DNA of 64,000 nt from Larus michahellis. Taxonomy: Eukaryota; Chordata; Aves; Charadriiformes; Laridae. Positions within the stretch are counted from its first letter, which is position 1. Each line of letters starts with the position of its first letter. A program made the translations under genes and the position numbers. Shown here in pieces: positions 1-64,000 of the stretch. The notes beneath the pieces are model-generated. The model worked only from the letters and a program-made list of their open reading frames with translations. It ran no database searches and was not told the DNA's origin. The stretch spans positions 992,001 to 1,056,000 of the forward strand of contig NC_133914.1 in the NCBI RefSeq assembly GCF_964199755.1. The letters are read 5' to 3'.

Positions 1-2760
1 GGGCAAAGTTAGGTTTTAATTTCAATGCAGCCTTAAGTGTTGCGTGTTCTTTTGCTCTTCTGCTGCATTTTTAGGCTCAACCACCACCGTGCTGCTCGAG
101 AGGGAGGAGAGGAAGGCAGAAAGAGCGGTTCAAACCACAGCAGGACAGCAGTGGACACAACCTAGAAAACCATGAATGATAAATACGAGTTACTCACAAG
201 AACTTGTGACGGTTTTAAAGCTGAGTGAAAGGCTGTACCAGACTACAGCTGGGCATGTCTTCGTCAAACTTTGGTTTTCTGGGTAAAAAAGTAGAATAAA
301 TATATTCCTTTTAGGGGCCTGCAGGGTTATTTTTCTATAGGGATTATTCTAATATTCAACGTTCCTATTATTTTCTTTTCTAAGTTAAATTATCAAATGG
401 CATCTTGCAAAAGTTAAAAATAATTATTTTCATAGAAACAACCACAAACCCTTTGCCTCTTGAGATCGGCAGATCTTAAATGAAGCACAACCTGCACTGC
501 TCAATAGGCTGACAGGATGGTCCCATCAGGCCTCTCTCTTTTTAAAATTTTTTTTAATTATTTTTTAAAAACGATCCTATATTATAAACATGCAAATCTT
601 GACCTTCTGGGTCACCTTCATTGAATGAAAAAAGACAACTGAAAGTGACCCAATAGCAGAGCAAGTTTTAAACAGACAATGGAAAAAAAATCCCCCCAGT
701 AAGATCGCAGCATGTAGAAAATCTTATGTTTTTGAGAACAAATCAAAAACCCAACTTCCTGTAACTCCTAGGAAGCTTTGGCAGGTATCCTGAAGTTTGA
801 TCTTGCTGTCCGTGCCCCTTGTAACAGCTGCTACGTTTTTTGACCCTCTGAAACATAAGGTAAGCTGCCATCTTTATCAAAACGTATTAGTTTAAGAGTT
901 TAAGTTAGCAACCATACAAATTTAATTTGGCTGGCAGACCGCTAAGCCCTGAAATTAAGAAACCACTTCATGTGCCCACGCTATTAAAATACAGATGTCA
1001 CGCTACATTATATAAATGCAAGATACTAGTCCGATTAAAAAAATAAAACCCAAAAAAACCAAAAACCCACAACCGAACTCAAATACAAACACTGGCTTGA
1101 AAGGTGACCTCCTGCGGGCATCCACCACCATCACACGCATCCTCCTCCTCCTCGCCACTGAGCTGCTCAGCCCAGGGACAGCAATTTCCCACAAAAAACT
1201 TGTCCTTTACACCTTCACTACGTGCGCTGCCAGTTAAGTTAGTATAAAAAACAAGGATGGAAAAGTCCCTTAAACAAAAAGATGAGCCTGCTTTCTGAGC
1301 CCGCATCTCCAGCGGGTAAAACCACTAGGAAAGCCCAGGGGACCTTTGGGGCACAGAGACACGACAAACTTCACTGAACGGCATAAAATGGGACCCAAGG
1401 ACCTTCCTTTCCCTTATGGTGCTGCAAGAAAAAGTCAGGAACCGGTGACATTTATTAATAAATCCCTTTACAGTGCTACCAAAAGCTTTAGGTTTTTCCT
1501 GCTGCTCTTGACCTAGAAAGATCAAGCAGCACCTATGCGCACACAGCTACAACCTCCTGCAAGCTTTAGCAATGAAATATGACAAACATTGGGCGTAACG
1601 AAGCCCTCTGCAGCACTTCTTATTTCATCTTAGGTAGCTGCACATTCCCTCACCTTCTGCCACCCCTCAAAAGCAGGGAGCGGCTGAATATATCCTAATT
1701 TCAAGGCAAAAAAAAAATAATCTTAAAACGTCTCCTTTTTGCTTAAAGATGCTAACAATGACCTTCACACTCACAGTAAATCCCCCGACTCTGGCCAACA
1801 GCCTGCTACAGAAGTTACTGCTATTCCACTAACATAGCGGAGCAGCCACCATTATTAATAGATGACTTAACGGTGACGTTTCTCATTCTGCCCCTTTCTC
1901 GGATCGAAACTAGTATGACACGCCAGATGCCGCAGAAAGTTGAATAAGCTTTCCCTGAGACAAGGTGATGCTATTCACCAGTCTGAATTTAAATTAAAAT
2001 ACCCAAAGTAACACTTGAAGGCTGTAACAATTCAAAGACCGTTCAGGTTGAAGTTCAACCCAAGACGCAGTCCTTTGTTAGCAGCTGACACCGAGGAGCA
2101 GATCAGGTTCCTGTGTCAGGGCCCGCTTTTCTAGCATCCCTACAAAAAATAAGTTGCACAATGTAATTACCTCTGATTTTCAAAACAGTACTTTTAAGGT
2201 CAACAATTAGCAATCGGCGGGGGGAAAAAAAAAAAAAAAAAAGATAAGAGCAGGACTGAGAACACTCGAGCCGTGTCACCCAGTTCACCCCCGAGAAGGC
2301 AAGGCCGGTAGCGGGAACATTTAGCATCTCTCTCGGTAGGAGTGGAGGAGAAGGAATGTCTGCAATGTGATTCGACTCCTCGCTGAAAACTAACTTTAAT
2401 TCCAACCGACAAACTATTCTCCGTGTCCTCGCTGCCCTCAGCCATCGGGGGCAGCTTCATTTCTCAACTTTGATTCTTTTTTTTTTGCCGTCCAAAGTGC
2501 TGTAAACAAACTTTGTCCTTCATTCTAGAAACTCGGAGCCGTGGTATTTCAAGGTCACCGGTGGTAGCAAAGGAAGGCCTAGCTCCAGCAACTTTAGCTG
2601 CTGCACCGCTCTGCCGGCGGGAGCCGTGCCGGAGCCCAGCCTGGCCCGAGTTGGGGTGACACGGGGATGGCCGGGAAAGCCCTTTACGCTGGAAAACTTC
2701 TAAGCCAAGACGCACTCTCACCCCGTTCCTCCGCCTGTCACCGCCGGGCTGCAGGGCTCC
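1..2760. other. Non-coding, probable NFYC intron 1
   Basis: I see no coding exon here on either strand. The DNA is moderately AT-rich, with T- and A-rich runs (about 541-566 and an A run at 2224-2242). Because both neighbouring CpG islands have minus-strand splice donors, this is most simply the start of a long NFYC first intron. The conserved histone-fold exons of NFYC are not in the window. No tRNA or known repeat was recognised. Confidence 0.5.
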
Positions 2761-3284
2761 CGTGACCTTCAGTGCTTATTTGCGTATAAAAAAGGAAAAC
2801 AAAGGGCTGCTTATGCTCCTCAGGAGTTCGGCTGGCGGTTCGGGGGTGACGGGGGCTCCGTGGCCCCCACCCCCGCCCCCCAGGAACCGTGTTTTCTATG
2901 GGTGCCCGCGGGCCAGCACCCGGCCAGCCGGGCAGCCCCCCTCAAGGGCAGCCGGGGCAGCCCCCCCCCGGCGCTCGGCGGCTGCCCGGGGACGGGGAGC
3001 GGGGCAGACGCGCTGCCATTTTGCGTGTGGCCCCTCCGGTTACCGGGCCCGGGGAGGCCCCCCGCCCCAGGGCGCGGCCCCGCGGTGCCCCCAGCCCTCC
3101 CCGCCGCCCCAGGGAGCTCAGCCCAGGGCCCCAACCGCCGCCCTCCCCCCCCCCACCCCGCGGTGTTCCCTCCCCGCCGCACAAGGCCGGGACACCCCGA
3201 GGCCGGGCGGGCAGCCCCCCGCCACCGAGGCCTGTTCCCCCATCATCGAACCGGGCCGCGGCCGCTTCACCGCCATCAACTTAC

Positions 3285-3400
3285 CGGGCCGCGGCAGGCC
3301 CTGCCCCGCCGGTCGGGGGAACGGCGGCGGCCCCCGGGCCTCCCCGCCATCCCTTTGTCTTTGAGCTGACCCCTGTCTGCCGGGACTCCGCGTCCCCGCC
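3285..3400 (-). other. NFYC: Candidate alternative first exon of NFYC
   Basis: On the minus strand an exon would run from a start near 3400 to 3285, followed by the donor GTAAGT. An ATG at 3350-3348 opens a 22-codon frame that stays open to the donor in phase 0. This could therefore be 5' UTR or an alternative short N-terminus. The 5' boundary is a guess from CCAAT spacing. RNA evidence would decide. Confidence 0.4.
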
Positions 3401-3480
3401 GGACCGGGCCGCCGGCCCCTTTAACAGCGGACGCTCAACCTACCCTGCTGCGCCCGGCGGGGCAGCACCTATTGGCTGTA

Positions 3481-3574
3481 CGCCGCCGGGGGGGCGGGGC
3501 GAGCTCCCGCGCGCCCATTGGCTGCCGGTAGGTAGCCAATGGGCGCGCGGGGGCTCGCCCCGCCCCCGGCGGCG
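3481..3574. repeat. Long imperfect inverted repeat around paired CCAAT boxes
   Basis: The left arm (3481-3526) and right arm (3531-3574) are near-perfect reverse complements around a four-base spacer. They differ by a two-base G-run length difference and two substitutions. Each arm contains, in mirror order, a CCAAT box, a GCGCGC run and a GGGCGGGGC Sp-type box. On one strand the whole block could fold into a long hairpin. Confidence 0.9.
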
Positions 3575-3599
3575 CAACCTAACGGTCTACTTCCGGTTT

Positions 3600-4640
3600 T
3601 AAAGTTACCTTGAGAGGATTTCCAGTTACGTTCCAAAATACAAATTACTGCTAGAAAATAACGAGTTTACAGGATTTTAGAGAGAGCGGCAGAGGGAAAA
3701 AACAGAACAAAACCAAACCATACTACAAAGCACTAGTCCGGCAGATTAAATTAGTTTGGGTCAGAGAGCGAGGAGAGATTGATTTCAAAATGGATCTTCC
3801 TAGTGATTTATTAAATATAGTGGGTTAAAACGCGTCTTAAAAATAATAGTATTTAGAAATGCTTTATTCTCTCCCTGTGTCATTCCTCAGACAAAAGCAA
3901 GGGCCTCCGAGCTCAGCTGAGGACAAGCACAGGTCAGCTGGAGCGGCCTAGTCCAAAACCATCCCCTAATTTACAGATTTATGGAAAAAGCCTCATGACG
4001 TCGCCAGGGGCAACCGCAGCAAACAAGGGGTGGTGACCCAGGAGCTCTGTTTTATGTAGGACGAGAGGGGAAGTCAACCCCACGCTCACAGGCTGTTTGC
4101 TCGGCATCGCAAGTTGAGGCTTTCCTTCACTTGCCTGCACTCAGACAGCTATCCAAACAAGGAGTATTTATTCCTAAGTACGTGGAGAATACTTTCCTCA
4201 ACGAGTGTCTCAAAAGGCGACATGAAGAGTCACATTCCAGAACAAGTAGCCAGCATTATTGTTTCTTCTTCTGTGAGCAAAAGCCTGCCAGAGCTCCGGG
4301 CTCTGGACCCGGGCATGGCTCAGGCAACACGGAGCGTGAGCTGGCCCTGCCACCACCCCTCAGCCCTCACCCCCCAACACCCAACGCTGCGGCCGTAGAA
4401 CGAACTGACCCCACTAAAATCCAGCCCAGCCAAAAAGAATTCGCTTTTGCCCATACTGCTTTTAACATACAGCGCTTCACCGCTCACTGCGAGGCATTTT
4501 TTCCACTTTCTCGGCTCAGCCCAGGCAGACCACGTTTATGTGCAGGTATTTCCACAGCTCTCAGCGCCCCTGGGTTTCCAGCACAGATTAAACAGCCCCT
4601 CGGGGGATTTACCGGAGACCCACAACTCATCTCCCACCGC
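3600..4640. other. Interval between two CpG islands, no gene seen
   Basis: Base composition returns to ordinary levels. The open frames at 4114-4703 overlap each other in different frames and have no recognisable protein signature. If NFYC starts in the right-hand island, this is intron. Confidence 0.5.
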
Positions 4641-5560
4641 TGCACCTCGCGTCCCGCCCCGCTTCCCCCGGGTGCTGGGGCAGCCCTAGAGCAGCCCCCT
4701 TAAGGCTTGTGGAGCAAAAAACCCTCGAGATCGGTAAAATACGGCACCACCAGCATGTGAAACCGACTCTCCCGCAGCAAATCCCCTTGTCGGGGCCCGG
4801 CAGACAGGGCCTGCCGCCGCCGGGGCCTGCCCGGGAAGGCCCCGGGAAGGCCCTCGCGCCCTGCCCTGACCTGTTCACCGGCCGACTGGCGGCGCCTGCC
4901 CCGGGCGCTGCCCTCGGGTCCCGGCGCCCCGCCGGCCCTGGGCCCGCACAGGCCTCGCTCCGTCCCGCCGGGGCCCGGCCGCCGCCCCTCCCCCACCCCC
5001 GCGGCCGCGCGGGGAAGCGGTTCGGTTTCCTGTCCTCTCCCCGGTCCGCTCCCCCGGCAGCCAACCAGCGCGCAGCTCCCTTCGCCCGCCTCCTCCGGCG
5101 AGGGCCAATCAGCGAGCGCGGTGCGTCTCAGCCAATGGGAGCAAAGCTGGAGAACGGAGGGGGGGACCCCTCGGGCCGCCCCCGCCCCGCGCCCCCTCAC
5201 GGGCCGCCCAACGGCCCCCCGCCACGGCCTGCCGCCCGCCCCCCGCGCACTCACCGGGCCGGCCGGCGCCGCGACCTCCGCCTCCTCCTCCCGGCGCCCG
5301 CGCTGCCTCCGGCCCGACCGGCGGGAGGCGGGAAGGAGGGGGAGGGAAGGGGGGGGCGACCGGAGCAGAGCGAGCGCCCAGCGGCCGAGAAACAAGATGG
5401 CGGCGGATCCGTGAGGCGGTGGTGCGGAGGCCCCGCCCCTTTCCCCCCGGGGCCCGCGGCACTGCGCAGGCGCATGACCCGGGGCTGTTCTCGCGAGAGC
5501 TGCGCTGGGGAGAGGCGGGCAGGGGTGCGCCATGAGCCCGGGCTGGGGGGGATCCACCGG
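4640..5560 (-). promoter_or_regulatory. NFYC: CpG-island core promoter, probable main NFYC promoter
   Basis: The stretch is GC-rich and CpG-dense with classic housekeeping promoter motifs. An NRF1 site (TGCGCAGGCGCA) lies at 5463-5474 and the palindrome TCTCGCGAGA at 5489-5498. A YY1-type motif (GCCGCCATCTT on the minus strand) lies at 5404-5394, and CCAAT boxes at 5105-5109 and 5132-5136. A minus-strand donor GTGAGT starts at 5254. The arrangement fits a TATA-less promoter firing leftward from about 5400-5460. CCAAT and YY1 orientation would also allow plus-strand transcription. Confidence 0.6.
5255..5430 (-). other. NFYC: Candidate NFYC non-coding first exon
   Basis: Read on the minus strand, a GC-rich leader starting near the YY1-type motif ends at 5255 just before the donor GTGAGT. 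NFYC is expected here on the minus strand by synteny with human 1p34.2, and in mammals it starts with a non-coding CpG-island exon. The donor is clear, but the start and the gene identity are inferred. Confidence 0.5.
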
Positions 5561-5590
5561 GCCGCGGGGCTCCAAAACCGCGACACCCGG

Positions 5591-5886
5591 GCCTCGGTGT
5601 GAGGGATTCCGGGTCCCGACCGTCTCTCGAGGGGGAGCCAAGCCCCTGGGTGCACCAGGGCCTGGCCCAGGCTGGCTCCGGCTTAGGCCTGCCCGGGACT
5701 GGGTTCCAGCAGGGCCTAGGCCTTAGGCTGATGTGGGCTGGCGGGGGCCCAGGCCTCGGCGTGAGGGGCCCCCGCTGCCGGCCGTGCTTCGAAGGGGAGC
5801 CAAGCTCCTGGGTGCAGCACGTCGTCCCCAGCCCGGGCCTTCCCGGGCTTGCCTAGGCATTAGGCTGAGGTGGGCTGGCGTGGGGC
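5591..5886. repeat. Degenerate tandem duplication, unit about 140-160 bp
   Basis: Two copies begin at 5591 and 5753, both with GCCTCGG(T/C)GTGAGGG. They share the blocks GGGGAGCCAAGC(C/T)CCTGGGTGCA and TTAGGCTGA(T/G)GTGGGCTGGCG. An indel of roughly 24 bases separates the later shared blocks. It lies just beyond the NFYC promoter on the RIMS3 side. No gene is seen in it. Confidence 0.75.
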
Positions 5887-5889
5887 GGT

Positions 5890-8800
5890 CCCCTGGGCAC
5901 AGAGCCTGCTGCTCCACTGGTGCCCTCTTGCCTGAGGCTTTGGATGAAGCTGTCGCTGAGTGTCTTCCCAGGTCCTGGCTCTCCCCTGCCTGGCAGCAGG
6001 GGAATTGTAGCCCGAGGGTCCTCCAAGCACCCTGCTGCTGGGGCTGGCAGCTAGAGCTCTGTGTCCCTCAGCCAGCCAAACCACGGTGGAGGAGTTCCTC
6101 CTCTGTTACCTTCTTATCTCGCCCAGGGAGGTTTCCAGCCCTGCCTGTCACGGCACTGAGAGCTGTCCAAGTTAAACCTCAGTGTGCTGTCTGACACTCT
6201 TCACACAGGCCCCTGATCTATCATCGCAGGGTAACGTTCTGCTACTATCCTGCCCGAGCTGGAGCTAATTCAAGCAAAAGTCTGTGCGCCAGTTCAGCCA
6301 GCTATCTCATTTCCCAGGGACTGTTTTTCTGGCTTGGGGACATGTTATACTGAAGCGTGACTCATGCTGCTTCAGTATTTTTCCCATGAAAAAGTGCATC
6401 CTGAAAAGTGACTCCCATCTTTGCTTCCTTATTGTCTTTCTGGTGCCCAAATTGTTTGCATCCAATTTACAACTAGAGAGGGGATTTGCCTGTCTGGTGC
6501 TTTAAATGTCATTTGAGATGGGAAAGGAAAGTCAGGTCCTGCGTGGCTGCTGCCCTTCCCCTCACCCTTTCCATGGAGTTTACAAAATTGGTGACGTCTA
6601 CTGGTGAAGCTTCTTGTCCGGCATTTCGCTGCATGGTCTCTGCGCCCTGCACAGGAGAGGAGAATGTCCCTCCTGCAAACACAGAGGGTTCGGATCTGTG
6701 GTTTCTGTTGTGTGACATTTACCCAAATGCAGGAAACGGGACAAATTTCTGCATACGCTGCGGTTTCAGAGCTCGGCTGCCCTGAGCGCTACATGTTGGC
6801 ACTGAAGTGGGAGAGATCTTGCCGCAAATTCCTGCAGTTTATTGAAAGTCTTGCAACTTCATGATCTCAGAGCACTTGCAAGGCAGCCAAGAGAAATAAA
6901 AGTCATGCTAGTTGTTTCTTTTTTAAAATTAATTCTCACAGTTTCTAAGCTAGCCTCCTTTTGTTGTAACGTTTGAGGGTGATGATATGCAATGCTATAG
7001 GGCTCCTCTTCAAAACGACACATTTATAAATCAATTAGCCGGCACTGCTGCTGACTTTGCTGTCGGGCACGGCTGTCAAACCAACCAGCTGTTTTTCCTA
7101 CTGGGGACCAGGCCCCACTCGAGGGGTTTCTGCATAATACCCTGCTCCTCCTCCTGCCGAATCCTTTTGTGTGGCGTTGCGCTGCGCCCGTGATGCTCCG
7201 TTTCCTCCCCACCTGCTCTCCCGGCGGCAATGGATGCATTGTCTGGAGCCGCTCAGCTTCCCCAAGAAGGATCGCAGCCATCTGCAAACACAGAGGTCTC
7301 TGTGTCAGCCTGCCCGAAACGCGGAGCAGCCAAGAAAAACAAGGAGAAAAAAAAAAAAAAAGAAGAAAAAGCAAGCGCTTTTCCACTCTCTGCTTTATTT
7401 GTGCTTGCATAAATTTGTTTGTGGTTTGTTGAGTTCGCACTTAACCAGCATCTGCTCCCTGCTCGGCAGATTCCCTCCCGCGCCAGCAGTGGGACCCCGA
7501 GGAGCTGTGCTGCACTGATGGCACCCTGGGGGCAGGTTTGGGAAGGGCTGAATTTGTTTGACGCTTAAGAAAATGGGTTATTTGAGCAGAGGTGACATGC
7601 CTGGCCCTTCTCAGCTCAGTCCCCTCTCATCCCCCGGGACTCCCATTACAGCACTGAGTCCTCTGGACTCATCCCACATAAGCTGTTGCTTTGGGGCAAT
7701 TATCCCCAAGCAAAGCAAAGTATAGAAAAGCAAAACCTGGGCATAAGTTATATATGGACACGGACACGCTGCCTTGTAGATTTGGGGGAAAACAAAAGGC
7801 TATTTTAAGGCCAGATTTTGGGGCCCGTTAGCCCTGCAGGCTGTGTCACATCTCCGTTCACACCTGATACCAGGCTCCAAACCTGGCTCTTGCCCAGCTT
7901 GCAAGTGCCACGTCCCACCTGGGACATCTCCCAGTTGGGAACCATCTATATGATATTTAAGTATATTTAATATGGGTATTTAACATATATCAATATGCCT
8001 GTACGCATACACATGTTTCTGGAGGCCCCGTAGAAAGCTTGTCTTCTGCCTTCAAAGACAAACCCAGAAGGATAATGTGAGACAGGAGAGATGATGGTTT
8101 GGGTGTTGCCAAAGGATCCCTTGGGAGACCAAAAGGCCGAAGGACAATCTCGTGGCAGCCCCAGTGCTGTGGGTCACCGGCAGCGTTTGTTCTGGGGTAG
8201 TTTGAGGTCTGAACTGGGCTCCCAGAACAGCACAGTGCTTTTACCTTCTCCGCCACAGACAGGAGCCCCCAACCAACCATCGTGTTCTCCCCAGTTCTCC
8301 ATCCCCAGGACAGAGACAACAGAAGTCATTAAAACCCCCCAGAATTATGGAATCTAGAAACCTTAAGAGCTGCAGAAGAGCCACTTGGAGCTGACACTGA
8401 GCCCAGCTCTAACTGGGAGACCCCATTTGCAGCTCCCAGCTCAGCGCTGGGATTTGGTCCAGCGTGTTTGGTCCCGCTGCAGGACAGCGGGTTTCCCAGT
8501 GCCTGCAGCATCCCGAGGAGAAGCAGATGGTGTGCTAGTGCCTCTTTGCCTGGCTGGTGCCCAGCACAGATCAACCACACTGGCTTTCCCAGTAGGATAC
8601 TGGTGAGCCCACGTGACCCAGTTGCTCCCTGCAGAACGGCAAAAGGAGGTTTTACAGCATCTCTGCGTAGCTCCTTCTCCTGCGAGAAGTGGGACACGGC
8701 GCAGGAGCGGGAGCGCAGGCTGCAGAGCTGACGCAGCACCGGCAGCCTCCCCGAGCACCGGCAGCAACCTGCTCCCCCCCGGGGGCGAGGGCTCCAGCGG

Positions 8801-10770
8801 TGCCAAGGGGACAAACCCCTCTGCCCACCCGGGGCCCTCCCCACAGCCCGGCGCTCTGGAGTGGGCCTGGGGCAGCATTGGTCTGGAAAACACTGCAAAA
8901 CACGCTGGGTTTACCCAGTCCCAGCATAAACCATCCTCTCCCCATAACCCTTCACGAGGAGCAGCTCTCCCTCCCCGACGCCCAGCCCCAGCGCAGCCCC
9001 CCGGAATTTCTGCCCCTTCTTTGTGTTTCCTGTTGCCCTCTACATCCACCTCTTGCCAGGACAAGCAGTGGCCGTGCCAGGGGCAGATCTCTGCCCTGCA
9101 GAGGCAGGGTAAAGGCAGCACGTGGCACTCGGAATCCCGGGGGTCGATCCATGCAGGGCCACCGTGTTTTGGGCTGCCTACGATGGCAGGGCTCACAAAG
9201 CCTCTTCCGCGCTTCCCGTTAACTCACAGCCAGCACACTCGTCCCCCTGTGCCACACGCTGCCGATGGCCCCTGCAATACCACAATGCCGAGCCCCGCGA
9301 ATCCTCTTACGTGGGTTTTACCGGAGTAATCACATTAAACCACCCCCTTTTTGCCGGCACAAAACCAAAACGTAAAGGAGAAGGTGGTGAGGAGCCAACA
9401 AACCGGAGAGCTGAGCTCCTTAACGAATTAAGAGACATTAAAAGATGGGAGAGCCCGATGGGATCCCAGCGCAAGACCAAGTCTGGGGCTTTTGTCCATC
9501 CCGCTCCGGAGAAGCGCTTCCCAGGGCTGCGGGGGCTGTCGGTGCCGCACACCCCTGGCCCTGAGTGCGTCTCTCCCGGCGGGAGGTCGCCAAGGGATCC
9601 CGGAGCAACCCGCACGGGGAAGCAGAAAACCAGAGTCAGTCAGAAACTTTCCTGCCAATGGAACTGAAAATGTTGTCATTATTATTTTATTATTGCCGTG
9701 AAACTTCATGTTTTATCATTAAAATATGGACGTTGAAAAAAACCCAAAATGTTGGGAGGAGAGGCTTTTCACCACCGAGTCACGTGTTACCACTATCTCT
9801 TCCCCTGAAACAATATGTTCCCAGGACTGACACTTTCCCCACAAAGCTGGAAGTTTTCTTTGATGAAATAGCCTTCCTTACCGAGATATTTTCAGCCAGT
9901 TTTTCTAAATATTACTCATAAAGGCCCCCTCCAGACAACCTCTCTCCCTCCCTGAGTTTGTTTATATGCTTTGAATTCTGTTAGGAAACCATCTCCCTAC
10001 TTCAGCGATGTTTTATCCAAGTTTCCATATTTAGTTCTTTCAGCTATTCCTGCTCCTTAACCAGTTTTCCCGTGCACGACACCAGGACCCGATCACATCC
10101 TGGCTCTCCCAAGCATCCCCTTCCCCTCCAGCAGCCACCCCATCCTCCCTGCTCCGACCCACCCGGGGGCTGCGGTCCCAAATCACCCCCCAGGCCCTCA
10201 CGCCAATCCGGAGGCTTTGCCCACGAGGGCCGGGTGGTTCCCCGCAGCCCAGGGAGCCTGTGGCAGCCCCGGGACCCCCGGCATGGCGAGGATGGAGAGC
10301 CCACCCTCTGGGAAAGTCAAACCCGGCGTTATTTTAGGGAGGGACAGAGTTAAAGTTGGCGAAGGAGGGTTTCCTCCTGGCACGTGGCTCCATGTCAGCC
10401 GCGGTGTGCAGCCTGCAGAGGAAACGCAGGGAAAGCACTGGAGGAATTTACCACGAGTAAAAAGAGACACTGCTTAGAGAGAAATTAGCGTCGGTATTCA
10501 GGGAGCCAAGGTGAGTCCAAGGGCAGCACGGGAACCGGGGCTGCTTCTCCGCTCAAACTTTCTCCTTTGGAAGGAATTAGGGCACAAGAAGTGCCCCCTC
10601 GGTCCCCGTCCCCCCGGGAGGGCCACGCTCGCTCTCTGGCAGCAGCCGAAAGGCTGGGAGCACGAGGAGACAGCGGGGATTGGAGCCGGGAGGTTTATGT
10701 GTTCCCGAAGGAGCAGGCACTGCGGCCACCCAGGAGGAGCAGGGACCGGCTGGCAGCACTTCAGGTCTGG
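5890..10770. other. NFYC-RIMS3 intergenic DNA, no gene seen
   Basis: The open frames here overlap in several frames and carry no domain signature, signal peptide or convincing exon. There is a short A-rich purine tract near 7348-7370. AT-rich intervals occur at about 6900-7030 and 7920-8010. Confidence 0.6.
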
Positions 10771-11425
10771 CTGGAGGCTCCCGTGGGCAACACTGGGGGG
10801 CTGGCTGATGGGCGTGGGGTCTGGCTGGTGACTCTTGGGGTCTGGGTGGCAACTCTTGGGGTCTGGCTGGCAACTCTTGGGGTCTGGCTGGTGGGACAAG
10901 GGTCAGGTTGGCAGCTCTTGGGGTCCAGTTGATGGGTGTAGGGTCTGGCTGGTGACTCTCGGGGTTTGGCTGGCAGGTGTAGAGTCCTGCTGGTGGATTT
11001 TGGGGTCCAGTCGATGGGTGTAGAGTCTGCCTGGTGACTCTCGGGGTCTGGCTGGCAGGCGTTGTGCCTGGTTGATGGGTGTAGGATCCAGCTGGAGGCT
11101 CTTGGGGTCCAGCTGGCATAGGCAGAGTCCTGCTGGTGGATTCTGGGGTCCAACTGATGGGTGTAGGGTCCAACTGGTAACTCTTGGGGTTTGACTGGCA
11201 TGTGTAGGGTCCTGCTTGAGGCTCTTGGGGTCTGGTTGGTGGGTGTAGAGTCTGGCTGGTGACTCTTGGGATCTGGCTGGCAGGTGTAGTGTGTGGTTGA
11301 TGGGTGTAGGGTCCAGCTGGAGGCTCTCGGGGTCCGGCTGACAGGAGGAGGGTGCAGCCAGCAGCCCTTAGGATCCGACTGATGGGCGCAGGGTCCAGCC
11401 GGTGGCTTTTGGGGTGCAGCCGGCA
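10770..11425. repeat. Minisatellite with 21-bp basic unit (about 30 copies)
   Basis: The core GGGGTCTGGCTGGTG recurs every 21 bases with variants such as GGGTGTAGAGTCTGGCTGG. Because 21 is a multiple of three, the array stays open in several frames. The minus strand reads as proline-rich heptads in two frames (454 and 388 codons), and these are repeat artefacts. The array abuts the CpG island proposed as the RIMS3 promoter. Confidence 0.9.
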
Positions 11426-11429
11426 GCTC

Positions 11430-11900
11430 TCGGCACGCTGCTGCGGGGAGCAGGACGCAGCCGGCAGCTTTCGGGGGGCGCCGTGCAGCCCCGGGTCGGA
11501 CCCTCGGGGGGGACGCCGGCCCCCCTCGGCGGCAGCCCGGTCCGTCGGGGCCGGGCGCGGGGCTCCCCCGCCCGCCGCTCCCAGCAGCCCGCCGGGGCCG
11601 AGGGGAGGAGCGGGCACGGGCGGCGGCGGCGGCGGCGGCAGCGGCGGTGAGTGCCCGCGGCGGCGGCGCGGGGTGGGGCGCTGCCGGGCGAGCGGGACGG
11701 CCACCGCCTCGGTCCCCGCGGCCACCGGCGGGGAGCGGGGCCGCACCTGCCTCGGAGCATCCCCCGCCGGCGGCCGGGGTTGGGGAGGGGCGGTGATTTT
11801 GGGGGATGCCCATCGCGGATGCGGTGCCGGGGAGGAGCGGGACGGGCGCTGCGGCAGCCCCGGGAGGGTAGAGGGGAGAAGAGGGGTCCCGACCCGCGGT
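11430..11900 (+). promoter_or_regulatory. RIMS3: CpG island, probable RIMS3 promoter
   Basis: This is a dense CpG and GC-rich block with a GGC triplet run at about 11622-11646. That run is followed at once by a consensus plus-strand donor (GTGAGT from 11647). RIMS3 coding begins at 21275 in an exon with its own acceptor, so at least one upstream non-coding exon is required, and this island is the best candidate. Confidence 0.55.
11460..11646 (+). other. RIMS3: Candidate RIMS3 non-coding first exon
   Basis: The exon end at 11646 is set by the donor GTGAGT. The start is unknown and the coordinate given is approximate. Mammalian RIMS3 also has 5' non-coding exons. If correct, RIMS3 intron 1 would be about 9.6 kb (11647-21220) unless a further non-coding exon lies between. 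Confidence 0.4.
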
Positions 11901-14900
11901 GGGACAGCCCCGGTGCTCCTCCCGCACCCCACGGCTGCCAACGAGGTGTGCCTGGCACCCCTAAAACATACTCCAGGCTCCGTGCGGAGACGTCGTACCC
12001 CAAAAACATCGCTGCACCGAAAGCGTGGGGGCTGTGGCCGCGCTCTCCCCGTGCCCGAGGGCTCCCCGGCTGGGCGCCGCTGGGGCCAGTTTACCGGAGC
12101 CCTCCCCGGCTCAGGGCGGCGGGCAGCGTTTCCCAGCTAGCGGCTCGGGAACAGGAGCGCTTTTCCGTGCCATCCATCATCCCCGCTGAAAGCCCGTTGA
12201 CGTCAACCCCATCCCGTGCACGACGGTCCCGCCACCGGGGAAATGGGGGTTAGGGACTGGGGAAAGCAGTGGGTCCTGCCTGGGGAGGGCTTTGCCTCGG
12301 GGCCTCACCCTCCCACCGAGCAGCCCACGTAACGCCAGCACTCACCTCTTCCCGGCGTCTCCAGCCTGCGCTTCGTACATTGATTTGACTCTGCTCGGTC
12401 CGGAGAGCTTGTTCTGCCCTCCATGGCGTTTTGGGCAGGTGCTGTGGCTGGTTCTGTAGGGAAATCCATTAAAGAACTGGTGAGGAGGAGTGAAACAATG
12501 GCCCGGGACGGGCAGAGGCCCCTGCGTTGCCCCTGCTAACTCTATACTGGGGTTTCAGTAAGTGGGGAGAAGTCCGAGGGCAGTGTGGGCATCGCTTACC
12601 CCCCGCCGCGGGGAAGCACCTGAATGGGCATGGGCCTGCCTGGCCACCGCATCCGCTGTGCTGCTGCGGAGCGATGGCTGCTCTGCACCTCCAAATGGGC
12701 CCCCCCAGAGCCAGGGCCACCACCTGGGTGCTCATACTGAGCTGCAGAGTTGTCCCGGCAGGAGGTGGTGGCCATGCCAGGCTCTGTGGTGGCCGGTGCC
12801 CACTCCCGGGGGTCTGGGAAGTGTCAGCAGGGGTCTTTCGAGGCTGAGCAAAACAATTAGCCCTGGGCTGAATTGCACCACTTGGCGCGCAGGGAGCATC
12901 CCGTGGGGCTGGGCTGCTGATTTCATTATGCGCTGAGAGCAAGAGCCTGCGATCCCCTCGGGCCGGCGGCGCAGCACAGACCCGTCGGCTTCGCTGCCAG
13001 GCACCACAGCCTGCGGATGTCCCTCACCACCGGACAAGGGGCCGCCTGCCCGAGCCAGCCCTGGCACGGCCGGCTGTGTGGCATGGCCCCTTCCCCGAGC
13101 AGTGGAGCGGCCGCTCCCGCTCCTCTCCCCTCCAGCCCCAATTTAGACGCGTGCTGGTTTCTTTCTACATCAACACCTCTCAAAAGCCAGCCCTTCTGCT
13201 GCGCTCACGCGGCTCTCTCGAGGAGCCACGCACCTTCTCCGACATCCCTTGCCAGGGCAAATTCTTGCCGCCTCCCACGTCCCAGCGCTCCTGGGCTCTC
13301 GCTTTGTCCCCATTTCAGCCCCGTCATCGCGGCACCGGTCGCAGTAGCCTTTGTGGGACACGGACACCGATGAGATGGCGGTGTCTTCGTCTGCCCCTTG
13401 CACATCAAACTGGGAGGCAAATCCCCACCGGCTTCCCCCGACACCCCAGGTCCATCTTCCCACAGCTTCTGCTGCCCCTCAAGCTCAGCCCCTGCGGATC
13501 GGGCCCGTGGTGGGCTCACGCCTGCTCTCGCTGCGCTGCAGCCCCCTGGGAAGCATCAGCACATTGAGGCGAGATGCAGTCTAAGGTTATGAAAACGCCT
13601 AATTCTCCTGCTTATTAAAACCCAAGCCGTGCGGCACCATCTCCTTGCATCCATTTCAATGCACTTAAAATGTTTTGTCACAGCATCTCAAATAGCAGGG
13701 AAACAGGCTCATTTAGTAATTATTTTAAAGCGATTTAGCGCGGGATTGACAGCCCTGCTGACACGCCGCGCTCGCTGCCTGCCGGGTTCAGGGGCTCCCC
13801 TGAATGTGATGCTGTGTCCGACTGCGGAGGGATCACGGTGGGACCCTCCCTGGGGTCCTCATCCTCCCCACAGACAAAGCGGCTCCCGGAGCTGGAGGTC
13901 TCTCAGCCTGAAAATAGCGAATTGCGCCTATTTTAGTTGCTGGGCGGTGGAGTGATGCGGGAGCATTTGCCCTTCGCCCCAGGCACACTTGTGTGTTGCC
14001 GTCTCCCCAGCCGAGGCACCCGTGCTCCGGAGAGCAGCGTCTCACCGGCGGCAGCACCTCGCCGGGAGCAGCCGCTCCAGCGCCTCGTCGGCCCATCTTC
14101 CCGCTCTGCCGGGGCCGCGGGTGCCGGTGCCGGCCCAGGAGAGCTGCCCTGGCTCCTCTCGCCAGGTCGGGCACCGACCACGATGGGCATTTGCCGCAGG
14201 CAGTGCCAGGCTCCCACCACCTCCTGGCATCGCTCCGGCTCACAGAAGCCTTCCTACGGCAAGCAAGATTTTTGCTGATCCCATAAGAAGCTTTGCTGTA
14301 ATAGTGCAGCCTTAGCATTTAAAAAGCAACTTTTTCTGCAAACAGGCTGCCTCACCCCCCGGCTCCCGCTGAGCCAGCTGGGACCTGCGGGCTGGACGTG
14401 GCCGGGCAGGGTGGATTGGACCCAGTCAAACGGGGTCTGGGCTGCTGGCACCGGGCTGTCACGGGGCCATGCTCACCGATCTGCTGCTGGACACGGAGCT
14501 GGGGGGGCCGCAGGGAACGCGGGTGGGTTTGGTCACCCGTCCTGGAGCTGCAGAGCTGGTGGCTTGGTGCCGGGGAGCCCAACACGGGGCCGCGGCGTTG
14601 GGCATCTCTGCGGTGAGCAGGGGAGCAACCGGGGCAGAAGATGGTGAGATTTGAGCCCGAGGGCACTTCACAGCTCTTGCCCCACGTGGGATACAGAGCC
14701 CTGAAAAGACAAAGCGATATTTGTAAGGCAGAAGGAGGAGGGAAAGAGGGGGCTGTTGGGTGCTGGCCACCAGTGGAAGGAAATCGGATGTTCTCTGCCA
14801 GAAGAGGAGCGCTGGTAGGAGCAGCAGAAAGCCAGAGCTGATAGCAGTCCTTCCCCTGGAGGAAGCAGCTCCATGAAATATTGATGGGATTCACACACAC

Positions 14901-17900
14901 AGGCGAGCGGTGTGAGCTGCATTGCAGAGCTCGGAGCCATGCAGCCGGGAAGGCAGCGGCTGCTGGGTAACGGGAAAAGCTCCTTCCCACAGCCCCTCCG
15001 TGCCGGTGGAGGTTAGTACTGGCCCCAGCGCCGTCGTGGCGGTACAAGCCCTCTGCCTAAGCACCGGCAAGGGGCTGTTGGGGTCTGGGTGCCGGTGACC
15101 CCATCCCCGACCCATCCTGGGGCCACCAAAGGGCCTGGGCTGGTTTCTTCTGTCCCTGCTGCCTCCCCATGGACGTGGCCCAGTTGTCAGGGCCGCCTGG
15201 CTGCAGCGTCACGCTACTCAAGGCAGCTGCTGGCAGCGGCCACATGCCCGCTCCTGTGTCCCCAGCGAGGTCCGGCTCCGTCTCAAGCTGCCCATCATGG
15301 CCAAAACCAGCCCCGGGGTGCAGCCAACACAGGGACCATGAGATTTGCCCTGCCTGGTCCAGGCAGCACGTCTGCGGGATGCGAGCCGTCAGGGATGCCC
15401 CGGTGCTTGCCGCAGTGCCGTGAGCCCTCGCCACCAGACAGCTAGCCCAGCAGGCCGGGCGCAGCGGGAGCCGGCCGTCCCCCAGCCACAGCCCTGCCGG
15501 GTGGCATTTGCTCCTCTGATTCTTTTATGTTGCCTAGGAAACGGCAGGATTCAGCAAAGATCTGATTTAACCGAGTGGCAGACGTCACGCAGGGACACGG
15601 GGGAAAGGGACGGCGTGGTCAGGGCACTGGCCCTGGGCTCCCAGCGTCTCGGAGGGGGTTTAGCCCGAGATCAGGCCACCAGACAGGGGGAGACATGGGC
15701 TCCCACGTCCTTCCCCCCCACCCAGTGAAGGATGGCAGCGAGGTGGGTGCAGGAAGATGCTGTGTTCCTGCCTGTCCCTCCTGGAGATACTCGGTTCCCG
15801 GTCCTGGTGCTCCCAGACGGATCCCGTCTGCCAGGAGCACCGATTCCGTTGGAGCTGCGGCCCCCAGCCTGGCTGGAGATGGACACGTGCTCCGTGAGCG
15901 GGGATGGCAAGGAGCTCACCGTGGCCGAGGCGTGTGTGGGCACAGCCGGGACCAGGGAAGGTTCACCCTCCGGCACAGGACAGCGGGTTCTTGTGTGTCA
16001 GTGCTGCGCTGGAGACGCCACGCAGGGCTGTGGCTCCCGTTACCTCTCGCTCGGGCTCCCAGCGGAGTCTGTCCCCACGCACAGGACACGGAGGAGAGCG
16101 CCTGGAGCAGGAAGGCTGTTCAGACCCGATCCACCCCCGGCCTTCAGGAATACCATCCCACTGCTCATCCCAGAAGAGATGCGATGCGTTGTGTGGGTCG
16201 CTGGAAGAGCTGCTCTCCATGAAACCACCTCTCAGCCCTTGGGGACGTCCCCAGGCCGCAGCATTGGCCGCTGCCACCACCATCCCGTCGGCAGGTCCGT
16301 GCAGGGACCGAGCTCTTCCCCCACACCACGACCATCGGCACTTCCCATCCCGGTGGAAAGCCTCCTGGTGCCGCAGACAGACCGGGCTGCACGGTCGCCT
16401 TCTCAGCAAAGCCCCGTGTGCCGGCACTGCCAACGCAAGCGGCTCCTGATGCTGCTCTCCCATCCCATCCCATCCCATCGGCAGCGCCAGCACCCGACAG
16501 CAGCTCTGGTAGTTTCCCCTCCTGCTCCCACCCAAGCACAGGGTGAGATTTTGGAGAATCATCCGTCCTGGAGCGACCCAGCCAGAGCATGCCACAGAGT
16601 TTGCCCCATGGCTCTCCTCCTCTCCTTCTTCCTGCCAGGCACAGGGTTGCCAAACCTTCCTCGGACAACAGCCAGGCCTTTTCCAGGTGCCCGGGCTGGA
16701 GCACCCTCGGGTGGGAGCTGCTCCGGGGGGATCCCTGAGCACAGCCCTGGCACTGCCCCATCCCAACTTCTCCCCTCTAAACTCCATGTCTCCCACAAAC
16801 GGAGCACATTCGGACCCATCCTTTAATTTCAAGGTTCCTGTTTCCCATGGAGATTGCACAGGAGGATTAATGCCGTGCCTGCCGCGCGCTTCAGCCGGAA
16901 TATAACTTGGATAACCTGCCTGGGCAATGGGACGCGCAGCTCCAGGAGCCGGAGTTACTTGCAAGTTCTCAGCTCATGTGCACTGAGTTGTGCCTCTTGC
17001 TGGGCAATTGAATTTGTATGAGCAACTGTCTATCAAACCTGAAGCAATTAATTAGAATTAAGTACTTTTAGGGGAAATAAGCCCTTGCCTTACTTCCCAA
17101 CAGAAGGAGGAGCAGGTGCTCGTGCGCTGCGCTGCCGCGGCTCACCCTGAGCGTGGCGTGCCCTGCTCAGGACTGGCAGCAGCAGCTCTTTACGAGCTTT
17201 GGGTTTGGTTTTATTTTTCCCCCAAAAGTGCAGATTTTAGGGCCTACCTGCTCCAGGTGTCGGCAGCATTTCAGTGTTCTCCCTGCGGGCGGGGGGCTGC
17301 AGGGGCAGCTGGGGGCAGGAGGACCCACCGCCCTGTTGCTGGGGCTTTCCAACCCCGTCTCTCCCTGGGGACGGTCACCCTGGGGGCTTTGAGGGAGCAG
17401 AAATCCCCCAAAATCCCTCTGCCAGCTTCCCTGGTGAGGCAGCATCCCAGCCAGCCCCGCTTACTGCTGGGTGCTCATTTATCACCTCCCTCCTCCTCCT
17501 CCTCCTCCTCCTCCTCTCCCCGCCCGCCCCCAGGGACCCTTCCCCACCTGTGTGGGGACACCACGGGCTCCTCCCTCCTTCCCCACGGCCTTTGCCAAAG
17601 CACCCAACTTCCCCCATCGATGCTTTGCCCCCCGTTTCTATCTCAGTGGGGTGTTTGGGGCCAGGGCTCCCTCTCAGCCCCGTTCCTCGCCCCTCGCAGC
17701 CCCTGACACCGTGTGGGCAGTGGGATGTGCCGGCGGCGGGGCCGTACAGCTCTGATGGCCCCCCGGGGTCACCTGTGACCCCCCCACCCTTGCTCCCCAC
17801 TTTTCCCAGCTCCGTCACCCCCCCGGCAGGTCCGTGACACCCGGCTGGGGGGGGGGACCCAGCGGGGTGACCGGGCACCCGGAGCCTGGCCCAGGGGTGC

Positions 17901-18765
17901 CCCCAACCCCACCGAGGCGCATCCCGCTCCGCTGGACCGCTCTGCCCCTGCTCGGGGCTGGGAGGAGAACTGGGTCAGCCATGTAACCATGGAGATGCTG
18001 AAGGAGATGCTGAAGCAGCGCCGGCACAGCCCCGCTCTCCAGAACCCTTTAAAGATTAACCAGCCCCGTCACCCTCCGTCTCCAGCCGGGGATGGGGCTG
18101 GGGGGCTGAGCCTCCTCGGCAGGGGGAGCGGGGCGGCTGCTGCCCAGTCCTCCTCCACCTGCGCAGGGCGGTAAGATGCCTCCGTCTCCTCTTTAACTTG
18201 GGGGTGCCGGTGCGGGGAGGGCTCGGCCCCGGCAGCCTCGCCGCAGCGGCGATGGGAATGCAACAGGGAGCCCGTTTTCCTGCCGGTCGTGCTCGTCTGC
18301 GCCTTGTGCATCGGTGCCGGGCGCTGGCTGCGTGTCCGCCCCGCAGCGGAGCAGCCGGGGGGATGCTACAGCCATGACACCTCTCCCGGCTGCTCAGCCG
18401 GTGCCCGGTGGCTCCCTGCATCCCACAGCCATCCCGGTCCGTGGGGGAACAGGGCCTGGCTCACTGGAGAAGGACGGTGCGTGGCGGCGGTAAGGGCTGG
18501 CGGGGGCTGCGGGAGCTGCCCCCCACTCCGGCGGCTCGGGGATGTGCTTCCATGGCAGGGAAGCAGGGGGCTTGCGTGCGATCCAGCCGCTGCTGGAGCA
18601 TCGCGGTGGTTTGTTCTGAGAATGCCGGTGTTTTGCCAATATAGAGGACAAATAAAATCTGGAGCGGGGGTGAAGGGAAGCGTGGTGCCGATCTCTGCGT
18701 CCCCCCACCCGCTGCTGGGGACGGGGAGCTGGGGGAGAGGCAGCATCAGGGCTGCCTGTGCCGGC
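11900..18765. other. Probable RIMS3 first intron, no gene seen
   Basis: The DNA is GC-rich with many overlapping chance open frames and none with a recognisable fold. Short repeats include a CATCC run at about 16460-16482 and a CCT run at 17485-17516. AT-rich islands stand out at 13570-13750 and 16980-17100, the second containing AATTAATTAGAATTA. Those two may be conserved regulatory elements. Confidence 0.5.
12197..12206. promoter_or_regulatory. CRE-like palindrome
   Basis: TTGACGTCAA contains the cAMP-response core TGACGTCA. It lies about 550 bases downstream of the candidate RIMS3 first-exon donor, at the edge of the CpG island. Function is not shown. Confidence 0.45.
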
Positions 18766-19110
18766 TGGGCATGCTGTGGTGGTGGCCGGGCATGCTGTGG
18801 TGGTGGCCAGGGATGCTGTGGTGGTGGCCGGGCATGCTGTGGTGGTGGCCAGGGATGCTGTGGTGGTGGCCGGGCATGCTGTGGTGGTGGCCAGGGATGC
18901 TGTGGTGGTGGCCAGGGATGCTGTGGCGGTGGCCGGGCATGCTGTGGCGGTGGCCAGGGATGCTGTGGCGGTGGCCGGGCATGTTGTGGTGGTGGCCAGG
19001 GATGCTGTGGCGGTGGCTGGGCATGCTGTGGCGGTGGCCGGGCATGCTGTGGCGGTGGCCGAGGATGCCGTGGTGGTGGCCAGGGATGCTGTGGCGGTGG
19101 CCAAGGCTGG
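18766..19110. repeat. Minisatellite, 21-bp unit alternating in 42-bp pairs (about 16 copies)
   Basis: Units contain ATGCTGTGG(T/C)GGTGGCC preceded alternately by GGGC and AGGG, giving a partial 42-base higher-order pattern. As 21 is divisible by three, all frames stay open, yielding Cys/Gly-rich, Met-Leu-Trp-rich and Ala-Val-rich translations on the plus strand. These are not genes. Confidence 0.95.
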
Positions 19111-21220
19111 CTCGACGATGGCACCCACAGGCTCTGGAGCTCTTGGTGCTCGGGCTCCGGCTGGGCTCCACTCAGCAGCGAGCACTGGGCACCCCGTGAT
19201 CCCCCCGTCTGTCACCCGCTCCCCGCAGAGGCCAGAGGCAGATTGGGAAAAGAGATAGGGGGTAAAATTATGGGCAGGATAAAGAAAATCCTTCCCTTGG
19301 GCTGAGGAGCCTGCGCTCCCCGTCCTTTGCAGTGGATTATCCCCGTGTGTGTTGCATTGGGAATGATCCCATTAGCGCTGTGCTCTCCTGATCTAATTTG
19401 CCTCCACCAGAGCCTGGTGCTCTCCTGGCGGCTGAAGCGCCGAGCGGGGAAAACAGCAGTGGGAGCCTTTTGTGTGTTCCTGGCGGGGGAAATTACGGGG
19501 CTGGGTTGTGCCAGAGCCCTTCTCGCCCGTGAAGCCGCCGGGAGAGGCCCGAGCCGGGTGCTGCAGCCGGCTGAGCCCCTGCAGAGGGACGGCGCTTGTT
19601 TTGGCACGGTCTCGCAGCAGGTTTGCAGGTGGGGAAACTGAGGCATGGGGTCGGGAAGCTGAGGACGCACTGAGGCTGCGGTTGGGATCCATTCCTTGCG
19701 GCATGCTGAGAAACCCCAGCCCTTGTGAGCAGCCACAGCGGGTTTAGAGCCTGGAGAGTGGCGGGCGGCGTTGGAAAACGCTCATCCCAAAGGTCCCGGG
19801 GGTAGCGGCTCAGCCCCGACTCCTCCTCGAGGAGACGCTGAGCGTAGGGCAAGCGCTGCTGGCTGCTCTCGCCCATCTCGGCTTGGCGCGATGGCCGGCT
19901 CCGGAGCTGGTGCTCACCCCACACCGACGGCTTTATCCAAGGGCTCGAACCCTCCTGTGGGGGGCTCGGCAGCAAAGGCAGGACCCCCCTGTGGGACGTA
20001 CACAAGGGGAAGCATGTGCTGCGGTCGTGGTGCACCCCCAAATCTTGCCGAACGCAAGCGGCCGTGCCGGGGTCCCGCTCGGGAACGAGCAGGGCTGGGG
20101 TGAAAGCGGTGGGACACGGCTACGCACTCACCCGGGCAGAGCAGGGGCGGGGGGAAACACCAGCCAGACGGGAAACGGGGGGCGGCTGCTGCTCTCTGGG
20201 GCTCATTAATGATATTAATGACTAATCGCCCACTTGCCCCTGTTCGCATCCCTTCTGCAATTGATAAATCAGCGGTGCTGGAGCCCAGCCTGCGGCTCCC
20301 GTTGGGTCTCAGCCCAGCCCTGCCCTGCGAAGCTCCTTCCCCCGAGGGCAGCGGGCAGCAGAAGCCCCCGCCGTCCCCAGCCAGACTGACTGCCCGTCCC
20401 CAGCCAGAACTCGTCCTCGACGCTTGCAGCCGTCACTCTCTCTCTCGAAAGAGAAATATTTTTCCAGGCGTTGCCTCCATCCATTATCATAAAGTGGCTT
20501 CACTTGGCCTGGAGTTAATAATTCACCTTTCCTTGGAAGATGGATGCTCCCATCCCGCTGGAGTTTAAATATTCATGGGGAAGGGAAGGGAGCCACCGCT
20601 GCGCCGCGCGGGAGGTCTGGCAGCCGCGTCGCAGCCTCTGCCGCCAGCGAACGCCCCACACCCCGGCACCCCCAGAACCCCCAGCGGGGTCCCTCCAGGC
20701 TCCGGCGGCTGCCGGGGCTCCACGGTGGAGCCGGGTGGCAGGTGGCCGTGTCAGGGCACAGTGGGGGTGCTGCAGCCGCCGTGAGGAGGAGGAGGAGACG
20801 CGCGGGAGGAACTTTGCTGGTTGCAATGTTGGATACCTTCAGCGGAGGTGGACGGGGCTGTCCCCAAGCCTCAGCGTCACCTCCTGCTCCTGAGCCTGGG
20901 GGTTGGTGACGCACCGAGCCCTCTGCCCACCGGTGGCTCCCTCCCGGCGGCTCCCTCCCGGCCACCATGGGCTGTCCGGGTCCCATGGGACAAGGCTGGT
21001 GGGTCCGCCCCATGCAGGGGGGTCCTGCACCCCTTCCCTCGCCGGCCCCGGGTGGGTAACGTTGGCGCTGGTGGGTTGTGCCACCTGAATGCCATGGCTT
21101 TGGGGGATCATCCATCCCCGTGTGGCTGCTCCGGGTGGGAGCGTGGTGACGTGGCCAGTGCCACCGCCCAGCGTTGCTGGCCTTGACACGTCCCCTGGCT
21201 TTTCCACTCCCCCCCCGCAG
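19111..21220. other. RIMS3 5' flank or intron, no gene seen
   Basis: Mostly GC-rich, with AT-rich islands at 20200-20280 (ATTAATGATATTAATGAC) and 20440-20580 (TTTAAATATTCATGG). These may be regulatory elements or hold an unrecognised non-coding RIMS3 exon. No protein signature was found. Confidence 0.45.
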
Positions 21221-21274
21221 CTGATCCCACCCAGCAGAGCCGGGGCCGGCGAGCAGGCGAGCGAGCGGCTGACC

Positions 21275-21494
21275 ATGTTCAACGGGGATGCCAGCTCCTC
21301 GGCGGCCAGGAGCGTCGTCCGCAGCTCCAGCATCAGCGGCGAGATGTACAACATCGAGAGGAGCGCGCGGGGCAGCGCCGACTCCGTCACCATCACCGCC
21401 AGCAAGAAGCGACGCTCCAGCCTGGGCGCCAAGATGGTGGCCATCGTGGGGCTGTCCCAGTGGAGCAAGAGCACGCTGCAGCTCAACCAGACCG
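21275..21494 (+). CDS. RIMS3: RIMS3 coding exon 1
   Basis: The exon begins at 21221 after a C-rich acceptor, so 54 bases are 5' UTR. It codes residues 1-73 plus one base and ends at the donor GTGAGA. It carries the ATG and the basic KKRRSS segment. Confidence 0.96.
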
Positions 21495-24400
21495 GTGAGA
21501 CCCCCCCCCGGATCCCCACATCCCCCCCGGCACCCCCAGAGCCCTCCCTTTGCTTTTAGGAGAGGGGCAGGCTCCCGGCTGCCCACAGCGATGCTCGAGC
21601 TGCATGTGTTTGATGGAAACACCTAAAAAAGCCCAACACAACCCCCCCCAGCACTTCTCCAGGTGTCAAATCCATCGGCAAACCTGAGGTGGGGACGTTG
21701 CTGGAGCTCTGCCAGTGTGGGGGGGGGATGGATCTGGGCTCCGTGTCCCCCCCCCCAGTAACGGCCAGTCCCGGCTGCGGGCAGGGAGGGAGCTCGGAGA
21801 AAGGACTTGTCAAACGCTCCAGCTCTGGGAAATATTTAAAGGCTTAAAATAGCTTTTTAAAGGGTGGGGGAAGCAAAAAAGCTCATTTTAGTGCAGACTT
21901 TCTCTCTAGTTATCGCTTTTTTATTCTGGTTCTTGTTGGCATTTCATGATTCGGGAGATGTTCTATAAAGAGAGGAGTTAATTGGGAGCCCCGCACATCC
22001 CAGGTGTTTCTGAAGGGCTATAATTATCCCCAGGAGCCAGGTGAGAGGTGCCGGAGCGGGGCAGAGCCACACCTGGGGACGGCGGGACCGGGACCCTTGG
22101 GGCTACGGGTGCCCAGGGGAGCAGCGCCTGCGCCGGGGGGGCTGCCAGGGCCAGGCAAATGCTTCCATGGGGGGGGCCCAGAGTGAGCAGGACAAACCTG
22201 GCTCCCCCAGGAGCAACCGCGGCGCTGTGCTGACACACGCACGGTCACGCAGCGGGAGCGGGGCTGCCGGCGGTGCCAGGGATGCCGGCAATGCCAGGGC
22301 TGCCGGCGGTGCCAGGGATGGATGCTGGGTCCACGCTCCTCCTTCTGCCATCTGCCGCCACTGGGGACATGTGGCAGCAGGGACGGTGTGACCGCGTGGA
22401 GAAAGGGAGACTTTGCTCATCAGCCCGTGTTGGGGCTGTTCCTGTTTGCGGCACCCGGGGGGGGCCGTGGGACACCCGTCCCCTGCGGCACGGGGACGTC
22501 GTCACGTGTCGACGGGGCTCTGGGGATTGTGGAGGCCGGGAGGTGGCTCTGCAGCAGTTGCTGGGATGGTGTCAGCACACGTGAGCTGAGTCTGGCAGGT
22601 CTCAGCACACGGGGGAGGTGACTGCGGTGCGGGGGGGCTCTCAGCCACGCAAAGGCACAATGGCGAGGGCTGTGGGGAGAGATGGGGCTGGGACACAGGG
22701 GGTGCGGGCAGCCCGTGGCTCTCCAGCAGGGTGTGAGTGGCACCGGGACACGTGCCTGCGCGGGGTCCTGCAGGGTTTCATCCCCAGGGATGAAATCCGA
22801 ATCACTAAATCATGCTGAGTAACATACCGAAAGCGGGGAGCAGCACGTGGGGAGGCTCCGGCCGTGCCCGGCATCCCGGTTTGTCCGTCTGGTTTGACGC
22901 CCATTCCGCAGGAGGGTGCGGGGGCAGCCAGCGCTTCCCAGGCTCATCCCCAGGCTCACCCCCTGTCTCGGCTTCCAGAGGGTGGCCCCAAAAAGCTGCG
23001 CAGCAACATCCGGAGGAGCACAGAGACCGGCATCGCGGTGGAGATGAGGACCAGGGTCACCCGACAAGGCAGCCGGGAGTCCACCGACGGCAGCACCAAC
23101 AGCAACAGCTCCGACGGCACGTAAGGCACCGCGCGGGGGGGCCGGGAGCTGGGGCTGGGCATCCCCCCCGCGCTGCCAGGGGCTCTCACTTCAGCCTGAT
23201 GCTCCATGGAAGCCCTTTGCCCTCCCCGGCGCAGGTTCATCTTCCCCACGACCCGGCTGGGCGCCGAGAGCCAGTTCAGCGATTTCCTCGACGGGCTGGG
23301 GCCGGGCCAGCTGGTGGGACGGCAAACGCTGGCCACCCCGCCGATGGGTGAGTGCCGGCCGCAGGGGGGTCCCTGCCCGGGCAGGGGGTGCCGGTGCCAT
23401 CTCCCGCCCCGCGGAGCGAGGGTTGGGGTTGCGTTTTGGCTGGTGCGGGGCTGGGCAGGGCAGAAGGATGCTCCAGCGACAGGGAAGGGGCTGCCTGGGG
23501 GGGAAGCGGCCGTGTGCTGCTCCATGGGGCACTGGCTCCGGGGGACAGGCTTGATCCCGGCAGCATCCCATGCCGAGCACATGCCGGGGGGGTGCATGGC
23601 TTGCAGGAGCCCTGGCCTTCCCCGCTGCTCCCGCTGCCGGCTCCGCACCGGGAGGGAACGTCACGCAGGGCTCCAGGCAGGACACCCGCCGGGGGAAGCA
23701 GCAGCTCTGCCTTTTCCCGAGGCCTCTCCTCTGCAGCAGCTCCTCCGAGCATCCCGCCGCAGAGGGGACCCAACTAAACCGCCTTTTGTTCCGTTTTTCC
23801 CTTTTAAATCCAAAATGGCTACGGAAAGTCCCCCCATGAATTTGAATTTCCAGCCAGCAGCAGCGTGTCCCTGGCTGCTCCCAGGACACACCGAGGTGTC
23901 TGCCCCGTGTCCTGCTGCGGGGCCGGAGCTGCCGGCAATGGGGAGAGCTGCCCCGGGGGGGACACACCAGGGTCCCATGTCCTGCCCCCTCCGTCCCCAC
24001 GGCACAGGGACCTGGTCCTGCTGGCCCCGCGTAAACCCCCGGGAGGGTGGGAGGGAAGGGAAGGGGGGCAGTTGGACCCCTCTGGGTTTGCCCACCTCCC
24101 CCGGGAGGGGACACGTCCGGCTTCCCTTGGGACAAGGTCCCACAGTGCCGAATCCCTACACCATCAGCCGGTTCCTGGCGCAGCCCCCGGTGCTGTCCCC
24201 TGACTTGCTGTTGAAATGCCAAGTGTGTTTTGAGACCATCCAGGTTCATCTCGCTCCTATTAAACCCCGCTGGGACGTCAGCTCACCCCTTCCCCGTCCC
24301 CATTCTCCCCCCCCCGGGGCCACAAGGCAGCGAGCGACGGGGACCCGCCAGCCAAGGGACGTACGTACGTACGGGCAGGACAGCGTAAGTGGGAGAACAA

Positions 24401-25798
24401 CTTCACCCCGAGATCCAGAGGTGCCCGGCCACGTTTCCTCCCGCAGACGCCCCTCCGCAGGGAGCGGGGAAGGACCCCAGTGAAGCACCGGGGAGATGGG
24501 GGCTGGTGGGTGCTGGCCCCCGGGGGGTGCTCGGCCACCGACCCCTCCTGCTCTTGCCAGGGTCTCGCCTCCCCCTCCCGGCTGAGGGCATCGCCCGGCC
24601 AAGGCACCTCCCCGGTTAATCCCAGACCCTTTTCCCATCACGAGGGAAAAAATGCCGCCAACGAGGCTGCCGAGGGATGGAGCCAGTGGGGAGGGTGGGG
24701 AGTGGGGGGCTCTCACCTCTCTCTTTGCTGCTCACATCTAAGCGTCTTCACATCAGCTCGGCTTTGTCCTTCCTCTAAATTCAGGATAAGCCACGCTCCG
24801 GCGGCGGGATGCTCGGGCGCTTGAGCGCTGGGTGCTGAGGAGGGGGCGCAGGCGGTGGCAGGGGGGGAAGGGGCTGCCGGGCCCCAGAGACGACAGCTCC
24901 CGCCGGCTTTTCGGCAGCACCGAACGGGAGAGCTGGGGGGGACGCGGGGCTGCGGCTGTCCCCGGTGGGAGGTGGCCATCGGGAAGGTGCTGAGCGCGTC
25001 TCGTCTCCCCCGCCCCAGGCGATGTCCACGTCGGCATGGCTGACCGGAACGGGCAGCTGGAGGTGGAGGTGATCCAGGCCAGGGGGCTCATCCCGAAGAT
25101 GGGTTCCAAGTCCATCCCTGGTAGGTGGCTGGGGAGGGAGGGGGTCGGAGGGGGAGTGCTGGGGACGGGCGCTGTGCTGGGACCGTCGCAGGAGCCAGCT
25201 CCGAGTCAGCGTTTCTCACCCGTTTTCCAACGCAGCCACCTACGTGAAGGTTTACCTGTTGGAGAACGGCGTCTGCCTGGCCAAGAAGAAGACCAAGGTG
25301 GTGAAGAAAACCTGTGACCCGTCCTACCAGCAGCCTCTGCTCTTCGAGGAGAGTCCCCAGGGCAAAGTCCTGCAGGTGACGCGCGCCCCGCACAGATTCT
25401 GGGGGACAGGGCGGGATCAGGGGAGCGAGGACAGGGCATAGAAACGCAGTGTCCTCACTGCTGTCCTTCAGACTGTAGCCTCCCTGTCCTGATCACGGCC
25501 AGCCACGCTGAATTTGCCGAGTTTCCCCCCAAAACTCCCACCTGGCGAGCGGGGCAGCTCCTCCAACGCCTTCTCTGCCCCGCAGGTGATCGTCTGGGGA
25601 GATTACGGGCGCATGGACCACAAGTGCTTCATGGGGATGGCCCAGATCGTCTTGGAGGAGCTGGATCTCTCCAGCGTGGTCGCGGGCTGGTACAAACTCT
25701 TCCCCACCTCCTCCCTGGCCGACTCCAGCATCGGGCCCCTGACGCGTCGCCTCTCCCAGTCCTCCCTGGAGAGCTCCACCAGCCCCTCCTGCCCGTAG
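21275..25798 (+). CDS. RIMS3: RIMS3, regulating synaptic membrane exocytosis protein 3
   Basis: Six coding exons are joined by GT-AG introns: 21275-21494, 22979-23120, 23235-23347, 25019-25120, 25236-25375 and 25586-25798. Phases add up to 930 nt, giving 309 residues; human RIMS3 is about the same length. The protein is the short gamma-type RIM, essentially the C-terminal C2B domain of RIMs, a presynaptic active-zone family that tunes transmitter release. Seen: an N-terminal basic stretch (KKRRSSLGAKMVAIVGLSQW), a Ser/Thr-rich linker (GSRESTDGSTNSNSSDGT), and a C2 domain from about residue 160 to 285. The C2 domain includes NGQLEVEVIQARGL, YVKVYLL, VIVWGDYGRMDHKCFMG and GWYKLFP. The tail is Ser-rich. 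RIM C2B domains are known not to bind calcium in the classical way. The start is the first ATG after the acceptor at 21220 and matches the family N-terminus MFNG. Confidence 0.97.
22261..22320. repeat. Short tandem repeat, 18-bp unit, in RIMS3 intron
   Basis: GGGCTGCCGGCGGTGCCA and its variant GGGATGCCGGCAATGCCA alternate for just over three units. It lies in the intron between coding exons 1 and 2. Confidence 0.85.
22979..23120 (+). CDS. RIMS3: RIMS3 coding exon 2
   Basis: Codes residues 74-120 plus two bases, from EGGPKKLRSN to the NSNSSDG stretch; donor GTAAGG. The Arg-rich segment (RRSTETGIAVEMRTRVTR) is highly conserved in the RIM family. Confidence 0.96.
23235..23347 (+). CDS. RIMS3: RIMS3 coding exon 3
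   Basis: Codes residues 121-158, including FIFPTTRLGAESQFSDFLDG and RQTLATPPM, the linker in front of the C2 domain. Donor GTGAGT; the downstream intron is about 1.7 kb. Confidence 0.96.
25019..25120 (+). CDS. RIMS3: RIMS3 coding exon 4
   Basis: Codes residues 159-192, the first C2 beta-strands (GQLEVEVIQARGL) and the KMGSKSIP turn; donor GTAGGT. Confidence 0.96.
25236..25375 (+). CDS. RIMS3: RIMS3 coding exon 5
   Basis: Codes residues 193-239 of the C2 core: YVKVYLLENGVCLAKKKTK with the polybasic strand, then CDPSYQQPLLF. It ends on a codon boundary at the donor GTGACG. Confidence 0.96.
25586..25798 (+). CDS. RIMS3: RIMS3 last coding exon with stop
   Basis: Codes residues 240-309: VIVWGDYGRMDHKCFMG, GWYKLFPTS and a Ser-rich C-terminal tail with LTRRLSQSSLESS. 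The stop TAG is at 25796-25798. Confidence 0.97.
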   Translation: MIVWGDYGRMDHKCFMGMAQIVLEELDLSSVVAGWYKLFPTSSLADSSIGPLTRRLSQSSLESSTSPSCP

Positions 25799-28700
25799 GC
25801 ACAGCTCGGTGGGAGAGGCCGGGAGGCAAAAGGAGACGTCCTGACCTACCAAAACTGTTAGTGGAGAGCTGTAAATATCCCGTCTTTTTTTTTTTTTCTT
25901 CCTTTTTTTCCTTTTTTTTTTTTTTTTTTTAAATCTCCTTCCCGAAACAAACCCGCTCCCCCCCGAGCACGTGTCCCGGCACACAGAGGGGGATGCTGCA
26001 GAGGGAGCGAGGACCGTGTGTTTTGAGACAGGGGAAGGAGAAGCAAACCCCCCACACACACCCCGGAGGGCTGCGACGCCGACCGCCCCCGAGACTGTTA
26101 CCGCACCTCGTCCCGCCGGGAAGGAATGGAAGCGACACGTTTCTCTCCCGACCACCCGACGAGAGCATCTCGGTCCGATTCATTCAGCGCCGCTGCCGAG
26201 CAGCGCCTCGACGAGGTTTCTGTTCCTCCGATTCCATTTCCTTGCCTCCGAGGAAAAGGTAGCTTTGCAAAGGAAAAAAAAAAAACAAAACTCAGAAAAA
26301 AAATCCAACTCAGCACTATTATTTTTTTTTTCCCCCCAAGGAATGTAGCATCTTCTATTATGTAGCTTTGCCACGTGCTAACAACACACTCACTCTCTGC
26401 AATATCTAAGAGACTCCGGATGGACCGGAAACATCTGCCAGTCACTTCCCGTTTGTTCGTTTTCCGACACAAATCCCGCCACACTGAGCAAGCACTTCTG
26501 GTGGCCGTTTTTCTTTTTTATTTAACTTTTTTTTTTTTTTTGGTAGCATGTAGCCTGTGACCAGTGACATTGCCAAAGCGCGAGAGGACAGAAAAAGGTG
26601 CACTCGCCTCCCCTGAGCACGCGCTGGTCTCAGCCTCCTGTGTCACCACTGGCCCTGGGCTTGCGCAGCCAAAGCAAGACCCGGAATATAAACTCTGTGA
26701 TGCCTCACGTGGAAGTTGGAGTCAGGAGAAGGTGACACGACCCAGCAGGAAAACCGCGATGCTGGTGGATCGTCTGGCTCCCGGCCCCTTCCTCCCGCGA
26801 GGGCCAGCTCGGGGTCCGGGATGCTCTCCGTGGATCAGGGATGTTCTCCTCGGATCCGGGATGCTCTCCTGGGGCCCGGGATGTTCTCCTCGGCTCCAGG
26901 CTGCTCCCCTCAATACTTGAATTCCAAGTAGGAGCCGAGGGTTGGCCGGCCCCGCGGCAGGACGCACCTTTCTCCAACTCTCGACTTGTTGGTACGCTAC
27001 AGGGGAACATCTCAACAGCATCTTCTGCTGATCTGGAATTGGGGTGACTGAGAGGTTACGAACAAAGGACTAAATGCTTTGACTTTATTATCAGGATGAG
27101 TGTTTTGGGTTTTTTGTTTGTATGTTTTGTTTGTTTTTAAAGCAGCATTTTGGTTCCCCCCCGAGGGACCAGTTCTTGTAGCAAAACCAAGAATTATGGA
27201 AGCTTTTTTTGAAGGTGCCTAATGAAATTTGCTGAAAATACTCAGGGGAGACACCACTAGAAACTCTGGTTTCTTCATAAAATATACTTAACACAATGAC
27301 TGTCCTGAAGGATCAGTTTCCAAAAGAGAGAAAAAAACAAACAACCAACACACCAAAAGATGAGCAGTCGTGAGACTGGAAGAGGACGAGAGGTGAATGG
27401 GGAATTGTCACCGAGCAGACAGCTCTGACCTTCAGTCTCTAACACAGATCGACCCACAGCACAGTTGGGATTTTTTACAGTTATTTCTTGGCAAAGCAGA
27501 GAATTCCACAATGCACAGAGCACAACAAACCAACCTGTGGTTCTCCTGGTGACGCCGGGAACGATGAACTAGCTCAAAGCTGTTGCCAGAATGGAACAAA
27601 AGCAAACCCGCAGGAACAGCCCGTTGCAGTGAAGCTCTTCCCTCCACAACCCCCAAAACGGGGGTCAGCAAAACTCCGCTGCTCGGCGGCTGGTTGACCC
27701 GACACCGCGAGGATTTTAGTGACATCGTGTCAAGGAATTTCAGCTGCTATGGTGGATTTTGGAACTTTACAAGTCAAAAAAAATCACTGTAGACCTCTGA
27801 GAAGAGAGCGAGCTGGATGCTGCTGACCCAGGGATGGAGAGGGGTCTGCCCAAGACGCCGGTACCTGCCTCCTCAAGGATTAAATCCTCGTTTCCCAGAG
27901 CGGGAAGCGCTCGTTCGAGCGACACGCGCTGGTTTCTGAGCTCGTGCTGAATGTCAGTGTGCAGGACGGCGGGACGCACGGACAGCCGCAGGCGGTTTGG
28001 GGAAGCAAACGCGGTGCCCTGACTGCCGGGACGGGGATAAACAACGGGCTGAACACGACGTTCCTTCCGAGCACGGAGCAGTTAGATGAGGCCAGCGACG
28101 CCTGCATGAGGCTAAACTTTCTCTGCCCTGGCGTGCTGGAATTTTGAATACACGTGAGGGAAGGCATCTTAAGAGGAAAAGCTTTCTGCTCCTTCAAGCT
28201 AACATTATTTGCTTTTGCTTTACAAACTCTATTTCAACGGGAAAAGGAAAAATCTGCCTGTGGCAGGACAATAAACCATGTCCACGGGGAACGGAACAGC
28301 AGCGTGGGCAGAGCTCTGCGGGTATTTTCTGCTCACTGGTGCGGAGACAGCATCCCACCCCCTTCCAGCATGGAGCCGGCTGGCTGTGCGGCTCTCCAGG
28401 GAGGCACAGAGCTTTCCCGGTCCCTCTCTCCACGCGCAACACAAGGCTTTTCTGGAGCTGGAGAACTGGCACAGACGCCGAGCAGCAGCAGCCCCGGGGC
28501 AGCCGGACCCACAGCAGCAGATGCCTCAGGTCCAGCAAAAGGCTCGCTGGTTCCGCACCCTGTGAAAACCTGCCCTTGCTGGCCCATGGAAAATCCAGGG
28601 AAAAGACCCGCCACAGCTGGAAGGCACACCTGGGTACTCCAGGGAACACGGAGAACCCAAGTACTTTGGCTTATTTATCATCATCAATAGACTGAGGGTG

Positions 28701-29900
28701 CATCGGAGGAGAACAGCGCAGCTCACGCCAGAACAAACCACACCCCAGTTCTTTCCCAGTGGGGTACTCTCGTCTGCTGGGTTCGGGGGGAACGATTCCT
28801 CCTGCTCAATGAGAGACCGGCAAGGTGGAGCCACCGCGCCAGTGACTTCCAGTGACCGTCACTCACTAGACAAACCGAGATCCATCAAAACCTTAACGTC
28901 TTCACTGTCAGCAACACGCGTCCTGTCCCCCCGGGCGGCTGGGACTCACTTCTCCAGGGAAGCATCTGGGTCAGGACCCACCTTACGCCAGTGTGGAAAA
29001 ACCAAAATGGGAGGAGAGATGGAAACGTGCCACGTTCACATCGCGGCATCAGCTCCTTCGCGTCTCTGAGCGCCGGGGACCACGTGCCAGATGCTTTCCC
29101 TCCTCCAACAACAAGAACAAAGAGGCCAAGACACCCAGTTGCTTTCTACATCCAGAAAAACCACAAGCTTCTGGACTCCAGGTTTTTGTCTGGGGGAATG
29201 TTATTGCAAAGGGCATTTATTTTTTTTTTTTTTAACGTACTATATGATTTGCCAAAGGTGGCTGCGCTGCCTAGGTATTATGCACTGTTATTTCCTCCCT
29301 TTCTTCCACCTTCCATCAGGAAATTCAAACCATTTGAATTTCCAGATATTTTCCCCTAGAAAGAATAATTAAGTCTTAAATGGAATTAAACTTGCAGCCC
29401 GTTTCCTACCCAGCAGCAAGTGAGCACCCAGTAGCACCCACCTGAGACACAGAAGACCTTACCATAGCCCGGCCGACAGTAGATGCTGGTGTCGGAATCA
29501 AGGCACCCTACTTGAGTAACAAGGGTGGATTTTGCCAAAATAGCCTGGAAGTTATACTTAAACATCCCCTAAACTCTAGTAAAGAAATAAAAGTCTTGGC
29601 CCCGCAGCAAAGCACAGAAAGCACTAGATGATTTCGTGCCCAGGCCTAAGTTATCCCTGGGTTTTTGACAAGCCTGGAATGGGCTTTATTTGCCAAAGTT
29701 GAGTGACTGAAAATTTTCTAGGCTGCCAGAAGATGGGCCAGGCCTCTGGGCTCAATCAGAAATTAGCTCCTGTTTCATCTACGTCATAGAACGGGAGAGG
29801 ATGCTTAGACAGAGTTTTCCGGAGATCAGGTGAGACACAGAACCAGTCACCTGGCCAGCAGTCACAAAACTAAACCTATTAAGTGGCTTTGGAAAATGGC
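25799..29900 (+). other. RIMS3: RIMS3 3' UTR (end not fixed)
   Basis: This begins right after the RIMS3 stop. It contains U-rich tracts (25883-25931, 26310-26335, 26521-26541) and candidate AATAAA signals at 28270-28275 and 29586-29591. Human RIMS3 has a multi-kilobase 3' UTR, so a long one is expected. Which signal is used cannot be decided from sequence. No open frame in it shows a known domain. Confidence 0.55.
25883..25931 (+). repeat. Pyrimidine tract early in RIMS3 3' UTR
   Basis: An almost uninterrupted T/C tract with two long T runs starts 85 bases after the stop codon. In the mRNA it would be a strong U-rich element of the kind bound by PTB or ELAV-type proteins; that role is inference. 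Confidence 0.85.
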
Positions 29901-29904
29901 ACAG

Positions 29905-30183
29905 AACCACTGAGACGGTGGGAAATAGAGGCAATGGGCACAAACTTGAGCATAGGAAGTTCCACCTAAACATGAGGAGGAACTTCTTTGCTGTGAGGGT
30001 GGCAGAGCCCTGGCACAGGCTGCCCAGAGAGGTGGGGGAGTCTCTGTCTCTGGAGACATTCCAACCCCGCCTGGAGGCGTTCCTGTGCCACCTGCTCTGG
30101 GTGACCCTGCTCTGGCAGGGGGGTTGGACTAGATGATCTCCAGAGGGCCCTTCCAACCCTATGATTCTATGATTCTATGATTC
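29905..30183 (+). mobile_element. CR1 LINE fragment (3' end)
   Basis: The sequence matches the well-known avian CR1 3' end: GCAATGGGCACAAACTTGAG, then GGAACTTCTTTGCTGTGAGG, CAGGCTGCCCAGAGAGGTGG, TTGGACTAGATGATCTCCAG and CCTTCCAACC. It closes with the CR1 tail repeat ATTCTATG. The copy is 5'-truncated, as is usual for CR1, and inserted in plus orientation. The left boundary is approximate. It shows that the genome is avian, or at least sauropsid. Confidence 0.93.
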
Positions 30184-33100
30184 CCTCCACGACCACCTTT
30201 TCCAGCTCCTAAAACCTTTTCTCCAGAAGCGGTTACAGATGTAGCTCTCAATAGCAAATACGAGACCAGGGACTGGCAGAGGAGCGGGATGGGGGTTCCC
30301 TTTGCTGGGAATCCCGTCTGTTCACCATCTCACGCGCCCGCTCCAGCAGCGACGAGACGTGAACCACCAAGCCTGCATTTGTAGGTGTTTGCCCACGTCG
30401 GTGCACGTGAGGAGTTAACGCATTTGAATATCCGTGCTCGTTTAAGTGAGCTTGCAAATACTCAGCAGCAGCGAGTACAATACAAAGGTCTTTACTGATA
30501 TAAGGCCATTTATAAACACATCACCGGTGATGTTTTTCCAGGCGTAAAGAGTCTACCTTCTGTTTTCTTCCAGTTGACTCAGACACTTCTTCCCAGATTG
30601 ATGTGAAACACTTGGACAACGCACATCTGTAAACTTCCTTAGGGGTGTGCATTTGGTTACTGATTTGGAAAATAACTGCATTTTAAAGGTCAAGGAACAG
30701 TGTTCAGGCACCGTTCTTCTTGATGGCTGAACTCAAAGTCTAAATGTGTTTTGCATCACAGATGGAAAAAGATATGAAGAGCTCTCTCCCTTTTCCTTTG
30801 GGTTTTCGTGCCTCCGGACAGATCCGTAGAATTACCTTCAGGAAGGGCAAGGTTGGCAGCCCGCGATGTGCTGAAGGCGTGACGGCCCGCCCCGGTGTTT
30901 CTCTAGCAAAGCTGTTTCAACTGGAAGTCTTCCTTCTACTCCACGGCCGCAGGCACAGAGAACACCCCAACCCTTGGCTGGTTGTTAGAGGTGCAGGAGT
31001 TACGTGTAGGAGCTAAAAAGAAGGTTGAAAGGCTGCAGAAAAGATTTCCTATGGAAAAAAAGCCAGCCTCTGCAGCAAGCAGGGTTGGAATGGGTGGGGT
31101 ACAGACGTGCTACGCGTAACGCGGCTGAAGTCCCACAGAACAGACTCAGTGACCCGATGTGACAGTCACACTCACCTTAACCGAGCTGGTCCGTACTTGG
31201 GGAAGATGTAGGTTTTAAAAGTAGACTTAGAAAAAATGTACAGTAAAGGGCCTAAGTGTTTGTCTTGCTGTCCGAATAACCGCCGCACTGTTTGACCCCC
31301 ATCATCTGCCTCGGGCGCAGACGCCAGGACGGCGCACGGGAGCACCCAGGGATCCCGGAGAAAGCAGCTCGGTTGGCAGCTGCCCCCGGGACCCAGGAGC
31401 TGGAGTGTGACCACTGGGCCTGTCTGAGCTCCGATTATCGGTATACCTCATTTATTATTTTTTTTTTCCCCTTCTTTCTCTCTCTCTTTTTTTTTTTTTT
31501 TTTTTTTTTTTAAGAACCAGAGCTTAGCGCGCTCTATCACATTCAGGTTATTTTTCCGTTGTACCTGTGCAATGAAGAGCAATGCCACGGGGTGTGCATT
31601 GACCACCTGCTGCCAGCCCCACCTCTGCTTCGTTTAGCACTTGCACTATTGATCGCCGAGCGAAAGGGCACGGGAAGCAAGAGGCCAGAGCGCTTCCCTG
31701 CAGGGAGGGATGGTTCGGCTGGACAGTAGGTACTGCGCTGGTAAAAAGGATGTAGATAAAAGCAGTCCAAAGGCTGCCCCTTAGCCCGGCACAGGCGGGT
31801 TTTTGCAGTCCTGCTCCCCTAAAAAGTCCTCCCCTCCCACCGAGGCGGCGAGCATCGCGGGTGCGATGGGCCGAGGACGGTGCTGCTGCTCTCGGAGGGG
31901 CACTAAGCCCTCGCTAAAGCTTTTGTCTGTCCCGCGGCTGGAGCGAGGGAGCCTCGGCAGCGGGCAGAAAGGGCGTCCCTCCAGCGGGACGACGGGCATT
32001 GAATATCAGTCCCATTTCCAAACAGGATCGCTGTCCGAATATATTCACTAGATCCCCGTACTCGCTAAAAAAAGGGACCTTTGCCCTAACGCTTGCAGTG
32101 AAGCGACACTTGATGCCAGAGAGCCTCCGGACGGAGCAGCACCCCCGCCTTGTCCCCAGCTGGCCAGGGACCCTGGCAGCGGATGCCTCTTGAATGTTAG
32201 CACTTTGAAGTTGGTGGCCTTGTTTTCTTAAAAGGGCTTGATCTTTTCATGCAGTTAAAAGTAAATAATCGTCCCCATCATGTTGTCCTACTCCCCACCT
32301 CAAAATTAAGCGATGAACAAGCACCTGGACCGTTTAAGACATTGTCCAGGACTCAAGAATCTGTCATTAATCTCAGAAGTTTATACCTCAAATATAAAAA
32401 CATATACATCCGTCTTAGTGACAACACTTGGTAAAGTAGCAGCTCCAAGTCTGAACTGAACTGTGTCCTTGAATTTGCTTACTAATGGCACCAGGAGAAA
32501 AAACCAAACCCACGTACGCACACAGAGAAAAGCACCAACTCATTTTTCGGAAGCAACCAAACTGAAGCATTCATCCTATCAAAAAATTCAGAATTTATAT
32601 TCCCAAAGATGACACATGAGGAATTTTACCTATACCTTACAAGTCTTTAAATACAGCCCATGCCTTTTAAACTGCGTTAGTCCCCCCAGAAGTACGAGGG
32701 GCCAGAATACGAGCACACACTGGCACAGAAAATGCACATAAAGGGTCCAAGGCTATTAAAGGTATGAGGCAGTGAGAGATGCACCCAGAACAGCTCAGCC
32801 AGCCGTTTCTAACCATCGCCTTTTCCTCCCGGTAGCTGCTTTGGAAGGCTCAGATGAGCATCTTGACGGGTGCATCATACAAAAGCGATACGGCCACGCA
32901 AGGACACAGAAGTCTAGGCTACTTCCCATTTTCCATCCTTAAGTCCCCAACAAGTTGCATTGGGAAGAATTTCCTAAAGCAAGGGTCCCATTAGACTGGG
33001 AAATCGTCAGAACTCCATTAGCCACAAGTTAATCGCTACTCTGAGCTTAGCCTCCAATCCCTAGTGAAGGAAGGCAGCAGACACCTCGCCCTTTGGGTGG

Positions 33101-34430
33101 CGCTCACCAACCCCACGTCTTTCCATGGGCACCCGTTACCTATGGAATTGGGTGCAGAACTCATCCAGGACTGACGTGCTCCCCCGGGGTAGCTCTGTAC
33201 TTTTGGAAGCCGGGACGTAATCGCAGTAGTGAACAGATGCGGCTGCCTTCACTAGCCCACTCGTATTTTGTGATAAACTTTGCTTTGATGACAGATTCGT
33301 AAGCGTAACAACTCCCCCTTAAAATAAATGCCGCAGAGGGGGGAACTAGGGGTCCTCTGAGCCCCAGTTCCATGTTCAAGACAAGGGGATGGGCTTGTGA
33401 TGGATACTTGAGAATGGTGATAGATTTAAAAAAAAGCAAATGGCAATTTTATACCTGTGTTATGTAACGTTTTATATGTGCGTGTGGTCTTTCTTAATGT
33501 AAAACTCTTGTATTTTTGTGGTTTATATGCAGCAGGACTGATGGCTGTGAGGGTGCACGCTATTTTGTAAAATACTCTTAGCCAGTTTTCCCAAGGAGGA
33601 AAAAACTGAAGTCTTCACACTTTCATTGGCTTGTACCTGCATGTACAGTATCGGGGCAGCAAGTGAAGATGATTAAAGCCAGCTTGAAAACTTTTTTCTG
33701 TGCTTGGAGTTGAGCTTCTCAAAGCATCCATCCCAAACCCACGTGTGTAGCTGAAAAAAAAGCCAGCTCTCTCCCCCAGCTGATACGCCGGGGCGGAGGG
33801 GAAGAGGAAGAAACCCTCTTTTTTTCCTGAAAAGAGCAGGTTTTGACTTGAGGAAAGAAATACCATAATTAATATGCAAGCAGAGTACCATCAAGTCAAG
33901 GCGCACACAATTAGCTGAGCTCTCCCCCCTGCAGCTGCACATGGCCAGCAACAAGCCCAAGGGAGACCGGCCTTCATCTCTCTTCTTTAGGCGACTCCCA
34001 AACCCCCCCAGCCTTCCATAGTCTCGCTGTTTCCACTTTTAAAAAGCTTAAAATTTACCTTTTGAACAGGCCGCGGCCAGGTTTTGTTGAACATTGGTGT
34101 AAAGCTGCAGTCCTGATAATTCGAGTTCTCCCTGCAGCCACCGCTGCAGGAATGCTGCGTTCACCCCCACCCCCAAGCTGTGAGTCTCTCTTGTATATAA
34201 AAGTGTCAACTGACCTGATTCTGCCTCTGCCGAGCCTGGTTCTTTGCACGCTGACGGTCCTTAGCTTTCAGGCAAACACTGTTCTCGCCTGACACTTGCT
34301 ACAAAGCAGATGGAGTCGGTCCGATTCGGATGAAAGGCTCCAAATCCCCACACACCTGAAGTGAACAACTCGCGCCAGTTAAACAGCGTTCAACACAATC
34401 TGTTACGCTCTTTAAAAACAAGATAAGTCA
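30184..34430. other. RIMS3-SMAP2 intergenic DNA or distal RIMS3 3' UTR
   Basis: No coding exon was recognised. A pyrimidine/T tract spans 31448-31512. An AATAAA at 33323-33328 and AT-rich DNA at 33420-33540 could mark a distal RIMS3 polyadenylation region. RIMS3 and SMAP2 converge here. The human neighbours in this interval (EXO5, ZNF684, ZFP69, ZFP69B) are not seen. Confidence 0.5.
31448..31512. repeat. Pyrimidine and poly-T tract
   Basis: A T/C-rich run passes through TCTCTCTC into an unbroken T run of more than 20. No flanking retroposon body was recognised. Confidence 0.8.
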
Positions 34431-34451
34431 GTTGAGGTTTCACTGCAATAT

Positions 34452-34457
34452 TTTATT
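34452..34457 (-). terminator. SMAP2: SMAP2 polyadenylation signal
   Basis: AATAAA on the minus strand, about 990 bases past the SMAP2 stop. It is the only canonical signal I see in that stretch. Cleavage would be expected roughly 15-25 bases further left. Confidence 0.7.
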
Positions 34458-35444
34458 TGGGAATTTACATATACACAGGATAAAGCAGACCACAGAAGTC
34501 TGACTTCTTGCTCACGCTGATGAGTTCAAGCAGTTGTGTTCTACTGAAGATGAGAAAAGAAATCTGACCCACCCACTTTCTATGCCTAGATTAAAATGTC
34601 AAAAGCTAGCTGGGAAAGGGTACCAGGATTACACAGGAACAACAAAAAAAATATATATGAAAAAAGTATAAATTAGGATGTCGTAGTAATTTTAAAAGTG
34701 TAAGAAAACTTGCAGTGGGCTCTCAGCCCTTGATAAGTTAACTCTCAGTTAGATTGTTAAAAGTTAAATACATCAATACCACGTATTAGACAGAAAAGCC
34801 ACTCTGAAGTGCAAGTTTCACATTCCAAACAGCTTGCCCCCACACTGCGCGAGAATCCTGCTTGCTCACGGGGGGAGGGAGAGGGGTCTTCAAAATGACT
34901 TTGGTTCCAATGAGGGTTGGCGAGCCAAGCACAGCAAGGCCTCAGCTCCGGAGAACTCCACTCAAGGGAAGAGGTAGCAAGGCTTGCTTGCCCCTGGGCG
35001 TGGGTTAAAATCCAGTTCCTCAGCACCAAACAACGTTTCCACCCCTCTGGTAACCAAAACCCCTACTAATACTAGATTTTAAGTGGTTCTTAAAAGGGCG
35101 GACATTACAGGCCTGTGTTAAGTACAGATTTCCCAAGTTCCTCAGTCCCACCTCTGCTCAGATGCCCAGCGGGGCGTTAAGTGCTACCCAGAAGCATCGG
35201 TGGAGGTTTGTGCAAGGAGGGGATCCACCCCAGAAGTGTGTGCATTGACTGTGCTAAATACAGGGGAGCTCATGTTCTGGTCACTGAGGTTTCACCGTGT
35301 CTGACAGTGAAAAGGCAGAGATGGGTCTCAGTTATGGAAAGAGGCTCAGGCTGGGCAGCCAGCCGGAAAGAAAAAACCCTGAATGTCTCATGGAGCAGTT
35401 TTGAAGAACAGAACAGAAGGCAAGAATGGTCACAACGCAAGGGA

Positions 35445-35570
35445 TCATTTCCACATCTGAGTGCTGAGGGACTGATTGCTTCCCTGGGCACCTCCGCCAC
35501 CCATTGACTGTCCATAGCCCATCATGCCATTAGCTCCATAGAAGTTCATCCCAGCCATCTGCTGGGTCAT
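35445..35570 (-). CDS. SMAP2: SMAP2 last coding exon with stop
   Basis: Codes residues 388-428: [20 protein letters not shown] then a Gly/Ser-rich stretch ending STQMWK. Stop TGA at 35447-35445. Confidence 0.97.
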
Positions 35571-38500
35571 CTGCAAAGGGGAGAGGAGAGAAGTCAAGGC
35601 TATGTCAAGGAGACTGCCAGCCCACAGCAGTCAAAGGTAAAACTCTTGCTCCCCAACACATTACAGGCTTAAGCCAGTTCTTTTAAAGAGTTATGGTGAA
35701 CAGAAGTCACCGGCTTCTCGGGCGTGTGCCCACCTAGCAAGCTGAGGAATTTTTCATTTTAGCTGCTGTCACCCTGATGTTTGTTCTCCACCAAGCACTG
35801 AGGCCTCTGAACAAGTTACTCCTTTGTGATCCCTCAGTTTGCCTGAGGTGTCAGTAGACCTCACCCAACCCCAGGCGCCAGACCATAAAAGCACTGAAGT
35901 TTTCAGGTACGGGGCTAGATTTAATTGTGTGTGCTTCCCCTGCCCTCCATCCACCTTTGGGTCAGCAGAAGATCACGCCTCACCTGAGCAATGTTCCACT
36001 GAAGCTGCTGCGCTGGCTGCACGCCATAGACGGGCTGGGGAACCGCTGCCATGCCAGCTACGTAGCCAGCCTGCTGCGCAGCCATCATCCCGTTGGGGAC
36101 ACCAATGACAGCTGCCTGCACATTACCCACATATCCAGCTGGTATGGCCATGGGAGTCACCATCCCCGCAGCTCCAGGCTGGGCCATCATTCCCACTGAT
36201 GGTGCCATCATGCCTCCCATCATGCTGCTGGAGGGGGCTACTCCCGGGAAGCTTGTATATGCTGCTGCAGGATATGCCATCTGAGCCGGGGCCATGAACA
36301 TTGCTCCTGGAAAACGGCAGAGAAGCCATGAAGAGAAGAACTGCTGCACTCGTTGTCAGGGAATGAAACGCTGACCTTCAGATCAGAGACTATCACAACA
36401 TGCACTTGGCCATGACATCCAGACTAAGCTGCTCATCATGCTACTCACCAGTTCTCCAGAAGGACCACCTACATTCCCACATCTTTGCTTGTCAGCTGTC
36501 AGGACACCCCACCCACTCCGGATTAGCGTACTGCTGTTCCACAGCTCTATTCTGAGATCCATTACCTTGCGCAGGCAGCTGAGGTGTTTGAGAGCCGTAC
36601 AAGGAGAGGATGGAGTCTTTAGAGAGCTGCTTCTTCCCCACTTCCTCCCCTTTTCCTCCTGGCTCAGGGAAGAGATTCAGGTTTTCGGGAACAGAACCAG
36701 CGCTTCCAGATGTTGGCATAGAGCCAGTGACCTGAGACAGAGACAGCACAAGTGCACCAGCTGCATCCAGCACTGGGGGAAGACACATCTCATTCAAGCA
36801 TCTAACTGGGCTTTGCCAAGCACCGACGTTCCCGACTTACCTTCCTGCAGTCGGAGTTTGATCCCACTGATGCAAAAAGATCGAGATCCTTCTCCAAGCT
36901 GCTAGGCCTGCCGTTCGTAACGGTGGCTGTCACAGGAGCATCTGGGGGAGACAAAGCTGCGTGAACACCCACCGCAGGTGGCCGCAGGCTGGGGGGCAGC
37001 CTCCTTGCCAATTGAGCAGGTTGCCCATATGCCGCTCAACCCAGTGACCTGACCTGTAACCTACTTCAGCCAGCGCACATTGCCAGCTCTTCGCTCGTCC
37101 TTCTGGTGCCAAGAAGGAACTGGCTCAGGACCGAGGAAGCGCACTGCGCCATGTCTGTCCTGTTAACCTGGGACCAGCCAGGAGCCACATGGTGTCTGGA
37201 GACCACTAGAGCCGCTCCTGGAACACTACAGGCACAACCGCTGCACCCCCACAAAGGGAAACATAAGGAAAACTGCCTCTGCTGCAGCACTGAGCACTGT
37301 GCTTGAGTTGCACTGCAGTAGTTTAAGCAAAACACTCCAGTATTCCTACCAGCTGTTGTTCACCGACATGGAAAATAAGTACTAAAAGCTCGTCAGATTC
37401 CCAAGACCAAAGATGGTGCACAGGGTCACTGTAACAAGTGCAGTAAGGCTGGAAAGGCTCTCACCAAGTCCTAGCAAGTCCATCACTGGTTCAGTAGATT
37501 TAGGAGAACTTTTTCTAGACTGCTGTGTTTCTTCTTTCTTTTGAGGCTAGGGAAAAAGAACACCAAAAGTCCTGTTCAAATTTTGGGTTTACTCTGATAT
37601 ATTAGAGGCTTTAATGAGACATTAACCCTTAAAATCCTTTTTTCCAGTGAGCGTAAGTGCTCCCAAAGCAAAGGGAATTTCAGAGTGAGTATTACATAGT
37701 TGTTTTATTGTCCCATTACTTTGGGACCCACTGCTAAATTTAAGCATGCTCTAAACTAGGAAACAAGTAGCCGCTCAAGCTGGGAAGCTAAGCGGGGAGT
37801 AGCTGGATTCCAATCTGCTCTGCATTGCGAGGCAGAACACGTCTGCTTAGTATCTAGATGAGCAGTAAAAACAAGCCACTACCATTAGCGTGACTCAGTG
37901 CACCCACTGCTATGACTGAGGCCAGAAAAAATGCCTCCACATCAAGCTGGACTGCTCTGTTCTGCTTGAGAGAAGTGTTTGCAACTGATCCATGACCATG
38001 CCTTTCGGTCTTACCATTTTCACCTTCTCAAAGATGATAGGTTCCAGTTTTCTTTCTGATACTGGCTCATTACTCCTTTTCCATTTGTCATCCTTTTCTT
38101 TCTGTAAGGAAAAAAATACTGACATGAGGGTCAAAACTCATGCCATCATACCAAGAGAGAGTTCATACAGAGCTTTAAGTAAAGCTGCTACTAATCTAAA
38201 AAGCCTCAAAGATACAGCTAAAGACTATATTTGAAGCTAGTCCTGCCAAATTTGCGGAAGGAGTTGGACAAGATGGCCTTCAAAGCTCCCCTCCAACTTA
38301 AATTCTTTCTACAGAATGACTGAGCGCAATCAGCCTTGGAGAGAGATCAGTCACTAATACAGGAAACATTTAAAGTGCCTGTTTTCATGGAGCCACTGCT
38401 TACTCATGAGACAGGCATACACTTATATCTTAACGTGCACTCAAGCTCCTGTAGAAGTGATTAGAAACTAACCCTAAACGCGTTGATGTCAATACTTCGG

Positions 38501-41500
38501 TCCATGTATTTCTTCTTTTCGTATTTATCCCGAATGAAGCTCTCCACGGCTCTGCAAGCAGCTTGTTAAAGACAAACGATTCAAGAATAGAAGACTTACG
38601 TAGTATTATTTGACACGTGGATACAAGGTACAGGCTGTAACTAAACTAATGACTGTTTAAAGAGTATTTCCAGCAGGAACTTTCTTAAAATAATTTACTG
38701 TTGGATCCAACTACTTTACCTGCTCAATTTTAGCCCTGGGGTTATTCCAAGCATGATGGTGCTATAAAAGGTATATTAAATCAGGGCTTAAATTCCCAGC
38801 GTATTTTCTTCACTGACGTATATTTACTCCAACCATCACTTAAGAGCATACACGTCATTAGCACAAATCACACGGAGGTCAGAGAAATGGATCCTGCACA
38901 TTCAGAAGCATCTCAGCCACCAGCTTAAGACAGAATTGATGGTAGAGGTGCTCCTGCCTGTCTTTAGGTTTACATCACTATACTCCTGTTGCACTCTGCA
39001 TCCAGAAACCCTCCCGTACGATTCCAGTTACAGCTTAATTTTTCAGAAGTGTTAAACCTTTTTATCTGTCTCCACTGAGACTTCTAAATGCTCAGCGCTT
39101 TTGAAAGTGACCCCTCCTATTTGCCCCAGACTCTAACACGCATCTCATGCAATAGCTTCAGGTCGTAACATTCGTGTTCCGGTTCTCCACCCTCAGAGCT
39201 CAGAAGGGATCTTTTTAGCTCTCTTCTGCTTCCTTCCATAAGCGAGCAGCCTGCAGGTGAAGCAATGCTCAGGGGGTGCCTAGCTAGGAACTCATTCTCA
39301 CAGCTGACGCCCAGGCACACGAAGTTAAGCCTCCTATGCAAGGAGTGCGGCTACAAAGCGACAAGATGAAAAGGCTCCATGTTTCCCCAGCAGCAAAGGA
39401 AGAAAGGATGCTGATCTGTCTGAGGTCGCCTGAAGTTCTCTGGCAGGTAGGCTTCATAAAGACGATTTGCTTTTCCGTTTCCCATCTCTTGCATGCACTG
39501 CAATTCAAAAGAATCCTTGAACCCTTTGTTTCACAGACATTAAAGCTCTTATACATACTAGCATGACTGACTACAAGCAAAAGCCTCTCTGTGTGGACCA
39601 GAAGGCACGTGTAGACTTTTGAAGTCTGTTCTGTACCTGGAAGCCACTCCTCAGGCTTTTGGTGCAAGCCTACTAGCTGGGAATCCCTGATGCAGTTGCT
39701 ATGATCCCCCCTCGCACAATTAGCCAACCCTAAGCACCACAGCACAATATGTATTCAAAGACAAGAAAAATATCACATTAGCAGCCTAAAGTCACTCTGG
39801 AAGTTGAGAATTTGTCTTCTGGGAACCTCAAGGAGAGGAGGTGGGCAGCAGCTCCAGACACCAGCAGCCTTTGGCAGTTTACAGAAGCTTGCAGCGTTTG
39901 TCTTCACCCTCTGATGTTTGCTGAGCCTGAAATCATGACATTTTCCCTCCCAATCTAATCTCACTTGGTATCTTCTTCCTGCTTCACTTCCCACATCTTT
40001 GGCCTATTCAGACTTTGTTTATCGCCCAGCTTACCCATCCCCGCCAACAGAACGCCACTGTTCGTGTTTCGCTCATTACCTGTATCTGTTCTTGTGTCCA
40101 CTGGTCGAGATTGACAGATTTTACCCTGGATATATGAACTCCCAGGTTCCTGTGGATCCCAGCACAACGAATACAGATGAATACACCGATATTCCAGGAC
40201 GCCCATCGTGGCCCTGCAAAGAGACACAAGTGTTTCACACCAGCACGTCAAGCTGTAGTTGCCTTTAGCAACTGAGAAACTGTACCAAGTGAACTGGGAC
40301 CGAGGCGTTTACATTTTCATCCAGATTAGAAACTGCGTTAGACATCAGCAGGACATTTAAAGATTGTCTCCCAACGCTTATACTCAGAGCGAGTATTTTA
40401 CTGACTCCCTCTTCCGTTTTGAGGGCTCTACACAGCTCTAAGGGGAGGAGGGAAGAAAACAGGCATTCAGACCACCCAAGGCACTACAAAACCCCAATTT
40501 CTTCTTGCTTAAACTGATGCAACAGTCATGTCAGTGTAAGTCTGTGTTCCTGCTTTAGCAATGGAGAACTTTTCTCAGGTAACCCTACTGCAGTGGGATC
40601 AGCTCCAGAATATTCACTACTGCTCTCGGAAAGGCAGTATAAAATAGCCAGCGTCTGACAGACAGACTGTATCATCAAGTCTTCTGAGAGGCTTATGCAG
40701 GGAGCTACGGCTGAGGCAGGAGAGCAGGACAAAGCCCAGTACGCTGGCCACCAAAAAGCCACAGAGCCAGGGGCAGGACCCCGGGTTGCAATCCTGGCAG
40801 GAGGCTGATGATCAGTTCACTCCGCAGTTTCTACAGCTCTCATCAGATTCGTGGTTTGCATGCGGCTTTCAGACAGGCAGGAGAGCTCCAAGGGGCAGAA
40901 GGGAGATCATGCCAGGGGAAAAAAAACCACAAGGGAAAGATTGACAAGCTTAGCTTTACTCACTGCAAACAGTTCTCTGAAGGAAACCCAGCAATGCATC
41001 ACCCGGGGGAGGGCAGAGGACCACAGGCACTCCCACCCCTCCCAGCCAGGGCCAGCAGACCCTGGCCATCGAAACCCTCAGTCCCGCCAAAGGAATACCA
41101 GCTTCGGAAGTAGTTCTCTGCAGTGCAAGACAAGCAGGTTTTCAAACTAAATCATCTGGCTGGAGCTGCCAGCCAGCCACACAGTCACTGCGGCCAGCTT
41201 CCATCCTGGGCTGGATGTCACCATCCACGGGTAACCGGCCAAACAGCCACAGCAAAGCCACATCCTGAATGAGGGACCCAATAAACTGTACCAGCACTTT
41301 TTATAGTGATTGCAGGCATTATTGCAGATGAAGAGTTATTCTGCCTTTTCTTGCCATAGTTAAAATAGCAAGCATTAAAGCTAATGAGACTGAGGTGGGA
41401 GGGGGAAGAGGGGGAAAGTGTAATTTCAGAGCCCTAAAAAAGCAGCACTGTATTTGACTCTCCTGGATGTGCTAGATGGCTGTTAACAGTTTAATTCCTA

Positions 41501-44500
41501 TTTAGCGGAAAAGCCTAGAGTATCCTGAGGGATTTGGTGCTGCTGAGTGCAATCAACGGCTCATGGTCCCTTCCAGGGCAAAGGCGTGCAACCTCTAACT
41601 CACCCCCAGTACCTATTCCAGCTAACTCAGGTTATGATTAAAAAAAAAATCTCTTAAGGCTTCTGGCCTGGCCTGCCATTGCTTTCTGCTTTTTCAGAGA
41701 ATCATACCCAATTAATGAAGCTGATGAAAGTCACTTCCCAGCAGCTTAGGCACAGCTCTCGGCGAAGACCTGAGCAGAAGCACACTCCTGCCTATACCTC
41801 AGTTCCTTTGTTGTACTTACCAAAACAGGACCGAATGCAGCAAAGCGGGGGCCCATACTTTTAGCAGCACTTAAGTATGCCAGGCACAAAATAAGGCATG
41901 GAAATAAAAGGCTTCTTCAATGTTACACCTGTAGCACGCCAAGGTGAAGCCAGGAACCCTGATGCTTCATTTGATTTATTTGTGGAGCTCTCTCCCAGAT
42001 ACACACTGAAAGCTATAACGTGAGACCGCCGTCAGGATTAAGCATGAGATTCAAGGTTAGATTTAAACTCTAGATATATTTAGCCTTTATAGGACTAAAA
42101 GGATTAATAGTCAGCTAGATACTACATCAGGGCTGTAGTAATCAGCTCACCGGTTTGTCACATGTGCTCGCTCGAGCCACTGCATCCTCCTACCCCCCGA
42201 TGCCACACGAGAGGATGATTCAGTGGTACAGCCTGTTATGCCCACCCTGCCTTCGCCTTACTTCATTTGTGATGCAGGATCTGAAATAGCAAGGGCTGAG
42301 TACAGGAATAACAGCTGACGGTTGCTGCAACTTGTAGGTCCCAGCTCTGGAAGACCCTAGTACTGGAAGAGCTTCATTGTGCCAGTGACTGTCTTCAAGA
42401 AATAGATATGTAGGCTTTCAGAAATCCTCCTAGCAGCTAGCATTTGGCTTGGTGATAAACATATTATACAACCAGGGGTAGTTCTCTTTACTGATGCTTA
42501 TTTCAGCCAGGGTTTGGGCCTACCTGCAGTGCCAATAAATGCCATAAGGCTTTAGGTGGACCGACTAGAGGAAATACCAGAAGTACGGGGCTGTGAGGTC
42601 ATTTTTGCCTGAAGCCAGGAGGGAGAGGGTGAACCCAGAAGTTCAGCAGTCTGCTCTAACACGGCGGTGACTCCAGAGCCACAGGAGCAGGATGTTTGGG
42701 TGGTTCTCTGGAAATGCTGCCCAAAGTCTGCAGCCAGCTCTGTGGTTCTGCACGGCATGTCAACTTGAACTCTAGATCCGAGGGCCCCAGGCTTTTGGAG
42801 ATAACCAGCAATTTCTTTAGCCTAGTTACACAGCCCTGTATTCTAGCAACACTGTGATTTTAAAAAAAAAAAAAAAAAGAGAGGAACAAGGTAACAGCTA
42901 CATCCCTCGAGAGTGGAAAAGTTACTTTAAGATAAGCAGCTGCAGAAGAGACCCCCTTGCCTCAACGGCAGCAAAGGCTGACACGGGAGGGCTCAGAAAA
43001 CGGGGAAAGAACAGCCAGGGCTGAGCGGAGCAGCAGCCTGTTGGCAGCACTGTTAGGGAAGTGAAGTGTGTCCCGCTGAATCAAACTCCAAACAACTCCA
43101 TGCTCATTAAAATTATCATTTTTACCATTTCACTTCTTATAAAGCACTTAGTTCTGTGGGCAAGGGGGGGATGGGGTTTGATGGAAATGTAAACAAGCTC
43201 CCCACTTCCCTCTTTTCAGGCCACGGTGACGGAGCTTGCGCTAGAAATCACACAGGGGAAGTGCCCATAAATATCTGGCTGGGGAGAACATTGTACAGTC
43301 ATTTCCCCTCAATTTCACATGCCATTTTCAAGGTGACTGACTTGCAGAAAGCTCCAGGTGGTATTTACAGACACAAGTTTGGTCACATGCTGCAGCATCT
43401 AACTTCCCAAAAACTAAACCGAGCTGAAGACTGCACAGAAGCTCCAGTGACGGAGCATTGGCAGAAGTGGTAAAACACCTTAGTAGAAGTTAAGGGCACA
43501 ATTTTTTCAGAGAAAAAAATGTTTTTATGTCGGAAAGTCACTTTAGAGAACAACACAGCAGCGTTTATCGGCATTGCCAGCGCCGCCATGGAGCGCTATC
43601 ATCCCTCACAGCCTCTGCGCACACCCCGACACTCACCACTAATTGCTCGCGCGAGGGCAGGGCACGCCACGGGGAGCACTTCACCCGCCGGGTTCAGTCA
43701 ACCCCGGACACTTAAGATGCCAAAGGTTTTAGGACAAGGCTAAGAGAAACACTTAGCTTGTTAAACCACTAGAAAGAAACATGAAAGAAATTGGTCCTCG
43801 CATGAATACTCCCGCTAATGCTATAAAAATAGTTCCCCCGAGGCTGGCATCCTCGCAGCCACCAGATGGCTTCAGAGCTTACGGCCCAAATGAAAACTCG
43901 TTCCCATATGCAGCGCTGGGAGTTTGCTGCAATGACAACCAGTATCAGACACGCAAGCCTGATGCTGCAGTCACTTTTGTTTCAGCATTACGGCTCATTC
44001 TAACAGCTATGGGAAGCAAGTTACTTGGCGCCAACTCGGGCTGGGCATCGCTCGTTCCGTTCTGATTAAGCCTGCCATGCCCCTGTACATCACCTCATAC
44101 GTGCACAAATCCGTCCTGGAGAAGGCCAACCATCTGCAGGTGAACACGAGATTAAAAAAAAATGTCAGTTTTGAGTAAGAGTCAAAGCTTATTTAAGAGC
44201 CCAGCTATACGCTCAGTTCTGGCACAATATTAAGGCCAGCTCAGACCACCTCGGGACATACTCCTCGCCTGGCAGTGGTTGCAGGAAGATCTCGAGCTTA
44301 AAAGCATCTCCTGCTCAGTCAGTTTTTATTTTAGAAAGCTGCACTGACGACTCGAGTGCATTGCTAAGCGAGGATGCGTCCCCACCTAGCAGACTAGAGA
44401 GCTACGTGCGAGCAACTCGGGTGCCTGGCCGGTGCTTCCGTGAGACAGTATCACCGCCTGTTTTCTACCCCAGCCTGTCCAAATAAACCCCGCATCCCAA

Positions 44501-47500
44501 GCTGGTCATACCAGCTTAAGTTAGAATCATCAATGCCTACAAGGACTGCCTGAATGATCCGCCCTTACTGAAGAGGTTCTCGGTTCCCTCTAAAACCCCA
44601 GCGCAGCCTGGCTAGTCCCCACCATGTCTTAGTCACTTGCTGAAAGTTCACACCCTTGAGTGGTTTTAATCAAGGAATCCCAAGGGGATTCACTCCTCAC
44701 CCTTTATTCAGGCATTAGATTTTGGCTCAAGCTACCCATGCAGGTTTCTTTGGTAATAACCCTCCAGAAGGCGTTTAAAAATAAAACAGAAGTTGGCTGC
44801 AAAGCCATCGCTCTTTTGAGAAGGGGGGGGGGTGTCAGGAAAAAAATAGATGCTTTCATAGGCAGGAAGGAGAGAACATCGCTATTCAAAGCCTAATGAA
44901 ATATTCTTAGTGCAAACAATCGTTCGACTCGCAGGCTCCCTGCCTGCAAGCGCTCCAGCAAAAGCCCAGCTGTAGCAGGGAGAAGCGCCTGCCCAGCCCA
45001 TTGATCCCAGTTAACACTGCTGCGTGTGTTGGGCTACGGCGGCGTACAACCAGCCCCTCTCAGCGCTCCCAGGGGAGGTGGATGTGGGAAATTCGCCTGG
45101 GAGTGGGATAATCCCTGCGAGATGACAGTCACATCCTCTCGGACAAGCCTTCACCAGTACTTGGAAATTTCTCATCGAGACAAAGTTGAAAAGCCCTACT
45201 TTTTTGCAGAGCCAAATGAGGAAACAGCCAAGTATCCAAGAGCTTCCTCTGACTTGTGGTTTCCTTATTCTGGAAAGGGATTGCTTAATGACTTACTGAA
45301 ATTCATTCCGCTCATAGAAAAGCTATGACAAAGGCTGTCTTACAAAACAACTTCCTCTGCTCTCTACTGTAGATGTCTGTCCTACAGTCAAGTGTTCAGA
45401 TTAGTTTGGGGAAACAAGGTAAACTCCGCAAGTGGGTAAAAAGCACAGTTAAACTCGACTTCAAGATCTCTAAATTACGCTATTTAATTATTAACACAGC
45501 CTAGTTAGTTACTGGCCTGAGCGTGCATCCTGATGCAGGGTTCATGGACCTATCTGAGATTTGTGAAGGCTGATGCCTGCCGTACCTCCAGGTTTCGTAC
45601 CAGATAAGCTATTTGTGTAGTTTTTGGGAAGCCATTGGAACCCAGTGAAACAGGGATGCTAAAGCCAAAAACTCTGTACCAAGGGAGGTTGGTAGGGATA
45701 TATATCTACTCAAGCAGTTTAGTGGTTCAAAAATTCAACTTTATGCCATCATTTTAAAGATGAAAGGGCTGTTTTCAGGGTTTTTCTTCGTCTTGTTTTT
45801 TTTTCCAGTAGAAGATTGCTGCAGTAGTTATAGGCTTTAACTACTCTTTGCAGGAAAAAGGAAGAGCCAGAGGCATCTAAGGAGGCTGAGAATATTGCTT
45901 CCAACAACAGCTTGGAGTTTGCCTTAAAAATCTTCTTGGTTGTATTAGCAGCAACCAGTATACTCTCTCCTTCCCCAAACCATGATGTTGGCTACAGGTA
46001 CCTTACTGGCCAAGTCAGATCAAACTGACTGGTGCCGGCTCTGTTTCCTCTCAGGAACAGGCTTTGAATCTTCTACGGTTTACCAGAAACGCATAATATT
46101 TGAGTGCCCGGTGGCCTTGAAGGCAGCCACACAGCAGCACTTGATCTAGCTTTGCGTAGCAGTGAGCTTGCAGAAGCAGCCTTCAGTGCTCATCTTATCA
46201 TCGTTACCATCTTGTTCTTTGAACACGTGCTGTGATGATACAAATGCAGATGGAGCAAGGTGGAGGAAATTAAAATCGATGCTGTGAACAGCAGGGCAGG
46301 TCCTTCCTGTTGTTCAAGAAAGTGATGTTTATTACTTCAGTAAATAAACGTGAAAGCAACAATTTCAAGCAGGTGCTATAATAAGAATCCATGCAAGAGG
46401 ACTGGTTAACATTACCAATACTGATGACCACAATGCCTAAAAATAGATAAATTCGGCCAAGTTCCATGATGCATGTATTCCTGCATAGCAAGAGTCCCAG
46501 CAGCTAGATGCTCAATATCAGAGATCAGGATTTCATAGTGTTCCAGCGACGAGATAACAGATGTCCAAGCACTAGATTTTAGCCAAAACTACACATGAGT
46601 CAGTCCTAGAAGTTGCTAGGGTAAAGGCAACAGATTTCAAGGAGGCCTGAATTTCCATGAAATGCAAAAAAACTAGGTAAACACCATCCCTATGCCCAAC
46701 CCGCACATAGACAGAGCAGCAGGATGGAAACTCACACTATCACTACCATTTCACCCCACCAAAATTCAACTTAGAATTTCTCCACCAAACTCCTTACAAG
46801 ACATCTGCTCACCCAGCTTTAATTCCTCACTGCATTTTGGAAATATTTAGACCCTATCTTCCAATCTCAATTGAGTTGTGGAGAGAAGTAGAAGTCACTA
46901 AGTCCTTAAAATAGCTCCTAACAGAGGAGGGGTCTGAGCTCCTGGGCCACTTTCTGCTTGGTTGACAATCCCTTCGATATCTAGAGCTAGACATGAACTA
47001 CTTTTCACTGTCAAAGTTACCAAAAAAGGACTTGACATTCATAAGGAAAGGGCATAACCTGGCCAGTAAGGAATGGCATGTTTTGCCAAAAATAGAGGTA
47101 AGCAGTTTAACGAGGCACTGAAGGTCCAATGATAGCACAGGTAACCAGCTTTGCAGTCAGAGGAAGCTTTGCTCTAAGAGAGTTTCTCTTAAAAACTCAA
47201 ACTTTTCCTGTCCTAGATTTCCCAGGACACACAAAGTAATCACTATTCTGGATCAACCTGGAGGAGACCAAAGCTATTCTTGATTCTCTAGTTGGTTTTG
47301 ATAACCTACTTGCATTTTGCAAGATGAATTACCTTTAAACGGCAGAGGCATTTTCTGAAGAGGCTGGCACACAAGTTCCTGAGCATGTTTGAAACCTTAT
47401 GTAATTCATCTGGCAGTTACTATAGGAACAAACTTTTACTAGAAGTTACAGCTATGCTCTGAGAATCACACGGCATTTTTTGGACCCTTGATGTACACCC

Positions 47501-50500
47501 TCTGCTATACAGCCACTCACCACGCAGGCTCTCCGTGTCCCAGGTGGGTCTGTACAGCTGGTAGAGAAGAACAAGGCTGTTCGAGCTGACATGGTTTGCC
47601 GAGATGCCCTCCGCTTGGAGGATTATCTTTGTTATCTATTTCTGGCAGATGTAGAGACACGTACATCCCTGTATGACTCAGAGCTCTGCGCATCTTTTCT
47701 TAAAGGGTATCTTCCTACAACTCTCCTAAGCACAAACCAATTCCAGAGCAAGTCCCCACTGGAAAGGCTGATGCTTTTTTAGCTTGCTTGGTGGCTGGAA
47801 TGGGAAGTTAAAACTTCCTTCGAGCAGGTGTACGTAGGGCCAGGCTCACAGCTGGACAGAGCTGCACTCCTCCCAGCCAGTCGTACACCATGGCGGTGCT
47901 GCTCAGACAAAGATCACTGTGGGATAAAGCCAGTCTCACAAAGTTAATTTCTGAACACTTATTTGCACTCGCTTGAAATTAATGCCACCTTATGCACAAG
48001 GCTATTCCTTCCAGAGCTGACTTTAGAAGAGAAGGACAGTTCAGAAGCAGAAGAGAAAACGTAGTGCTCATTAAGATAACTGCAGATATTGTGACTGCAG
48101 CTCAGAATCAAAGTGAGTACACAAGCACATACGCATCCCCTCCGGTAAGCTTCCATTACATAAGACTGAGCTTTCTCCTAATACAAGATTTTCTAAGGCA
48201 TGCTGAGAAGCTTTAGTGCTACCACTTTGGTTTTTGAAGCCCACTGCAGGCAAACAGTACGCACCACTACCCACTGCTCAGCTTTCCCATAATGATCATT
48301 TCTTCATCTCATGCAGTTGTTCCAGGCAGCTATTTAAAAAGTTACTCTTCATATTGCTTTTACTGAAAAGGAAATTCAGCTGCGATTCAATAGTCTGCTG
48401 ATGGAGGAGTTGAGTCACAACAGATTTTCATTGAATATTAGCAACATGTTTTATATTAATACTAGTTTGGCTGGACTGAGCCAGCTGTAATAAGCCAACT
48501 CCCCCATTCCACTGGAAGTCATCGTTCCTTAACTGCACCTACTCTAGCCCCAAGCTTTTTATCCTGCTCTTCCTGCTTCCCACCCAGTATTTAACCACCT
48601 CTTAACAGGTATTTTCAAAGTTCTACCCCTCTTTCAGAAAAGACTGCTGGACGAATTAGATCTGGGCTTGTGTTGGGGATCAAGTAGTTTCCCATCTAAG
48701 CACTAAAGTTACAAGAAGGGGTTGATTTCGGCATGGAACCCACAGTTCTCACGAGACAAAGGACGAAGGGAAGAGTCAGACAAACCAGGAGGAGCACAGG
48801 GCAACCTTAACTGATGGACAGAGCAGTCCTCGCTGGTGCTCCCTGTGGAGGAACCTGCCGTTCTGACGTCAACGAAACTGGATCCAAGGAGCCTGTTGGA
48901 TAGATAGGACTGGAAGAGCAGAGGGGAAGAGTTTGGGAGGAGGAGAGAATCAAATAGAATTAGCTGTATGTTACACAAGTTGAGCACAGAGCTTCAGAGT
49001 CAGAAATGCAGAGAACCCCGTCAATGCAAGTGTTACTCAACACAAGGCATCTTCCATTTATTGGAAGGCATCTGAACCCTTAGGTCAAGCCCAGCTTGCA
49101 CAGATTACACCACATCCCTCCTTCATCTACATTGCAATTGCAGCCTCCAGACTCATTCTGATGCTCAGCAGCGTATCTTCTGACAGACACTCAATACGGT
49201 CAGGCTGCTCCACAGTTGTGTTATCTTACACACACACAAAACCACGACAGCAACACAGCTGCCCTCAGAAGGCCCTCTGCCATGAAGAATGCACTGGTAG
49301 AAGAGATCCCGATCTCACTCATCAACAGCTGCTCTTTTAAGGCGTTTTGTTCAAGTGATTCATACAGCAACGACCTTCAAAAAGAGGATTATGATAATTC
49401 ACCACTCCAGCTTTTAGCCAAGACAGCCGCGACCACCTCAGCCACGCTGGGCAGTCCCGAGGGGAGAGCTGCATGGCTGCAGGTGGAGCACTGCTGCGAG
49501 GACTCCACACCGGCGTGTTGCTTTTGATCATTGATATTAGTGTCGTGACAGCATTCAGAGCTGCACGTGAAAACCACTGAGTAACCTTCGATAGCACTTG
49601 CAAGCGGAAATCCGCTGTTCTGTTTGTGCCTGACACGGCTAGATTATGTCCTGAAAGGCTGCCACTGAGCTGCCGAGTCCTGTTCTGATCAGGTAGTGAA
49701 GAGACCCCTCTCACACACACGTGAGTTTTCACTCCTAAGCCCCACTGCCAGAAAGCCACGCTCTGCTTTGGCGCAGGAGGTACTACTCACTGCCTGTCCA
49801 CCCGCCTTTGCTCAGATCACCCCGTTTACCCACGGTTACTTTGGACAGAAAGTTTGCAATGCAAAGAGGAAGAAGAAGGTGCGAGATCTCGCCCAGCTTC
49901 CTCCAAAACAAGAGCCTCTAACCACAGCAGTGTTTATTGTTGCAGAAGCAAAAACCACCCTGAGCTCTCTTTCCTGGTTTCCTTGTCTTTTTTTCCCCCC
50001 TCCAACCCCTTATACCCAGGACATTAATGGCTTGCCTAGGCAAGCCATCAGACTCATGCTTCTGCATTTTTCCTTTCAGGGTCATCTGTGTAGCTCTTAC
50101 AGAAAAGTTATGCAGAGAAACCACGTGAAGCCATCGTTGTCTTCAACAGCTTGTTGGAAGAAAAGCCTTGGGAAGGGTGATGGGCCCTGCTGAAGTCACT
50201 TGAATCCCAGACATAGCGGGGGGAAGGAGAGTATATGGGAGAAACTAGTTTCCCCTCCTTATCACACTTAAAGACGCGAGTTGGACTAGGAACCACTTGT
50301 ATGCACTGCCTGATGGAAAGCAAGTAATAAGAACATCACAGAAGACGACCTTCTCTCTAAGCAATCACTTTGATGAGGGCACAAGAGATGGAAGATGCCC
50401 AACTGTTCACCAGCACGGCACAGCAAACAGTGTGCTTGCTATACTGGTCCCAGAGCACCGGGCCCAACCAGTAGCCAGCATCAGAGAGCTGATGTTGCTG

Positions 50501-53477
50501 AAAACCAGACTTTTACCCCAAGGCTGTGAGTTTCGGCAGAGCACAAAATCAAGTGGGCACATACTAGCACTGCAGCTCACACTAACAGGTACTGAGATCT
50601 CGTTTAGTTCTGTGTATAGAAGTGGAAAAAATACAGTAATGAAACCCGGCAAGTAGTTAGGTCATTGGGAACAGGCATAATGGAAGTGTGGGTGGCAACT
50701 GAACAGTCTCTGCCTATGTGTCATGGTAGCTTTGAAACGCTCTGATCAAGCGGCAAACCACTACAAAATTCAGTAACTTCAGCATAAAAACAGATGGTCA
50801 AAAGCCAGTGTTTTATTGTAAAAGTATTTTGCTAGGTGCTGTATGAGCCGCTAGGCTCTCACTCTGCCCTCAGTTTTGTTGAAACTCATGCAAAAATCCT
50901 TATGATCTTGAACATGAGCTGCCAAAGGAGGGAGCTGGCGTAAGGAACATCACCTGCCACCACCAATCAGTGGTTGGTGACCAGATTTCAGCTGTGACCT
51001 TGGCACAGCTGAATAAGAACAATATACTTGTGTATATTTTATTATTCTTAATGTATCTCAACTAGTGTAGCTAGACTTGCAGTTGGGTAAAACCAGAGCA
51101 AGTCAGCTGTACAGCAAAGCGGCTTTTCTTTCAGGTAGCACTGGAAATGCTGAGGGAAGCCATCTGGAGGTAGCAAATACCACGTGGCCGCTCATTAGCG
51201 CACACTTGCACAGAGTTTTAGTTATTAAGAAGCCATATATCAAATGAAATGTGCTCTTTACTCTGCACTAGTGCACCTGGGGTTCACGTCCATACGCAAA
51301 GCAGAACATTGCAGTTACTTTCAGCAGCGGTAAGGACATCGGGCCTGCCTTGCCATCGCTGCAAACCAGCACCAGTGCCGTGCTGGGAGAACATCACATC
51401 AAGCGCCAATAACCGAAACGCAGCCCAATATGATGCTTTGACTTGCATCAACTCCCAGTCAGACACCTGGCTGGAGAACTCACTGCATCTACACCTCCTG
51501 TGGCCACGATCTCCATATGTTGCCCTCAGGAATGAGATTTCACATGTCCATGAATCTCATTAGTATAGTGGATAATTATTTTGCCAGATAACTCTGTACA
51601 AGAGACACCTAACTCTTCATGACTGATGCAACCTACCTGTCTGCCCAGACACAAGCAGCTTCCAGCTTTAGTGACTGAACTGTACGCTTTGATTTTTATA
51701 CATAATTAACTGGAATACTGCATTCCCAGGATGTACTATGAAGAAGAAAAGCTAGTCGCATCAAACCAAGTAACCTGGAACTGTTATGAGAATTTGTTTC
51801 CGTGTTGTGTACACTACTGTCTCATGCCTCAAAACACAAGATAAGACAGCTATTTTTGCCCTTGGCGCTGGCACTAGGCGCCAAGAGATAAGGGATTTGC
51901 AAGCGAGAGGAACATTCTGCTCTCTGCCAACACCACCATGTTCAACCTACATGGTCAACCAAAGCCAGGTGTGAAACACATCTCAAAACACACCATCTCC
52001 AAGATAAGACAGGTTGTTACAACGCGGTTATGAGGCTTTAGGGGTCCTCTCAGAGCAGCACTGAAAACAAACCTTAATAGCAAGATTTTTTTATGTTGTT
52101 CAGCGGTGCTCTCTACAGTTTTTAGAGGTCATACTGAGGTCACTACATCTCCCACTTACAGATGGACATAGAAAGACAGCCCCTACTTCATTTGCTGCAA
52201 CAATTGGCAAACAAGCCTCAAGTTCAGATCTCCAAATCATTACAACAGCTCATTAAAATAGGATTTTAGGTAGGCATGGGCATAACCTCAACCCTTTTGC
52301 TACAGGAAAGCGAAGCATTTCACAGTAGCTAACTACAGAAAGGCACCTGCATCACCACTGAACAAGTAACAGTTGCTTTAGTCATTTGTCTTCTAGAATT
52401 CAGACATTTACATCCGGCTTCCTCTCTACCCCATTCCACTCCTTTCTAAGAAAAATAAGGAACACAACATGCCTTGAAATCAATATTAAGTGGAAAAGGA
52501 AGCACAGGACTAAATATGAAATTCCTTCAGTGGTACTTGGCTCCAGGGCTAGGTTACAATTCCTTCCTTTTCCTTACACGCTGCACTTCAAGTACTGCTC
52601 CTATCTGATGCCTAAGGATGATCTGCTGCTCACGTTACAGCTCTGATTTACAGGATATTACTCCTCAGCCGGAATGCCCTCCAAAATTACGCAACACCAG
52701 CTTTCCAGGCTCCTCCTAGTGCAAGACTTCTCCAGAAGAGCAGTTCCCACAGGCGATTAAGTGTTTTCACACTGACATTTGAGGTCAAGCCCCAGCGTAC
52801 TCCAAGAGCCGATGAGTTTCCATAAGCTGATCTCCGGGGGTTTCCTACTCAAGAGCTGCAGAAGCTGGGTTACAGAGGCTGCAGGAGGGGGTCTTCTGAC
52901 AGGAGCACCGCCAGCCCAGGCTGCCACCACCACCAAGGAATTAAATTCTGCTGAAGCCAAGTTTTGTGGGATTTTTTCCCACTTTTTTCAAGCACCAACT
53001 AAACCAACAGGGAAACCACCTACAAACCCTCAAACCGCCCCCGTCCGGCAGCGGCACCGCTGGCCCTGCCCGCGGCCGGAGCCCTCCCTGCCCGCTCACG
53101 GGGGACGCTGGAGCGCAGAGCTGCGCCCCCCTCTCCCGTCCCGGGCCCAGCCGGGCCTGTCCTCCCGGAGGAGTCGTCCCTCCTCCCACCGCTGCGGCGG
53201 CCCCCGGGGAGAGGGGACATCGTAGGACCCCCGAGAGCCCACTGTCAGCAAGCGGCGGGGGGGCAGCGCCCCGCCACACGCCGGCACCGAGAGGGGGACA
53301 ACCGCGCCGGCCCGCTCCCCCCAAGGCCCCGCTGCCCCCTCAACCGGCTCGGCCCGCGGGGAGGCCGCCGGTACCTTTGGCTTGGCAGTCGGCGCAGTAC
53401 TTGTTCTCCTCCTCCACCAGCAGGCTGGCCAGCACCGCCTGGTACCGGTCCACGTCGCGGACCGACTTGCCCGTCAT
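35445..53477 (-). CDS. SMAP2: SMAP2, stromal membrane-associated protein 2 (ArfGAP)
   Basis: Ten exons on the minus strand: 53477-53375, 40213-40080, 39497-39412, 38551-38473, 38101-38015, 37546-37465, 36941-36841, 36731-36566, 36306-35984 and 35570-35445. They total 1287 nt, or 428 residues; human SMAP2 has 429. It is a GTPase-activating protein for Arf in clathrin-dependent trafficking between early endosome and trans-Golgi. Seen: an ArfGAP zinc finger with C28, C31, C48 and C51 (CX2CX16CX2C) and the family's arginine finger at R56 (IHRNLGVH). A basic region ([12 protein letters not shown]) follows, then a clathrin box LLGLD at 187-191. A region corresponding to the CALM-binding segment of the family follows, then a Met/Gly/Gln-rich C-terminus ending QMWK. 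The start ATG sits in the CpG island and gives the family N-terminus MTGKSV. Confidence 0.97.
35984..36306 (-). CDS. SMAP2: SMAP2 coding exon 9 (tandem acceptor)
   Basis: Codes residues 280-387, the Met/Ala/Gly-rich segment with [12 protein letters not shown] and [16 protein letters not shown]. The acceptor reads CAGGAG, so a three-base alternative start at 36303 would delete one Gly. The longer form is used in the totals here; the human protein as I recall it matches the shorter one. Donor GTGAGG. Confidence 0.95.
36566..36731 (-). CDS. SMAP2: SMAP2 coding exon 8
   Basis: Codes residues 225-279 plus one base: [51 protein letters not shown]. Donor GTAATG. Confidence 0.97.
36841..36941 (-). 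CDS. SMAP2: SMAP2 coding exon 7
   Basis: Codes residues 191-224: [20 protein letters not shown] then [14 protein letters not shown]. The TNGRPSS segment differs most from the human sequence I recall. Donor GTAAGT. Confidence 0.96.
37465..37546 (-). CDS. SMAP2: SMAP2 coding exon 6
   Basis: Codes residues 164-190 plus one base: [20 protein letters not shown] then VMDLLGL. It contributes most of the clathrin-box motif LLGLD, whose Asp is completed in the next exon. Donor GTGAGA. Confidence 0.97.
38015..38101 (-). CDS. SMAP2: SMAP2 coding exon 5
   Basis: Codes residues 135-163: [20 protein letters not shown] then PIIFEKVKM. Highly charged, exact codon boundaries on both sides; donor GTAAGA. Confidence 0.97.
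38255..38320 (+). mobile_element. Old, decayed CR1 3'-end remnant
   Basis: GGAGTTGGACAAGATGGCCT followed by CCCCTCCAACTTAAATTCTT resembles the CR1 3' end (TTGGACTAGATGATCT ... CCTTCCAACC ... ATTCT), but is heavily diverged and lacks the full tail repeat. It lies in SMAP2 intron 4. Confidence 0.55.
38473..38551 (-). CDS. SMAP2: SMAP2 coding exon 4
   Basis: Codes residues 108-134: [20 protein letters not shown] then DINAFR, ending the ArfGAP region. The acceptor is preceded by a U12-type branch site (see 38565-38573). Donor GTTAGT. Confidence 0.96.
38552..39411 (-). other. SMAP2: U12-type intron with GC-AG ends in SMAP2
   Basis: The 860-base intron begins GCATCCTTTC, matching the U12 donor consensus (A/G)TATCCTTT at every position but +2. 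It ends TTGCAG. GTCTTTAAC at 38573-38565 matches the U12 branch consensus (TTCCTTAAC), with its adenosine about 14 bases before the intron end, the short spacing typical of minor introns. Phase 2 joining gives a codon CA|A for Gln between TD and AV. Confidence 0.8.
39412..39497 (-). CDS. SMAP2: SMAP2 coding exon 3
   Basis: Codes residues 80-107 plus two bases: [20 protein letters not shown] then NFRRPQTD. The frame of the next exon forces the exon to end at 39412. The intron then opens with GCATCCTTT, a minor-spliceosome donor motif with C at position +2. Confidence 0.93.
40080..40213 (-). CDS. SMAP2: SMAP2 coding exon 2
   Basis: Codes residues 35-79: [20 protein letters not shown] with C48 and C51, the arginine finger R56, and [13 protein letters not shown]. 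It is the core of the ArfGAP domain. Donor GTAATG. Confidence 0.97.
40214..53374 (-). other. SMAP2: SMAP2 intron 1
   Basis: A 13.2-kb intron of ordinary to AT-moderate composition. It has A runs at 42859-42875, a G run near 44823-44831 and a 22-base perfect palindrome at 50027-50048. No nested gene, tRNA or recent transposon was recognised. Overlapping short frames on both strands have no domain signature. Confidence 0.8.
50027..50048. repeat. Perfect 22-bp palindrome
   Basis: The half-site ATGGCTTGCCT is followed directly by its exact reverse complement, with no spacer. It contains TTGCCTAGGCAA at its centre. It lies in SMAP2 intron 1. Confidence 0.9.
53375..53477 (-). CDS. SMAP2: SMAP2 coding exon 1
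   Basis: Codes residues 1-34 plus one base and holds the first zinc-ligand pair (CADC, C28 and C31). Donor GTACCG is weak in its +4 to +6 positions but is the only one in frame. It lies inside the promoter CpG island. Confidence 0.95.
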
Positions 53478-53567
53478 GGCGCGGCCGGCGCAGCCCGCCC
53501 GCGGGTCACGGCGCCGCCGTCCCGGGCACCCGCCGCTTCCTGCTTCCGGCCGGCGGCGGGGGCGGGG

Positions 53568-53581
53568 CCACCAGGGGGAGG
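53568..53581 (+). promoter_or_regulatory. CTCF-like core motif
   Basis: CCACCAGGGGGAGG matches the CTCF core CCASYAGRKGGCRS at 13 of 14 positions. It lies in the SMAP2 promoter, between divergent SMAP2 and COL9A2. Occupancy is not shown. Confidence 0.45.
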
Positions 53582-53719
53582 AGCCAATAGGCGGCAGTGC
53601 GCGGGCTTTAAGGCCTTCCCCCGGCCGCTCCCCCTAGCCGTTGATTCGCTGCGGCGCGGCCAGCGCCCGCGGGAGCCAATCGGAGGAGGCGGGGCTGTGG
53701 CGGGGGAGGAATGAATGGG

Positions 53720-54365
53720 CAGGGTCACGTGACGGGCTGGGCCGGGGGCGTGGGGCCGCGGGGGGGGGCTGCGAGGGGGCGGGGCTCGACGGGGCTGCGG
53801 GGACTGAGGGGTTTGGGGGGCTGGCTGGGGGTTTTGAGGGGGCTGCGGGGCTTGGAGGGGCTGGGTGGGGGTCTTGGGGAGGCTGAGGGGCTTGGGGGGG
53901 CCTGCGTGGGGGATTGGGGGGGGCTGGCTTGGGGTTTGGGGCGGCTGCGGGGCTTGGAGGGGCTGGATGGAGGGTTTGGGGGGGCTTGGGGGGGATGAGG
54001 ACTTTGGGGCGGCCTAGATGGGGGGGGTCTGGGGGGCTTGGAGGGGCTGATTGGGTGATTTGGGGGCCTGGCCGGGGGTTTGAGGGGCTGGGGGGCTTAG
54101 CAGGGCTGGCTGGGTGATTTGGGGGGCTGGCTGGGGGTGGGGGGATGCTGGCTGGGGGGCTGGCTATGGGATAGAGGTGGGGCAGTGGGGTGTGAGGTGC
54201 TGGCTGGGCGTTTGGGGGGACTGGGGTGTCTGGAGTGGCTGGATGGGGGCTTTGGGCGATGTGGCGGGGGGTGCAGGGGTGCTGGCTGGCGGGCTTAGGG
54301 GGGCTAGCTGTGGGATGGAGGGAGGGCTGTGGGGTGCAGGGGGCTGGTGGGGGGTTTGGGGATCA
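53720..54365. repeat. G-rich degenerate minisatellite, quadruplex-prone
   Basis: Variants of GGGGCTTGGAGGGGCTGG and GGGGGTTTGGGGGGCTGG recur irregularly, with strong G/C strand skew (G on plus). Runs of three or more G are spaced by a few bases almost throughout. Plus-strand translations are Gly/Trp-rich in several frames and are artefacts. Confidence 0.85.
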
Positions 54366-56170
54366 GCAGTGGGGAGGAGGGGGAGGTCAGCGCCTCCGTC
54401 CCTGCCCAGGCCAGGCCCTGCCCCAGGTCTCTGCCCCACAGAGGCACGCGTGGATTGGGGCTGCCCCACAGCTCTCCTGTAGCAGCCCATGGGGCCGTGT
54501 GGGTCCCAGCTCCTCCTAACCCTGTTTCTGACGCTGTCACGGCGGTTTGGGACACGGTTGTGCCCGGTGCCGGGTCACTGTGGGCCCGATCCTCCCACAG
54601 CTCCTCAGGGAGGGGGACGCCAAGGGCAGTGGGGCAGACCCTGCAAGCACGTACCCCCAGGTACATGGGGGGACTGCTGGTCAAAACCACATGCTCCAGT
54701 TGTATCCCACAGTAAAATCAGTGGGGGAGAAAAAGACCGAGTCTTTTAAAGAAGATGGAGATCGTAAACCAAACCCCGGTATTCCCATACCGAGATACTG
54801 GGGGGAGGATTTGAGAAACGGCATTATGTGAAAAGCTGCAATCATCAAATGAGCAATGGCATCAAAAGGAGAAAAAAAATATGTCACTATGTAGTAACCT
54901 GAGAGATACTTGAAATTACATAATTCTCCCAAAAGTGACACTGGCGTCCCAGAAAGGTGCTGGGCTTGGTGGCGGCGCGGGGGCACGTCTGCCTGGGGCA
55001 CAAGCAGAAATATCCCAGCGGCTCCGTGAATGGTGAGGATCCAAATTTAGATGCTCTGAAAACAAGGTGCTCTCAGCCTCAGCCTGGAGCCAAAAGGATT
55101 TTTGCCTCAAAACACCAAGGTTTTGGTGGAAGTGTTTCCCCGCTGCTGCTGAGGCTCGGAGGAGCCGGGGCGGGGGGCAGGACCCTGTTGGTATTCCCAA
55201 CGCTGGGCTGGGATGTGGGGAGAAAGAACCAGAGAGGAGACAGGAGCCCTGATGGGGCACCACCAGTCCGGACTGGTCCATTTGCTGGGACAGCCCTGTG
55301 CCCGCTAGCACGGATGGAAATACGTGATCCCTGACCTGCGCTGAGCGCAGGCAGCAGCTCCTGGGGGGCTGCTGAGCCCCCCCGCTATGGATGAATCAGC
55401 CTGCAGCGGCTCGCTGCGGAGCCTTCGAGCCCTCCGTGAGGAGGAGGAAGAAATCACCAAGATGAATCATCCCCATGTTCCCTGGGAGCCGGGGGGTGGC
55501 GAGTTTAGGGGGCGGCTGCCAGTGAAGGCAGGAGCTGGGCCTGGGGGGGTGATGAGTGGGGTGTCCGTTCCCCCACGGAGATGGACCTCATGCCTTGCCA
55601 GGGCCATGGGGAGCTGCTGGTGCCCCCCCGGCACGGCCCCCCTTCCCCTCCCAGTTTCACGCTGGGGCCACAGGGGTATTCACAGGGGTGCGCTGGGACC
55701 CGCAGCGGGTGGCTGCCCTGCCTGGGGCTGTCTGGGGCCTCACGGGGCAGGAATTGGGTCAGACATGTCAGAAATCCCCCAGGACCCTCCCCGGGGTGGC
55801 AGGAACCGGCTCCCTGTGCTGCCCCATCACAGGGGCAGCCCCGGCTGGCACGATGCCCGATGGCGCTGGCACCGGCATGGGGACGTGCCAGGGGACACCC
55901 CGGCAGAGCCCCACTCCCGAGGGTGTCCGCGCAGATGTCCTGGCCGGGGTCTCACCGTGCAGCTCCAGCAGCTCCCCCCCCCACCACCTCCAGCGCATCC
56001 CCCTCCTCTCCCAGCCCCTTGCCTGCACTAAGGCCCCTCTGTGCCACTCCTGTCGAATCCTCTGCCACCCTTGTCGTGTCAAATCCTCCATCACCCTGCA
56101 GCCCAAAATAGCCACGGGCTCACCTGAGTGGGGGGGCGGGGGGCCAGGGCTGCCCGCCTGCCTTCGTCCC
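54366..56170. other. SMAP2-COL9A2 intergenic DNA, no gene seen
   Basis: Chance frames overlap in several phases (for example 55387-56185) without domain signature or splice support. The interval 54700-54960 is less GC-rich. COL9A2 regulatory sequence is expected nearby. Confidence 0.55.
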
Positions 56171-56177
56171 GCTGCTC

Positions 56178-56281
56178 CATATTAATGAGCCCCCTCCTCC
56201 TCCTCCTCCTCCTCCTCCGGTGTCCGTCTGTGCAGTCTGGGCTCCTGCCGTACCTGAGCGCAGCGAGACGAGGCCCCCGCC
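56178..56281 (+). promoter_or_regulatory. COL9A2: COL9A2 promoter-proximal region and 5' UTR
   Basis: An AT-rich CATATTAAT at 56178-56186 could serve as a TATA-like element. It is followed by a CTC repeat at 56194-56218 and about 60 bases of leader before the ATG at 56282. The transcription start is estimated near 56210-56220. Confidence 0.4.
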
Positions 56282-56353
56282 ATGGCCGGCTGCTCCCCCA
56301 GCCCCCAGCTCTGGCTCTTGCTCCACGTCGCCTGCCTCTGCCTGGCCCAGATC
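56282..56353 (+). CDS. COL9A2: COL9A2 exon 1 (signal peptide)
   Basis: Residues 1-24, the signal peptide with a Leu/Cys-rich core ending LCLAQI. ATG context is CCGCCATGG, a strong Kozak match. Donor GTAAGT; intron 1 is 1.9 kb. Confidence 0.96.
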
Positions 56354-59300
56354 GTAAGTCCTCGGCTTGGTCCCCCTCGGCTCGGTCCCCCTCGGCTCCG
56401 GGCTGGGATGGGGGACGGAGAGGGAACGGAGAGGGGACAGTGTCCATCTCCCCCATTGCAGACGCTCGCTCGCGGTGCTGAGCGCCCCTGGGACTTGCTG
56501 CTTATTTTTCCATCACCTTTTCCTCGCTTTTCCCAGGAATGCTCCACTGGGGGCGGTGGGAGCAGCCCCCAGCAGGGACCCACAGCCCTGACCCACCGGG
56601 AACCTCTTCGTGCCAAAAGCTGCCTCCAGCCGCCCAGAACAGGGACAGGGCTGGGCTGCACGCCCGGGCGTTTGGGACTTGTTAGCTAAAGTGTAGTTTT
56701 ATTTTCCCCTTGGGGCAGCAATGGGGGCTCTCTGCCGTTTCCCTCCCCAGCAACTGCCAGATCTTCTGCCTCCCGTCATCTGGGAAGACAATTATTTGCT
56801 TCTGCTCTGCTGGGAGGTGCTGCGGAGCTGGGCTGAGAAGGGCTGAGGGGGGCTCTGACCACCCCAGGGCTGCCCCGGGGGGGTCTTGCCGAGGGGCAGT
56901 AGGGAGGGACAGCAGCGGTGGAGGTGCTGGGGGCCGGGGGTCCCGGGGGGCTCGCTGGACTCACCCCGGGGCAGGAGAAAACGCGTGGGAGAGAAGTGAA
57001 GGGAAGGTGTCCCTCTGCTCCGCGGGGTGAGCAGGGCAGGCAGTGCTCCTCCTGCGATCCCACCCGGAAAGAGGGAAAACTCTCCCTGCCCTGCAACCAC
57101 AAAAATCAGATTTTTATAACAGATTTGGGAAAAATCTTCCCGTGTGGCTCCTGAGCTGCCTGCCGGCACAGAAAGCCTAAATGCGGAGAGCTGGGGGGGC
57201 AGCTGCCTTCCGAAACCAGCCCCCCCCGGGCTGCCCGTGGGCTTGTGGTGGCAGGGTCTGGGCAGGGGAGCGGGCTCCGGCCGGAGCGAGGGGGATGTGG
57301 GAGCTCCTGGAACAAGGAACCATTTGGAAATGGTTCGGGCAGGACAAAGGTGCCATTCACGGATGCTCCCAGGGACGGGTGCTCCCACCCCGACTGTGGG
57401 ATTTGCTTCCAAGGCGAAGCCGGAGTTCTCCTGACCAGCAACACCTCTCATCCTTATATATTTCACTTTAAAATAAACAAGCCTGGCAGGACGGAGGAGC
57501 CGCAGGCGTGCAGCCTGTCTGGTTTTCATTTCCAGGAATACCGGGGCTTCGGTCTCGGGGCATGGAGTCTCTTCCCCCCCGACACTCCATTGGGATAACT
57601 GAGATTTCTTTGCAAAGTTGCTCCTGTGGAGCACTGCGCAAACCCCCGCACGGGGCCAGGCGGCTCGGGAGCCCCCCTGCTGCCGCTCAATGGGGCTTTT
57701 GTGCGGTGCCGCGGCAGGCAGCCAGCCCCGCGTGGGGACGGTGGCTCTCAGGGGGGCTGGGGGGTCCCCATTTCACACTGAGCCTTCGGGCACCTAAATC
57801 CTGCTGGCGCGCTCAGAAATCCCAGTGCTGGGCTTGCACCCCGAGCCGCCAGGGGCCTTTGCAAGCGCTGCCGTCACCCCACGGAGACCTGGCTCCGTCG
57901 GGGCAGGACTCCGCAGGCACTGGGGCAGGAGGGGAGCACGATGGGATAGAAACCAGGCGGGACATGGGGAGCTGGTTGTGCCACTGTGGGGGAAAATTCC
58001 AGGATTTCTCCATCCATGCCCTTGCCAGGGGGCACAGGCCAGGCAGCGGGGAACCCGTAGGGAGGGACAGAGCCGTGGGGCGCTCGCTCCGTCCCAGCTC
58101 TCTGGCGACGGGTCCCCAGCACATGCCGGTGGCGAGCGCTGCACCCTGGGCTCCCTCTGACCCCCAGCATCTCCTGGGGTCCGGTTGCTCCTTCCTGATG
58201 TGGGTCCCATCCCTTTCTCCCCTTAGCGAGGGCCGCCGGGAGAGCCCGGCCCGCGAGGTCCCCCCGGTCCCCCAGGAGTGCCGGGAGCGGACGGCATTGA
58301 CGTGAGTACGGCACAGCCGGGAACCTGCACAGGCTGGAGGGAGGGAGGGAGGGAGGGAGGGGACCTGCAGCACAAAGAGGGACTTTGTTTAGGGGCAGAG
58401 GCTCGGTGGAGGGCAGGGGGGTGCTGATTCCGAGCGATTCCCGCACTGCTCTGCTCTTGGGCTGGGGAGAAGGAGGGCCACAGCTCCTGCACCGCGGCTG
58501 CATCCACCTCCCCAGGACAGCAGCCCGTGGCCTCCTGACCTTCCTGGGAAACGGGGCCTGAAATGCTTTTTTGGGGACCAGAGCGGCAGGGAGGTTTCGG
58601 TGCTAGGTGCTCGGGGCATCCCCGTCCAGGCAGCGGAGGATGCTCAGGGGGTCGAGTGCAGGGATCATCCCGGGATGCCCAGGGAGGAGGGGGACTCGGG
58701 GGGGCCGGCGGGGAGCAGGACACCCAGGTCGGGTGCCCGCAGAATGGCAACGTGGCCGAGGGCTGTGGCAAGCAGCCGAGGGCTCCCTGAACAGAGGGGA
58801 GATCTGTGAGCCAGCAGAAAGCACCCTTTCTCCCAGCCTTGCCCCCGCTCCCCCCTGCCCCAGGCTGTTATTTTAGTGCTATTTATACCCAGAACAGCCG
58901 CAGCCCTCCCACAGCCCCAGCACAGCCCTCTCACCTCAGCCCCGGCCCCATCCTGACCCGGCCGCTGTGCTGGGGGATCCAGCATCTCACTCCGGCTGGG
59001 GGAGGTCAATGGGAGACACCGGTCCTGAGCCCCCTGCGCTGCTGGACCTGGCTCCATGGGGTGACAGACCCCTTTTTATAACTTTCTTCTCTTTCCCCAG
59101 GGTGACAAAGGCTCTGCCGGAGCCCCTGGGTCCCCGGTGAGTACAGCTGCCTGCCCCCAGCTCACCAACAGTCTCACCCCTTCCAGAGGAGCTCCTTTCA
59201 ATCTGCCCCCATGCTGCTTCTCTTTTGAAGGGTGCCAAGGGCGAGCCCGGAGCCCCCGGTCCAGACGGACCCCCAGGGAAGGCGGGCATCGATGTGAGTA

Positions 59301-62300
59301 CCGACCCCTTGTCGTCCCTCCCCACAGCATTCCTGGCCACAGCCCCCCGGTCACAGCAGGGTCTCAGCAAACTCCTCTCCCCCCCCGGTGCAGAAAGTGC
59401 CCAAATCCCTCCCTGCGGGAGCTGAAAGCCCCTTTTAAGTCCCATCAGAAAACGCAGGCAGAGGTTGGGCAGAGCTGCTGCCACCCCCCTCCCCCTGCAC
59501 TGGCCCCAGCAGCGCATCCCTGCTCTACACAGCGTGGCAGTCGGGCCGGGAGAGCCAGGGCACAGCACCGACATCCCGCGACGTGAAAAGGCTTTTCCTT
59601 GTCCTTTTCCTCAGCTGCTGCCCCGAGCCCTGGTTCAGCTCTCGTTTTCTCCAGCATAAATCTGGAGCAATCCCTTGCCCCCCCGGCACCACCCCCTTGG
59701 CACCCACATGAGTGGCAGCGGTGACTTTCCCCACTGTCCCCTCGCCGGCAGAAGCACAGCCAGGGCAGAGGTGGAAGCCAGAGCTACCTCCTTGTCCTGC
59801 CGTGATGCCGTGATGAATGAATGGAACAACTGTCGTTACAAGCACGCGTTGCGCATCCAGGCGAATCTGCCTGCAAAAGAGTTTGGCTCCTTTGAACACG
59901 GACGCCGCGGGCATGAGGTGCTCCCCTCCCGTGGCATCCAAATCAGCCCGTGGGTGAAGCACAAGCCATCAGCTGTGGGGATCCAAACCCCGGCACAAGG
60001 ACTTGGGGACGGGGGAGCCAGGGAGCGACTCTGAGTTGATATAACCAGGATCATGGATGGTCCAAGCTCCCCACGTGCCTGTGCCGGGGCCGGGGCAGCC
60101 ATGCTGGATATGCCCTGTGGGCGAGGGGCCCTGCCGAGCCCCGCCGTGGGGTCTCGGAGCTCACGGGGGCCGTGGAGCATCGCCGTGAGGCTCCCTGTGC
60201 CATCGGGGCTTGGCTGCAGGGACCAGCTGCATCTCCAGGTTTGCTGCGTGACGTGCACAGGGGTGACAAGCACAAATTCCCCACTGATCACCCTCGACCC
60301 CTCGTGGTGGAAAAAGCCCCAGCAAAAACGCCTGGCTGGAGAGCAGAAGCGCAGGCAATAACCTCCCACCATCTCTCCTCTTGCAGGGCTTGACGGGAGC
60401 GAAAGGGGAGCCGGGGCCCATTGGCGGGCCAGGAATTAAAGTGAGTGAGGGGCTGCTCCGGGGCAGCCACTGCGGGCTCCCACCTTCCCTCCCTGGAGCC
60501 AGCGGGGTGGCCAGGCTGGAACCAGCCCCATCGCCCCGGGGGGATGCACGGATGCAGGAACTGGGCGATGGAGTATTTGGCAACAAGGGGGCACTGAGGC
60601 TGGGTCCAGGGAGGGGCGAATTCTAGGCTTGGTGGGGCCAGACTCTCCCATTTTGGCTCCTGACTTTCCCCTTCTCCTGGCAGGGCCAGCCCGGACTCCC
60701 AGGGCCGCCAGGGCTCCCCGTGAGTATCTGCCTCTCCCATGGGCACTGGTGATGCACGTGCTCCCGACTCCGGCACCCACTCCCTGAGCACCCACGAGTG
60801 GGGTGGGAGCAGAGCAGCCCCCCCCAGCTGCATCCTTGGTGGTGGCGTGGGCATTGCCCCGCTCGGGGCAGGGATGCTGGTGGTTTCAGGGGGGTATTGG
60901 AGAATTTGGACCAATTTTTTCTTTCTTTTTGTTGCAGGGCCCTTCACTGCCAGGACCACCCGTAAGTGCTGGGCTCGTGGGGCTGTGGGCAGCCAAGGAC
61001 CCTGCTCGGGGTTGTGTTTGAAGAGCTGAAATCCCAGCACCCCCAAAGAGGGGGTCTCAGGGCTCGACCTCTCTCACTCCGTGAATGTCTCTCTTCTCCT
61101 TAAGGGGCTTCCAGGCCAGGTTGGGCTTCCCGGAGAGATTGGAGCGCTGGGACCCAAGGTGAGGGGTCGGGGGGGATGTGGGAAAACCTTCCCTCCTTAC
61201 CGCAGCATCTGCTTCTCCGCACTTTCGGGGCCCCTGGGGTAAACACGGATGACCCTGTAATATGGGCGAGTGGGGTCCTACGGCAGGGATGGAGAGGTGA
61301 CAGACTCCGTGCCTGCAGCCAAGTCCCCCAGCACCATCCGTCCCCTCCCAGCTCGTGGCTGGGGGATGCCCGAGTTCCCGCTGTGACCGTCTAGGTCTCT
61401 GATGCCTCGTCACCCCTCTCCATCCCGGGTGGAGGGTGGTACCTGCCACCTCCCCACCCCTGAATCTCCTTTCCTGGGGTTGTTCTTTCCTAGGGCGACC
61501 CTGGACCCGACGGCCCGCGGGGTCCCCCAGGCCCTCCAGGGAAACCCGTGAGTATCCCCCCAATTATTGGCATTTTCTGCAGGCAGGAAAAAGCCCCCCA
61601 GCCCAGGGTTTGGGGCCGGGACTCGGGCTCTGGCACAGACCTCCCAGCCCGTGCCTTGCCTCCCTCCCTCCCAGGTGTGACATTCACCCCTCCCGTAAAA
61701 GAGTGCTGATATTAAACAGTGCATGCTGATGGTCTCCTTCCCCCCAGGGCCCCCCAGGACACATCCAAGGAGTGGAAGGCAGCGCCGATTTCTTGGTGAG
61801 AGCTGCCATTGCCTTGTCCCTTCAGCCGGCCTTTGCAGGGCAGCGGCAGCTGGAAGAGCGAGTGCTGCCCTGGCCTGAAATACAGGCACCAGCGTAATCT
61901 GGTACCTGGGGGCTGGCAGAGCGGGGAGGAGCAGGGTCCCCAGCCAAAACCATGCTGTCAGCGGTGGCTCCCCTGCGTCACCGCACAGCCCTGCGTGGCG
62001 CGGGAACCCATCCTTCCCAGCACGGCTTCTCCACAGCCGCTGGGTCCTTTCCCAACTCAACCTGTGCTGCTTCTTCCCCACCAGTGCCCCACCAGCTGCC
62101 CGCCAGGTCCCAAGGGCCCCCAGGGACTGCAGGGACTGAAGGTAAGGGAGCCCTGGAGCTGCCAGGGAGCGAGCAGGGACCGTCACCTTCATCACGCTTT
62201 GCCTGGGCGAAGGAGCCTGGACAGGTTTGGAGCGATGTGGAGCTCCGGAGCTGCCCTCTTCCCCTGGGAGCACAGGGCCATGCACACTCAGAGAGCCCTG

Positions 62301-63842
62301 GGGGCAAAGGCGCTGTGGGAGAGGTCCCCCGCGGCTCCTCCTGCCAGCCCCTTGCTGGGGGGTGAGACCCCATGTCGAAGCCCCAGCCCCAGCCATGGCT
62401 CCCCAGCTCCTCCGCTGCAAAGCCCAGAGGGTTACAACCAGCATCCCCACCGCACGCCCTCGGGGCTGCGGGATGCTGAGCCCACCGTGTCACCAGTGGG
62501 ATGCTGAGCCCACCATGTCACCAGTGAGCACCCCAGGGTGGGACATTGCGGGCAGGGTGACTGTTGGTGACGTGGCCATCAGGACGCTGCCTTGACCCCG
62601 CTGCTCTGCCCAGGGATGCTCACCATCTTCCTCTTCACCCGTAGGGACACAGAGGCCGCCCTGGCGCCCTCGGGGAGCCCGGCAGGCAGGGCAGGCAGGT
62701 GAGTGACCCCCCCCGGCAGCTTCCCAGCGGGAGCCAGGCTCCCCAGCCCCCTGCCTCAGGGGCACTGGGGCTGAACTGAGGGCAGGGGGCTCTGGGGAGA
62801 GAAAGGGGTAAGGAAGGGAAGAGGTTGGAGAGGGAGGAGGGAGACCCAGGGCTGGGAGGTGGAGGGTGGGCAGCGTGGTCTTCCCATGGTGGCTCTCTGG
62901 GGGACAATAACCTGTCCCCATCCCCTGCTGGGTCCCTGCTGAGGGGGTCTCAGGTCCCCAGGGCAGTTTGTGTCCCCACTCCACCCCAGCACTCACCTCT
63001 CACCTCTCCATCCCTCCCCAGGGACCCAAGGGTGACGTTGGTGCCTCCGGAGAACAAGGTGTCCCGGGCCCTCCGGTAACGTATTCACTTCTCTTTGCTG
63101 CTCTGCGCCCGGGTGCCCCAGGGGCTGCGGGTGGCCGGTTTGTGCTTGGCCCCAGACAACGCGGATGGGACACCAGTGTGTCCCTGCTCCTGGGGACCCA
63201 CCACTGGGACCGGGGTGAAGCCTTTGTCCCATCATCTCCCTCCTCCCAGCCCCAGAGCTGCCACCAGGAAGGTGGCAAAGCCGTATCCCTATGGAGACCT
63301 CCACAGTCAGCGCTGGCCTGGGCACCTCAGTCGTTAGTGCACGTTAATGAGGCTAACTCACTGGCTGAGGACAAACGGCTCATGTACACTGACCCCCCCC
63401 CTTACCCCACCTGAACGGGGGTGCGGTGCCCAGCTCGCTGCGGGGATGCGGGGATTAAAGCTGTTTGAGCTCGCCGAGCACTTTGAAGATGAAAAGCAAT
63501 TAAGGGGCTGAACCCTTCAGTCCGGGAAAGGGCAAAACTGCTTTGAAGCCAAGAGCTTTGGCGGGGGAGCAGCACCAGTTTGGGCCCGTTGCTGTTATTG
63601 AACCGACAACTGGAAAGGCGCCCGGTGGGGGGGCTGCAGAATTAGGAGCCAGTGGTGGGACTGAAACACCTCGCGTTTGGCAAAACTGGCTGATTTCCAG
63701 TACTGGCTTTTGCTTTAATTGCGGCTTCCCCCTGGGCTGCTCCTGGGGCCGTTTCCAGCTAAATGGGCTGTTGTTTCCTTCCCTGCAGGGACCGCAGGGC
63801 CTGAGGGGTTACCCTGGGATGGCGGGACCCAAGGGCGAGACG
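56282..63842 (+). CDS. COL9A2: COL9A2, collagen type IX alpha-2 chain (5' part, exons 1-14)
   Basis: Fourteen exons code the first 245 residues: 56282-56353, 58227-58301, 59101-59136, 59231-59293, 60387-60440, 60684-60719, 60938-60961, 61105-61158, 61494-61547, 61748-61795, 62085-62141, 62645-62698, 63022-63075 and 63789-63842. The gene continues past the right edge; the human chain is about 690 residues. Collagen IX decorates type II collagen fibrils in cartilage. Seen: a signal peptide (residues 1-23, WLLLHVACLCLAQ), the COL3 triple helix of Gly-X-Y repeats, and an NC3 hinge (about 160-179) with GVEGSADFL and CPTSCPP, then the start of COL2. All exons after the first are whole codons, mostly 54, 36 or 63 nt as in fibril-associated collagens. 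NC3 carries the known glycosaminoglycan-attachment serine (S168) and disulfide cysteines (C173, C177). Confidence 0.97.
58227..58301 (+). CDS. COL9A2: COL9A2 exon 2
   Basis: Residues 25-49, starting RGPPGEPGPRGPPGPPGVPG and ending ADGID. It is the N-terminal end of the COL3 helix. Donor GTGAGT. Confidence 0.96.
58335..58361. repeat. GGAG microsatellite in COL9A2 intron 2
   Basis: About six GGAG units just after the exon 2 donor region. Confidence 0.9.
59101..59136 (+). CDS. COL9A2: COL9A2 exon 3
   Basis: Residues 50-61, GDKGSAGAPGSP, four Gly-X-Y triplets. In human COL9A2 splice mutations skip the equivalent 36-nt exon and cause multiple epiphyseal dysplasia; the exon size is kept here. Confidence 0.96.
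59231..59293 (+). CDS. COL9A2: COL9A2 exon 4
   Basis: Residues 62-82, GAKGEPGAPGPDGPPGKAGI plus D. Only 94 bases separate it from exon 3. Donor GTGAGT. Confidence 0.96.
59294..60386 (+). other. COL9A2: COL9A2 intron 4, nothing else seen
   Basis: The reading frame and triplet order of exons 4 and 5 match human directly, so no exon appears to be missed. No repeat was recognised. Confidence 0.7.
60387..60440 (+). CDS. COL9A2: COL9A2 exon 5
   Basis: Residues 83-100, GLTGAKGEPGPIGGPGIK, very close to the human exon. Donor GTGAGT. Confidence 0.97.
60684..60719 (+). CDS. COL9A2: COL9A2 exon 6
   Basis: Residues 101-112, GQPGLPGPPGLP. Donor GTGAGT. Confidence 0.96.
60938..60961 (+). CDS. COL9A2: COL9A2 exon 7 (helix interruption)
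   Basis: Only 24 nt, residues 113-120, GPSLPGPP. Eight residues break the Gly-X-Y register (G-P-S-L-P-G), the same place where the human chain reads GPGFAGPP. It follows a T-rich acceptor tract. Confidence 0.95.
61105..61158 (+). CDS. COL9A2: COL9A2 exon 8
   Basis: Residues 121-138, GLPGQVGLPGEIGALGPK. The acceptor is TTAAG rather than the usual CAG. Donor GTGAGG. Confidence 0.96.
61494..61547 (+). CDS. COL9A2: COL9A2 exon 9
   Basis: Residues 139-156, GDPGPDGPRGPPGPPGKP. Acceptor CCTAG, donor GTGAGT. Confidence 0.97.
61748..61795 (+). CDS. COL9A2: COL9A2 exon 10 (NC3, GAG site)
   Basis: Residues 157-172, GPPGHIQGVEGSADFL. The helix ends and the NC3 hinge begins; S168 in the acidic context EGSAD is the family's known chondroitin sulfate attachment serine. 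Confidence 0.97.
62085..62141 (+). CDS. COL9A2: COL9A2 exon 11 (NC3/COL2 junction)
   Basis: Residues 173-191, CPTSCPPGPKGPQGLQGLK. C173 and C177 are the NC3 interchain disulfide cysteines; COL2 begins at GPKGPQ. Donor GTAAGG. Confidence 0.97.
62470..62525. repeat. 28-bp direct tandem duplication in COL9A2 intron 11
   Basis: Two adjacent copies (62470-62497 and 62498-62525) beginning GGGATGCTGAGCCCACC differ at one base (GTGTCACC versus ATGTCACC). Confidence 0.9.
62645..62698 (+). CDS. COL9A2: COL9A2 exon 12
   Basis: Residues 192-209, GHRGRPGALGEPGRQGRQ, Arg-rich compared with the Lys-rich human exon. Donor GTGAGT. Confidence 0.96.
63022..63075 (+). CDS. COL9A2: COL9A2 exon 13
   Basis: Residues 210-227, GPKGDVGASGEQGVPGPP, nearly identical to human. 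Donor GTAACG. Confidence 0.97.
63330..63770. promoter_or_regulatory. Candidate intronic regulatory block in COL9A2 intron 13
   Basis: A less GC-rich block inside a GC-rich gene. CTTTGAAG occurs twice (about 63482-63489 and 63541-63548), fitting a TCF/LEF or SOX-class HMG-box half-site. Enhancer activity is a guess. Confidence 0.25.
63789..63842 (+). CDS. COL9A2: COL9A2 exon 14
   Basis: Residues 228-245, GPQGLRGYPGMAGPKGET. Donor GTAAGT; the next exon lies beyond the right edge. Confidence 0.97.
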
Positions 63843-64000
63843 GTAAGTGCCGGTGAGATGCGGGGGGGGAGCTGTGCCTGGCTCCAGGGTCAGGGGGACC
63901 ATGGCGTCCCATGGCGACGCTTCCCGGGCTGGAGGCTGCATCCCAGGAGCATCGCTAACGCGGCTGTTTGGCATCTCGGGGAGCTGGAGACTGCCTCTTC

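Follow-up and report, generated by a model that had tools for sequence, protein, structure and literature searches.

A probable U12-type intron with GC-AG ends in the SMAP2 gene of Larus michahellis

U12-type introns that begin with GC and end with AG are already known as a rare subtype, to which the intron described here, intron 3 of SMAP2, adds a case. In the part of PMC7367187 available to us (Table 2), GC-AG introns make up 0.97% of the U12 introns of chicken, 0.61% of those of human and none of those of zebrafish; among the U2 introns of chicken the share is 2.2%. The initial annotation of this locus had called a GC start rare for an intron of this type. One such intron is found in Drosophila CG16941 (SF3A1), for which the passages of PMC2831892 at hand state both that the human gene is without the intron and that the intron is GT-AG in mammals. 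It resembles SMAP2 intron 3 in being U12-type with GC-AG ends, but the gene is a different one.

The closest described vertebrate case is in human LZTR1. According to the relevant passages of PMC8280824, the GC-AG minor intron of this gene is affected by depletion of CENATAC and is outcompeted by a GT-AG version in a P120 minigene. Loss of ZRSR2 impairs excision of the LZTR1 minor intron, and LZTR1 is lost through nonsense-mediated decay (excerpts of PMC8171363). Intron 18 of human LZTR1 is U12-type and interrupts the coding sequence between c.2219 and c.2220, ahead of Tyr741 (Ala744 comes three residues later); read-through of its start gives rise to p.Tyr741His (both from the accessible text of PMC12652346). 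Because read-through yields this particular substitution, positions +2 to +4 of the intron must be CAY, which would agree with a GC start; the passages of PMC8280824 give no intron number. The human LZTR1 intron and SMAP2 intron 3 have the U12 type and the GC-AG ends in common, and retention of the former leads to loss of the product; again, the gene is different.

The window (the whole stretch of 64,000 nt analysed here) contains the SMAP2 coding region on the minus strand at 35445..53477, with 10 exons, 428 residues and an intact reading frame. Exons were placed with a human SMAP2 probe and were then joined into one frame. The Pfam ArfGap domain (PF01412) covers residues 15-126 (4.2e-44). 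Among solved chains, the peptide encoded by exons 3 and 4 matches 2iqj better than 2crr (SMAP1B); the title of 2iqj is 'Stromal membrane-associated protein 1-like', and we take this structure to be SMAP2. Exon 3 (39412..39497, minus strand, 86 nt) ends with ...ACAGATCA in phase 2, and exon 4 (38473..38551, minus strand) starts with AGCCGTGGAG. The remaining eight introns of the gene all have GT-AG ends; their U2 scores range from 3.8 to 12.5, and none has a U12 score above -10.5.

Intron 3 (38552..39411, minus strand) is 860 nt long, in phase 2, and splits codon 108 within the ArfGAP domain; the initial annotation had placed it correctly to the base. Its ends read tca|GCATCCTTTC...GTCTTTAACAAGCTGCTTGCAG|agcc. 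The U12-type donor, GCATCCTTT, occupies 39403..39411 on the minus strand, where 39410 is the C at +2, and the acceptor AG (38552..38553, minus strand) lies within GCTTGCAG. As a query against its own genome, the intron returned a single match, the window itself.

The initial annotation stated that the reading frame forces the intron to start with GC. One-base shifts of the boundary that retained at least 50 of 54 residues generated 26 joins, one of them with a stop. Accepted terminal dinucleotides occur in just two: the GC-AG join (39412/38551), which leaves the protein unchanged and has a U12 donor score of 9.5, and an AT-AG join (39410/38549), which we rejected on the basis of a U12 score of -14.6 and the replacement of a conserved Ala by Pro. 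The CA-GA join (39411/38550) keeps the protein without providing splice-site dinucleotides, and was also discarded. Of the 26 joins, GC-AG alone thus leaves the protein as it is while also providing accepted ends and a U12-like donor, and the notion of a forced GC start is right in substance. From 150 nt before to 250 nt beyond the donor there are two cryptic GT donors with a U2 score above 3, one upstream of exon 3 (4.3) and one 110 nt inside the intron (4.1). Neither is strong, though both exceed the 3.8 of SMAP2 intron 1.

The consensus of U12 donors is RTATCCTTT, and that of U12 branch sites is TTCCTTRAC, located about 10-15 nt from the acceptor. To score both intron types we used matrices that are approximations from consensus frequencies. 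The intron 3 donor scores 9.51 as a U12 site (the maximum possible is 16.12), compared to -9.5 as a U2 site, or -2.9 if the C at +2 is left unpenalised. On these approximate matrices the comparison of U2 with U12 scores, suggested in the initial annotation as a way of overturning its reading, has the opposite outcome. The U12 donor score is equalled at 8 of 127,984 window positions on both strands (six GT, one AT and this GC); of the 10,622 GC dinucleotides in the window, the intron 3 donor is the one that attains it. Comparison of GCATCCTTT to GTATCCTTT shows agreement at 8 of 9 positions, with +3 to +9 intact, as expected from the earlier description of a U12 donor consensus altered only by C at +2.

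The U12-type branch site, GTCTTTAAC (38565..38573, minus strand), scores 9.06 and agrees with TTCCTTAAC at 7 of 9 places, which leaves two off consensus. Its second A is 14 nt before the intron end, the distance reported initially. Of the 9,270 AG sites, 19 are preceded by an equal or better motif when the A is placed at 10-16 nt, and 59 when it is placed at 8-40 nt. Intron 9 of SMAP2 (window 35983-35571) also carries a U12-like branch motif, CTCCTTGAC, with a score of 12.0 and its A 34 nt before the AG; this intron has a U2 donor and is without a U12 donor, and the motif is probably a chance match. Because so high a score can occur at 34 nt and without a U12 donor, the branch-site score alone is not diagnostic.

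Little or no polypyrimidine tract is expected of a U12-type intron. Between -20 and -4 of the intron 3 acceptor, 10 of 17 bases are pyrimidines. The other eight introns have 9 to 16 of 17, so the value is low, although not the lowest, and therefore does not decide the intron type. U2-type GC-AG introns retain a donor context of the U2 kind (AG|GCAAGT-like); they have their terminal dinucleotides in common with intron 3, but the context is missing from it (tca|GCATCC, -2.9 with C allowed). On this basis we rejected a U2-type GC-AG identity.

A peptide search of the same genome returned four matches, of which two were the SMAP2 exons themselves and two were exons on another contig, C3. The latter encode stretches of 29 and 20 residues which, compared by eye to the displayed part of the SMAP1 chain 2crr, differ from it by one residue. 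A third SMAP1 exon lies upstream, in the correct order (SMAP1 was checked for these three exons). The SMAP1 intron at the matching position (C3, between 98955117 and 98951386; 3,760 nt, GT-AG) is preceded by the same CAGATCA, starts with GTATCCTTTT and has TTTTCCTTAAACTAGCTGTTTCCAG as its end before AGC, at the same codon and in the same phase, 2, as SMAP2 intron 3. Its donor, GTATCCTTT, is a perfect U12 donor with the maximum possible score, and its branch site, TTCCTTAAA, is 15 nt from the AG. The two introns share their codon, their phase, the donor core ATCCTTT and a U12 branch site; the SMAP1 intron differs in its GT-AG ends, its perfect donor and its length (3,760 vs 860 nt). A CR1-like repeat tail is present inside the SMAP1 intron.

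Sequence identity between the two introns is unevenly distributed. From +1 to +9, 8 of 9 positions are identical (only +2 differs), and from +3 to +9 all seven. Beyond the core, 35 of 91 positions agree between +10 and +100 (ungapped), and 16 of 28 third positions agree in exon 3. On the basis of these differences in identity, the U12 core has outlasted the rest of the intron. Such persistence is what use of the minor spliceosome would produce.

The LZTR1 minor intron of this genome (C25:1058500-1063200, positions 254-469; 216 nt, phase 2) is GT-AG. It follows ...EDSL|YLFA, at the same codon as human intron 18, and has the ends GTATCCTTA...TTCCTTAATGAGATTAACAG. The donor scores 14.25 as U12 and -1.44 as U2, and the branch A is at 12 nt. 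With GC in human and GT in this genome, the LZTR1 donor shows that vertebrate lineages can have different bases at +2 of an orthologous minor intron; it is the same donor base that differs, in another gene. GC-AG ends occur in one of the three U12 introns viewed in this genome (SMAP2, SMAP1 and LZTR1), a proportion that gives no rate, SMAP2 having been preselected.

The strongest evidence comes from the paralogue: since the intron of SMAP1 that matches in codon and phase is perfectly U12, we read SMAP2 intron 3 as a U12-type intron that was inherited and has C at +2. We put the probability at roughly 0.9 that it is a bona fide U12-type intron already present in the ancestor that SMAP1 and SMAP2 share, with a donor that reads GCATCCTTT since +2 is C. 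The signal scores, the failure of the U2 model and the SMAP1 intron all support the U12 type with GC-AG ends proposed in the initial annotation; most likely the sequence finding is real and that reading right. SMAP2 intron 3 would then enlarge a class of minor introns that has very few members by one from a vertebrate, for which the sequence support is good.

It is also conceivable, though unlikely, that the U12 intron of this species is of the ordinary GT-AG form, and that the C at 39410 stems from an error in the assembly or from a rare private variant. A single T at this position would produce exactly the SMAP1 donor GTATCCTTT, and the base is known from one genome assembly; moreover, GC-AG introns are less than 1% of chicken U12 introns in the portion of PMC7367187 used here. 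Yet other GC-AG U12 introns do exist, as the excerpted reports indicate, and the surrounding gene is clean: the 428-residue frame is intact and the eight other introns are GT-AG. The assembly consists of 616 contigs for 1.405 Gb, in which a single copy was found, with no second haplotype to contradict (or support) the C.

If SMAP2 intron 3 is a U12-type intron, then its excision would fall to the minor spliceosome. U11, and then U6atac, would pair with the intact UCCUUU core, the order in which these RNAs act at minor introns, and U12 would pair with GTCTTTAAC. The C at +2 would have to be tolerated by U11-48K or at later steps, and splicing may be less efficient than in a GT-AG minor intron. 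Some transcripts would retain the intron, encounter the in-frame stop at 39351..39353 (minus strand), 19 residues past Gln108 and inside the ArfGAP domain, and probably be degraded. As to origin, one substitution of C for T at +2, later than the separation of SMAP1 and SMAP2 and kept by drift, seems most likely; we place it on the SMAP2 side because the U12 consensus has T. The first three bases of the intron do not pair with U11 and are read by U11-48K (passages of the review PMC3584512), so that a loss of pairing to U11 would not be the cause of any weakening. SMAP1 provides a built-in control, as it has this intron with a perfect donor and belongs to the same genome. A comparison of SMAP2 to SMAP1 retention in matched RNA would gauge the weight of +2, a base unpaired by U11.

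The human LZTR1 GC-AG minor intron (as described in the passages of PMC8280824) makes it plausible, as the initial annotation supposed, that a GC start weakens splicing and may thereby have a regulatory effect. A stronger proposition, added to the inherited U12-type intron, is that the GC donor is a selected weak site, such that retention of intron 3 sets the dose of SMAP2 ArfGAP in a manner dependent on CENATAC and ZRSR2; we consider this quite unlikely. Drift accounts for the C at +2 equally well, and retention of minor introns would commonly truncate the protein in other genes too. The proposition has in its favor the stop that retention would bring 19 residues on, within the ArfGAP domain. 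Also in its favor are the CENATAC sensitivity of the human LZTR1 intron and its defeat by GT-AG in a minigene (available text of PMC8280824), and the impaired LZTR1 excision and nonsense-mediated decay that follow loss of ZRSR2 (PMC8171363, in part). More doubtful still is the possibility that the C at +2 has been fixed in a bird lineage and selected there, with the minor intron of SMAP2, and not that of SMAP1, kept deliberately weak so that SMAP2 ArfGAP output tracks the activity of the minor spliceosome (CENATAC, U6atac), and with the GC of human LZTR1 arising independently.

That intron 3 is a U2-type GC-AG intron whose U12 likeness arose by chance is barely credible: GC-AG ends are commoner in U2 introns (2.2% vs 0.97% of U12 introns in chicken, from the same part of PMC7367187) and the acceptor, with 10 of 17 pyrimidines, falls inside the range of the other eight introns (9 to 16), but the U2 donor score of -9.5, or -2.9 with C accepted, compares to 3.8 to 12.5 in those introns, the U12 donor score is equalled at just 8 of 127,984 positions, and the intron that SMAP1 has at this codon is perfectly U12.

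Among the papers searched, none links SMAP2 to a minor intron or SMAP1 to the U12 type; the supplementary tables of intron databases may well list SMAP2. The passages seen of PMC10639083, PMC4176328, PMC8199999 and PMC10851011 mention neither SMAP2 nor this donor. Outside the genome itself, a search for relatives gave no match among viral contigs and one bacterial match, of 19 query residues, among genome contigs, which was not used.

The window also contains repetitive sequences elsewhere. A degenerate minisatellite with periods of 41, 82, 143 and 225 nt lies at 10859-11415, where more than one minus-strand frame is open and encodes a Pro-rich peptide. A tandem array with a 21-nt unit is found at 18763-19102 (16.2 copies, 88% matches). 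Collagen-like Gly-X-Y stretches occur in minus-strand frames at 57,000-63,000, and presumably, by synteny, these frames may belong to COL9A2.
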